Shown here: piece after piece, positions 1-64,000 of the stretch
Numbering within the stretch: position 1 is the stretch's first letter
Layout of the letters: the number at the start of each line of letters is the position of its first letter
From: Branchiostoma floridae
Taxonomy: Eukaryota > Chordata > Leptocardii > Amphioxiformes > Branchiostomatidae
Direction: 5' to 3'
Length of the DNA stretch: 64,000 nt
Assembly: GCF_000003815.2 (NCBI RefSeq)
Contig: NC_049981.1
Coordinates: 17,607,062 to 17,671,061 of the forward strand
Notes under the pieces: model-generated
Databases searched by the model: none
Told to the model about the DNA's origin: nothing
What the model saw: the letters and a program-made list of their open reading frames with translations, nothing else
Program-made: the position numbers and the translations under genes

Positions 1-868
1 GGCCATGCAGTCCATCTCTCATTGGTCGAACCTCTAATTGACAGGCTATCATTGGCTGAACTGATCATTGTGATTGACATCAGGATCAGTATAATGTGTA
101 CACAGGTGTGCTTGTGATCCTTATGAGCTGTTCACAGGGGACTAGAATATACAGCGAACGTTTGTATCCCAGATCATGTAACGTTATGCTTCCCTCAAAG
201 TCAATGCGGTAATTTAAAAAGCCCGACCCCCCCCCCCCCCCCAAAAAAGCGCTATATTTTCTAGCTTTTCATGCCAAATAGCCTGGCACCCAGCCTAACG
301 TGGATTGCCCTTGCTTTCTTCAGGGCAGCAGAAGCTTTCCTCCACCGGGGTAATCTTAAGCACCGGTGGTAGTTTTCCGCGGTAGGAGTTTTGACTAACC
401 GCATGAAACTACTGACGGGTGCTCAAAATCACAGTCGGTAGTGGGAAGTTTTTTTTTGCCCCGGAGAAAGCCCGGTCGATCCACGATAGACTAGGCCAGT
501 TTATTCGCACAGTGCATTGCCTGTTCCGTGTGCGTTATTGTTATTCAATGGTTAACCACAGGGGGCTAAGACAAAATCTTCTTTGGGGGAAGATTCGGTT
601 TGAATTGATCTGTTAAATGCATTCTAATGATTATCTATATCTAGATAAAAACGCCCAAGCCTATAGTTACAGAGCAAGTTGCAAGGGGGGGCTTCGCCGC
701 TTCTTCCTTCCATCAAAACCTCTCTGCCCCAGAAAAATTAAGACCACAGTATGTCCAGAACAGGAGATACAGGAGGGGCTTCCAAACGTCTCACCATTCT
801 AGCCCAATCCCATTCAAGTTATTCCATTGAAGAGGCTCAGGGACTCACCGTAGTTTTTCATATTTCAG
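1..868. other. Repeat-derived sequence upstream of the first visible SPARC-like exon
   Basis: No coding exon could be supported here; the upstream exon of the SPARC-like gene must end in phase 1, and no convincing one was found. The first 90 bases resemble the stretch near 48510-48590 (shared words such as CATTGGT and GCTATCATTGG), so they look like a dispersed repeat. A run of C lies near 226-242. Bases about 690-780 resemble the segment near 35900-35950 (shared words around ACCACAG and TGTCCAGAACA), so this is probably a fragment of the hairpin-ended element family described below. Much of it is probably intron of the SPARC-like gene. Confidence 0.5.
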
Positions 869-3800
869 ATGTGTGTGAAAACTTTAAGTGTAGGAAGCCG
901 CCAGGCTCCATGTGTACCGTGGACTACAGTAAAGGCAAGCCCAGGCCCAAATGTATCTGTCCAACCAACTGCCCTCGGGTAAGTATTACTCTGGGACTGT
1001 ATATAGTGTTTTGCATGAGATGGGTGTTCTGCTTTATTGGACAAATTTAGTGGAAACGCTGCAATAATCCATTTTGCATTTTGGTGAGTTCAGTATACAT
1101 GAAGTTCTATGAATTGGGAAGTGAGGGGGGGGGGGGTGATGTACCTTGTCTTTGGTCGCAATTTGGGCGTTTTAGTCTGCATGTAGGGTATGACGGGAAA
1201 CCCCATCCAAATTACAGCGTGGGATAAAGTGCAACCAACGCAAACTGGTACGAGAAAACCAGCGAACAAAGCTGTGTGAAGAATAGCAAACTAAGCTGCA
1301 AACTGTTGCTTAGATAACGAGGTCAATTATTCACAAACAATAAAAAAAAAACATGATGTCACAGCAGACGTTTGGGTGACCGTCTGTCACCTTTCTCGTG
1401 ACAATTCTGATTGGTTCATCTTACACTCGTATGTATCAAGAAAGTTGGCCACTTTTTACATGTTATTGTATACACTATGTAAATACCTTGTTTGGGACCG
1501 TATTTGTAAGCAGCGACGCAGTACATTGTGAATCAGTCAGAGTCGCCTACATGTGACTTCATGTCCTGGTTGTGAATCAAAGAAGGTTGCTATCCAGTAA
1601 CTCTCCAGCCAGATGGAATCATTAACGAATGTATGTTGTCTGTTTGTAGGAAATGGAGAAGGTCTGCAGCGTGTACGGCCGCACGTTCGACAACATGTGC
1701 CGGCTGCACGTGGAGGCGTGCCGCAAAAAGAGACGGATCGAGGTGGCGTACCAGGGAGAGTGCATCGGTAAGTACTTGGGTTATTGGGGTGGGCAGACTA
1801 CCATCTTCGCTGTCACGGGCTGAATTACCAGGGGCTGAATTGCCAGGGGCTACGTTATCTCGCAAGTATCGCCTAATCATGTGCCAAAGCACCGAACCGA
1901 TCGTGAGATACAGCTGCGAACAGCAAACTCGGACAATCTGAAAACCTCCCGTCAGGAGGGGGCCCTCCTTTCCCGGAGGTTATCATTGATTAACATTAAA
2001 ACCATGCAAAGTTATACTCTCAAAGCAACTACAACGTTCTTATACTATTCAGCTCACTTTAGCATAAACGCCTTTGAAAGCCATTTAAAAGAAGCTGTAA
2101 TGTGATAAAGGTCAGTAGATGTCGCTGTCGCACGGTTTACGTGCGTTTATTCGGATTATCTCCGGGAAGAAGGTTTACCTCCGACGGAGGTACTGTTTTT
2201 GGTTGTGTTCGAACCTATAGATCAAGACGCTTTTGATGGTATGAATTCTAATATGCAAGTAGTTATTGAGGACATGAAAAAAACTTGTTTACGTACCGCA
2301 GCATTGCAAGCCGCCACCTCCTTTCTAAAAGTAGTGTGCCGTCAGTTGTCAGCTGGTCTACCCGGCGAGGTCAATAACCTTGTAAAATTGAGGAACAACC
2401 TTAATAGCGCACGATAACGCTATGGCTAGGGCTTTCATAAGGGTGAAAAAGAAATCCGCAGTTCATTTCCGGAAAACCAGTTAAGTTCCGGAAAACCCTA
2501 ATCATTTGAAGATATATTTACAAATGAATTGATACATTTTTCCCTTGAGTGTTGCTAACCAGACTATCCCTCCCTCCTTCCAGCCAAGCAGGAGCCGTGC
2601 ACGGAGTACGAGAAGTCGCAGTTCCCTATCCGCCTGATGGAGTGGTTCTTCCACCTGAAGGAGATAGACGAGTTCGGACACTTCAGTAACGTCACGTCCG
2701 GCGCCACGCTGGTCATGACTGACAGGGAGCGCGGCAAACTGGCGAAGGTCAGTAACGCCAGTTTGTACGGCCGCTGTTGTTTGTTCGGACCTCCAATATT
2801 GGCATGTAGTTAGCATTTAGATACTAAAGTAATCGCCGAGCAGATCCTAGGGTGCCATAAGATATCAAAGCAGGCCAAGGAGTATAGCCGGCCAAAGGGA
2901 GTCAGACGGCTGACCTCCTCTGGCCGCCATACTCCTTGGCCTACCGCCTGCTTTGATACTATCTTCTGGCACCGGGAATCTGCTTGGAGATTAGATGCCA
3001 AGCACGTCGGAGCACTAACAGGAAGTTTGGGGTTATGGTGGCAGAAAGGTCCCAGATAGGTGACAGGAAATTAAATTGACCCGATCCAGGGATTTCCCTC
3101 GGGCATTTCATGCATGTGTTTTATTTATAGGTATTTAGATAGACCAGAGATTATTGAAGATGAACCTTTTGGAAAAAGATTCACTGATGTATAAAACTTT
3201 GTTAATTTTTTTTGTTATTTTTATCCCAGTGGAAATATGACCAGCTCGACCGGAAAGGAGATGGCAAGTTGGGTCGGCGTGACCTGAAGGACTTTCGGTA
3301 TGCCCTGATGCCCATGGAGCATTGCGCCGAAGCGTTCTTCCGCAAGTGTGACACCAACAAGGACAAGGGAGTTGACATGGACGAGTGGAACACATGCCTG
3401 GGAGTTTACCGAGGTGCGACGCATACTGTACTTCTGTCCTGTTAACGTTAGTCCACGTGGATTCCTCTGGGAACCCCTAAACCCGGTGCGAGAGTGCGAA
3501 TAAAAGAAAAAAAGGGGGAAAGGGTTTGCTGGAAGAAAAAAAGGTTCCAGAGGATTAACAGTGGCGGGGGAGACACAAGTTATCTGGCACCTACCAAAAC
3601 CACTTGCCTATGACGTCACATAGCAGTAGACGGGTAAATCCTTCAGTTGAGATTTTGGGTACATGTAGGTCCCACTTCATCTGGAGTGTTTAGATAACGT
3701 TTGGTCATTTATCAGAAACCTTGAATTGACGTGTTTTCGTCCTTCAGATGCCGATGAGAAGAAAATGCAGATGGGCATGCTGGTGGAACCGGAAGCTCTG

Positions 3801-6800
3801 GAAGTTATGGTTGAGGCCAACTTCAAGGAAATGCTGGATAAGATGCCTGATGTGGGCATGCCGCCTGCATCCCCGCCTAAGGTACGGTTGACGAGATGGT
3901 CAGCTCATTCTTCACTCTCTAGCCAGTAATACACAATCTCTCACTGTCAGGGGGCTCCTCGCCGAGAGCTCATGGCCATTCACCTCTAACTTGAGAGAAC
4001 CATAGATTTAGCTATAGGGGATCAGGACTTTTTATCTATCACTATGCAAATTAGTCCAAAGGGAACTCTGGATTGTCTGTCATGGACATGGAATGTTGGA
4101 AGTGAGCCATCACAGCCTCCAATGCCGTGTTACAGGCAGGTCTCAGTCTGACAGGCTGTAAGTACGACTTTCCATTCAGTTTCGATAGGACAGTCGGCGG
4201 CAAACGTTTACGTGCCTTGACCAAACCAACTCCTTGACCAAACTGATTGAAGAGTGCCCTCCAAGCAGAGGTTGTTGTGGAAGCTTGTGACCTTCTTGTG
4301 ACATATATGCCCTTTTTTCCACCGGCCCCACCAACATCTGCCGGGGGGGGGGGGGGGGTCAAATGTGATGTGCCCTTACTTTTAGCAACTTGTGAATTTA
4401 TGGATCTAGGGCCGTCGGAAAGAAAACGGGACATGTGTTAAGAAGGTTACAATCTTCGCCAACAACCTCTACTTGGAGAGTGATTCAATACATGTATGGG
4501 TTAACAAGGGTTAACAACAGCAAGTCTGCCGAAGTTTGAGTTTGCCATGTTGTTCTCTCTTGCTGTATCTTTTGTGTCCGCCCGTCTAGTTTTTAGAGGA
4601 GGAAGATGACGATGACCAGTATGATGATGACTATTACGATGACGCCTTCGACTATGACGATTTCGACGTAATCGAGGATCCCGATGAAAAGAGGGACTTT
4701 GATGACAAATCTCTGACTGAAAAGCCCAAGCTTAAGGTCAAGGTGAAAAAGGCTTGGGATCAAATGACGGTGGACGAAAAGAACTGGGCCGAGGTGGACC
4801 GGATGTTGGGTTTTGATTGGCAGGAAACGGTATGACGTCATCCGCAGACCCCCAACCCATTCTCGTCAAGTCCTGTCCACATTAATCCAACCCTAACCAG
4901 TTACGACAACCCCGTTGTCTTGTCATGTTTTGTTTTGTCCTCTTCAACCGTGCTAAGATGTCAGCGGGCAGCCGAATCACCCGCTATGTCAACATACACC
5001 TTGAATGTCAGCTGATGGATTTAACTACGTTTGCTTGATTCCAACCTCACGCTCCCCATGATGAAACGCATCACTCCCCAATTCCCTTAATGCATCTTCT
5101 TAGTTTGAAAGTCCCTCTGTGTTGGTAAAGCTCATTCTGAATCAAAGTTCACCCGTAACTTCCAACATAAATAATTGGACCTTCCCAACTTTTGACTGAA
5201 TAACTCCAGTCTTTGTCAAATGAACACGCAATCACGGTATGCATAGACGGGGGGCACCATAGACATTCTGCAACTTATGCCCCACTACTCACAGTCTGAC
5301 GTCTTGTATCAGCATAACGCGACGTCGACGTGACACATCGGATGGACGGTTAATCATGTCTTGACAAAGACTGAAGTTGGGGATTTCTGTGTTGGAAGTT
5401 ACAGTTCAACCCTGATCCAGAATGCATATGCTGATAATCAGCGGCACATTACTGTACCCTGCTGAAGCATCTGTGCAGCGTTATAGGCAATTCGCTTGTC
5501 TTTGTATAGGAAAGACTCCTTTTGAAACAGCATACTGTTGTTATATATCGATTGTCTACAATCACAACCATTTTATCTTAGCCAAAAACACATCTAGTTT
5601 CACCAACTCTAAAACGCGGAGGTCCTGGGACCAAAACACTCAATGGTCGAGACGTGAACTGTTTACAAGTTAAGGGCATTTACCTTTCACATATCACCCA
5701 CAATCATGTCGCTGCACATGCGTACTCGCAACCGTGAATATGGTTATTGAACTTTTGAAAGCAGCAAGAGACCCACACCGCGCAGACTGGACAATTTTGT
5801 ATTTTCACGTAAGATCAGCAGATGCCAGTTTATTCCGATGACTTTCTGTTGATGTTAACTTTACATCTTATTTTCAGAAACCCGAGACTGACAAACCTGA
5901 GGCTGACAACTGGGCTCTGGTGGACAAAATGCTGAAGGAACAAGCTGACCAGCCGGCACAGCTTGTCGAAGGGGCTGAGGTACGTCACACGAACTGTCTC
6001 TAGATCTCAGCTGAATAAGTCTTTATTCCCAGCCAAGACATACAACCACCCCCCAATGATTCAGTGACCGTCTGTCGCCTTCCTCATGGCAATACTTGTA
6101 CTTTTTCAAACTGCAGCTATGTGTCGTTGTTAACAATGCTTGGAAACGCATAATTCACAATTATTCACGTTTTCAGTGACACCTAGCTGCAGTGTGGAAT
6201 ACTGCCAGGTATGCTTCGGTCATAGCTGAAAAAAGGGTCCCGCCGGGTAGTTTACGGGCTGTTTTGGAAATTCGGGCCTGACCCCTTTGTGGCCCTGTGG
6301 GACACCCTTTGGCTGCCGGGTTATTTGTGGACACGGTTGGGCACTGGGTTAATTTCATCTCGGAGTTATAATCAACCCTGGGCCCGGTAACAGATAGGCG
6401 CGGTACGCTAATCTTGACGAGCACACCGAGAAGGACTCCGCAGTATCCGGCAGTCCAGCGGGACAAATCTGTGGCTCCGGGGATCTGTAGAAAGATTCAG
6501 TACACAAGTAATCTAGCTTGCTTGTTTTTGGTTTTGACAAAGAAATTTGAATTCGCATTTTTTTGTAAATATTAACAAAAAGCCCCACGTAAACTATACA
6601 CTGTCATTATAGACTTTATTTTTATAGTTTTCCGCAAAGTCGTGCTCGAATGCTAAATACAAGTACATGGTATATACATAGGAGAATGTATAGTTGATTG
6701 ACATTATCGTAACAAAGGATAAAGCAAATGCTATTGTACTAGACAATTTGGGTTTGACATTTTTACAAGAAGAGAAAGACGGACATCCTCACTTTTCCTA

Positions 6801-7815
6801 TAAGTTATGGGTTTTTTCTACAGGCTTCCTGTCCATCCATGTTGAAAAGAGCGGGTCTACTATCACTTTTTAACAATGTTGCTCTGTATGTCGAATCAGG
6901 ATGAAGATGCTCTTGAAGACGAAGAGGAAGAAGAGGAAGAGGAGGAAGTTGAGGAGGAGGAACTGTCTCCAGAGGAGATCAAGAAGGTAAGATAATCGTC
7001 ACGGTTATTCACCTAGAGCCTCTGAGGCTCTACTAAACCGGGCTGAGGTTTCCTCTTCTGTGGTCGTGGCCTCTAGCCAGCTATTAGCCTATCATAGAAT
7101 CGACTGTACCTAAAGAAAACATGTAGGCGATTATCTGATCTGTCTGACAACATGTTAGAGGCCTCACCTACAAATGTGGAAATCTCGGACAGATCTAGAA
7201 GTGCTTTCAAGAGATGCAGCACGGGTTGAAAAAAGAATCAGAGCGACGTGCTTTCAAAATTAGTAACCGTCTGGTCATCAGAGCAAATTAGTGGTAGGTT
7301 CAAAAATTTCAACATCCTTGCATGTCGAAGACGTAGACGACATTTACTGTGAAAATGGGGCATAATTCAGGTTGAACCATACTAAAGTCAGCATCTCAGT
7401 GGTCCGCACCTGTTGACGACTGTTTGCGTAGAGCGTACGTTGCCAGTCACAAACACGTCGTCACTTTGGCCCCCGAAATGGCGAATATTTGTTAAAAGTT
7501 CCAAAAATTGGCAAAGTGGCAACGAGTCCGCTCTTAATCTCCAGGCAGACATTCCGGGCACGACCATTTTGTTTGTAGAGGTCACATATATTACCAGCGT
7601 GTCTCATATGCTACCCGTGTGCGTCATTGTGATAGCAGGGGGAAATTTCCGAAAACTTTTTGTCGCCAAAAGCTCAGCCTAGTGATATACCAGTTCTATA
7701 TTTTGACCCTTCTTTGTCTTGTGTCTTGAAGATGGAGAAGAAGCGTCGCCGCCAAGAACGCCGCCGTCAGAGGAAGCTGGAGCGTGAGAGGAAGGAGCGA
7801 GAACAGATGGATTAA
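869..7815 (+). CDS. SPARC: SPARC-like (osteonectin/BM-40) secreted calcium-binding protein, 5' end missing
   Basis: Nine phase-consistent exons: 869-978, 1650-1767, 2584-2747, 3230-3413, 3748-3881, 4590-4829, 5878-5979, 6900-6986, 7732-7815 (stop TAA), giving about 406 residues. The first two encode a cysteine-rich follistatin/Kazal module (CENFKC, then VCSVYGRTFDNMC). The next three encode the SPARC extracellular calcium-binding domain, with DRKGDGKLG and DTNKDKGVDMDEW as the paired EF-hand loops and the family signature PMEHC between them. SPARC proteins bind collagen and calcium in the extracellular matrix. Signal peptide and N-terminal acidic segment are not in the window. Vertebrate SPARC ends soon after EF-hand 2, whereas this model runs on for four more exons: a Glu/Asp/Tyr-rich block, two copies of an NWxxVDxML motif, a Glu-run and an Arg/Lys-rich end. 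The SPARC assignment is strong; orthology rather than paralogy is inferred. Confidence 0.88.
2852..2972. repeat. Short hairpin element (about 121 bp) in a SPARC-like intron
   Basis: Two arms of about 45-50 bases face each other: the left starts GTGCCATAAGATATCAAAG and the right ends with its near reverse complement, closing in TGGCAC. Small indels separate the arms. It sits between exons 2584-2747 and 3230-3413. It looks like a small inverted-repeat element (MITE) that would fold into one long hairpin; no target duplication was clear. Confidence 0.6.
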
Positions 7816-8640
7816 GTCATCCAAATTCCTTAGAAGACGTTGATTCTAGTTGATCTAGTAAAATAGGTACATTCACTATGTCCCTAAGTTTCAGTTGAAC
7901 GTAACGTTAACCTTGCCTTTGATGTGACCCGTTGGTGACCTGTGACCCTTCCGAGAGGGGAATTGGGAGGTTTGCTCTCTTGGGCGTTCAGTAATGTCGA
8001 CATGAGGGTCAAAGGTGAACCATTGGGTGCTCATCGGAGGCCGGAAATCAGAGGTTTTGTTATCTCAAACCTGTAAAGTAAAAGAACGAAAGTAAGACAG
8101 GTATGAGCAAAACTTTATTGAGGTCCTAGCAAGAATTATTTCATTTGGTGCTTGTTTTTTTACTGTTTATGTTTGTCATTTCTTCGGATGTACCATTTTT
8201 AATGTGACAATATGGATGCAAGGTGTGATAAATTTGTTTACAATCAGCTTGGTATTAATGTTGTTATATGTATATCTATATCCAATCAATCGTATTTAGA
8301 ATACTAGTATCTTTTGTTGACATGCTTAAGCTTGATAAACGTTAGACGTATATATGGTGTGCTTGTATCACTCAAATTTGATATTAACAATAGTGATGCT
8401 TTATTTGGATATTATTATAGTAGTTACGTCTTCTATACATATAATCCAAAGTGTAGTTACCTTACTATTCTATCTGTTTTAAAAACGCATCTTTCCGTAT
8501 GCTTTAAGGCATGCTTTATTGGACTTCTTGCATTGTAAACGGCCATGTAAACTAGACAGTAGTAGTCATGTAGCTACTGAGTCAGGTGTGAAGTGTGTAC
8601 TTTATCTCTGAATAAAATCAGTAAGCTGTGTGCAAAATGT
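7816..8640 (+). other. 3' UTR of the SPARC-like gene with poly(A) signal
   Basis: AT-rich non-coding sequence follows the TAA stop. A canonical AATAAA lies at 8611-8616, followed by a GT-rich stretch, so the transcript probably ends near 8630-8640. No other coding potential was seen. Confidence 0.6.
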
Positions 8641-8654
8641 GGTATTTTGTGCCT

Positions 8655-8962
8655 CAGTCATATCAAAATATCCTTTTAATATAGAGACCAAAACGATTTA
8701 AATAGAATTGAAGTGACAAAACATGATATCAGCAAACAAGTCAATCATTCTTGCATCTTAATTGATAAGAAGTGCACAAAGTGACAATAGCGTCAGATGC
8801 CTATAGTATCAGATGGCAACTATACTCAAGACTAATGTAACACTAGTGTCGCTTCTACAGCTTCTGGACGAGTTTCACTTCTAGCTACACGTATGATCAC
8901 TTTTATATGAGTCACTTTTACAACAACGCTTAAGGTTACCACACGATATATGAATCCCTTTT
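8655..8962. repeat. Dispersed repeat fragment, related to 32560-32700
   Basis: The stretch shares a series of words with the interior of the TIR element at 32440-32939: GAAGTGACAAAA, AAGAAGTGCACAA, ACACTAGT and TGGCAACTA in the same order. It is therefore a decayed copy of that family, lacking the clear terminal inverted repeats. Confidence 0.5.
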
Positions 8963-9748
8963 TATCTCCATGACAAATGGAGATATAGTTATCTCCATGA
9001 AAAATGGAGATATAGTTTGGGTGTGTCTGTTTGTCTGTGTGTCTGCCTGTGTGTCCGGATTTTTGTAGTGAACATAACTCAAGAACCTCTAAGTAGATTA
9101 ATTGGTTTGTGGGTTGGTGTTAGGACGACAAAGGTCAAGGTCAATTTTGGGCCACATGGTATGTGACCTTGGTACTGCAGCAGAAATTCATTTTTTGATT
9201 TTTTAACTGGATGTGCTATTGTCTTGATTTTTGGATGGCAGATAGCTTGTGACGTAAAGGATATGTGGTGTATATTTGGCCCCCTTGGCAGGTTGCTCTG
9301 GAACTGCAGGGGTATTTTTGTCAAAATCTTCTAAGGAGGATAACTGAAGAAGAAAACGACACATTTACATGATATTTGGTATGTAGGTAGCTAAGACAGA
9401 GATACACATCATGAAGTGCAAATCATGCAAACTGACACTTGCATATTTAATGAGGAAAATCTGTATTTGCAGTGTGTCCTTTATAGAACTCAAATACATG
9501 CAATATATGTAGTTTGTGGCTGGTGGAACATTATCAGATACCAATTATGCAAATAAGTCCTCAATTTGCATAATCAATGCAATAGTGCCATAATTCATCG
9601 ATGTGATAAATGATTTGACAATCAACATAGTGAGCAGCGTACGTAGGTTATTTACAGGTGTACATAACCAAGCATAGATTATGCAAATGTGGAAGTCATC
9701 AACATAATCAGACTATTTCATGGAGATATGAGGTCTCCGAACTCTTGT
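8963..9748 (-). mobile_element. Hairpin-ended, octamer-bearing non-autonomous element, reverse copy
   Basis: Read on the minus strand it starts with ACAAGAGTTCGGAGACCTCA near 9748 and ends in a hairpin of the form TATCTCCAT...ATGGAGATA near 8963-9015, next to a TCTG/TG-rich tract. The same plan (ACTAGAGTTC start, A/T-rich body with ATGCAAAT motifs, GT/CT-rich tract, hairpin end) recurs at 21943, 27327 and 34852. The class is uncertain, and no long terminal inverted repeats or open reading frames were found. Confidence 0.6.
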
Positions 9749-11342
9749 TCAGTATTTTATCGTCATGTTGACCATCTCCGGTGGGGAATAGGATTCATGG
9801 TATGTAATTTTTTCGAAATCAGGCGAAAATCAATGCACGTTCTGATGTCATCCCCAAAAATATACTTACTGCTGCCTAATTAGCTAACCGGACAACTTTA
9901 TACTGACGTACAAACACACCCAACTTTGAACAATGGTCTGGAAAATTCCGTTGCTGCCTGTGTCAACAAGTTAATCAGGTGTGTAATATCGACCTACTGG
10001 ACAAGTTTTTGTCTGTTTTACTCACAATGAAAACATGCACTTCAAAAATAAGTTTAACATGGTCGACGAAACATGATTTCATTACCTTACTAATATCAAA
10101 ACCGGTTGAGGAAAGGGAACAGCGGGCTGTGTTGATAGGTTCTGAGAATGCGTGAGGAGAGTGTTAAGTTTCCGATTGACGTAGACTTCGATAGAGTTCA
10201 TTGACCGGGAGGGGCTAGCAAGATGGGTAGGGCTAACTTCCAGTTATATTTAGATCAAAATGATCTAATCTATTCAGATTAAGATATCAGTATGCGACAT
10301 TTGTCCTCCGAGAAAGGCATAAAAGAACAACACTTGCGCACACTTTTCAGACGAAAAACTTCAGTGAGTGACAACAAGCGTTGCCACCGACGAACCGCAG
10401 GCAAGCCAGGGAAAGACAAACCTATACGGCGACACGCTAAGAAGTTGCCTGTTTGAATTAAAGGTATGCTTAAACTTATCTGTCTGATAACATCCTCTAG
10501 GGTTGTACAGCTGTCTTCCAAATCTTCTTTGTAATCATATATTGTTGTTCTTGAAATATTCGCCGTACTTTTCACGTATTTCTCGTTGGCTTAGTACTCC
10601 TCTCGGAAATAGTGGCATATATTCGAATATGCGAATATTGTCTTTCGCCCCTCCTTTTAACCAAGCACTGACCCGATAGCACTGTAACAGCAGTACATGG
10701 GCGATTTTTCAGTCAGTCTTGTACCCAGTCTATCGTGGGCTCACCTGGGCCAGTGTCGGCGTTATGGGGTGGAAGACGCCCTTAAAAACTTTTTCGCTGA
10801 TAGAAATTTCATTATAGGAAGCAAAGGAGGCTTATCGTCCTCGAAAACATAAGCTGAAAACCTTGTGTACTATGTAAGAGAATTTCATTGCACTTAGCTT
10901 AATCTGGCAGCAGAATTTGCCCCTCAAAATTATGGAAAATGCGTTTCAGAGGGTTTAGATTCTACAATTTCCCAGGGGAGCATACTCCCGGACCCTGACC
11001 TATCCCAAACGCACTCTATCCCAGCCAGCTGCAGAGAACAGCGCTCAGCGGCTTCGGGTTTCCCCGAGGCCACCAGAAACATACCCCGTACATCTAATTA
11101 GCAGGCCCAGGGAGTTAGCCGGCAAGGGTAGTTACGCCACACACCAATTAACTAAAAGTTGGAAAAAGGATACTAGTGTTGTAGAATACCAAACTGATAT
11201 TAATTCAGTTGTCAAGAAAAAAAAAGAAAAGACGAATCTATTGCGTTGTGTGTTAAGTCATTTATTCAACCTTCCTGGCCACTTAAAGATTTCATAATGA
11301 AGGCAACTTTTGTAATTCGCACACTCGTAGTCGTATCAGTAA
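9749..11342. other. Intergenic sequence, no supported gene
   Basis: No exon with family similarity was recognised on either strand. Near 9770-9870 a fragment resembles the inner part of the TIR elements at 32440 and 44412 (AATCAGGCGAAAATCAATG and a following GATGTCATCC). The rest shows no repeat I could place. Confidence 0.4.
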
Positions 11343-11673
11343 AGCTAAGGGCACAACCCGCCGCACGTGCAATTTTTCCGTACGTTTTATATGGGAGGCC
11401 ACGTCCGCCACGTATTTCTGAAATCGTTCAGGCTGTACAGGACAGGCGCGTCGCCCGTACTGGCACGTACGGGGGGCGAATCCGCAGCCCGATGGCACAC
11501 AAAATTTTGCCTCAGTAAAGTTTCACGGCGTGTTTGCGTGCTCGAAAATCCGTCGAATTCAATACGAGTTCGTACGGAGGCGGTACTTACCACTTACAGA
11601 TCTCAAAAGATTGTCGACGTTTTGGCAAGTAGACAGCACGTATTTGCACGCACGGCTGGTTGTGCCCTTAGCT
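11343..11673. mobile_element. 331-bp PIF/Harbinger-like MITE just upstream of the MS4A-like gene
   Basis: The ends are inverted repeats beginning AGCTAAGGGCACAACC; the right end is its reverse complement, closing in TTAGCT. A 3-bp target duplication TAA flanks both sides (11340-11342 and 11674-11676). Three-base TWA duplications are typical of PIF/Harbinger elements. The interior is CpG-rich with repeated CGTACG/GCACGT words. It contains no transposase and ends 93 bases before the start codon of the next gene. Confidence 0.7.
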
Positions 11674-11766
11674 TAATTTGAGTTTCATTGATACAATCGA
11701 ATCAACATACTGACACTGCGCAAATCTCCTACCGTCCTAGGAGCTTGTTCGAAGATCACTACTACA

Positions 11767-14332
11767 ATGTGTAATATCGGCCATGCCATGATTGGACTGG
11801 GAGCGACCTTGGTCATCCTGGGGGTCATCAGTATTTGCTACGGGATCTACGGCCTCGCAACCTTCCCGCAAAACTACTTCAACAGAGTCGGCGCACCCAT
11901 TTGGGCGGGCGTGTTCGTAAGTTTGTTTATGACAACATTTAATAACTTCAGAAGGTTCTGTTTTTGTCAATAGATAATGATTTTAGGAAGTTAAGAAAGC
12001 ATATTACTTACAGTATACTTAACAGTACCCAAAATTACAACTTTTACACAAGTCTGAAGTCCACGTGCGGAAACAGCTTATACCTTATTTTCCCGCTATC
12101 TATTCAGGTTATCCTTACGGGAGCCATAGGGATCGTGGCAGGAAGGAAGTTCGTGCGGGAAGGAACCAGCACCAAATTTGTAAGTTTTATTTTATTTCTT
12201 CCGAACAACTGAATGATGTTCCCATCCATTGGGGTATTGTTACCCCCATGAAAGATATCTATGAAGAATGCAGGTATTATTTTTGCGTAACTAAATGTGT
12301 CTGTAGGTGTTTGCGTTTGCGCTTATTTGTGATCAACTTTTAAGTTTAAAAATCCTCTGGATGGATGATAATGACATTTGGAAAGAAAGGGTCTTCTGAA
12401 GACAAATCCCAAGCACAATCCTTGGCCATCTAGTGGTTTTTCTTTATGCTGCAGCGGAACTTCCTGTTTTTGTAACTTAATTCTGGACATACGGGCATTC
12501 TAGACATGTGACGCCATTGGTTGTAAGTTCCCAGATGTACTAGTGAATATATAATGTGTCTCCTTGCATTAATTATTTATTCCGCCTTTATAGTCATCAT
12601 TAACTTATATCAAAGACTTGTGTTAGCCCTCATTATGTTATTTAGGATGTTAAGACTTATTCTTTATACCTATCTTTGTACTTTGTGTAATATTCGTTGC
12701 CATACTTTGTACCATGTGCAAATGTCGTGCAATAAAGTTCATACATATTAACCATCAGACGGCGGGTGGTATAAACTTCCTAGTACCTTGCTGACCGATT
12801 TCTCGCTGACCGTCACTCGTTCGTAAATAAGGTAACCTTGTTTTGCATTTATTCCTCAGACTGCAGCCTTCCTGACACTGAGCATCATCTGCATTTTCGT
12901 GGTGATGTCCCAAGTCGGTGTGTCCAGCTGGGGGTTGGCCACCTACGCGGACTGCTACCTTCCGTATCTGGGAAACTTTGACAGTCTCGACTTTGGGCTA
13001 AGCGAATTGAATTCGTAAGCAACGCCTTTGATCTGTTCCCTATTGTTAATTATCTAGAGGCTTTATGGATAACACCGCTAGTAAGTTAGGAAAATTGGGA
13101 AGATCTTCACCCTGTTGATTTATGCTCATGCACCAACAGTGACCAATTACCATGGTGTTGGAGGCCTTGGCGTTTGGTTTCAGAGAAAACCACTCCATTG
13201 GACTGATTTTCATAGTGAATGATCATAGAGCCCTATTGGTACTTCTGGACATTTGTAAAAAAAAAACAGTTTTATCTTGCATGCGGTTCATGACTGTGCA
13301 AACCAGTGATTTACCAACTTATGAAACTATCCACGGACGGAAATATCATTATGTTTACCTTCACAGAAGGGAAACATTGTTTTTGTTCAATTTCATCTTA
13401 CTACTGGACCAGAGAGCTGTCACCATGGTTACTGGTTAAGTAGCACACATCCTGCGGTGTTCTATTTACATGTAAATCTGTAACAAGTGGAAGGACAATG
13501 CTAGAGGGGCTGGTCATCATATGTGAATGGGTTTGAGTAAGGGTAAACAGAGTAATACCAATGCTAGGCTTAGATCATGTGAACGGGTAAGCACTATGTA
13601 ATTGATTGTAAATGTTTCTAGTGCATTAATCTACTATTAATGTTCTATCTGGGCTTAATGAAGGTACTGTTGGACCCTGATCTATTTTCACCGCGTCGGC
13701 GTGGTGGTAGGCCCGATGGAGATGCTCCTGTGTCTTGTCTCTTCTATCATCTGCTGTACAGCCTGCTGTACCTGCGACAACCAGGTAGGTTTGTTTGCTT
13801 ATTTGTATATATTACATACCTGGTATAAAATCCAATTTGATATTTAAATTCTGACGAATTTTATAAGTGTTTTTATCTTTTAAACATTTGGTTAACACCT
13901 AGTGTCTTTGCCGAATCTAATGTCAGTGTCTGTTGTTTTAGCCGGACTCAAGTGGAATGGTCATGCAACCAACCAACCCGCCCAGAACTGTCAACAACCC
14001 AGGTAACATTAGACTTGGCTAGCAATTTCAAGCCAGAGGGCAGAGCTTGAGGGGCTGGTCACCATACATTTGAATGTGTGTTTGAGTTGGAATAAACATA
14101 GCAGTAGTTTGCTAGGCCAGACCACATGAAGGTAAATTGTTATTTTTCTAGTCTTGATTGGCAATACGTACTTACATTTTCTAAGGGACAGCAAGTCTAA
14201 CAGAAACACATCTCTTCCCTACAGCAGTGCTATAATCCCTGCAGCCAGGCGGGCCTCCCTGAGTCCATGTCGCCAACTGGACAGCAGAATATGGTCTACT
14301 CTTGTCCCGGCAAACAGGCTTACCAGTACTAA
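11767..14332 (+). CDS. MS4A-like four-transmembrane protein
   Basis: Exons: 11767-11916, 12108-12179, 12860-13014, 13664-13784, optional 13942-14002, and 14225-14332. Four hydrophobic segments are visible: GLGATLVILGVISICYGI, then PIWAGVFVILTGAIGIVAG, a third around FLTLSIICIFVVMSQVG, and a fourth rich in V, L and C (MLLCLVSSIICCTACC). The pattern P-x-W-x-G-x-F-x-I-L/I-x-G before the second membrane pass is typical of the MS4A (CD20-like) family, which has short loops and cytosolic termini. Without the 61-nt exon the protein is 201 aa and ends in a Gln/Tyr-rich tail. With it the frame shifts and ends after 189 aa. The start ATG opens the first exon 93 bases after a MITE. Family placement is by pattern only, so another tetraspan family is possible. 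Confidence 0.72.
12560..12748 (+). mobile_element. Truncated LINE-like 3' end in an intron
   Basis: The segment ends in TGTACCATGTGC...GTGCAATAAAGTTCATACAT, closely resembling the segment that ends in an ATTC tail at 46633. The AATAAA next to a short tandem tail is typical of CR1/L2-group non-LTR retrotransposon 3' ends. No reverse transcriptase sequence is present; 5' truncation is inferred. Confidence 0.45.
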
Positions 14333-14570
14333 GAGCCTTTAACACAAGATTTACATTCATAGAGAAAGGCAGAGAAGTGCTTTGGCCTTATAATTACTCA
14401 AGCGTACATGTATATACTATGTAGATTTTGGAAAGGTAAGAAACTTGCTGTCCTTTTAAACATTTGCTTAAGTAAACTGTGTGGTAGTTCATATACCAGT
14501 TTATTGTTCACAAGTGCAAATGTGCATAGTATTGTGTATGGTCAAAATAAAGGTTCTTGAATGTCCAGGG
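14333..14570 (+). other. 3' UTR of the MS4A-like gene
   Basis: Non-coding sequence after the stop, with AATAAA at 14546-14551. The gene converges on LAMTOR3, whose own minus-strand poly(A) signal (TTTATT on plus) is at 14888-14893. Confidence 0.55.
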
Positions 14571-15231
14571 ACCTTAAACTTTGACCTTAGCCCAGAATAC
14601 ATTAGGTTCAAGCCTGCACGTGTGCACTTGAAACTGTGTACAGCATTGTCAGGTTATATTCCTTGCCTATCTATCTGTTGTACACTTTTCAATATTGACA
14701 AATAGGGCTTGTTTCAATTCCAATCACATTTATCAGCACAACAATGTGTGCAATATCGTACAGAATTGTGTACTAAGGTAAAGAAGAGGAACAAGCTTTA
14801 TGTGGCGTATAAATCTACATAAATTCTATGACATCGAAATACATTTTCAGATTCTCCAATTCCAAGTACAACACATTGCTTAACACATTTATTAGGGGTA
14901 ACTAATGAGTTCTGGGCCTCACCCAGAAATATGCATATCTCAAACTTTGGGGCATAGTTATTACATATAAAGCCTTTTATGAATGTCTACCAAAATTCAA
15001 ATCATGGTGATCATTTCTTAGCAGAGGACACCCTTTTTGAAAACCAGTATCGTTAGGTGAGGGATAGGGACAATCGCATTGAAGAGGCAACCGTAGTTAT
15101 GGATATAAAAGACTTCATATAATTGTCCCAACAAATGTGTGTTGTACACCTTATTTCTGGTGGGGCTATAAAACTATTGGTCGACCCACATAACTAGCAA
15201 AATTCATTTATAACCAGGTTGACCACGCTGG
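14571..15231 (-). other. LAMTOR3 3' UTR and convergent intergenic stretch
   Basis: A minus-strand AATAAA (plus-strand 14888-14893) would give LAMTOR3 a 3' UTR of roughly 360 bases. Part of this stretch (about 14920-15060) resembles 62100-62240 in word order (AGCCTTTTATG, TGTCTA, TTAGGTGAG), so it includes a dispersed repeat. Confidence 0.45.
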
Positions 15232-18200
15232 TCAAGCAACATCTACTGCTTGTCTGAGATCTTGCAGTGCATCTGTTAGCTCATCTTCCAGGCTGAGAAT
15301 CATTCCTGTAAAGTACCGAGACACTGGGTTAGTCTGACAGCTATGCAACTTTCCATTGCTATATCAACGACCGATCTATTCCATTTATTACCAAGCATTT
15401 CAGAACTTTTTGGGGGAACTGACAAGAAGCAAAAGTGTATATAAAACTACATTTCAATTACAAATGCACGACATTTGGTCGGCCATGTATTTCATTCCCA
15501 GCCAAGTCATACCAAAGAATGGTAGATGCTGCTTTCTTGGCTTTGCACTCAGCATTTGAGATATTGTAAAAGTATGGAAGTTGAACATACACACAACTAC
15601 CAGTGGATTAGCTCCCTGATGTAGTGCAGTAGAGATGTGTGGCCCAAGGGCTTGGGAAACAGAGATGGGCACTGTCCTATATGCACCATCTGGTGTGGGA
15701 AGGACTTTCCCTGGACTTTAACTAACAGCTTGTAGGAATAACATCATCAAAAATGGTTGCCTCATCGATCCAGGTAATACCCACAAGATGATCAATAGAA
15801 TTATAGAGCTGTATTTAGCTTTATTTCTGGGGATGCTGAATGGATTAATTTTATGACAAAACTGCAGCTTTCTCGGTTAGATCCAAGGCTTCGCACGACA
15901 TTACGCGATATGATATAAGAAGACAATTCACGCACTTGAATTATCTTATAATGACGAGCATTCTTTCATAACTTTCGTGGGATGTTCAAAATGTGTAAAG
16001 ACACCATGCGGATGTTTGTTGCCATTGTTTAGAATTGACTTTAAAGTTTTGTAATTATATGTCTAGGACATTTGATACTTCAGAAATATTTTTAACACTG
16101 TTTCAACTTTATAAATATTTCCCTGGTCCTGTAAAACTTTGGAAATATTCATGGTGTGGAATTGTATACTTCTAATGGTTTCTAAATAATGATAACAGCA
16201 TTCTACCATTATTTACCATTTTCTACCATTTTTTGTAAATGGTTCGGTGGGCTGGGAAGATAGCAATTCACACATCCTTGCAAAGTATGGTTGGGTGCCA
16301 TGCAACAATGGCCCACCACAAAGGATCCACCAGTGCCCAGCAGTGAAATACAGATGCAACAATAGGGCTAACTTTTATAGGGGCAATAAACTACTTTTAC
16401 CATTTGGCCAGGTTTACCATTTTTTGTAAATATTTGTAAATGTGAAATAATCACAGAGGTTTCACAATTATTCTAAATAAAGATATTTTTGTACAGTTAC
16501 TTTCAAAATGTTTCTGAAATATTCAAAGAAATTCAAATAAATGAGTATTTTCTTAGTCAATTTTTTGAAAATAATTTAATCATTGTGGCTCAGATATTCT
16601 TTTATTCAAAATAATTCAGACTAATTATAAATATCGCCTAAAAACCCTAATGGTGTCTTGGAATGGACTCTATACATTTTTTTTGTAATTTGCTTGAGGA
16701 ACATTTAACTATAATCATTAGTTATGATATTTCCTATATTTAGAAGTCTACTAGCATATCTATATGCAACAATAGTTATATACAAAATGTGTATTTAGAA
16801 TTCTTATATCTATAACGTTATATATGAATAGTTGTATATTATCTATTTTATAGAAGTCTATATCTATATACATCGCTTTGGGTTGCAGACTCTAAAGGTG
16901 TATTTTGTATGTCTATTTTGCAGTTGACAGTATAAAAGTTGCTGTACTTTTTGTTGTGTCAATAAAACTTCTTCAGAATCAGCATCATCTTCCTCCAATG
17001 ATAATTTCATACCATATATCTGGATTTGAGCATGGACCCCCAAGCTGAGGCAAGTCTCAAACAAAAATGCAGGACTGAAACATACAAACAAACAAAGGAG
17101 TGCTGATTGCTGCTTCTTGATGCTATATATGTAGCCGATGTAGGTGTGAGAACAAAATCCCACACCAAGTCTGGATAGCCAAGTCAGCCGGGGTTACCTG
17201 AGTGATGAACCAATCTAATCTAAGCCACATTTGGGATTGTGTTCTTGCCACAACAGCAGCACTTACATCACCAACATAGTGGCAAGAAGCAGCACTCCAG
17301 TCAGAAGCTCTGACAAAGATACCTGATTAAGAGCTTCTGACTGGAAACATTAGCAGGTGAGACACATTTCTGGTTGTGTAAAAGATGCTGACAGAAGTGG
17401 CCGTACCTGTGTTGGCTGTACTGTTGGCCACCAGGGTCACCATCAGGGGCGCCTTGTTGAAGTGGACAACCTAAAGAACAAAATAAGTCACTACAGTTGG
17501 CATTCAAACCAGTGAGCAGGCCATGTTGATGGTGATGATGATAGATATAGAATACAACATGGTGTATCCCATATCACCAGAGGTACCGCCCAACCACAGT
17601 GTGCATAAAAGTGGAAACCTCAGCCCAGTTTAGTCTTCCAAAGGTATATTGCATAGGCCACGGGTGAGGCTTGGCATATATAAAACAAGAAGAGGAACAA
17701 CTAAGTAGATAATTCGTATATAAATCAGGAAGAGGAGAAACTATTACCTGATAAGCTGAGTACATGCAGACTATCCGCTGGTTCTTCCCCAGTCCCATCT
17801 TACTGCCCTGGTCTGCAGCCATGGAGAAGGTGACCAGGAAGCCAGGTCTGAGGGCCATCTCTGGGGCATGCTCATTAGATACTGGGGGGGGGGGAATCAG
17901 CCTGTATCAAAGGAGTTGTGTGGCAGAGAGGCAGGGTGTTTGGCCTGGAAACCCAGAGGTCCTGGGTTCAAATCTGCAGATATGTCACCAATTTTGTGCC
18001 CTTGGGAAAGGCACTCAACACAACTTTCACTCAGGTGGAAAGAAGTACTTAGATTCAGTCAGGGCCATCCCTCAGATAGAACAATAAATAGAGGTCCCAT
18101 GTCCAAGAAGAGCCACACCTCAACCACATAAAAGAACCAGCCACACTTATCCAAAAGAGTATGGGTCCTTCCCGATGTGATCGTGTGTGGATCAAACTTT

Positions 18201-21200
18201 ACAGTCTGGTCACCGGGAGGCCTTCTTAAAACGGTGATAGCTGACTTTCCCAAGGATGGATTTCATGGCATTTTCCAATAAATAAGAGGGAATCGCAGAA
18301 TTTAGTGGGCATTTCCAAGTCGCAGTCAATGTTCAGAGGGTGTACAAGGAAAGTCAGCTCAAAAAGCCCTATCATAATCAAAACATGTTCAACTCCAATT
18401 CTGGATACAATGAGCAGATTCCAAACGTACTCAACAAAGATAGTCTATTATTTCTGAAGTCAGAGTAGTTAGATACAGAGTCTACGTACCTTTCAATACT
18501 GGCACTCCGTCCCGATCAGTTATCGCAATCCCATACAGTCCATCGACCCTGAGGATAAACGTAAAACATACATGAATGTTTCCACATCCATACAATCCAT
18601 TAGAACTTCAACATAGAACTTAGAAGTATAGCACTACTCTTATTTTACCAAGTCATGCTGAACAGAACAAAACTGCCAATGCACTTATGTTAACCTTCAC
18701 AGGAAACACAATGTTTTTCCTTTATTTCCTCAACTAGCTGAGGAATGAGTCCACTCTACTATATAAAAGTTAACTTTATCAAAAAACTTACTTTGACATC
18801 AGCCTAAAGATGTATCTCTTCAGATCCTGAGAGAGAACAAAGGTAATGTTACATATATGAGCAATCTGTTACAACCTTCACTATAGTTAACATTAAATAA
18901 ATGTGATAGCAGCTCATATCTAAACATTTGAATATTGTTTAGATCAGCTATTGCCTTCCGTACAGCCCGCCCACAGTTTGATCCAGTTTTCCTGAAGGAG
19001 ATGCTATCTGAGGCCAAAGCCCATGGGGACCTGGGGACCTGAAAGAGTAGCCAGCTGAGGTAGTCCACGACACTAGCCCAACCTCCTTGACCAGACAACA
19101 TTTTCCTGAAACCCATATTTCAATATCTTCTATCGGAAAACTTAAGCAGGCCCACTAGTACTCAGGATCAGGAATATCTTGCTATCGGCAGAAATACAGC
19201 TTACAACTGTTCACCTTAAATAATCCGTTTAAGCGTTAAGGTAGCAGAATACAGTTTTCGGCCTATGGGGCTTCCTATAGTTAAGTACCGTGGCCGACTG
19301 GGACAAAATGATTCTAACACTTCCGAGCCTAATTCCAAACGTCACGAGGCAGATTCCAACACTTCCGAGCCCAGTTCCAAACAGCGCGGCACATTCCAAC
19401 ACTTCCGAGCCCAGTTCCAATCGTGCCGCGGCAGGGTTTTCCAATCGTGCCGCGGCAGGGTTTTCCAAGCCTGCCGCGGCAGGGTTTTCCAAGCGTGCCG
19501 CGGCAGATTCCAACACTTCCGAGCCCAGTTCCAATCGTGCCGCGGCAGATTCCAACACTTCCGAGCCCAGTTCCAATCGTGCCGCGGCAGATTCCAACAC
19601 TTCCGAGCCCAGTTCCAATCGTGCCGCGGCAGATTCCAACACTTGCGAGCCCAGTTCCAATCGTGCCGAGGCAGGGTTTTCCAGCGTGCCGCGGCAGATT
19701 CCAACACTTCTGAGCCCAGTTCCAATCGTGCCGCGGCAGGGTTTTCCAAGCGTGCCGCGGCAGATTCCAACACTTCTGAGCCCAGTTCCAAACGTGACGA
19801 GGGCAGGTTTTTCCAACCGTGACGCGGGCAGATTCCAACACTTCCGAGCCCAGCTGTGGATATGCATCTTGGTTTCCCATCCATTGAAACAGATCACAGA
19901 TTGCAGCACAATGTAGAGTTAGTCTGACACACTTTCATATGGTGATCGTATTGTGATATTGATATTTGCTTTTTTGTATACTTGATTTGATAAACAAAAT
20001 CAGTTTTTTGTACTATGAGAAAGGGTAGAAACATCGCTAATTCAATTTTTTCATATGATTTGATTTCAATGTTAAAATTCAAGTCCACTAAGATACAAAG
20101 GAAGTCATTGTTTTTGCAAGCTTGGTGTATTATAAGTACAAATACAAATTTGCAGAGAGGAAAGAAGGGACTCAGGAGCTATCGTATGGCTGGGTACCAG
20201 GCTACTTTAAAAAAAATCTTGTCCTGAAATTTGTGTACGTTAAATTGATAGAAAAAAAGGGTACATTTGTATTTCTAGAGAGCTATGTTCTTCTTTAATA
20301 GCATGTAGTGATAGATTGTCTTAATGAAAGCTTTGCTGAAACTTATCAGTGGTGCATGTGGCATAGAGACACAGTAATGACAGACACTGCAGCTTAATTT
20401 AAGTCTGCTTCATTTTATTTAAAATTTTGACTGCACTAAAGAAATATCCTTTATGTAACCTTATCACTAAAATGTAACCTGGCACAAAGCATGTGGACAG
20501 AGCATCAGAGCAATGATTACAATACTTGAAGTTGGACTGTCAGTTGCTGTTGTTGTACATACAGAAGTATAAATTTCCATACTTTTTACCAATGCGTTTT
20601 GTGAACTATTTTGACACACACTAAAGGTTAACTTTGTGATGCCTTGCCTGAGTTGCCTCGTGTTTTTATTACTCATCATCATCATCATCATCGGTCGACG
20701 TGATCGCATAGCCGAAGCTAGGTACTCATTTTCACCTGAGTAAAGTCAGGAAAGCCGTCTAAAGTGCCTTTCCCAAGGGCACAAGATCGGTAACACAGCA
20801 CGGTCCCACTGCGCTACGCGGTCCCACTGAACCCATCATAATGTGCTAAATTACAGCGGACAAGTAACAGTTATAACAGTATAATTTATTCTGTTTATAA
20901 TTTCAAATATCCAAGGAGGTTTTATCGACAGGATTGATAAAAACACCTTGAATTAACACAACACACAGGCTTCTAGTCTAGTGGGTACAAAAAGAAATCG
21001 CCCCGGTACCGGTACAACTTGCAACTTCTTAGTACTGACGACAAAATAAAGCCGAGCTGTGACCCTTGACCCATAAGATAAGGGACCATCCACTATACAG
21101 TGAGCCGTGGTCTCGGGAGCCCAAAGCCCAGTTCACCCTGCCTCGTCACGTTTGGAACTGGGCTCGGAAGTGTTGGAATCTGCCGCGGCACGGTTGGAAA

Positions 21201-24200
21201 ACCCTGCCTCGTCACGTTTGGAACTGGGCTCGGAACTGTTGGAATCTGCCGCGGCACGCTTGGAAAACCCTGCCGCGGCACGATTGGAACTGGGCTTGCA
21301 AGTGTTGGAATCTGCCGCGGCACGCTTAGAAAACCCTGCCGCGGCACGATTGGAACTGGGCTCGCAAGTGTTGGAATCTGCCGCGGCACGCTTGGAAAAC
21401 CCTGCCGCGGCACGATTGGAACTGGGCTCGCAAGTGTTGGAATCTGCCGCGCTGTTTGGAACTGGGCTCGGAAGTGTTGGAATCTGCCTCGTGACGTTTG
21501 GAATTAGGCTCGGAAGTGTTAGAATCATTTTGTCCCAGTCGGCCACGGTAGTTAAGGACCGCAAGGTGACTGACATCGACGCGGATAAAATTATAGTAGG
21601 GTGCATTTGGGAAGCACGACAGACGAGTATGTTAAAGTGGAGGGTACAACGTACAAAATAACCAAAAACAAAAAAATATTGTGGTTTTTTAACATTGTGA
21701 CGCCCTCTTTGAAATAGGGTCATGCGGGGTCACCCGGAACTGCAGCCGACTCACTTAGACTGCCAGCTGTAAAGGTCACGCGTAGGGATGCGTACCTAAA
21801 CCCACGTTTAGGTACAGGTACGGATTCGAATCCAGAGGTTTAGGTACAGGTCCGGACCTAATGAGTCCGGACCTAAATGCATGGCATTGAATATTATATC
21901 ATAATATATTATGATATGTTATAACGGCAAAACAATGTATTAACTAGAGTTCCACGAACACATACCTTTGCCAATAAACCAGGTTTGTTATGTAGAATGA
22001 TGTCTGTAGACATAAATGTGTTACTCATTATATTTTATCTTAATATTTTATCTTATATGCCTGGAGTTGGTTCATAACATTTTGCCATTGCTTATACAAA
22101 TAAGATCCCTATTTACTTACTGATATTAGATTGTATCAAGCATCACTTAAGCTGTCAGCATACCAAAAATCATGATGATCCTTTCATCCCTTCTTGACTT
22201 ATTCTCTCTCAAAGTAGGAAACTAAACCGGCTCCTGCAGTTCAAGAAAAGATGTTAGCGGACCAAAACATACACCTCTTACTCTCCGCCATCTTTCTCAG
22301 TTACATATGTGACAAGTTTGAAAGTCCTATCATGGAATGCAGTGGATTTATCAACTTTCCTCATTAATTATGCAAATTAGATGTTAATTTGCATAACTAG
22401 TATCTCATTATGTAAGTTTTTACTTAGGCTATCTACATACCAAAAATCATGACGATGCGTTAACACGTTCATATTTTACATTAATTATGCAAATGAGATC
22501 ATCATCTGCATAATCAATATGTATTGATATTTCTTTCTTTCTCAGCTACAAATGTGTCAAGTTTGAAAGTCCTATAAAGGAATGCAGTGGATTTACATAC
22601 TTTCCTCATTAATTATGCAAATTAGCTGTCGATTTGCATAATTAGAGTTCCATTATGTAAGTCTTCCCTTTGGCTATCTACATACCAAAAATCATGATGA
22701 TCCGTCAATACATTATCGAACTTGACCTTCGTTTTCGCGACCCCTACCCACCTACCAAATATTATTGGGATCCATCCAAGGCTTCTCGAGTTATGCTGTT
22801 AACACACACACACACAGACAGACAGACTCACAAGCCCAAAACATAACCTTAGCCATTCTGGCAAAGGTAAAAAGGGTAGAAGCATGTTTGAACCAGTAAA
22901 ACGTGTTTATTATGGTAGACACATGATGCAACAAAAATTTGACCCTTGTTGCTTTTCCCTCACTGGGGCTCAGAGACTGCTATGGTGATTTCACAGTAAT
23001 TTTAACTGTCAAAGTGGCCATCCCCTAACCTGTTATCCTGCCTGGCTTGCACTAATTAGATACAGGTCCAGTACCGGTACACCAGGGTTCCGGTATTTTT
23101 GTATCTGTACCTAATTGATTGTACCGGTACTGTATCGGTACACTGTACCGGTACGCATCCCTAGTCACGCGTATTTATACAACGACAGGCCAAACTGAAA
23201 AATCTCATTCGTGCCACCTGAAAGCCAACATATTATGCTACCACACAATAAAGTTCACCCCTCGCTTACATGTACTTTAAGGTATTTACGAACGATTGAA
23301 GATTTCGACCGCACTATGTTTTGACCCCTACGTCATTGACGCAAGGCTACGCGGGTCACGGGTTCCTCACTGGGCTTCCAGTGACGAAAGTATATTCAAA
23401 ATGGCGTCATCACTGGACGCCCAGTGACGAAGAAAGTTCATCACTGGTTTCCCAGTGATGATTTGCTTTGTTCCAGTGATGAAGCTCTCTCGGTACTGGA
23501 ATTCCAGTGATGAACCTTGACTCGTCATTCGATTTCCAGTGATGAACTTCGCTCGTCACTCGGGGCCCAGTGATGAACTCCGCTCGTCACTCGGGGCCCA
23601 GTGATGACCGTCATTCGTCACTGGACACCGAGTGCGGAACCATCGAGGTCACCGGTTCCTCACTTGGTTTTCCAGTGACGGGTGACTCTTCGGCACTGGA
23701 TACTGAGTGATGAAATTATTTCGGCACTGGGCTTCCAGTGACCACGTTCTAACAGCACTAGAACGTTCCAGTTCTGAGTTCGATATGCAACAAAAACACC
23801 CTAATGTAATTCACATGTCGCCATAGCCGTGTTACTGTTAGATTTGGTCCGGGAGTGTGGGGACTTGCAGAGGCGACGTTAGTATAACTTTAAGTGCTAA
23901 CTTTGAAATCCCCTCAACTGAAACTATGATTCCTTTTTCATCAGTAAACTGAATATTTGTCATCACTGGTTTACCAGCTGAAGTTTCCTCATCACTGGAA
24001 AACTAGTGACGATAAATATTCCCCACTGGTAAGCCAGTGACGACGCGACTTCATCACTGGAAACCGAGTGATGAGAAATTTACCCGTGACCTCGGTAGTT
24101 TTGCGTAGAAATACTGTACTCTGCCGCCTTAAGTTACATGAAACTACAAAATTCACCTCGGTACGCCCCCCTCCCACCTTTAACATGATTTTACACTACA

Positions 24201-24283
24201 GAAATTGAAACCCTGTCCTCGGCTTATCAGAGTTCTTCCTCGCAGACAGATCTTTAGTCACCTGTAATACTCACCTCTGCCAT
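15232..24283 (-). CDS. LAMTOR3: LAMTOR3 (MP1), Ragulator complex subunit
   Basis: Six minus-strand exons in transcript order: 24275-24283, 18792-18826, 18490-18548, 17748-17881, 17407-17470, 15232-15305. All phases and GT/AG ends agree, giving 124 aa, the length of the human protein. The first exon codes only Met-Ala-Glu. Diagnostic segments are [44 protein letters not shown], a stretch ending NSTANT, and a C-terminal helix ending RQAVDVA. The fold is a roadblock/LC7 domain. LAMTOR3 pairs with LAMTOR2 in the pentameric Ragulator on the lysosome surface, anchors Rag GTPases and mTORC1, and scaffolds MEK1-ERK. Intron 1 (5.4 kb) contains the foldback element, the hAT-like element and the dyad array. 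I regard the identification as secure. Confidence 0.95.
15600..15725. repeat. Dispersed repeat in the last LAMTOR3 intron, related to 48360-48450
   Basis: The words GTGTGG, GGGCACTGTCCTAT, CACCATCTGGTGTGGGAAGG and ACTTTAACTAA line up in order with a stretch near 48370-48450 (CACCATCTTGTGTGGGAAGG). The two are copies of one dispersed family; no ends were defined. Confidence 0.5.
16190..16900. repeat. A/T-rich low-complexity stretch with TACCATTTT and TGTAAAT words
   Basis: Several imperfect copies of TTTACCATTTTTTGTAAAT and related words cluster at 16195-16440, followed by strongly A/T-rich sequence to about 16870. It lies inside the last LAMTOR3 intron and shows no coding potential. Confidence 0.45.
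17298..17344. repeat. Perfect 14-bp inverted repeat with 19-base loop
   Basis: CCAGTCAGAAGCTC at 17298-17311 is matched by GAGCTTCTGACTGG at 17331-17344. It lies 63 bases past the donor of LAMTOR3 exon 17407-17470, inside the following intron, and would form a stable hairpin in the pre-mRNA. Confidence 0.7.
17908..18250 (+). mobile_element. tRNA-derived SINE, copy A
   Basis: An RNA polymerase III A-box-like TGGCAGAGAGG near 17921 and a B-box GGTTCAAATCT near 17964 show the tRNA origin. The body has words shared with the other copies: CCTTGGGAAAGGCAC, CATCCCTCAGATAG, AGGTCCCATGT, AAGAGCCACACCTCAA and GTGTGGATCAA. It lies in the LAMTOR3 intron between exons 17748-17881 and 18490-18548, antisense to the gene. 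Confidence 0.75.
19286..21550. mobile_element. Foldback-type element with long inverted arms made of CCGCGG-bearing tandem units
   Basis: The left end starts TACCGTGGCCGACTGGGAC and the right end is its reverse complement, finishing GGCCACGGTA. The same six bases GTTAAG flank both sides (19280-19285 and 21551-21556). Each arm (left to about 19855, right from about 21131) consists of 42-bp units containing TTCCGAGCCCAGTTCCAA and GTGCCGCGGCAG, mixed with 24-bp units GGTTTTCC...GCCGCGGCAG. The units are inverted between the arms. The 1.3-kb middle carries a reversed SINE fragment and a CAT microsatellite but no transposase. Long inverted, internally repeated arms are the mark of foldback (FB) transposons. 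Stop-free frames on both strands here come from the repeats, not from genes. Confidence 0.8.
20670..20835 (-). mobile_element. tRNA-derived SINE fragment, copy C, inside the foldback element
   Basis: On the minus strand an A-box-like TAGCGCAGTGGG is followed by CCTTGGGAAAGGCACTTTAG and ACTCAGGTGAAAATGAGTACC, matching the SINE family. It lies in the middle of the foldback element, so it inserted there or was carried by it. Confidence 0.65.
21783..23163. mobile_element. hAT-like non-autonomous element with 8-bp target duplication
   Basis: The ends are inverted repeats TAGGGATGCGTACC at the left and GGTACGCATCCCTA at the right. A perfect 8-bp direct duplication GTCACGCG flanks the element (21775-21782 and 23164-23171). 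Eight-base duplications and termini of the form YAGGGATG are typical of hAT elements. The interior is full of short palindromes (GGTCCGGACC, TACCGGTA). A second element (21943-22869) is nested inside, so the original insert was about 450 bp. No transposase was seen. Confidence 0.85.
21943..22869 (+). mobile_element. Hairpin-ended octamer element nested in the hAT-like element
   Basis: It starts ACTAGAGTTCCACGAACACA, followed by TACCTTTGCCA. It ends with a CA/GA-rich tract and a hairpin of the type ACCTTAGCCA-TTC-TGGCAAAGGT. At least five exact octamers (ATGCAAAT or its complement) lie in TTAATTATGCAAAT / ATTTGCATAAT modules. Insertion inside the hAT-like element shows it is the younger of the two. 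Confidence 0.75.
23367..24071. repeat. Array of 18-bp dyads TCACTGGNNNNCCAGTGA with about 31-bp spacing
   Basis: About fifteen copies, exact or with one to three changes. They start at 23367, 23410, 23441, 23493, 23525, 23556, 23587, 23618, 23660, 23693 and 23724, then after a gap at 23963, 23992, 24023 and 24054; a half copy is at 23472. The sequence between dyads varies more than the dyads themselves, and the commonest step is 31 bp. The array begins about 200 bases inside intron 1 of LAMTOR3, counting from its first coding exon. It may be a minisatellite or a clustered protein-binding site. Confidence 0.75.
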
Positions 24284-26303
24284 TCCTATACTGGCGGTTG
24301 TATTCACTTCACTAGTAGTTGACAGCAGTAGAAATCTAAGTTCGCTGTGGCAGTGGCGAGGTGGTGATGACTCTCTTCCGGATCCCGTGACCTAGCGTCA
24401 GATTCCTATCTATATCGCTAGGAGGCGCATTTGAGCGGTGAGTCGTACTTTCTGGTATAGCGCCTCGGCTTTCTGCTCGGCAGCTATATAAATAGGTTCA
24501 ATGCTCGGGCTACTTTCCAAGAGCTCACGACCTCTTGGATCAAGCACGTTACTACAAAACGCAGCGGCGCGAACTTGTGAAATTTCCTCAGTCAATCATC
24601 ATTTAACGGTACACAACTTAGCCCCTAGTTGGATCATTCCAAAAGTTGCGTTCAACATGTCAGGAAGGTTGAGGAAATGACTGAAAACAACAAGTATGGC
24701 ATACCGAACTCTTCATTCATGTTCTTTCATATTTTCTTTGCCTTTGGAATTAGGCATCATACATTATTAGTTTTTCGGTATCTTCGTTTTCAATATATGA
24801 CATGTTTTCACTCATTTTTTTTGCAGCTGATTTGTACAATTTACAGTATGGTGAAAACGTTTTAAGAACGAAAATTGCAGCACGGGCCAGGATGGGTGTC
24901 ATCCATTTAATCAATTACCTTATTGATTGGAATCGCAGATGCTGTCTATGTCGCTGACACAGCCGACGCCGCAAAACGTTTATTTCCCCTGGCCTATATA
25001 CTGTCTCCAAACACGGCTCACCACAAGGCTGTCAATTTTCATTGCACTTGAGGTAATTTTATGAGTCATCACAATAAACAGGCAATTCATCATTAGTTGT
25101 TCCGCAACTGAAAACATATACGTCATTCGTACCCAATGTGCACCTGTACACGTAAACCTATCGTGAACAATTGATCTAAGCTAACTGAAACCTGCGGTGT
25201 GTGCTACAGCTCATGCAACTAAGCAAGACACTAACTTCTTTCTATTTGAATTTAAAGCATTCCTCATTTTGTCGACGCCTTCGTGAGCTTTCATGGCATG
25301 AAGAACACGACCCACTCTGATCACAGTTTCCCCTTGGATTACTCACCACTTAAGCCCCCTTCACACGAGAGCGCGAATGAGCCGGAATGCCGTCGGAATG
25401 AAAATTGTTTTCTATTCCTGGCAATTCCTTGCAATTCGTAGTGTGTTCTTACTGCATTCCAGCTATTTGTGCCCGTTCTTTTGGCTAGCCCGAAAGTTTT
25501 TGACATGTTAAAAACTATCGAGGTGCATTTGAAGTGAAGAAATATCGAATGGCATTCATAGTGGATTCCAAGTGTATTCTAACTATTCTATTAAAACTGC
25601 AGTCGGACCGCATTTTGTGGCATTCCAACATTAGTCGAAACATTCTTATCTCATTCGATTGAGAACCGAAACGGCAAGCCACCTCGAATCCTGCTCGAAT
25701 GTGGCCGAATGAATATCTGGAATACAGTCAGAATATCTAGAATGTACTACGAATTCACAGGAATAGAAAAGAATTTAAGGCCCATTTGGAATTCCCACCG
25801 AATGTGGCACAAATTTTGCAAATACTTCATTCCGGCTGGTTCTGCTTGATTCCTGCTGATTCGGTTTCAGTGTGAAGGCCCTATTACAAATGAACTTCCA
25901 AGTGAACGTAATGACCAGAATGTTTGAAATATATCGCTAAAAGGCTCCATACTATTTATTTATCTATGCCCCGAAATATGAGTTGTGCACCTTACATCTG
26001 GGTGAGACCTTACATCTGGTTGTGCACCTTACATCTGGGTGCCTTATTGATCACCTCTCGTACATATGCCGTAAACAATTGTATCTTGTACTATCTATAG
26101 ATCTAGATACCGGGTCATGCGGAGCCACGTATGAACCAGGATCCAGCAACAATACACGCCGTGTATATATGTCACCTCCCTGACACATCCGTGTTGTCTT
26201 TCGTTGTACATGTGTTACCCCAGTCACAAATCTCTGAATTCTTAATTTCATAACACTAGTTTCGCTCCTTTTCTGAGTGTTTGGTTTGATAAGGGCAGTA
26301 CCG
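24284..26303. other. Divergent intergenic region between LAMTOR3 and P4HA
   Basis: The two start codons face away from each other with about 2.0 kb between them, so both promoters should be here. The part nearest LAMTOR3 (24284-24600) is relatively CpG-rich and free of recognised repeats, which suits its promoter and 5' UTR. A TIR element fills 25354-25881. No TATA box or other motif is clear enough to call. Confidence 0.5.
25354..25881. mobile_element. TIR element built from GGAATG-like words
   Basis: The left end reads GCCCCCTTCACACGAG and the right end TCAGTGTGAAGGCCC, an imperfect inverted pair. Between them GGAATG, GAATGCC, ATTCCGGC and related words recur on both strands, so the interior is itself composed of degenerate short repeats. 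There is no open reading frame, and the target duplication was not resolved. Confidence 0.6.
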
Positions 26304-29300
26304 ATGGACCGATCTATCCGTATAGTACTCTATGTCGTGTTCCCGGCGATGTTGTACACCAGAACAGACGCGGGGTTTTTCTCGTCAGTCGCGCGACTGG
26401 AGAAACTGGTGACGGCAGAGAGGGAGATGGTAGCTACGGTGAAACAGCACATTCAGAATGGTGGGAAAGTGTCAACAGATATGCAACGGTAACTTCCCCT
26501 TGTTCCTTTTAGAAGGGCAAATCACTGCTCTTACGTAAAAGTTGTTGTAGTTATTCACCTTGTAGTACCTAGTAGCACATACATGTAGGTCAGCAAGTTA
26601 ACGTTTCCTTGCTGTTTCAGTAACACTAGCAAGTATATTTAGGGATGGCCGGGCTTCTCCTCGACATGAGACCCCTAGCCCCAATTTTACATCCCCTCCG
26701 AAAGATGTCGTACGTACATGCACTACAGCCAAGAAGGTTAGAACCGTCTTGGTACCGCTAATTACACCCATTTACACTCCGCCGGCCAGGTCACGGCCGT
26801 CGCACAAAATATTGTAATTAAATGGAAACAAGAAACCCACAGTGTAACCCGCAGCACCATGTTGTTCACACATGGTTAAAGCCCCCAAGGTCGTTTGTGT
26901 TCCCATGGAAAGGAAATGGTCTACCCAGGATTTTAACCAAGCGCTCGGACACAATTGTGTTTTGCCCCACCCCAAAAGGCCTTGGGCTCGAGACCAGTAG
27001 CATGCTTAGATGTTGTGCCCTCGGAAAGGCATTTTCATCACTTCACTCGTGTAGAAATGAGTACGTAGCTTTGTTTAGTACCGTCCCTCGGATAGGACGT
27101 TAAATGGAGGTCTCGTGTTTTAGGAGAGCCACACCTCGAACACGTTAAAGAACCCATCACACTCATCAAAAAAGAGAAGAGATCCTTCATAGAGTGAGTG
27201 GATCAATTAATTATACATATGAATCTGTTTAGATATACAGCTGGTATTCTTCAATATAACCACAGTGTACATGTGTTACGCCATGAGGCGGTGTACCGGA
27301 TATGCAATAGCCATTACAAAACAAAAACTAGAGTTCGGCGACCTCATACCTCCAAGAATATTTAGAGCTTTTGTTAATTTCATGCAAATGACTTAACATT
27401 ACCATGATTTATGCATGGTGTTGTTCATCATTGAATAATGTACAGTACACATGTCACAAGTAAAATTCCCAATTCAAATCATTAATCATTAAGTTGTTTT
27501 GCAGTTTCTGCATAAATTATGCAAATAAGTTCCTCATTTGCATATTTGATATCTGCATATGTTCCACCGATTATAATTAACAAGTGTTACATTTATCGAA
27601 GTCCAGTTATTGCAAACAATGGAACTATATAATTTCCTCATTAATTATGCAAATTAAGTCCTTATTTGCATAAAATGCATATCATTATGAACATCTTTGC
27701 CTAAGCTACCTGCATACCTGAAATGCAGGCAATCCGCCGTTCCTTTCTGCAGTTATCCTCTTTGGAGTGTCTTGACAAAAACGCCCCTGCAGTTCCACTA
27801 TTATATGTTAGGGGACTGAAACTTGCCCCACTTTGTCATGACGCTAAAAGCTATCTACCATCCAAATGTCACGACCATATCACGTACGGAACAAGAGATA
27901 CATTGAAAAAACTGCTATGATAGAATATTCTCATTAATTATGCAAATGTACTCCTATTTTGCATAATTGGTATTTTATCTTGTACAACATTGTCTAAGGT
28001 ACCTACATACCAAAAATCATGAAAATCCGTTGTTCCCTTCTTGAGTTATCCTCGTCAGAAGTTTTTGACAAAAATGCCCCTGCTATCCCAAAACTAGACG
28101 CTAGGGGGCCCGAACTTATGTCATTGTTTCCTGAGCACAAGAGCTATCTAATACTTAAAAATCTTGACCATAGCATGTTCAGAACACCGAGATAGCAAAA
28201 CCGGAAGTTGCGCTGCAGTACCAAGGTCACACACCAGGGGGCCCAAAATTGGCCTTGACCTTTGTCTTCCCAACCCCTATTCACATACCAAATATCATCG
28301 TAGTCCATCAATAGGTTCTTAAGTTATGATGTTCACAAATATGCGGACACACAGACACACACACAAACACACACACAAACACACACACAGACACACTCAA
28401 AACTATACCTCCATTTTTTCATGGAGGTAACAAGGGCCATATTCACCATTGATCCAGTTCTGTTAATGTCAGCTGCAGCATGGAAAGACACACAGTTCTT
28501 GATCACTGTCTAACAGAAATGTTTCACGCAGTTATTTCTATGCGCGAGAATTACTTCTCATAAATGTGCGTCGAGAATATTAAACGAGCGAATCAATTAC
28601 TATAGTACACTAAAAAAAATCACTAAGTCCTTTTGGTATTTTAAACGTACCGCCAACGTAACTCATGTGTGCGTAGGCAAGAAAATGGGGGTAATGTTTG
28701 GCAAATTGCACACAAAAAAAGAGTAAGACCACACCGTCATTTTAAAATGGGTTATCGCATTTTTTTATATTATATGATAAACAAAGCCGAACAAACATAA
28801 TTTGTGTTTCTGGTTACCCGACCTACCCTAACCTAAGGCCTTGGATTGAGGAGTGGGGTGGGGGACCGCTGGCAAGAGACATGAAATTTTGTATCTGACA
28901 TCTATCTGGTAAAATTCAAAATAGTACCGACCTGTATATCACACTCTTTTTCACAGATACAGGCTTTGAACAGATGATGTAATAATGTGTAGCAATATAA
29001 TGTACTACTTCTTTGTTCAGTTTATTCTGCTCGTACAACTTATTTATGTAACAGTTATGACAACAATATGGTGTTGAAAATACCAGTGTCTGGTGCATTT
29101 CATCTTTAACGTTACATTGTTAAACTGTTCTTGTTCGATGAATTCGGCAGAAATGCTCGAAGTATGAAATGATTAATGATGTAAATGTGCTTATATGGTG
29201 CAGTAGATTGTTATACAGATTGCCTTATTCAGAATATTTCCACTTTTAACACTCTGATTTTGCTAAGGTTCGCTAACGTTACCTACCGACCCTAATTCAG

Positions 29301-32300
29301 TTAGGAGCGCCATCGGAGACACAACGCTGATATCCCAGGTCTATATAGAGCTAAGACCTACTAGTAACTAAAATGGGTACAATCTGTGCTCATTTCAGAT
29401 ATGTCAACAGTTTTGAGAACAGCTTTTCAGCATCAAAGCGCGAGCACATTGCCCACCATCCCGTCAGGGCTTACTTACTGATCAAGCGACTCAGTAACAT
29501 CACTTCATCCGAGGCCCAGATGCTGACAGGTTAGCCGAAACCTCACTGTCAATCACAATTAGCCATTCAACCACTAATTAGATTGTAATCAGCCTTGTGC
29601 GTCTGCGTCTGCGTGTGTGTGTGTGTGTGTTTGTGTGTGTGCGTGTTGGTGTGTGCATTTTTGAACGAATGAATACGGTTGTTCAACTGCTAATTGTGAC
29701 ATGCTACGTACTCACCGATGTCCTCTTTTAATTTTGTGAAAAGGAAAAGAAGTGCAGCTACCAACCGCAGAAGACTTGCACATGACGGCACTTGCGCTGA
29801 TAGTACTTCAAGACGTGTATAATTTGGACATGCGCAGACTTGCCCTAGGGCAAATTATGATGGTATCACAATCATCCAATGGCGAAGAGTTTCAGACGAC
29901 AGAAGTTTGTAGTGAGGATCCGAGCTCTACACTGGGTCCCTCAGACACGTACTATATTGGGGAGGTAGCGTGTAAAGAGAACAAGTTTTACCAAGCCGTG
30001 TTTTGGTTCAACCTGACCTTAGAGAGAATGAGAGAGAATGAGAAGACTTTGTTGAAGGTCAGTAGTGAGCCAACGGACCGGCGTGGTCTGAGGAGGTTGG
30101 ATGTTCTACTGAAACTGGCGGATACCGTCCAAAAGGTAACAAAATATTGGATAAATGTTGAATGTCAACAGGAAGAAGTAAAAGTATGTTTTGCAAGTTG
30201 TAGGGCATGCGTTATATGGATTAGACGTACCGAAACAATAATTGTCACTCTAACAGTTCTGATAATGTGGTGGAATAATTCAAGTATTACAACAACATTT
30301 ATCACAGGACTTTAAAGGCAGAGTTGGAAGAACGTGTACACAGTATACTTCAAATCATTTTATTTCCTGGCTCTCTTTGTTTAGATCAAGTGGGACCAGA
30401 CTGTGTTTATGGCCGTGTCGAAGTTGGGTAAGTGTTCTATATTTACACACCGACGAGTGTGGGCTTCGCCTGTTTCCGTAAATTTTGTTTACAGTTGAAT
30501 ATCAGCTAAATCATCAATGCCATGGGCCATGGTTGTTAGACTGCTTTTTCCCACTTACCTTGTATCTAATTTAGGGCCATAACTGTGGGTGCAGACATTA
30601 TCATCGTAGACTTAACGTACTTTACCTGTGCGTCGCTAGTCGGCGTGACAGTAAGGGAAAATTGGGGGAAAATTCCCAGATTTGGCGCAATGATTTGCCA
30701 CAAGCAGGCTCGGCGTAGTGTTGACCTACCTCTATGATAGAAAATGTCCCACTAAGTGCCTTCCTCTTGTACTTTTTTGTCAGGTGCACAGAAGACAGAT
30801 GCCAATGGCAATGCTGATGGGCTGAGGCATCTTTCAAGACTCTTAGAAAACGCCATATCGTCGTTAACGAAGCCTATAAGAACGGAGATTCCTCATGTCA
30901 ATTATGAAAATCTATGTCGTCTTGGTGTTCTCAAGGTTGGCAACACATTTGTCAGAGTTTTTTCCTTGTCAGTTATACTTATAGCCATTTGTAACTTGAA
31001 AACATCAAGTTCGTTTCTCGGGAGGGGTTATGAAAAATCGAAGGAAATTGGGATACCGAACAGAATATCACTATACAGTAGCTGTCCTAAGGTGCCGCCT
31101 CGCAAACGGTCGTTGTCATTTCAAACGGTGAATGCCATTTCGTAGAGTCAGAACGGTGTATTGGCACTGTGATGTTTTGCGGCAAATTCTGGTCACGGGG
31201 GAATGACCGCGGTATCTGCAATGGGGTCTATTGAAATGGTGCTCGCAATATCACCCCCCCCCCCCTCCCGAAAAAAGCTATGCTCAGATATAGTATTGAC
31301 TGGTCGGCATCGCTGAAATGGCAACGACCATTTGCGGGATAGAAACCAGTGTATAGGCACAGAAGCACATGTAGAGACGATGGCGGGACACATATCAATC
31401 TATTATGTTTAATTGACAAGTAACATGATCATACCGCTGAAAATGCAAAGACATGTTTACCGTCATTTGAAGTAGGATTATCTTTTTTTAGAACCGAGCT
31501 CCACACCCAACGCTTACCTGTAGACATGTCCGCTCCAGCCCGTACACCTACCTCAGTCCTGTCAAGATGGAGGTTCTGCACGAGGGAAGCCCATTGGTTG
31601 TTCTGTATCATGACGTCATCACTGACAAGGAGGTGCAAAAAATAAGGGACATGGCGCTCGCTAGGGTAATAGTAACTAGTGTTTGTTACCTCCGTGCGTA
31701 TGGAGGTATTTGCTGTGTACGGAAATGTATGCCAGTATGTCAGTAGAACTTTATATATATATATATATATATACATGTATTAGAAAATCGGATTTTGATT
31801 ATATTTTGTATGTGAGTAAGTCTTGCGTGGGTCGATCAGTTGGTTGGCTTACTAGTATTTGGTTGGTTGGTTGGTTGGTTGGTTGGTTGGCTAGTCTTGC
31901 TCATTTACGTTAAATGTGGTAGCAATCTGAGTGTATATACAAGTAGGACATTAGGAACGGAAACAACAAATGGCCGCTATAACGCAATAGTGAAATCGTA
32001 CACTCAGTTTTATGAATATTTCAATAAATCACTTCTCCGCAGATGGAGAGATCTCCAGTAGTCGCCGACGATGGAGGGAATATGTTCAGCAAGACAAGAG
32101 TCAGTGAAACGTAAGGAAATGCATGTATATATACACCAAAAAGCAGTTACTCAAATGATTTTGTAAACGGTCAAAAGACCGGTCAAAAGACCGTTTCCAA
32201 AATCATATCCAGTTGCTTGATAAACTGCTTTTTGGGGTATTTCATCACCTGGATGTCTAACCTTCATTGATGTAAACGCCTGTATAGTTGTTTTATTTAA

Positions 32301-35300
32301 CATGTACATCATCCTCTGAAAATTTGGTGGTCATATGATAAGTAGTTTACAAGGGACAGGGCTAAATAGCATGTTTAAAACCTGTACATTTTGCTGGGGT
32401 CCAAATGAACCCTAGTCTGAATCGACACTTTCCTCTTTAGGCCACAGCAAGTAAATTTTATGGATGACATCCTCTGCAGACTGCAAAAATAACGAGATAG
32501 GGCGAAAAAAACAAGATGGGTAAAAAAAACAAGATGGCAAATTTTCAAAATAGACGTTGTAACAAGACTTGAAGTGACAAAATATGGCATCGCAGTCAAC
32601 AAGGCATTCATTCCTGTACTTAAGAAGTGCACAAGTGTAGCTTAAGTGACACTAGTATGGTAGACTAGTATCATTAACCATGTTGGCAACTACACTCATA
32701 GCTTCCATAGTTGTGCCACTTTTACAACTATCTATCAAGTTGCACCTCTGCAACTGCAGTCAATGCTACAGAGTCTCTAGTGTCAATTCTACATTCAATG
32801 ATTAGGTTACAACACAACCTTTACCCATTTTCGTCTATCCGGCCTTCCCTGAAGAAGAAAAAAATTCTTTTTTTTTCTGAAATCAGGCAAAAATTAATGA
32901 GAGCGCGGATGTCATCCATAAAATTTACTTGCTGTGGCCTTATGGATAAACTAAACTGTAACAGAAATAATTCAATTTTCCTCTTTAATTTCGCAATTAT
33001 TCTGTCAATCTCCGTAACATATAGATAGGGTTAAATGAAATTACTAAATGTAAATTTTGTCTCTCTGTTTCGTCCGAAACCCAATTTCCAGTGGTTGGCT
33101 ATTCGATACTGAACACACTGTGATCGCAAAACTGAGTCGGAGAGTTGAGTATATTACCGGTCTGGATGTCAACTGGCCGTATGGAGAAGCGTTTCAGGTA
33201 CAAACACCATGTTACGTACGGCATACAACAACTTTCGTATTGTCAATTCGACTTCACCTTCACTAATGCAGAAAGAGTCTCACGTGTCGACAGATGCTGT
33301 GGGCTTGTAACAAAAACATCGTACGGAGTACTAAATTATTTGCACCCGCCTCATGGATATCGCTTGATAGTTAATTCTCCAAGTGGAAAAAAAGATGTAA
33401 ATGCAGTGTAAACGAATGAATTTCATCTCGTTTTGTTGAGACCGCAAAAGCGCCTACGTTGTAACTAAACGTTTCTTTACGTTCGGGACCGTGTTGTTAA
33501 CAGCTTGGCTGCAGTGTTGCCATGAGGAATGTGACAGACGTGTTGGCTTAACTTGGCTATGTCTTTGTTGTGAATGACGAACCAGATTGTCCGGTGATAA
33601 CATTATCCATGGACGTTATAGTTTCACTGTTAAAAAGCATCCAAGTAATGTGCATTTATGTAGGAGTGGTTGTTATAATAAATGTACTTTCTTCTCTTGC
33701 TTATGATTTGCTAAATATGTTTCAGGTCCTGAACTATGGACTGGGAGGATTTTATGAGCCACATGTTGACTACTTCAGGGTAACGTTTGGTTTCTGCGTT
33801 TGAGGGTTCTATCTTATTGATAAATGATATAAATTAATGGACGAAATACTTGCCGGTAACGTCTATCATCAAATCTTTTTCCTCGCAATTCATTTTGTCT
33901 TCTGAATAGATCAATGGTTGCTGTCAATTCATTTGCATTCTCTATACAAACCCTCGCTAGCGGGTCATATGACATACTTCGGAGAATCTCTGCTTCACCG
34001 GGCTGAGGTTTCTACATTTCTCAACATGGTCTCCAGCTACCTGACAACCAATCAGATTATCATATACTGTATTGTATCAACAAATGTAAAAATGATTATC
34101 TGTTTGGCTTACGGGTAGTTAAGGGACGCGAATGTTGAAGTGGAAACAACCTGGTAGCAGAGCCTCTCTCAATGTACGTTATACATACTTGTTACGTGGT
34201 AACCATTGAGTAGTAAAAAATTAAACTTTCCTTAGTGCACATGTTAATGTTGATTTATTGTTCTTGCTCACACCCTTTAGGATGAACAGCCGGCGCTGCT
34301 GACTAACGGCCAAAGGATTGTCACGTTCCTATTCTATGTAAGTTTACATGGCTATGTCTGATGACAATTATAATTTTATCCGTCTTATGAATCTTCTTCT
34401 ACTAATCAAAAGCCTTAATCTGAAAAGCCTTGAAAGACGGGATGATGGGTTTCTCACTGTGAGCTTCGGCCTGTCCAAGTTGTTGTTGTTAATCCCAGGT
34501 CCCCGAATTTAAGAAATAGCCAGAGAGCGTATTTTTTACCTGAAAATCTACCCCATCATATTGGACAGGGCCCGAGAACCTCAGCCGATCCCTTGTAATT
34601 ACTGCCGAATGATTCAGAGATCACAGACTCGTCGCGAACCGCCTTTCCTACTGCGGGACAGGGAATGCGGAGGGTTAGAGATGATGGCTATTAATGATCT
34701 GGATTTATTATAAGCAACGTGTTTATCCAGAACGTGCACTTTGGGGAGGAGTGTTTTAGGAGATAGAAAATATCTACCAATAAGTATTGTACTTCGGTCC
34801 CTGAAAAGTTTTTTTCAAGGTCTTTCGACACACAAGACATCACATTTTTAAACTAGAGTTCCACGAACACATACCTTTGCCAAATATACCAGGTTTGTTA
34901 TGTAGAATGATGTCTGCAGACAAATGCGTTACTCATTTCATTTTCTTTATAATTATATGCATGGAGTTGGTTTATAAAATTTCGGCATTGATTATGCAAA
35001 TTAGATCCCAAGTTACAATTAATTGAAATCAAATTGTATCAAGCATTACTTAAGCTATCAGCATGCCAAAAATCATGATGATCCTTTGATCCATTCTTGA
35101 TCCACTCGTCTCTTCCCTCTTTCTCAGTTACATATGTGACAACTTTGATGAAAGTACTATAATGGAATGCAGTGGATTTATCAACTTTTCCTAATCAATT
35201 ATGCAAATTAGCTGTTAATTTGCATAATAAGTATCACATTATATAAGTCTTCACTAAGGCTATCTACATGCCAAAAATCAGGACGATCCGTCAACACGTT

Positions 35301-37248
35301 CATATTTTCACATTAATTATGCAAATGAGATCATCATTTGCATGATAAATATGTATTGACATTTCTCTCTTTCTCAGCTACATATGTGACAAGTTTTAAA
35401 GTCCTATCATGGAATGTAGTGAATTTATAAAATATCCTCATTAATTATGCAAATTAGCTGTTGATTTGCATAATTGGTATCTCATTATGTAGGCCTTCAG
35501 TTACGCTACCAACATACCAAAAAACATGATGATCCGTCAACATGTTCATATTTTCTCATTAATTATGCAAATGAGGTCATCATTTGCATAATTGATATCT
35601 ATCGACATTTTTCTCCCTCCCAGCTACATATGTGACAAGTTTGAAAGTCCTATCATGGAATGCAGTGGATTTATAAAATGTCCTCATTAATTATGCAAAT
35701 TAGCTTTTGATTTGCATAATTAGTATACCATTCTGTAAGTCATCACTCATTCTATCTACATACCAAAAATCATGACGATCCGTCAACACGTTGTAGAGTT
35801 ATTCTCGTCTAAAGTTTGAAAGGAAACCGGCGCCTGCAGTTCCAAAAAAGCCGCTAGGGGGCCCAAACTCACAGCACTTACTCTCTGCCTCGAGGGCTAT
35901 CTACCACTCAAAAATTATGACCACAGCATGTCCAGAACACGAGATTTAAAAAATTGAGTTTCCGCTGCAGTACCTTAGCAAGCCGCTAGGGGGCCCATTA
36001 TCGAACTTGACCTTCGTTTTCCCTACCCCTACCCACCTACCAAATATCATCAGGATCCATCCAAGGCTTCTCGAGTTATGCTGTTGACACACAGACACAC
36101 ACACACACAGACACACAAACACGCCCAAAACATAACCTTAGCCATTCTGGCAAAGGTAACAACACAATAATATCCCAAAGAACGTGTGGCTGCTTTTTAG
36201 ATATCATTTTCATATACATATACTTTGAGGGTAACCGGTCGTTTCGTTACATCGCCCTTTCAACATAATTGCTAAGGATAAATCACTTACTAATGATAGT
36301 ATGAACGAACGTGCTGCTTCATGCTGGATCTTTATCACAGCTGAGTGATGTTGAAGCTGGTGGAGCGACAGTCTTCACTCGTCTGAATCTGACCGTCCCT
36401 GCTGTCAAGGTAGGGAACCCCGGGCCCGTACTCAGATATAAATGATTCTTCGTTATGTTATCTAGCCGGCCTGCCTAACTGATTACCCCACCTCGGGGGA
36501 ACCTACTGGTGGTTGTATGGCTTTGTTAGAAACTTTGAGATGACATTGTTCAGCTTGTTTTCGCACAGTACACAAAGACCAGGAATATGAAATAATGTTG
36601 CAAATATGCTAAATAGTTGTTGTATAGATCATTCACATGACGGTTTTGTCTTGAAAAATCTTTTAAATGTTGGGGCCCAAATCACCCATAGTGCAGCTTT
36701 GAGTATAAATGTGCAAAGTTTAACTGTTGTTATTGTGCTTTGACATCAATACATATCGTATATGATACACTTCTTTTCATTTTGGACAGCGTTGTCAACA
36801 CTGCATTAACTATCTATGCATATCATAAGTAAATACTTTACGTTTGGGAACACATCTGTAAGCAGCGACACCTATAGCTGCAGTGCATTGTGAACCAGTC
36901 ATTTGCCCGGAGGAAGGGTCACCGAAACATCGGCTGTGACATCATGTCTTGCTTCTGAGTTAAGAACCGTAACTTGTTAATGAGTAATAATTTTCAACAT
37001 GATTTCCTTCCCCTTGTTATTTTTCAGAACAGTGCAGTGTTATTTCATGACTTAAAAAGGTCTCTAGAATTTGAGAAGGATTCGGAGCATGCTGGCTGCC
37101 CTGTTCTTATGGGCTCGAAATGGAGTAAGATGTCTTTTTTTCCACAGAGAGAGAGAAAGAGAGAGTATGTGTGCGTGTGTGTGTGTTGTTGTGTGCGTGT
37201 GTATGTTTGCGCGTATGTGTGAGCGTGTGTGTGTTTGTACGTGCGTGC

Positions 37249-37297
<49 letters not shown>

Positions 37298-37879
37298 TGT
37301 GTCTGCGTCTGTGTGTTTGTGTGTCTGTGTCTGCGTCTGTGTGTTTGTGTGTGTGTGCGTGCGTGCGTGCGTGTGTGTGCGAGCGAGTTTGTTCCCACTG
37401 GCTCGGTTCCAAGTTTGCTCCAATACTAATTTGTAACTGGAGACAGGAAGGATGCCAAGGTACATCTAGTGTGCGTCCAAATTTCAGGACGGTGATGCAT
37501 TCGTTATGTGTCAAAGGCGAAGGCCCCGAACCCGAAACCAGTTTTAATGTAGACCGTGCACAGTACGTTTTAATGTCGACCGTACACAGTACGTTTTAAT
37601 GTCGACCGTGCACAGTACGTTTTCGGACGCAAACCAGTTTTAATGTCGACCGTGCACAGTACGTTTTCGGACGCAATTTATTTATGTCTCAGTGGTCTTC
37701 ACCTTTGACATATTACCCAAAATGCATCGCGAATGCATATACACCACAGAACTCCTTATGATGCTCAAATATGACTTACCCGATCTGATACTTTTGTTCA
37801 TTCCACAGTAGCCAACAAGTGGATACATGCGCATGGGAACGAGTTCAGGTGGCCATGTGGTCTCGCACCGGAAGAGTGA
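26304..37879 (+). CDS. P4HA: Prolyl 4-hydroxylase alpha subunit
   Basis: Thirteen exons: 26304-26488, 29399-29529, 29744-30135, 30385-30427, 30784-30935, 31492-31665, 32043-32110, 33092-33197, 33726-33779, 34281-34337, 36341-36409, 37028-37124, 37809-37879. They give 532 aa, close to human P4HA1. Order: signal peptide (cleavage probably after RTDA), N-terminal dimerisation helices, the TPR-like peptide-substrate domain (exons 2-5), then the 2-oxoglutarate/Fe(II) dioxygenase domain. The iron ligands are His and Asp of EPHVDYF and the His of SEHAGCPVL; the lysine ten residues later (GSKW) fits the 2-oxoglutarate anchor. In the ER this subunit joins protein disulfide isomerase and hydroxylates proline in collagen X-Pro-Gly. 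There is no KDEL, as expected because the beta subunit supplies it. The donor of exon 5 (GTTGGC) is weak. The vertebrate paralogue group is not resolved. Confidence 0.95.
26920..27215 (+). mobile_element. tRNA-derived SINE, copy B, in P4HA intron 1
   Basis: An A-box-like AACCAAGCGCTCGG and a B-box-like GGGCTCGAGACC are followed by CCTCGGAAAGGCATTTTC, CGTCCCTCGGATAGGACG, AGGTCTCGTGT, GAGAGCCACACCTCGAACAC and GAGTGGATCAA, the same order as copy A. A tail-like segment TTACGCCATGAGGCGG near 27278 also occurs near 57970. Confidence 0.75.
27327..28429 (+). mobile_element. Hairpin-ended octamer element in P4HA intron 1
   Basis: It starts ACTAGAGTTCGGCGACCTCA and then TACCTCCAAG. It ends with an ACAC/CAGA-rich tract and the hairpin ACCTCCAT-TTTTTC-ATGGAGGT. 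About six exact octamers (ATGCAAAT or complement) lie in the body. It has the same architecture as the copies at 8963, 21943 and 34852, but belongs to the TACCTCCA subfamily. Confidence 0.75.
29612..29650. repeat. (GT)n microsatellite
   Basis: An interrupted GT run between P4HA exons 2 and 3. Confidence 0.8.
31746..31890. repeat. (TA)n and (GGTT)n simple repeats in P4HA intron 6
   Basis: TA dinucleotides at about 31752-31772 and GGTT tetranucleotides at about 31859-31890. Just upstream (31686-31712) TTACCTCCGTGCGTATGGAGGTATT has the form of the terminal hairpin of the octamer elements, so a reverse fragment of one may start there. Confidence 0.7.
32440..32939. mobile_element. PIF/Harbinger-like TIR element, copy 1 (P4HA intron 7)
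   Basis: Terminal inverted repeats of about 30 bases start GGCCACAGCAAGTAAATTTT at the left and close with AAATTTACTTGCTGTGGCC at the right. The 3-bp duplication TTA flanks both sides. A subterminal GGATGACATCC / GGATGTCATCC pair continues the inverted repeat. There is no transposase. It is a sibling of the element at 44412. Confidence 0.75.
34852..36158 (+). mobile_element. Hairpin-ended octamer element in P4HA intron 10
   Basis: It starts ACTAGAGTTCCACGAACACA then TACCTTTGCCA, and ends with a CA-rich tract and the hairpin ACCTTAGCCA-TTC-TGGCAAAGGT. Its body is about six tandem modules of TTAATTATGCAAAT ... ATTTGCATAAT and carries about eleven exact octamers. It is the longest of the four copies. 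Confidence 0.8.
37160..37385. repeat. Long (GT)n-type microsatellite in the last P4HA intron
   Basis: GT repeats with interspersed GTGC, GTCT and GTTT units begin about 35 bases after the donor of exon 12 (37125) and run for over 200 bases. The stop-free frames here on both strands are artefacts of the repeat. Confidence 0.9.
37540..37680. repeat. Short tandem repeat with TTTTAATGTCGACCGTG and CACAGTACG words
   Basis: Four copies of TTTTAATGT(C/A)GACCGT followed by (G/A)CACAGTACG occur in a row, the last two separated by GTTTTCGGACGCAAACCAG. The repeat lies in the last P4HA intron, about 130 bases before exon 13. Confidence 0.8.
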
Positions 37880-40657
37880 GGACATCACACCTACAATGCC
37901 ACACTGAAGAAAGTATAACACACAAAGGCAGAAAGACACAAAACCTTTAAAAGAGGAACATTCTTTTATTTGTAACAACTCTCAAGCCATGATATTACAT
38001 ATCATTTGATATAATTGACTTTGTTAAAATGCTTTCACCTATCCAGGAGTGGAGTAAAGATTGCCAGTCGAATCAAGAACGAGTGAAGCGTAATAATTAT
38101 TGTGCTACAATGATGTAGAGAATGTCACCATACATGCAATTGTGATTCTCAAGTTTACAACGTGTAAAAAAACATCTCTCACGTCTTATGTTTATCAAAA
38201 GTTTCTTAATGCAATCTTGTACAATTTCATTTTATTGGATTTCGATGCCTCCATGCACTCTACCGTCTATTTGATAACAGTGACGTTATGGAAATTATGT
38301 ACATGTATGATTTATCCAAATTCATCCTCATGGTTATGTATCTTTAGAATACTTTATTACTACTTACAATAATACTCCATTTGTCATTATCCTATACATT
38401 CAATGGTCCGACACTAGAGCTTACTATGTGGCTGTGTCACGGAGAACAATTTGGGTTAAGGTATTTCACCTGGCTATATTGGCATTTTGACCTTCCAATC
38501 TTTTCTCATTAATGAATTAAGAAAGAATGGGACCGTAACGAATATTGATAGAAGGGCATGGAAGAATTTTGAATCTGATTTTTGGGGGCCATATGGATGA
38601 CGTGATCAGGTTTTATTGCCCCTGATATTATTTTTCTATGAGAACATACAGCACTTTGGTACATACTACTGCAATGAAACTATGTTTTTCATGTGCATAA
38701 TAATGAAAGCTACAAACTCACGGTTGCGCAAATTGATATCTTCTAATTATCTGTTGTGATTAGAAAATTATTGTTTTCATCTAATTAAAAAAAGAACCCA
38801 AACTTTGCAAGCATCCATCTAATAATTCTTTAGTAGGTTATTATTTGGTGTGAATTGCAAGCGGAAATATATTATACGGACTTTCAGTGCTTCAAAGTTG
38901 GGCAAAATTTCAGGGTTTTTTTAAAACTGTTACAACGTGAAAATGGTGTATTGTATTCAGGTTGCCCATGACCTTAGATTTTACAGAAGATTTCTCTTAT
39001 CAGCACATTCTGATTTTGTTGGTAAGTTAAAGCATTGATCAGTACTAGTGCCCTAAAGTTGGGCAATTTTTATGTTTTTTACGTGCCGAAATCTGGGAAA
39101 ATGGCCTATAAACTTCTTTGGCCTGTTGCCATAGCAACGAGAGGTTTTGAGCAAAATGAAAGCTATTTTGAGGGGTTGTGTAGCAAGTACTATCATTGTG
39201 CAAAATATGAGCGAAATCGATTTTTTACCCCAGCCACCATGAGTGTTTGACCTTTACAGAGTACATTCGCTCAAAAGTGATCAGACCGGTTTGATCAAGA
39301 TAAGTGACCACGACAACGTGGCGGATCGGCACTGAAATGTCTCTAACATTGCTGTCCGAACTGTAAAGGTGGGACTATATCCACTGTATCCTGCAACTCC
39401 CAACATTGAATTGAGATACTTACTATACGTTCTATTCTTAGTATAAGCTAGGTCTCCGGAGAAGGTTGGCAACGCCAGAAAGTTAAAATTGCACATTTCG
39501 CTCTAGAAGCCATGCGCCGCATATCTGCTTCTGTGTTACAAGACTTTATGACATGTCATACCTGTGACGCGAAAACGTTCGATACGGGTGTTCCGGACAG
39601 TGTGATAACTTCAGTATCACACAGGGTCGAAAGTTTTATCACACAGGCTTCCTTCGAGTAAATCTAACCATTTCGAACGGGCCGAGTGTGGCACGTTGGC
39701 AATTCGAATACCTGATTCGGACGTTGAAACATTGCTGTTGTTACACTTTTTGTTCGAGTGCACAAAATTTTGTTCAACTTCTGGCGCATTTCGCATCAAA
39801 ACATGGGTTTTCTCAGGTGGGCATGACATAAACAAATTTTATAAAATACAACACGGTGTATTCCGCATCACCCTCGGCCCCAGCCCTCCCGCGGGTCGGA
39901 TCCACCACCCTCCGGCCTTCGGGCCCAGCCCTCCCGCGGGTCGGATCACCCTCCGGCCTTCGGCGATCCGACCCACGGTCGGGCTGGTACCTCAGGTGAT
40001 ACGGAATACACCATGTTGTATTTTATATAGAACAACTTCTACGTTCACACATAGCCTATCTCACTCACTGAAAGAGAGTTTCTTTTCAAAGAACTTGTTA
40101 GGTCGTTAGGAGAGTTGCGCCGTAGGACAAATAAGACTCTGACTCATATACACACACAGAAGTTGGGCGAACTTACACGCGTATCGAATAGCATAGGTCC
40201 CTCTTTGACGCCACTTTATTTTTTCCGAATACACAAAAATAGACATCGTGCACAATTGAAGGTCACATGATACTGTCGGCTTCACTCAAAAGCAAGCCAC
40301 AAGTGCAATGCTTGTCGGTCTCACCTGTGGCCTCCTGGTGTCAGATGTGGCAGTTCGCCATACATAGTTCAAGTGCCTCATCAAAAGTGAGCGGATGTTA
40401 GAAAACATGCAATGCAATGTTACGAAACTGCCTGCGTCAACTGCACTTCAAGGATGATGTATAATTTCAGATTAGATAGTTTGGTCTGGAAGTCGATTCG
40501 TAGTACCGGAAGGGTTATTCCTTTATTTGTACATTATTTTATGAAATGTGGCGATACAATTCGAAGTGCGATTTTTATGGTCTTAATAAAGCAATCGGCG
40601 CGAAATTCAAGTCCTACTTTAGATTTAAAAATGTCGGCGAATTTTTTTCTATTCTAG
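37880..40657. other. Intergenic region between P4HA and the sulfotransferase-like gene
   Basis: It begins with the P4HA 3' UTR, which has no clear AATAAA close to the stop codon. It also holds an RFX-type X-box palindrome (39125-39138), a small hairpin GTGTGATA...TATCACAC near 39600-39623, and a GC-rich inverted-repeat element (39841-40026). No coding exon was supported. Confidence 0.5.
39841..40026. mobile_element. 186-bp inverted-repeat element with GC-rich core
   Basis: The 32-base ends are near-perfect inverted repeats: ATAAAATACAACACGGTGTA at the left, and TACACCATGTTGTATTTTAT at the right, with two differences over the full arm. The core contains tandem copies of CAGCCCTCCCGCGGGTCGGA and CCTCCGGCCTTCGG, in sharp contrast to the A/T-rich ends and flanks. 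Confidence 0.75.
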
Positions 40658-40667
40658 ACACTCCAAA

Positions 40668-43600
40668 ATGGCATATCTTAGGCAAGTACACTGCAAGAGA
40701 ATGTTCCACCGGAGGGGATATCACCAGTGGGATCGAACCCAATTCATCGACTTCGAGCCAGCTGGAGACATAGTGCACGTGCCCGACCCAGCGGAATTTT
40801 TCCGAGATCACGGTCACGACTACTACGTGTGCTGTGCCGACATGGAGGCCAACACACTCGTTTTGGCGAAGTCGAAAGAGATTTCCAAGACGAGGAAAGC
40901 TCCTTTCTTCCACGAGGTAAGAGACTTAAATTACAAAAAGGGAACCCTGGTACTTTATTACCTCCATGAAAAATGGAGGTATTGTTTTCGGTGTGAATCG
41001 ATTTTGCACGATTAGTTCTGCCGAAAGCTTTGCAGGCTTTTTTCGTTTCAGCAGGGACAGAGACTGCAATATTGATTAAGCAATAAAGTTTGACTTTTAG
41101 GGTTCTAATTTGCATAATCAAGGTGAAAGTGTCACAATTCCATAGTGACAGATGGTGGGGATTACGTACTTGGAACATGTGCAAGTTGATTAAAAGTACA
41201 CACCACATAGCTGAATATAAATCTTAACCGTTGTCCATAAAGTAGTCTAAATCTTTAATTAAAATTGATATATATTATCAATAGATTCTACCTTAACTGC
41301 CATGTATACACAAGTTGCAATGCACCGTACTTGTTACAGCTGCTGTGTAATAAAGTTCTCCCTCCTACTTTTGATTTCAGGCACTGCGTCTTGATGCTGA
41401 ACAAGTGCTGGTTATACCTTTTTCTCTGTTACCAGGAGTGGCTGCTGAGGTTGCTAAGGACGTTGGACACATTACTACTGTATTCCTCTTCCATACAAGT
41501 ACGTAACGTAAAGGGGTATCTAACTGCAATACGGTACGTTAGTGACTGTTAGCGACTGACGTTTGCCAACGTACCACAAACAGGCAAATTTGTACAATGT
41601 TTGATGTCACATAAAACATCTGGTAAGAACCATTAAAAAAGGATGGCACATTACTAAGTATTTTTAAATATTTTGTAAACGGTAGGTGTAGTGTGGCATA
41701 GCTTTAGTTCTTCTGTTTCTCCCACTTTTCAGTGCCGCTACAACAGTACAAGTAATGATTCTCACGTTGAGATAAAGGCATCTCTTTTCATACGCGGTTG
41801 GACCCAACTGCACTTTGAAGTCTTTCTGTCAGCTTTGTACCAAGTTTATCGGCAAAATATACAATAGCATTGCATATATGGAAAGGTACAAACATGTGCC
41901 TTGGAAAGTAAAAATGCCAGTCACTGTAAAAAAAACGTTAATAGCGTCACACATTTTCTAAACAGTGCGTTGCGGTTCAACATTGCTGGTGAAAGCCCTG
42001 GAAGCCAGCCGCGCCATGAACACCCTTTCCGAATCTGACATTTACACCAGCATCTGCCAGTATGTGGTTACAAAGAAGGACATCACCGAGAATGACATGG
42101 GGATGCTTTATGACGTCATTCGACACGCTAACACCCTCTTCAACTACACACTCTGGCGGGAAAACCCGTCCAACACAGTGACGTGTTACAAAATGCGTGG
42201 ACAGGTTAGTCAGAACCTACAGAACTATAATAGCTTGAACTGTCCACGGTGCACTGTCATAATTCCGATGAATCCACATCAAATGATGAAATGTTACTAA
42301 TAATCTTCTTGGTGAAAGTAACGATGCCTTCTCAAGAATGTTTTGAATAATTAACTTGGATAAAATGATATCCGTCTTCTATTTTAAGAACGAGCAACAG
42401 AAACTGACAACTTCTTTGCGAAATACAAGTGTGCGGTTGTGTCTTCTTAGTTGAACACCACTAACAACCACAAAGGACCACAAACGGGTCTAATGTGCAG
42501 TTCACACGGGGCAAGGACCTTGTGTTACCCTCTGGATATGTTGTTTATGCAAGTATAGATTTAAAAAAAAGAGAAGCAAAGTCTTATGTATTTACCTTTT
42601 TCAAGTTATTCCTAGTCTGTGTAACGCAAACTCCGCTATCCGGAGCTTGTAGACTCCTCCCCGCAATGTACGACGGGCCTGAGAAGCGCGATTAAATCAG
42701 GCTAAGTTATTCCTATCGTTTTATGACTGCGTACTTGTGCTGAAATAAACTCTGAATCTAGAAGTATCAATAGTTGATAACGTTAAAGTTGTGTTGCTCT
42801 TTGGTCTATGGTCTAACACTGATAGCATTCATTGTCTTGCCGTCCTATCGTTTGTCGAGCTTGAAAAAAGGTGTAATGCTGGATGCAAAACCCAAATGAC
42901 GATCCAATATGGTGGACAGAAGAGCTTTATATTTTGAAACGACCAGGATAATAAACAGCTTAGACATAGACATGAACATAGACAATTTTAAGTGTCATTA
43001 AGGGTGCTTACCCCACGCAAGCTGCATACTAGACCCGTTTGTGGTTGTTTCGGCGGAGGTCTGTCAGTGACAAGTTTGTGTTTTATTGACAGTAGATGCG
43101 TTTGCCATCAATAAGAAATTCTTCTGCATTTTGAAAATTCTGTGTATGTTTGGATGGTACGGTCGCAGTGTGTTCTTTGTCCATTCACCTTTGTCATCTT
43201 TATCCTTGCATCCACAGGTCACTTCAATAGCAGACATACTGCACAAGGCCTTGCCGGATGTTAAGACCGTCCTTCTGTACCGGGGCCTTGCTGGTACTGT
43301 GGACTCTTACGCACGCATGATTACCGGAGGGAGCTATTGGAAGTACTGGCTGCTTACAGCACTCAAGCTGGATTACAACGAGAGTAGAAAAATAGCCGTC
43401 ATGGGCGCGTCCCCTCCATGGGAAAATCCCGTTTTCGCGTCATTACCGGTTCCGCACGGCATCGTCTGGTTTACGGCATGCGTCTGGCTGGAGCTGATGC
43501 AGAAAGCAGTCGAGATGACAGAGCCTGGCTCTTCTCAAAGGTTTCATGTGGTTCTGAGATACGAAGATTTGTATTTGCACAAGGAGGCAATGGTGTTGAA

Positions 43601-43835
43601 GGTACTTGATTGCCTTGACATCAAATGCGGCGACAAAGATGCCGGGCGGAAGATTAGAGAGGCTTTTGGTGTCAACAGTCAGGCAGGACATATGATCGCC
43701 AGTAGGGGGCCTGCCGGTGGGGAAAGCTGGTTAGGGAAATGGGAGATAGCCATTCTTTCTGAGATTCTTTCATATGCCAACGTAGGGATCGATAAGCCAG
43801 ATTTTACCCTCAATGGGACTCTCACCATTGTTTAA
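40668..43835 (+). CDS. Sulfotransferase-like protein
   Basis: Exons 40668-40916, 41381-41498, 41966-42204 and 43218-43835 splice in phase (0, 1, 0) to about 407 aa. The exon 2-3 junction creates a P-loop-like MRCGSTLLVKAL, the position of the 5'-phosphosulfate-binding loop in PAPS-dependent sulfotransferases. The segment LLYRGLAGTVDSYARM in exon 4 fits the 3'-phosphate-binding R...S motif, and RYEDLYLHKEAM is the usual later landmark. No signal peptide or membrane anchor is visible, so a cytosolic enzyme is possible, but the N-terminus is uncertain. A strong polypyrimidine tract and AG lie at 40641-40657, 11 bases before the chosen ATG, so an upstream exon is likely. Acceptor substrate unknown. 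The first 120 residues match no domain I recognise. Confidence 0.75.
40964..41210 (-). mobile_element. Fragment of a hairpin-ended octamer element in intron 1 of the sulfotransferase-like gene
   Basis: TTACCTCCATGAAAAATGGAGGTATTGTTTTCGGTGTG begins at about 40959 (shown in two parts elsewhere as ACCTCCAT...ATGGAGGT). This is the terminal hairpin and adjoining tract of the TACCTCCA subfamily in reverse. The rest of the element is short or decayed; one TTTGCATAAT word is at about 41110. Confidence 0.5.
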
Positions 43836-43896
43836 TGTTTACCCGTTCCTTCAAAGGGCGCGATTGCATTCGTCGCAGGTCTTCGTCCGATTTTGT

Positions 43897-43898
<2 letters not shown>

Positions 43899-43959
<61 letters not shown>

Positions 43960-44046
43960 GATAATGATAATGATGATAATGATGATGATGATGATGATGA
44001 TGATAATAATAATAATAATGATAATAATAATAATAATAATAATAAT
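43899..44046. repeat. (ATA/ATG)n trinucleotide microsatellite
   Basis: Runs of ATA, ATGATA and ATG trinucleotides about 150 bases long start 64 bases after the sulfotransferase-like stop codon, inside the likely 3' UTR. The stop-free poly-Ile and poly-Asn frames are artefacts. Confidence 0.9.
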
Positions 44047-44411
44047 TTGCTTCATATTTTGTTCGATTTTGTTCATTTCGTTCCGTTTCTATATAACGTT
44101 ACTAGTATTCCATGATGATGATGTATTCCATTTCGCTCCATTTCGCACTTTCTGTACATTTAATTTCCTTCAATTTTGTTCCATTTCGTTCAGCTTTGTG
44201 TACATCCTGGAAAAGATGTTGATTGAGCGATATATACATTATAAGCGTTATGAAACTAAACTGATCTAACCACTGGAAGAGTTGGGACTTACCCAAAATT
44301 ACGGCTGACAAAATTAAGCTTGTTCACGGAATGGACTCTATTGCAGATTCCTGGACGTGACATCAGAAGTATGTTCAGCACAAGACCACAAGACTAACAT
44401 GTCTTTTATTA

Positions 44412-44928
44412 AGGCCACAGCAAGTAAATCTTATGGATGACATCAGCGCGCGCATTAATTTTCGCCTGATTTCAGAAAAAAACGATTTTTTTCGTCTGCA
44501 GGGATGGTCAACATGACGATAAAGTACCAAAATGAGCAAATATATTGTGTTGCAGCCTAATCATTGTAATTGTAGAAGTGACACTTGCGAGGTACCCAGG
44601 ACTGCAGTTGTATAGAAATGAAACTTATTGGATAGTTGTAAAATTGACACCAACATGGAAGCTATGAGTGTGGTTACTTTGTTGGTGATGCCAGTCTACC
44701 ACACTAGTGTCATTTTTGCCACATCAGTACATGTCTTAAACACATGAATGAATGCCTTGTTGGCTCTGATACCATGTTTTGTACTTTAAATTCTTTTTGC
44801 AACAGTCATCACAACTTTATGGTGCCTATTTTTGAAAATGTAGCCATCTTGTTTTTTTTCGCCCTATCGCACTATTTTTGCAGTCCTAGGAGGATGTCAT
44901 CCATGATTTACTTGCTGTGGCCTAATGT
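44412..44928. mobile_element. PIF/Harbinger-like TIR element, copy 2
   Basis: The left end reads GGCCACAGCAAGTAAATCTT and the right end ATTTACTTGCTGTGGCC. The 3-bp duplication TAA flanks both sides. The family is the same as at 32440, with the same subterminal GGATGACATC / GATGTCATCC pair and the shared interior words GAAGTGACAC and ACACTAGTGTC. Confidence 0.75.
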
Positions 44929-45360
44929 CGAATAAACAATTTACGGGTCTTTTGGCAAGGAACTGTATCTCAAAATAAAAACTTATTCCATAAACGTTAG
45001 ACAAATGAGTGCAGCCGAGAGAAATTGTCTTGATAACGTTGCGTTTTTCCGTTACAAACGTCTAAAAGACATTCTAGCTGAACTTTTGCTTTTTTAGCGT
45101 GGAAAACTTCATTCTGTAGTGACAGTGATAGAATATGGCATGAAGTGTAGCAACATGTGACCAATGGAGAGATAACTCTTCGACTACTAGAACTTTAGGT
45201 GTTGTGCCCTATCCTGTAAGCTTGACCAACGTGAACAACGACATAATTTTACATAACGCTAGACCAACTCCGAGGTGTAATGTACTAGCCCGTAAACCCG
45301 ACCACCCCGAGATATAACAGATAATGTACTCCCCCGTGACCTCTGCCCTCCGTAGACATC

Positions 45361-47613
45361 ATGGCTGCCCTGTTGGTGTTTGTTGGGGACCTCGTCACCA
45401 GAAAACGTCAGTTTCCCAACGTCAACGCGGTCGGAAACCCGTTCTCTGAGCAGCAGCTCGAGCGTTTCTGCTTCCAGCACGTTCCCGTGATCGGTGCCCT
45501 GAGCTACAGCGCTTTCTCCACCAACATCCTGGCATACAAGGCTTTCGATGAGTCCGTGCTTCTTCTTATGATTTTCTTTGGCCAAATGTCGTCTGCTAAA
45601 TTATGGCAACAAAAAAGTACAACAATCTTTATCATTACTGAATTTTGAAGAACTGGGTCCTTCCTAAGGATCTATGAGGAAATCTTGTGTTGCCACATTG
45701 GATGTCTTTACGAGTGTCTTTAACCTTCTAAAACAAGCTGGCCTACTTGTGTGAATGTGACCCAGCCGTAAATGGCAGCGATGCGTCACGCCCATGTTAT
45801 TATTTATGGGTGTGTAGACTCTCACGCCGTGTTATAGACATTAATACTGTCACGTACTCTGTACACTATTGCATCATCGTATCATCACAAGTCTAATGTC
45901 ATGATAGAAATTGAATCGTAGAATAACCAAAATGTATTTATTACCTTTATTGCCAAGAAGGTTAACGTTATGTTTTCAATATCACTATGTTGAAGCAGCA
46001 AATTACAAAATGTTTTAAAGTTATAGTATGATCCAGTCAATAACACTCTCAATATTTACAGGGTGGTCCTATTGACGTGACAGGAATACGTTTTGCATTA
46101 TTGACAAATTGATGATCCTATTGATTCTTCCAGTAACTATTGACAGGGTGATCCTATTGACATGAAGACTTTGGACTATTGACATCATGATCCTATTGAT
46201 CCTTCATCACTATATTCCAGTCAGTATTGGTAACGTTAGGATTGACAAACACAGCTCTAGATCTAATGGTTGAACAATGTTTTATAGAATTCGAAGTTTC
46301 TTTACACAATTAGTAGTCTCCAAGTAGCATTGCAGTGATCAAATTTGTACAGAACTGGGTGACTAGTATTTACAGAGCTCTGGTCATGAATCGGCATTGG
46401 AATACCAGTGTGGAAAACTATGGTTGACCTGTAAACTTGCCATTTGCTTCTTCCTTTTTCTATCCTCAAAAATCCATATTATGGCAATTGGACGTATTTT
46501 TGCTTTGTTGTTGTTTTGTATGTAGCCTCTTAGTACTATTGTCTGTATAGCTATTAGTTGTTATTGGTTGCCATAAATTGTACCCTGTGCGATTGTTGAG
46601 CAATAAAATTCATTCATTCATTCATTCATTCATATTTCAGATTGTTCAGCAGTCGACACCTTGTCGTTGCCAACTGTCTGTTGTTAAACTCCCATCTAGG
46701 CGTTGGGCTGTACCTGTTTAACACTCCTACTATCAGGGTAAGGACTGTACCTGTTTAACACTCCTACTATCAGGGTAAGGACTGTACCTGTTTAACACTC
46801 CTACTATCAGGGTAAGGACTGTACCTGTTTAACACTCCTACTATCAGGGTAAGGACTGTACCTGTTTAACACTCCTACTATCAGGGTAAGGACTGTACCT
46901 GTTTAACACTCCTACTATCAGGGTAAGGACTGTACCTGTTTAACACTCCTACTATCAGGGTAAGGATATCGACCAAAGTGATCAAATATGTCCAGTTTAT
47001 CAATGTAAAACCAAAATGCATCAGGACACTTGTATTTTGATCATACATAATTATATGAAATATGCATTATAAAACTATATTAATAAACTGAACAAAGCAG
47101 TACAATGTTAACCACACATTTGTACAGCAACTATTCAAAGTGCGAAGCAAGTCTGTCAGGAAATTCATCAAATTGAAAATTTTATGTCCCCTGCTAGCGG
47201 TTCACCCTCACCAAAGACTTGACTTGCATTAGCAGGTTTTTCTTAAGGTTTGTTGGGTGACCAAAAACATGACATTTGTTTTTTTTCTAAATATAACAAA
47301 AGAATTTGTGTACATGTTGATTTTCTTAAAAGTAACAAAAATAGCTATATAGAAATGGCGTTCCCTCTTCTTCCTCCAGGCAGCGAACGCACGCTGGCGA
47401 GTGGCATGGAGTGTGTATGGCAGCGCTATGTTCAACTTTGGCTCCATCTTGCTGTGGGCAACAGTCAAGGAGATCATCCCAGAGAATGCGGTCCTTAGGG
47501 TTGGCTTCGGTGTCCTGTCCAGTGTCTGCTTCCTCCTGGTAGGGAAGAAGTACTTGGACCACGTGGACAGAAAACTTGCCAAGTCAAAACCAAAGGCAGC
47601 AGAACAAAAATGA
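45361..47613 (+). CDS. Unidentified small four-pass membrane protein
   Basis: Exons 45361-45551, 46641-46737 and 47380-47613 give about 173 aa. The start ATG follows GTAGACATC and has a G at +4. Hydrophobic segments are HVPVIGALSYSAFSTNILAY, HLVVANCLLLNSHLGVGLYLF, WSVYGSAMFNFGSILLWATV and VLRVGFGVLSSVCFLLVG. The tail is Lys-rich and ends AAEQK, with no ER or lysosomal sorting signal that I recognise. The exon 1 donor (GA|GTCCGT) is non-ideal but is the phase-2 site that keeps the frame. The exon 2 donor (GGTAAGG) is good and is duplicated in a minisatellite. AATAAA is at 47845-47850. I do not recognise the family. Clean splice phases and four even membrane segments argue it is a real gene. 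Confidence 0.68.
46470..46633 (+). mobile_element. LINE-like 3' end with (ATTC)n tail
   Basis: TTGCCATAAATTGTACCCTG...AATAAAATTC followed by ATTC repeats (about 46608-46633) is the 3' end of a non-LTR retrotransposon like the one at 12560. It stops seven bases before the 3' splice site of exon 46641-46737. Confidence 0.5.
46701..46975 (+). repeat. 37-bp minisatellite containing a 5' splice site, seven copies
   Basis: The last 30 or so coding bases of exon 46641-46737 plus its donor GGTAAGG are repeated seven times head to tail, exactly 37 bases apart (GTACCTG at 46710, 46747 and so on to 46932). The first copy is the exon end. Six extra donors therefore lie in the intron. Because 37 is not a multiple of three and the added frame soon reaches TAA, only the first donor keeps the full protein. 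Confidence 0.9.
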
Positions 47614-49920
47614 AAGTAATCTAGGAAAAGCTTTACTAGTATATTATTGTACATATACATGGTGAGCACACTTTCATCACAGTGCCCGGTGCACATCTTA
47701 TTCTGTTAAAAAAAGGAAATCAGGATGTGTTCTTGTAACACAAACTCCACTTTCCATCATGTGATAACAGTCCTTCAAAAGAGCAGTAATGCAATGTACA
47801 GAAATCAATCAACACAGCAATAATGACAAGACAGTATGTAATGTAATAAAAAAAGACATCAAATCAACCAGTGCAAAATTTTTTATACTTCCCAGCAAAG
47901 CATCATGTTCACCATTTGTCTAAAGTATATGCATAATATTATATAGAGTGCAATAAGAGGACTTTCTGTGATAAGTGAACTTTTTCAATCATGGCCCATT
48001 AGATAGTTTTGGACATTGATTATGGCATTGCTTTTAAATAACAAGTAAATCATTTGAGACATGATCTCATATCATCCTTTTAGCTATGGTAGTTTTCTCA
48101 CTACCATCATCTTTTACAAGTCATAGTTGGTGAAATGTCAATGCCATTGTTTTGATGACAATAGACCTATGCCATATACATGTACACCGAATAGCCAAGC
48201 TTGACCAGGGTATTGGCCAAGTGGGTAGTGTTTGCCATGCATTCAATAGGTCAATTTCAGCTGAGTCATACCAAAGACCTTAAAAATGGTAAATCTGGCA
48301 TTTGGGAAAGAGTCTTGTAGTAAACACACACACCATTACCAGCGGTCCCTTTTAAATATTGCACAAAGTTGTGTGGTCCAACTAAGATGCCCGGCGCTGC
48401 CCTATTCACCATCTTGTGTGGGAAGGACTTCAACTTATAGTCCAGTTAATCTTCCACAAAATGTAGAAATGCAAAATAAAAACAGCAACATGCCAATGTA
48501 TGAAGAAAATGCAGACATTCACTCATTGGTCAAACCAGTAATTGCCATGCTATCATTGGTTCAACTGATAATGGACAGTCACCATGACACAGCTGTGTCA
48601 AAATGGATCCTCTATAAAATCTGGATAACCTTATCTGGCTACTTTTTCTTTGATTTCAATTTGAGATAAAAGTCTCAACTTACTATTTGAGGTATATATC
48701 ATATATTGTATACACGTATCTACCTTTAAGTTAGTTAAGTACAAAACATGTATGTGTATCAAATCAAGTTATGAAGGGGGTAGAATTCTTCTTTTCTAAG
48801 TACAGAAGTTAGTCGATGTTGGTGAATGACATTATGAATGAAGACATTATATGATAAGTTTAGATGACCTGCCTTCTAAGTGTTGGTCACCTATAGTTTA
48901 ATCTTCGTTCATAATTCTTTCTAGTCTGTTTTCCCTAAAGATACATGTGTTTGACCAGAGAAAAGTCCACCAACGATACTGTATCTGTAACAAAATGTTT
49001 TATTTATATACCAACTAACTTATCTTGAATCTAAGACTTGTTAAGCGGTAGCGGGAAGTGCACTGATTTTTAAGGTTTGCAGTGCTCTGTCACATTTTGT
49101 ACTCTATGAATGTGATTCGGAAGATAAAAACTTTAAGACATAACTTAAACATTGACTTTTTGCACTGTTCATACCCTATAGCAGGAGAAAAATCAACTAA
49201 GAGAAATACAGTGTATGCAACAGTTTTATTAGATGATGTAGCAGTGTCCATGCAGTATCTATTTTTGCACAAGTCAACACTGATACATTGTAAATGTCAG
49301 TTATGGGGTATGAGCAATAATCAATTAAATTAGGTGTCTAATCAGCTAGGACTGCAAATTAGGGACTTGTTGGAATAACTTGTGATGTTAATAGTTCCAA
49401 CTACATCTCTACATCTCTCGTACATGTACAAGCAATATTAGATACCCTTTGTATCAATTTGAAAATAAAAGTATACCCAGATATGTGACCTTATGTTTTG
49501 TACTGATTTGCTGGAGAAATCACATTGTAGCATCTCGAGATGTCACACTAATTAAAGGAGCCCTAACTCCAGAAGGAGGTGATATTTTCCAATTAATATC
49601 GTATTGATAAATACAAAATCAGGATACTTTTTCCAGAATTCTTGTGAAGAATTACATATTAACATGATTTTTTGTCAAATATGATACTAACACCATGCAG
49701 GCCCAATCCCTGTATTCTCTATGCATACACACGTACATGTCTAGACACGTCTTTCAGTGTCAATATTTTGGCATAGTTGAGGTGTGATAAGCATACCAAG
49801 AAGGCCAAGCTGTACTGTGAATTTTTAAAGCAGAAGATGGACAGGGCAACATCCTTATGTAAACACTATCTACATATTAATCTATTACTAAGCTATTTTG
49901 GTATAAAACGTGTTTGCAAA
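47614..49920. other. Convergent intergenic region between the four-pass membrane gene and RAP1GDS1
   Basis: It includes the 3' UTR of the plus-strand gene (AATAAA at 47845-47850) and probably the RAP1GDS1 3' UTR; minus-strand AATAAA candidates are at 49225-49230 and 48995-49000. Dispersed repeats related to 15600-15725 and to 1-90 lie at about 48360-48600. No gene was supported. Confidence 0.5.
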
Positions 49921-52900
49921 TCAAGACCCATGAATCTGTATTTTTTCTTGTACCATCCTGGCGTTCTGTGAGAGGAGTTGATTGTCGTGACTACATAGTT
50001 GTTTGACCTGGTCCAACACCCCTTTACTTGCAAACTCTGCATACAGGACATCTGAAGGGAGAGGGGCAAAACAGTAAGTTGCTACATTTAGCACAGCACA
50101 ATCTGTACACAATATTCAGGTAAAAACAGTTGTTAAACCTTAATTCCTGCCTAACATTAACCCCATAAGAAACAGAGAATTTGTAGCCAAATGTCTACTT
50201 CAGGTGAGTAAAAATGAGCCTATATGTAACAAATGTAGCAATAGCTTATATATCATATCTATTGACAATACTGTTGGTGAAAAAGGTTCAGTTCATACCC
50301 TCAAGCTCCTGTGTCATTTTTCGTCAGATGGCACAGTCAAAGTTTGGTTATGATTGACATCAGATTACAGGAATGAGCTTTCAGCTACCAGTGATGATAG
50401 CAAAATGACACCAATGAAAGGGCATTGTTTTGCTATAACCACTGGTCATTATTACTCCAACTCCATATTCACCACTTGTGAGCTAATTCCACATTAATCC
50501 CACTCGGCCCTCAAAAAATGCTTTGCTCTGTGGTTTATTCTTTCGTTATTGGAACCGACTATACCTAACACTTCATCAACCCTTTACTGAATGACTTGTC
50601 AAACCATCTCCCTCTCAGTGTGCCACTGATGGTCCTATTCATTCCAGAGATAGAAAATGTCCTAAACTACCTACAGCGTACCTGAGTGGAGGAGAGAACT
50701 GATGAATGCCATGACATTACACTGGACATGTGGATCACAGTTCTTGTCATCAAGTAGTTTGTGGATGGCATTGGTAACTTCTGCAGACTCTAGACTTCCT
50801 ACTGCAGATTCTGTCAGCACAAAAATATGTTAGATATAAAACATACATATAGCCATTCTGTACATCACATAAATGTAAACAAACAAAGTTGAATTATTTG
50901 TCAATCATATCTGCCTAAATATAGTATCAATTCCACTGTTTCTTACCCAGGGGCTAAAAGATCTCTGCTTGATGATGTTTAAATGTAGATTCATAGATAG
51001 AGCACATGAGCTACTTTTATAATTAGGTCTTAAAATGCTGCAGTAAATGTGTACTGTATGCGTTGAGAATGCAAAATGTTTTAGAGCAAGTACTGTTCTC
51101 TATGGGTAACAAGTAAATTGAAAATGCATTTCAAGCCCAAGCAAATTCTTCCTCGGTCTGTGGTAGTCAAAAAAGAAGATATGATGAACAGCATATCGTG
51201 CTCTTTGTGTTCACTCAACCTTCCTAACCACTTAGATTACATAAAGTCAAAAGGCAACTTTTGTTATGGTCGAATTTCTTTTTATTTGCATCCTTGCATC
51301 AGTATTGAGGTGCACAGAAGCATGTCATCTATCAGTATGGCATATGAAATTTTTCTGACATCATAAAAATTGATAGAAAAAGATTGCCATGAACCTGGGC
51401 TGACAGTTGCAGCTATAGTAAGGGCAATCAAAGCCTCATTCTGCATCACTGGATGTTCGGAGGTTGCCATGGCTACCAAGTGTGCTACACCCCCTTGATT
51501 GACAACACTGGATACAACCTCCTCGGACCTGGGCAAAAAAGACGCAGGGTTTGCCATTCAGTGTCATACGTGACAAATGTCCAGCATACCTAAAATGTTC
51601 CTGAAGTGTATTGTATGTGCTGCATAAACTGTCACATAACATTACACACCACATTTGTACAGAGGAGAACATGCTGCATGTCCATAAAATTTAATTGGAA
51701 CACTGACACTGGATTGAACCTCTATTTTTTCTATAAGAGTGATATGTGCTCGAGGTATGGCTCTCCGCAGACATCGGACAATTTACACAAAGATGATTTT
51801 CATGTGCATTGTATGGTCCTATCCAAAGGACATCCAAGGGTCACTACCAAAGCTAGATAGCACTCATTCATAACCCCCCAAAACATTAATAAATCAGATA
51901 TGTTAATGACCTGTCAGTGACATGGCGATGGCCATTCCAAACGCCATTCCAAATGTGAAAACTGTTAACTAGACAGACGACAATCCCTGACTCTGACCTG
52001 GAATGTTTGATGATGGCTGCCAGCAGCCTGCTTGCCTCCCCCATAACCCCTGCATGTTCCACCACTCCCCCCAGCTCCACCAGTCTCCGCACTACTGCTG
52101 CATCCTGTCCTATCTGCAGGGCTGGGGACTCTGCAACAAAAACACACAAACTTCACAATCAATGGATAATAACAAGGTTCTTCATGGACAACCAAATTAT
52201 AGTATACCGTACAGTAGACTTTTTCATTTGTTCTTCTCATCTTCTTCTGTGACTTTGAAATGAACTTTAATTATATTTCAGCCATACCATAGGTATGGTG
52301 AAATATATTGTATTCGTAATGTTTCTTTCTTTCTTCTTTCTCCTGCCAAATCTTCAAATCGAATCAACTCCGCCGTTTTTTAACCGATTGACTTGAAATT
52401 TGGCACAAAGGTAGAGTAAGCCAATACCCTCAGGTGTTTTTTTTTTCATTTTTTTCATATCTGCCTTTGAAATGATTTTATTGAGGTTTTTGTCAATTTT
52501 TAGGTATATTTTGGGCTCCTGTACCCTGGTATTACAGCCGAATGACATGAAATTTGGTACAGAAGTGCCCTGATCATATGNNNNNNNNNNNNNNNNNNNN
52601 NNNNNNNNNNNNNNNNNNNNNNNNNNNNNNNNNNNNNNNNNNNNNNNNNNNNNNNNNNNNNNNNNNNNNNNNNNNNNNNNNNNNNNNNNNNNNNNNNNNN
52701 NNNNNNNNNNNNNNNNNNNNNNTTCAATTTTATGGCCATTTTAGACAAAAATGGACATTTTGGCTCTGTTCCCTCGTTTACAACCAATGACCCGAAATTT
52801 GTAAAGGGGTGCTCTAGATACTTATCCAAATGACCCATGTATAATTTTTGGCATGGAACACTTTAAAATGATATATTTGGGAATTTTTTGGGTCATTTTC

Positions 52901-55900
52901 CAATGGCCAAAGGGGTCAACGACCTCAAGGCCTATTGTTGCATGAGGGAGATGGCTGAAATATGCTGTATTTGCTCTCAAGCAAATGTCGGCCTTTCTAG
53001 TTGGCATTTTATGATTTTATGAGTCTCAGTTTTCTCAAATCTATGGACAATTTATGGAACATATCTTTGCTCATTTTACGGCTGCCTTGTACGTTTTTCA
53101 GTACTATCAAAAACAGTATGGTCTTTTTTTTATACACACAAAAGTTGATGTGCAAGCGGATATCATCCATGACTTATATTAAATTAAATATAAAAAATGA
53201 GCTGAGAGTCTCGGAATCATTATACATGTGCGTCACTAAAGAAAAGTTCTGACCTTGTCCATCGACCAACATCCTTAAAGTGCCCAGCAGTTTAAACTGC
53301 ACAGGAGATATGTCCCCATCCAGACAGCTAAACAGGGCCTCCAACACACCGGCTTTCAGGAGAATCACTTTGTTGGCAACTGGAGACAACAGTGGTCAAA
53401 GTAATTTATAGATAAAATTTATAGATGAACAACTTGGAATAAGTTATTCTGGGTAGAAGTCAAAATGTATTAGTAAGTCAACAGTTACATAAAAAAACAG
53501 GCACAAACTCATACATGTAGTTTGTACCTGGGATAGCAAGGTTTCTCAGGGCACTCAGTACACCGTGCTGTATGTTCATGGCCCCCAGCTTCCCATCATG
53601 CTTATGGAGGAGTGAGAGGAGCGGCTCCACTATCCCCATGGCAACCAGCTGCACACAGTTTTCTTCTGCAGAGGAAAAGTAGCCGCTTTCATCAGCCTTG
53701 CAGTGAAATACCTCATCTGGAAACTACTGTGCTATGACATTCATGCGACGACACAGGAGCCCTACACTCCGGAAGGGGAAGTTATTCTCCAGTAGGTAAT
53801 AATTCTAGGAGCTTCAAATAAAACAGGGATGATACTACTTCACAGTATACAATTGAGTACCCATTAGTCCCATCAAAAAAACATTCAGTGTTCTACTTAA
53901 CTCTCCAAGTGTCCTCTAATCAAATTAAGCAATCTGAGCCTATAGCTGAATATGATGTGCCTGACAAGGTCTGAAAATTTTAGCTTACAAAGAGGATTTC
54001 AGGTCAGCAATATGAAAAACTTGTATCGTTATGTGCTCTATAAAACCTTGTAAACAATAAGCCTCCTTGGTGTGCTTATTGCCCTTCATTCATGCCAAAA
54101 ATACTGAAGAAAGTGTATGTACAAATGTACCTACATAGAAAATAGGTGGATGGGGTCTGCATGGGTTTAGAGAGTCAATATAATATTGCTTAATAAACAT
54201 GTTACATAAGTGTTGTAAGTCAACAAAAGTGGAATCCTGCAAAACGTTGACAAACATACTCATAGAGGCACACGAAAGTTTGTGTTCAGGTACCCAGGAC
54301 CGCATACAGCACTGTGAAAATCATATACATATGTAGGTACAACTCCAAAATATTGGAACATTAAATGTACTTATTTACCCTACCTGATGTCTATACATAT
54401 CAAACATTTCAATCTGTGTTTACTCATTTTCCTGCCATCATTGGTGCAGGTACAGGTCCAAACCTTTGTACCTGATATTACATTTACTACTCTGTAACCC
54501 ATCCCTAGTCCCTATATGTACCATTCCTGGCAAAGTTTCCCAAAGCCAGCACCCCAGCCACGTGCAGATGCTCCCTGTCCGAAGGCAGCCACCCTGACAT
54601 GACTTCCTTCAGCACCCGTCCGCCACCAGAGGCATACAGCAGCTTCATGCTCTCATCTGTAGGAACGAGAAAACTGGCTCTTATTACTGTTCCTCAGGCC
54701 TATGTTGAAAAAAGATATGTGTGAAAAATATAGTATAATATAGGTTTGGGATTTTTTTTTCCTTTGGCTCAAGTATGAGTTGTAGTGCGAAGTTAGGCAT
54801 CTATGAATTGAGAGAGGCACAATGTATAAATTATCACATAGTGAAGGAAAATCATAAAAATTTCTAGGTATGCTGAATTTTCACAGTATCAGGTGACAAA
54901 TTCAGTAGATCAACACTATTTCATATTATATATATTATATATAGTGAATGGTAATTATGGTATATAAGGATTGCCTTTGTGAATTGCCTTTACTTAGGTC
55001 CTGCTGTGGCCTTAGTGTTGATCTACTGATAGATTATACACCATATCACTGACCTCCAGTTAGCAGCTGTACAATGAGATCTGCTGAAGCTCTGGATAAG
55101 CTAGACTCATCATCACCCTTATTTGCATCCTCAGATTCACAACTCAGGGTCAGAAGGGAAGTAGCTGCACCAGCTTGAACCAGTTGTAGTTTGATTCCAT
55201 CTGTATCATTGGAAAATAAATTTTACCCATTATAACATCCAGTGAACAGGGATGCCTATAACTGTACAATTTTATGGAATTCATACAATCTACTAGATTC
55301 GGTAGAGAAAGGTACAAATTTTGCAGAATTCATTTCATACAAGTTTAAGCTTTATAGAGTATACATGTATATCCTTACTACATGTAATTTGTTGGATTTG
55401 GCTGGCTTACACCAACGCTCAGTCTCACCCTGCTAGTTGGTGACTAAATTACACTGATATGTTGCCTAACAAGCCAGCATTAGAGCAGGTGGAGGTTTTT
55501 CAGTATTAACATGTAGCAGAATGTGATATGGTCTAGAACTGAATATTGTAGGAAACGATGGATATCCCAACACTTACATGTTGAACTTACATGTGTTCAT
55601 GACTGTCATATTTAACCCAGTGTGTGTGTGCAGTGAAAGCATACCTCAAAAAGTTATATCTGATGAGTCTTTGTCATTATGTTTAGTATGTGGCCATGGG
55701 TTGGTGTCAGCAGAACAAAGTTTGTTTGCTTGCCTCCAAGCAGCTCTCTACAGCAGAACCTCCTGTGTTTGCATCTCCTGTTCTGGACATGACATTTTAG
55801 AAACCGTTGACATTACTTTTTGACTCCCCCTCGTAGTTTGTAGACTCACCATGTTCAGCCAATGTTGCCAGCAGCTCCAGGATAGTTTCCATCAGGTCGG

Positions 55901-58900
55901 AGCCAACCTCTGAGTCCATCAACATCACCAGATCACCGGCAAAGTTGGGCCCGTAAAGGCTTTCTTTTCCTGCATCTGATTGTGGCAAAAATTAATGTTT
56001 ATCAACTTCTCAAACGTTTATCAGAATTAAAGGCATGTTGATTTGATTATATGGATGACATCCTTATACATGCATCATTTTTTGTCCGATCTTAGAAAAA
56101 AAGTTTCAATGTTTTCGACCATACTATAAATTGTACAAAGAAAATGTAAAATCTACACTGCAGGATGTCACCCATATAATCAAATCAACATGGCCTAAGG
56201 TAGAAAGGGCGTTGTCTTGTGTTAGGGTAGGGTATTTCGCCCAGAACCCAGAGGTCCTGTGTTTGAAAAGTTAAGGGGTCTTTCCCAGTGCGAGTGGATC
56301 AAATAAATCTGTCAGGATATCGGATATGTCAGCAACTTGTAAGCTTTAGTATAAACCTGGTTGGATATATCATGGAGGGTTCATGCAATACAAATCAACA
56401 GGTCAAAATGCTGGGTCCATCTTTATTTTAAGATGTGCACACAATTTTTTTCTGTGCATCTAAAATCAGTGCAGCATTGGGTACTAACCTGACTCAGCCA
56501 GGCTGCCAACACACAGGAGAACCATTTGGCACACAGAAGAATCATCAGAGTTTTGTTGAAGAATCTCTCCTAGCACCTTGACTGCACCCAGGGATAAGGC
56601 CTTTGACTGCAAGCTCTCTGTAAAATAGTAAGACGTGACTGGCCGCAAAGAAAAGAAACATGACTTAATGAAAATATTTGCCTATTTATCATGACTAATA
56701 TTCAAAGGAAACTAATTATGGCTTCTACCAGAGTCTGCATTCTACTAAATCTATAATATTCATTTGATAGCATTAATCAGACAAGCATCATTTTCAGCTT
56801 CAACATGTAATGTCAACCCTCATGATTACCATAGGCCTAAGACTGCCATATTGGCTCAATGAGATCAGGACAATCATGCCAGCTGCCAATGAGACACAGG
56901 CACTTTGGTCTAAAACGGTAAACTTGGCCCAACACCTTGGTCAACTTGGCCAACACCTTGGTCAACTTGGCCAACACCCTGGTCAACTTGGCCAACACCC
57001 TGGTCAACTTGGCCCAACACTTTGGTAAACTTGGCCAATACCCTGGTCAACTTGGCCCAACACATTGGTCAATTTGGCCAACACCTTGGTCAATGTGGTC
57101 ATGACCAGGGCTATGGCCAGGGCTCAAGGGCTAGTGTTAGGGTTAGGGTTAGGGTTAGGGTTAGGGTTAGGGGTTGGGCTTAGGATTAGGGTTAGGGTTA
57201 AAAGTTGGGGTTAGGGTTAAGTTACGGTTAGGGTTAGGAGTTGGGGCTAGGAGTTGGGGTTAGGGTTGGGGTTGGGGTTGGGGTTAGGTTAGGGTTGGGG
57301 TTGGGTTAGGGTTGGGGTTGGGGTTGGGGTTGGGGTTAGGGTTAGGGTCGGGGTTAGGATTAGGGGTAGGGTTGGGGTTACGTTAAGGTTAGGCTTAGGG
57401 TTGGGGTTAGGGTTGGGGTTAGGGTTAAGGTTAGGGTTAGGGTCAGGAGTTGAGGTTAGGGTGCTGGGCCAAGTTGAGCAGGGTGTTGGGAACAATGAGT
57501 AAAGAGCTGAAGCTTCTGAAATCATGAGAGTCCATGTCATTAATTTTTCATCCACAACTCATTGCAACATGCAATTGATACATATTCTGTGTCTACACAC
57601 AAGTGTATCTTCCAGCCCAGAATGTATGTTGATAGAGAATGCATGCTGAACACTTGCCACAACTTACCATGTGTATTGGTGAGGTTTAATAAGAAGCCAC
57701 AGCCGACAGTGCACATGCTGCTATGGTCAGGCTGCTGCTGGGAAGACGTTAGAGTTTGCAGTATGGCCAGGAGCTTCTCCAAACCACCCAGTGACTGCAC
57801 TGCATCCCTTGCTTGGTCTACAAACATTATATAAACATTACTACAGTATAAAGTAACATTTATAAAAAATGCATAATGTTTACCTTGACATGGTCTAGCC
57901 TAATAAACTTCTGCTCTGTGTCTTAGTCAAACACATTCATACATATCTATGGTGATCAAGCTGGTGTGTTACGCCAAAGGGCGGTGATACCGGCTATATA
58001 GATACAGATACCGACCAGTTCCTTTCCTGCCATGCATTTGCTACATCATGTCATGGAAAATAACAGGATGTCTGCTGCCTTCCCAATAGCTATGGTGGCA
58101 GCCATCTGGTCCAGGTCATATATTTGTTTGGAGAATATATGAGTGCAAAATCTAAGCTTATTACTGTACTGAAAATGACCTCAGCACACTTACTCAACAT
58201 TGCACTTCTGTATACTCAACATTGTACTTACTCAACATTGTACTTCTGTATACAGCTGAAGATTCATCTTAAGTCCTTTCCAAATCAGCAAAGGTTAAAA
58301 TTCAAAAGTCAACTACTCTATGCTGAATATTACCCAAAGTTATTTATTTCATTACATGTACATAGTCCACCATTATAGTTTATTGCTCTCCTAGTCATTT
58401 AAAAATCCTGCCATTTGTAGCCACTTAGACCTGATATTTGTGACACAACCCTGACCTGGATCAAAAGAATTATGGCAAATATTAGGGCAATGTATGTTTC
58501 GAATATCACCTAGCCTTGTAAGTAAACAACATTTCAACCATTTGTCACATAAAGGGTTGATACCTGTGATGGGAATTGGCAGAGTAATAGATTATTTACA
58601 GAAGTAGTATGTAGATTTTCCATAAAGCCTTATGTGTGTTGTGTCTCTTTCATATGAAAACCTACCATTATCAAAGCAGATGTTGCCTAAAGCTCTGCAG
58701 GCCTGTTTCACTGCTGCAGTATCATCACATGAGAGCAGCTCCACCAATGGCTGGACAAGGCCAGCTTCCACACAAGGCTGCCTTACAAATTCTGCATGTT
58801 AGGTGAAAATAATAAAAGTTGTAAGAAGAAAGAAGAAATGTCACGCTATAATTCATGGGCAGTGATACTGTAAGTGGCAATGTAAGTGGCAATGAAGCCC

Positions 58901-61863
58901 CTAAATATTAGGCCAAGGAAAAAATGTGGTGTTTTTTAAACATCTCATCATCCCATCTATACCCGAGTCTAACTAATTTACTTTTTTAGCACCACAGATT
59001 TGGTAAGTTTTCTCTGCCTCTTTCTTTTATAGCAGCCATGAAAAAAATAGAATTGGTACGTAGGGATTCTCTTTTTCTTCTTCCTTTTTTATTTCATCAA
59101 GTGATCCAACAAATACAGTTACTGTACAAACCATATGGACTAACCGACCAATCTGAGCTAAATATCTGGTGTTAAGCAGGTAGGTATTTCACTTGACTGT
59201 GGTATGTTGGTGGTCTATTGGTGACTGTTTATTGCAGTTTTTCACTCTATTACAAGTTGGTTACAATGGTAGCATAATGGCATATATCTAGCTGCTGGCA
59301 CGTTGCAACTTGCATTTTTTTTAACTTTTAAAAGACCATTGCCATTTCATGTGGAAAATTGGCATTGTTGGCACCAGTTGCCAATGTTGCTGATCCTGCT
59401 CATGGCACTTAGTCATCAAAGTACTGCCAGCATACCGCAGACCAGTGAGATACCAACTTTAGGCATCAATAGTCACCATTTTTGGCTAACTCAGCTACTA
59501 GTTGAGCAACTTTGGCAACGTCTTTACAGTCAGCGCTGAGCAGAGGACACAGCCTGGGCAGAATTCCATGGTGAAAGATGACTCTTCCTGCTTCGCTTCC
59601 TATGAGTAATACAAGATAGAATGCAATTGTTGTATGTCAAGACAGTATTCTTAGTCTTGTTCAAATAGCTGATGCCATGTTGATAATATCATATGAATGG
59701 CATCTGTGGGTGCTTCAATTTAAAAAAAAAAAAACAGCTTTTGACCATACTGATAACCAACCAAAAAACAGTACATGTAAAATCACTAGCTACATTGTAG
59801 CTACAGGTGCTTTGTACATTACATCCTCATAATTCACTCTGAAAATTGATTATCAAAACTATTACTTTAAACAATGATTTATATATCTATGAACCTACCA
59901 TTTTCAGACAGAGCCGTCAGCATACAGCTGACACAGGCAGACATTCCCATGGAGTCTGCTTGTTGAGTGTCCTGCATTCCACTGTCATTGGACAGTTCCA
60001 ACTGACTTAGTGCCTTCTCCAACTCATCTATAACAAAGCAACACATGCAAAATTAAGCTGACATTTGCACCCTACCTGCAGATAGACTTGCCATTATCAC
60101 AAAAACTTAACTTTTACCCCAAATATATCTAAAAAAAAACATCCTCTGAACCAATTTTTGTATCATAAGAGTTATTGTTAAGACGGTGTTTCTATACATA
60201 AGGCATCACTTCTATGGAATTTAATGGATTCTATGGAATTGCAATTCAAATATTGACTCTTACAGTATTACTAGAGGTAAACATGGATCAAATCAAGCAT
60301 GGGAAAGAATGGAATAGGTGTTTAGTCCTGTGGTTTAGCAGTACTTTTTTGCTAGATATTCTTTTTTACCCTTATGCATTAGTTTTAGGGTCTCCAGAGG
60401 ATGTCATCCATGGAATTAAGTCAGTGTGGCCTTAACTGATGAAGACTTTCCAATTGCCCATTACTAAAAATGTCAGATTTTCAGCACCAAGGACAGAGCA
60501 ATTGAGTTGAATATTCACTTCATAGTACAGCTAGAAGGTACTCATCTGAGCAACAAGGCTGTTCTAACATGCTCAAGACACCTTCTCAAACTTGGAACCA
60601 GCAGTTTACATCCCTTTCAAAAGATAAAGCTCCAACCAGGATGCCCTTCTGGGGCCTCACAGTTACCAACCTATTGGATACAGAAGCTCAACTGTAAGGC
60701 TGCTACAAATTATAAAGAGAAGATTTATCTACTGAGGTTTGAAGGGACCAACTTGATTAGAGTTAGTTGAAGTTAAACAGCATCATGTCTATATTATCAT
60801 GGCCCAACAACGAGGCTATCAGCTAATGGATTATCATCATAAAAGATACATTCTTTGTTAATCTGTGATGACGTTCTGCAAAATTTACCTTTACGAACAA
60901 AGACTTAACTTTTACCACAAGCAATTATGCCAATCCTTGTATCATTAGCCTTTGTTTCTGTACATTCCATAATGAAAACTTTTCAATTGCTCATGTATTA
61001 GGCCATGTAGCCAGGTTTTCAGTACCAAGGACAGGCATGACAGACAATATTTCTTTCAGTGTTTTTTTATTATTATTTTGATTTGGAAGGGCCAACTACA
61101 GGGGTCAGGAGTATACAATAGGCAGGGCTAAATTGTAGCTGGAGCAGCTGCCATTCAGAGGTAACTCAGGTAGCCTCAATATGACAGTAATGGCCCAAGA
61201 TGCAGCGCATAGGACTGAAGGTTTTGAACCACTCACACTAACTCCTTATAGTACTCTCTTCTACAAGTGTGATGAGTGATCAAGGTGTGGGTCTCCACAA
61301 AGACAAGAGCTCCATTAAACATCCTATCAGAGGGATGTCCCTTACTAAAGCTATGTAATATATTAGACATTTCCACCTGAAGTAGGTGTCCGTTTGCGAG
61401 ATTAAAACCCAGGAGCTGCACCAACACAATACCAAATAGAAGTATTTGGACATCAAATTAAGTTTGTAACAAACTGGAGTTACAAGAAGAAGCTGATGTA
61501 TGTTGAAGCCACAGCATAGTTGATGAGACAGGCTAGGGGTATGAGCTCAAGTAGTCTATGATAAGATAAAGTTCTCAGAAGAGCAACAAAAACATAATTC
61601 TGCTTTATCGACAGCATTCCTTCTGCTGCCATTTTGTTGGCAGCTTGGAGCTTAGAGTTGACCCACCAGTGTTCCACAAAAGGGTAGTCCTATGGGCTTT
61701 TTGAGGCCGTAGAGGCAGTCCGATGTTATTTACTGTCTAAGACGGATACCCACTGAATTTTGAATTTTGAATGTGACCCTAAAATCACTTCAGTAAAAAG
61801 ACTGTTTTCTGTATGCACAAGCTAATTTCATAGTACGGAAGAAACAGGACAAAGCTTACCCAT
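49921..61863 (-). CDS. RAP1GDS1: RAP1GDS1 (SmgGDS), armadillo-repeat small-GTPase chaperone/exchange factor
   Basis: Minus-strand exons in order: 61860-61863 (ATGG, tentative), 59899-60027, 59477-59599, 58666-58791, 57668-57817, 56489-56617, 55850-55975, 55054-55200, 54522-54656, 53528-53665, 53254-53379, 51998-52130, 51395-51528, 50682-50810, 49921-50051. They give about 619 aa against 607 in human. ARM repeats run throughout. Family landmarks are CRALGNICFDN, GVLALGNFARN, ALRNLAIP, PVQFKLLGTLRMLVDGQ, HAGVMGEASRLLAAIIKHS and HLVAMATSEHPVMQNEALIAL. SmgGDS binds Ras and Rho proteins with C-terminal basic tails (Rap1, RhoA, K-Ras), guides their prenylation and can act as an exchange factor for RhoA. 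It is cytosolic and nuclear. Ten exons in a row are phase 1-1, about one ARM repeat each. The 4-base first exon rests on ATGG|GTAAGC alone. The assembly gap lies in an intron. Confidence 0.95.
52272..52580. repeat. Dispersed repeat with terminal hairpin, cut by the assembly gap
   Basis: ATATTTCAGCCATACC, ATA, then GGTATGGTGAAATAT form a 15-bp stem with one bulge. After it, the motif ...GA(C/T)(T/A)TGAAATTTGG(C/T)AC occurs twice, and a related ACCCGAAATTTG lies after the gap near 52790, which suggests tandem modules running through the gap to about 52990. Confidence 0.5.
52581..52722. other. Assembly gap (142 N)
   Basis: A run of N inside the RAP1GDS1 intron between exons 53254-53379 and 51998-52130. 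No coding exon appears to be missing, because the flanking exons join in phase (Gln, then Glu spliced from G+AG). Confidence 1.
54903..55028. repeat. Perfect 16-bp inverted repeat in a RAP1GDS1 intron
   Basis: CAGTAGATCAACACTA (54903-54918) and TAGTGTTGATCTACTG (55013-55028) enclose 94 bases that include a TATATA-rich stretch. The right arm ends 25 bases from exon 55054-55200, on its donor side. Confidence 0.8.
56032..56195. mobile_element. Small TIR element of the GGATGACATCC group
   Basis: The left end reads GGCATGTTGATTTGATTATA and the right end TATAATCAAATCAACATGGCC. Next inward is the inverted pair ATGGATGACATCC / GGATGTCACCCAT. The inner pair is shared with the elements at 32440 and 44412, so all three are probably one superfamily with different outer ends. 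It is about 164 bp long. Confidence 0.7.
56200..56320 (+). mobile_element. tRNA-derived SINE fragment, copy D
   Basis: CCCAGAACCCAGAGGTCCTGTGTTTGAA is very like the B-box region of copy A, and GGGTCTTTCCCAGTGCGAGTGGATCAA like its 3' part. The middle is deleted. It starts right after the TIR element at 56032-56195. Confidence 0.6.
56930..57110. repeat. 21/22-bp minisatellite of CAACTTGGCCAACACCTTGGT
   Basis: Eight or so copies, differing at single positions (CCTTGG, CCCTGG, TTTGG, CATTGG) and in an extra C. It runs directly into the telomere-like array that follows. Confidence 0.9.
57131..57470. repeat. Degenerate interstitial TTAGGG array
   Basis: About 340 bases of GGGTTA units, at first perfect (57138-57170) and then drifting to GGGTTGGGGTT and GGGTTAAGG. 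TTAGGG is the telomere repeat of chordates. The array is inside the RAP1GDS1 intron between exons 57668-57817 and 56489-56617. Confidence 0.85.
60205..60437. repeat. Decayed TIR element fragment in RAP1GDS1 intron 1
   Basis: The right side reads GGATGTCATCCATGGAATTAAGTCAGTGTGGCC, whose outer part matches inverted words on the left (TATGGAATTTAATGGATTC). The GGATGTCATCC core links it to the elements at 32440, 44412 and 56032. Confidence 0.45.
61220..61345 (-). mobile_element. tRNA-derived SINE fragment, copy E
   Basis: On the minus strand it reads GGGACATCCCTCTGATAGG, then GGAGCTCTTGTCTTTGTGGAG and CCACACCTTGATCAC, matching the 3' half of copies A and B. The tRNA part is not present. Confidence 0.55.
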
Positions 61864-64000
61864 TCCAAAGCTCTGGCAGCTGCAATTGAGGCTCAAAATG
61901 TTATCATGGTGGTCAGAAACAAACCACACCACATTTCACAGCACCTTTGGAACACTTTGGACCGAGGCCTCACATCAATCAGCCAGGCAATATCCCTTAA
62001 ATCAGTACGAGTTGCCTGGGCAGACCCACGTTTGTTCCCTGTTTATGGTTTCCTCACTTTCAGATGCACCATGTAGATACGAGAGCCTACACCAAAAAAT
62101 GTGTCTGCAACTTCAGCGCATAGTATGAAGCCTTTTATGGATGTCTATAAAAATTCCAGTCATTGTGATTGATCATTACTTTGCAGGCAACATCCGTATG
62201 GAAATTAGTGCTGTTAGGTGAGAAAACTTTTCTGAGAAAGGACGAATGAGCTGTGACCTGAGATGTGCAGGTAAACTTCAGCTCTACAAATTTACAGATA
62301 TACATTTCTTTCCACTAGTTACATCATGTAAGATATAAATGGATTCCACATCAAACGTTTTGCCTTGAAGATTTCATGGCATGAAGAACATGACCCACTG
62401 CTGTAATCATGGTTCACCTTTGTTTTTCTTGCCACTTAATTTGCCAATCAACTGAAAATTAATCACCACAATGATCTGAAATTTAGTAGATATTGATAAA
62501 AGCCTACATACTACATAATTATTCCCCAAAATCTCAGTTGCACCTTATGTCTTTGGTGAGGCCCCAAACTTATTGATCATCACTCGTAAAAGGTCAATAT
62601 ATGGACCTTGAAGTCAAGCTAGAAGATAGAAGAATATTGATGCAGAAAAACCTGCAGTGGTTTTCACATGGTCAACTACAAACCACAATAAATACAAAAC
62701 AAATCTTAAATATGTGATATCTGTACTATCATGTACAATAATTGCCCTAAAAAGGTTGGAAATGTGCCAACAATGGCAAAACTCATCCAAGTGGCTACCA
62801 ATGTGCTAAACGTCAGTGTTTTTCTTGTTGATTACAAAATTTGTACTTGATAAGCTTCAATTTCTAAGGCTATCATTGATAAAGAGGTCAAGGGCAATGA
62901 CAAATCTTATCACGTTCCGTCAAATCAGACATACACAAATTATTACATAAGTTCATATGATACAGTCTCTGACAGGTTCCAATGTTTTGGCCTTATGATT
63001 TGCAACCGGCCCATCAAATGGAGGTCCCGTGTTTGAAGAGAACCACACCTTGAGCACATTAAAGAATCATACCACACTTTTCAAAAAGAGTAGGAGCTCT
63101 TCCCCAGTTGAATGGATCAAACAATCAAACAAAGAGTGTATTCTATTCATTTCATGTAAGCAAATAGTGTGATACAGCAAAGTATCACCAGGTTCAGAAC
63201 ACCCCTATCAAACATTGTAGAAATAGCATAGAAACAAAGATACTTGCAGCAGCGTCTGTTTCATGAACAATGTTTAAAGCATATGTACCACCCTTGATCT
63301 TTAACAAGCCATTATGAAAATATCTGCTTTCTGGCCAAACACCAAATCCCGTGATCCTGCAAATCACATTACTCTGGCCCGTAAATGAAAGTAAAACAGT
63401 AATTGACAAGTTATAGCTAGATGTATTACCATGCTGCCAGGTAATTCACATGATACCACACAAGAAATTTGTACAAACGTCCATTACCACTTGTTATCCT
63501 ATACTGGGACAGTCAAATGGAATATTGGATGTAGCTGACTCAATTCAATCAAGCAATTCTTCATATCAATGGCAGATTACATCGGCAAAGAATAGATCCT
63601 TTTATAATTAGACTTTTAGACTATTATACTGGTATCTACTTGTCAAACATCTTTTTGAAAATTTGAGAATTTTTGTCTAGCAGACAAACAGAAAATCTAA
63701 CAATATAATTTAATCAAGGCCCAACAAAATTGCCTAAAAGATAGCTCTTAAGAGTCCCTGTCTGTAAAAACCAAGCATAGGGTGGCCAAACTCAAAAAAT
63801 CAATTTTCCTTAAATTTTGTGTGGTGGTAGGGCCTTGGTCCAAACCTACAAAAATGGCAAAGTTTTAGATCTGCGGTCACCGGTTGCCATGGCAACGGCC
63901 ATTTTTCAAAATGGCGGATTTTCACCAAGGGAAGGCCTTAGTCGCGTACAAAATAGACCTTCTTTGGACTCCTGTAGCCCCCACAAATTAACAGATATTT
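61864..64000. other. Region upstream of the RAP1GDS1 start codon
   Basis: The RAP1GDS1 5' UTR and promoter, or a first non-coding intron, should lie here, but no promoter element is clear. About 62100-62240 repeats the family seen near 14920-15060, and about 62360-62400 resembles 25280-25320 (CATGGCATGAAGAACA, GACCCACT). A SINE fragment lies at about 62990-63125. The window ends in sequence with a perfect RFX-type X-box. Confidence 0.45.
62990..63125 (+). mobile_element. tRNA-derived SINE fragment, copy F
   Basis: AATGGAGGTCCCGTGTTTGAAGAG, AACCACACCTTGAGCACATTAAAGAA and AAAAGAGTAGG...CTTCCCCAGTTG...TGGATCAA follow the 3' half of copies A and B in order. (The first run is quoted in part only; the key words are GGTCCCGTGTTTGA and CACACCTTGA.). 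Confidence 0.6.

Follow-up and report, generated by a model that had tools for sequence, protein, structure and literature searches.

The classic foldback elements, TU in sea urchin and FB in Drosophila melanogaster, carry short tandem repeats in their arms. PMC4079207 mentions foldbacks from these two animals, and passages of it tie most foldbacks to Mutator, Galileo, which is of the P type, being among the exceptions; the repeats of Galileo are reported, in an excerpt of PMC3688188, to hold extra transposase binding sites. Among superfamilies known by their footprints, IS3EU is described in sections of PMC10045372 as always having TA..TA termini and usually 6-bp target-site duplications, and IS3EU elements of rust fungi, according to part of PMC12730594, have the ends TAYGG..CCRTA, 6-bp duplications and inverted repeats longer than 30 bp. 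In the portions of the literature covered by our search, IS3EU is not linked with foldback architecture, and where the two words occur in one paper, 'foldback' is confined to the title of a cited reference. Were a clan of foldbacks to bear IS3EU-type footprints, this would suggest a further origin of the architecture within the integrase-like lineage.

Positions 19286-21550 of the window (the whole 64,000-nucleotide stretch of DNA analysed) are a 2265-bp foldback DNA transposon, a genuine mobile element that is one copy among a family in its own genome. The terminus TACCGTGGCCGACTGGGAC is present exactly at 19286-19304 (plus strand) and 21532-21550 (minus strand) with no further occurrence in the window when as many as three mismatches are allowed (the maximum over 100 shuffles was 0), and GTTAAG adjoins the element at each end in the window sequence. 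Comparison of the flanks among copies identifies these hexamers as the left (19280-19285) and right (21551-21556) target-site duplications. A repeat search aligned the inverted arms over 178 nt at 98% identity, a span that takes in five flank bases per side; when numbering starts at the terminus itself, the two arms are identical over their outer 106 bp and first differ at base 107. The left arm (568 bp) consists of an outermost segment of 26 bp (19286-19311, plus), namely TACCGTGGCCGACTGGGAC followed by AAAATGA, and an array parsed into 25 monomers in the order BABABCCCABABABABCABCABCAB (19312-19853, plus). The right arm (417 bp) has the identical inverted terminus in its outermost 26 bp (21525-21550, minus) and an array of 18 monomers that, read inwards from the right end, parse as BABABCABCABCABCABC (21134-21524, minus). 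Between the arms lies the core (19854-21133), which includes a dispersed-repeat fragment at 20714-20795 with 74% identity to window positions 17983-18056 on the minus strand. Thus, the boundaries, the inverted termini and the flanking GTTAAG given in the preliminary description all stand, and so does its identification of a foldback element: comparison of 17 copies revealed a core that varies, enclosed by long arms in inverted orientation that contain tandem repeats.

The arms are built from three types of monomers, A (21 bp, containing the 10-bp palindrome TGCCGCGGCA), B (21 bp) and C (24 bp); all 17 occurrences of the palindrome in the window are inside the element. The A and B monomers combine into a 42-bp dimer, and 66-bp C+A+B trimers are also present, which explains the 42-bp and 24-bp units noticed earlier; the roughly ten left and seven right 42-bp-type units counted at that stage correspond to the 10 B units of the left arm and the 7 of the right arm. 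The 529 monomers pooled over 34 arms, 352 of them 21 bp long, follow a simple rule of succession: A is followed by B (187 of 189 exits), B by A or C, and C mostly by A. Protein coding by the arrays was considered and rejected given that no Pfam match exceeded the cut-off; the unit lengths that usually occur (21, 24, 42 and 66) are all divisible by three, which probably keeps the reading frames open.

A search of the own genome (513,431,437 bases in 431 contigs) returned 136 matches, the window's own counted, and 28 retrieved stretches together with the window yielded 17 two-ended copies, so that the further copies with the same ends for which a genome search had been proposed do exist. Exact 6-bp direct repeats, in no case longer, flank 14 of the 17 two-ended copies, and in the remaining three the flanks agree at 5, 4 and 2 of the 6 positions. 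The four long copies were paired after their flanks had been seen; with these excluded, the duplication is exact in 10 of 13. Under equal base frequencies, the chance of at least 14 exact 6-bp repeats among 17 copies is about 1.8e-48. Such duplications at separate places, along with conserved ends that lie outside the arrays, make it highly improbable that the locus is a satellite or minisatellite inverted by rearrangement without transposition, even though the arms are tandem arrays and every unit of a genuine satellite at C4:28161050-28161820 (6.9 copies, period 112) carries a related terminus.

The preliminary description left two readings of the flank, a 6-bp GTTAAG duplication or TTAA with a variable first base, the latter pointing to a piggyBac or Kolobok enzyme. 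TTAA is indeed present in both flanks of the window copy, but this copy's duplication is the only one of the 14 exact ones to contain it, and the two ends, when read from TTAA, differ at the first base (G vs C). The termini do not fit either: passages of PMC10045372 give CC..GG for piggyBac, and part of PMC9587614 gives TTAA duplications for both superfamilies and RR..YY termini for Kolobok, whereas the copies end in TA..TA. Taken together, these observations rule out piggyBac and Kolobok as superfamilies for this family and render a TTAA-targeting element almost inconceivable; the flank is a 6-bp duplication, GTTAAG. Dada, described in sections of PMC3706591 as producing 6-bp duplications, lacking terminal inverted repeats and targeting small-RNA genes, does not match either, given the terminal inverted repeats of the element; no Rfam family was detected in the window at the gathering score.

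All 17 two-ended copies begin with TACCGT and end with its complement, and accordingly have TA..TA termini, which is partly by construction, the copies having been picked by terminus match. The combination of these termini with the 6-bp duplication makes an IS3EU/GingerRoot-type enzyme most likely, a structural placement drawn from termini and duplication length. MuDR-type foldbacks have a MuDR transposase and typically 8-10-bp duplications, and the consensus for hAT termini is YARNG, to which TACCG does not conform (C where R is expected). We nevertheless weighed a foldback of another superfamily giving 6-bp duplications, MuDR-related or hAT6, that would have acquired TA..TA ends by convergence. 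The duplication length is compatible with both, being inside the range of 4-10 bp that is quoted for MuDR together with IS256 in part of PMC10045372 and equal to the 6 bp given for hAT6 in part of PMC12730594, and no transposase was found to decide; among the superfamilies compared in these excerpts, however, only IS3EU/GingerRoot is described as having both TA..TA and 6 bp, and we consider such convergence unlikely.

The core has a GC content of 37.5% (19854-21110) and varies among the 17 copies; copies L013, L014 and L015 match positions 19854-21109 at 97.7-98.0% identity. Copy L015 has an extra 6 kb. In 10 frames of the element, of which 8 are core frames, no Pfam domain scored above the cut-off, no integrase-type domain was detected by Pfam in the long copies C13 and C1 (10 frames of each), and a crude regular expression for an integrase-like motif, the sole scan applied to C7 and C9, had no match in the 17 copies and L049-L055. 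The proposed check for full copies with a transposase between the arms thus turned up none in the frames scanned. The long copies C1, C7 and C9 (10.0-12.9 kb) have about 7.5-8.9 kb in common at 94.6-96.7% identity; the 8.2-kb cargo of C1 has its junction inside an A-run and lacks inverted ends, so that an insertion into the core looks no different from a deletion. Several candidates for an autonomous copy were rejected: C1, in which only a reverse-transcriptase fragment exceeded the cut-off in the 10 frames scanned; C13, one frame of which resembles DDE_Tnp_4 (22.4 vs the curated cut-off of 24.8 bits) and was taken as a nested foreign element; L067/L070 (C15), a degenerate single end with no partner within 8.7 kb; and L071, which holds a host gene. 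The genome contains 135 integrase-domain (rve) matches; the 103 of them that were compared with 107 of the listed termini are all separated from these by 15 kb or more.

The outer 12 bp of the terminus, TACCGTGGCCGA, also end other elements, with 80+77 = 157 sites vs 0+0 for a reversed-pattern control. In the relatives examined, the arm repeat is no more similar to that of the window element than shuffles are, and 7 of 8 show a 21-bp period; an exact 6-bp duplication accompanies 3 of the 9 two-ended relatives examined (L071, L073 and L074). A 6.1-kb relative is surrounded by an exact CAATTC duplication and contains exons of ethanolamine-phosphate cytidylyltransferase between its arms, which suggests that such elements can duplicate host genes. 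The stretch C2:3461400-3467720 bears this cytidylyltransferase gene and includes a run of N, and further copies of the gene are present on C8 and C7. A length of 21 bp corresponds to two helical turns of DNA. We tentatively advance the possibility that a clan with the 12-bp TA..TA terminus built arms with 21-bp-period repeats at least twice, from sequence not detectably related, as docking platforms in phase with the helix for an IS3EU (integrase-type) transposase, with the period rather than the sequence conserved and with whole host-gene segments as potential cargo. With two unrelated array sequences and one shared 21-bp period, the purpose of the repeats in foldback arms, a long-standing question, would become testable. 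In other collections, the exact terminus was absent from viral contigs and occurred twice in prokaryote contigs, about the estimated chance expectation, the unit pattern had 2 matches in viral contigs, both isolated single sites, and plasmids gave no match.

On balance, the element is probably a non-autonomous foldback DNA transposon that is mobilised in trans by an integrase-type (IS3EU/GingerRoot-type) transposase and whose arms are renewed by unequal exchange. The transposase supplied in trans would recognise the common terminal 12-19 bp, cut at the TA..TA ends and join them to staggered 6-bp target sites. The arms would grow and shrink via unequal exchange or slippage in register, with the repeated units as putative extra docking sites, by analogy with Galileo in Drosophila, and the core would be passive cargo, exchangeable for host or repeat DNA.

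Among the known foldbacks, likened here by description, TU and FB have duplications of 8 and 9 bp, respectively, compared to 6 bp in this element. Galileo, a P superfamily foldback of Drosophila, likewise has tandem repeats within its long inverted arms but is a P-element relative with a THAP-domain transposase and a 7-bp duplication. Tetris, a foldback of Drosophila virilis, is also similar by description, with modular tandem-repeat arms, no coding copy found and repeats that can seed satellites, but those repeats are named TIR-220 and its ends are shared with DAIBAM (passages of PMC4079207). IS3EU/GingerRoot differs in that the arms of our element are modular arrays and no transposase was found with its ends, and the TACCG of the element, although near the TAYGG of rust-fungus IS3EU, has C rather than G at position 4; nevertheless, as far as the excerpts of PMC10045372 and PMC12730594 go, the TA..TA termini, the 6-bp duplications and the inverted repeats longer than 30 bp are common to both.

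The foldback element at positions 19286-21550 of the window (2265 bp) has exact inverted termini with GTTAAG at each flank, and its two arms are identical over the outermost 106 bp. Each arm consists of 26 terminal bp followed by a run of monomers, 25 in the left arm and 18 in the right, that mostly start with TTCCAA and fall into units A (21 bp, most copies containing the palindrome TGCCGCGGCA), B (21 bp) and C (24 bp, an A-type unit with a GGGTT end); all 17 occurrences of TGCCGCGGCA in the window lie within the element. Units A and B are identical at 12 of 21 positions, a likeness equalled by 466 of 200,000 shuffles of B in fixed register and by 2568 of 50,000 when 21 registers were permitted, so that common ancestry of the two is only suggested. 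The arms have a GC content of 58-59% and a CpG observed/expected ratio of 1.02-1.03, compared with 0.56 for the core between them and 0.63 for the whole window. As single-stranded DNA, a 114-nt piece of the left array self-folds far above shuffles (z -8.6); no such excess is seen for one A+B dimer alone (z 0.46) or for the 67 nt at the outer end (z 0.84). Pfam detected no family above cut-off in 10 open frames of the element (8 in the core, 2 in the arrays).

Elsewhere in the window, 32437-32942 and 44410-44925 are two copies, in opposite orientation and 75% identical, of an element of about 500 bp whose inverted ends have AGGCCACAGCAAGTAAAT in common; they represent another MITE-like family. 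Positions 46708-46966 hold seven 37-bp units with 100% matches, a very young minisatellite, and 57127-57462 an interstitial telomere-like array of AGGGTT hexamers (336 bp, ~56 copies, 78% matches). An open frame at 29740-30315 gives a Pfam match to P4Ha_N (E 1.4e-06), the N-terminal part of prolyl 4-hydroxylase subunit alpha.

A search of the lancelet genome (513,431,437 bases) gave at least 136 matches to the element. Among 28 stretches read (L numbers), 12 are complete at either end and another eight combine into four long copies which, with the window element, makes 17 two-ended copies, the same-ended relatives for which the preliminary description had proposed a search; left out were L029 (degenerate end), L020, L034, L035, L036, L037 and L040 (one end) and L024 (no end). 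An exact 6-bp flanking repeat is present in 14 of the 17 (GTTAAG in the window, GAAACT, CTTATA, AAACTA, GAATTC, AATATC, CTATGG, CGTTTG, CTGGCA, GAAATG, GAAAAC, TGTTTC, GTTTAT and AGTAGG), and a longer one in none, which bears out the reading of the flank as a 6-bp GTTAAG duplication; in L018, L013 and L016, 5, 4 and 2 of 6 bases match. The four long copies were paired only once matching duplications had been seen and carry less weight; without them, 10 of 13 are exact. With both strands of the 14 duplications read, A/T occupies positions 2-5 in 21, 25, 25 and 21 of 28 cases and the outer positions are mostly G/C (19 of 28), a weak target preference with which GTTAAG agrees.

The 34 arms of these copies, 47-747 bp long, comprise 529 units (226 B, 194 A, 109 C), 352 of them 21 bp in length. 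The order is highly regular: the unit after A is B in 187 of 189 cases; B leads to A 111 times, to C 100 times and to another B twice; and C leads to A 81 times, to another C 9 times and to B 3 times. Unequal exchange or slippage, in register, would best account for the array variation. The cores are of several types. Those of L013, L014 and L015 share 97.7-98.0% identity with the window core, and L016-L019 have a window-type core with parts missing, replaced or interrupted by an insert. The long copies on contigs C7, C9 and C1 (L041+L042, L043+L044, L047+L048; 10.0-12.9 kb) have in common ~7.5-8.9 kb of other DNA (94.6-96.7% identity) adjoining pieces of window-type core; each has its own separate 6-bp duplication, and the long cargo is therefore also mobile. 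Part of this cargo is a reverse-transcriptase fragment, which Pfam confirms in the C1 copy.

The 19-bp terminus with up to 3 mismatches has 64+74 genomic matches, compared with 40+41 for the reversed pattern, and is exact at 37 or more places among the matches listed. The weaker matches pointed to a common 12-bp start, TACCGTGGCCGAYANNNAC, which occurs exactly 80+77 times genome-wide (reversed pattern, 0+0); 11 of 100 such places among the matches listed sit in two satellite arrays on C4. These arrays (L078, C4:28161050-28161820, and C4:28653884 onwards) are tandem satellites of period 112, with 6.9 copies in L078; the terminus TACCGTGGCCGATAGATAC is present in each unit, so that they look like an amplified transposon end. 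Three places on C8 (L064, L065, L066) are single ends with 29 of the first 30 bp as in the window terminus, followed by non-array sequence; their nearly identical outer flanks indicate a duplicated locus with one end. L067 (C15:1542659), a degenerate relative with one terminal mismatch, shows by eye a few decayed units and then sequence like the right core edge of the window element, and is possibly an older short-array form.

Among nine two-ended relatives (L056, L060, L071-L077), the duplication is exact in L071 (CAATTC), L073 (CAATAG) and L074 (CTCCTG); in L076 the repeat, judged by eye, is 7 bp long (ATAGGTC), in L072 it is shifted, in L075 and L077 5 of 6 bases match, and L056 and L060 have none. 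L072 consists mostly of N in its interior, and L060 (~173 bp) lacks an array. The arms of the eight relatives other than L060 are arrays of a different unit, approximately CAAGACACTTACTTTTCTGCT, with a period-21 row from Tandem Repeats Finder in all but L076; having one array type, they count as a single further sub-clan, not as eight independent cases. The likeness of this unit to A and B is not above shuffles (11,696 to 19,149 of 20,000 as good), and blastn at E 1e-3 matched none of the 17 copies to L056 or L073-L077. Near the ends of the one-ended L059, L061 and L062 no array was found; L063 has period-20/11 repeats farther inward. Under the Repbase rule, by which a non-autonomous pair falls in one superfamily if duplication lengths agree and no more than one mismatch occurs in the alignment of positions 1-11 (excerpts of PMC4455052), L071, L073 and L074 go with the window element.

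L071 (C2:3461488-3467620, 6133 bp, within the stretch C2:3461400-3467720) has 21-bp-period arms that, with ~500 bp of core, resemble L074 (84.6% over 824 bp). Its interior frames match the solved ethanolamine-phosphate cytidylyltransferase 3elb (human; E 2.8e-111), and Pfam finds CTP_transf_like in two frames; L071 contains exons of this gene, part of the stretch being concealed by an N run at 3412-4773. The gene has further copies in the genome, one on C8 (97%) and two on C7 (4.92 Mb, 94%; 24.28 Mb, 80%). The other 140 matches mostly cover the final ~24 residues of the query frame, which are a dispersed repeat. Two 601-bp stretches at the L071-predicted distance from the C8 copy showed no bounding by this element. 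The element may have captured the gene, or two solo elements may flank it; the exact 6-bp duplication (CAATTC on both flanks) speaks for a single unit.

The analysis shows the ends, the duplications, the variable array length and the enclosure of more than one type of core by the same ends. Mobilisation would occur in trans, with the common terminal 12-19 bp being recognised and the arrays perhaps serving as extra docking sites; in Galileo, THAP-domain binding sites of the transposase were identified within arm repeats (excerpts of PMC3688188). Between the two sub-clans the terminus and the 21-bp period are retained but the array sequence is not, so that a role of the array in spacing (two helical turns) would fit more than one in sequence. 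Strict phasing is, however, broken by the 24-bp C units and by 66-bp trimers, and 177 of 529 units are not 21 bp; for the period, it is also simpler to suppose that a 21-bp unit arose by chance in each sub-clan and spread by slippage.

Our literature search found no amphioxus foldback transposon; in the one paper that it gave for IS3EU, a group of integrase-like DDE transposons, together with foldback, the latter word appears solely in the title of a cited reference. Excerpts of PMC4455052 and PMC4438587 on Branchiostoma and IS3EU, and of PMC9587614 on Branchiostoma among other subjects, describe no such element; Repbase, outside this search, may hold a named lancelet family. The alternative TTAA-type flank, pointing to piggyBac or Kolobok, does not hold: TTAA lies within one of the 14 exact duplications, and the TACCG..CGGTA termini are neither RR..YY, required with TTAA in Kolobok (excerpts of PMC9587614), nor CC..GG, as in piggyBac (excerpts of PMC10045372). 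The full copy with a transposase between the arms that had been envisaged was not found in the open frames scanned of the long copies C13 and C1 and of L071, nor by an integrase-motif scan of the 17 copies and stretches L049-L055; for 103 of 135 genomic matches to the integrase domain rve against 107 termini among the matches listed, the nearest are 15 kb apart. IS3EU families are reported always to begin and end with TA..TA and in most cases to make duplications of 6 bp (excerpts of PMC10045372), and those of rust fungi end in TAYGG..CCRTA with 6-bp duplications (excerpts of PMC12730594). TACCG..CGGTA of the window element conforms to TA..TA, but position 4 is C where the rust-fungus elements have G. 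The element thus likely works like an IS3EU element and may be one.
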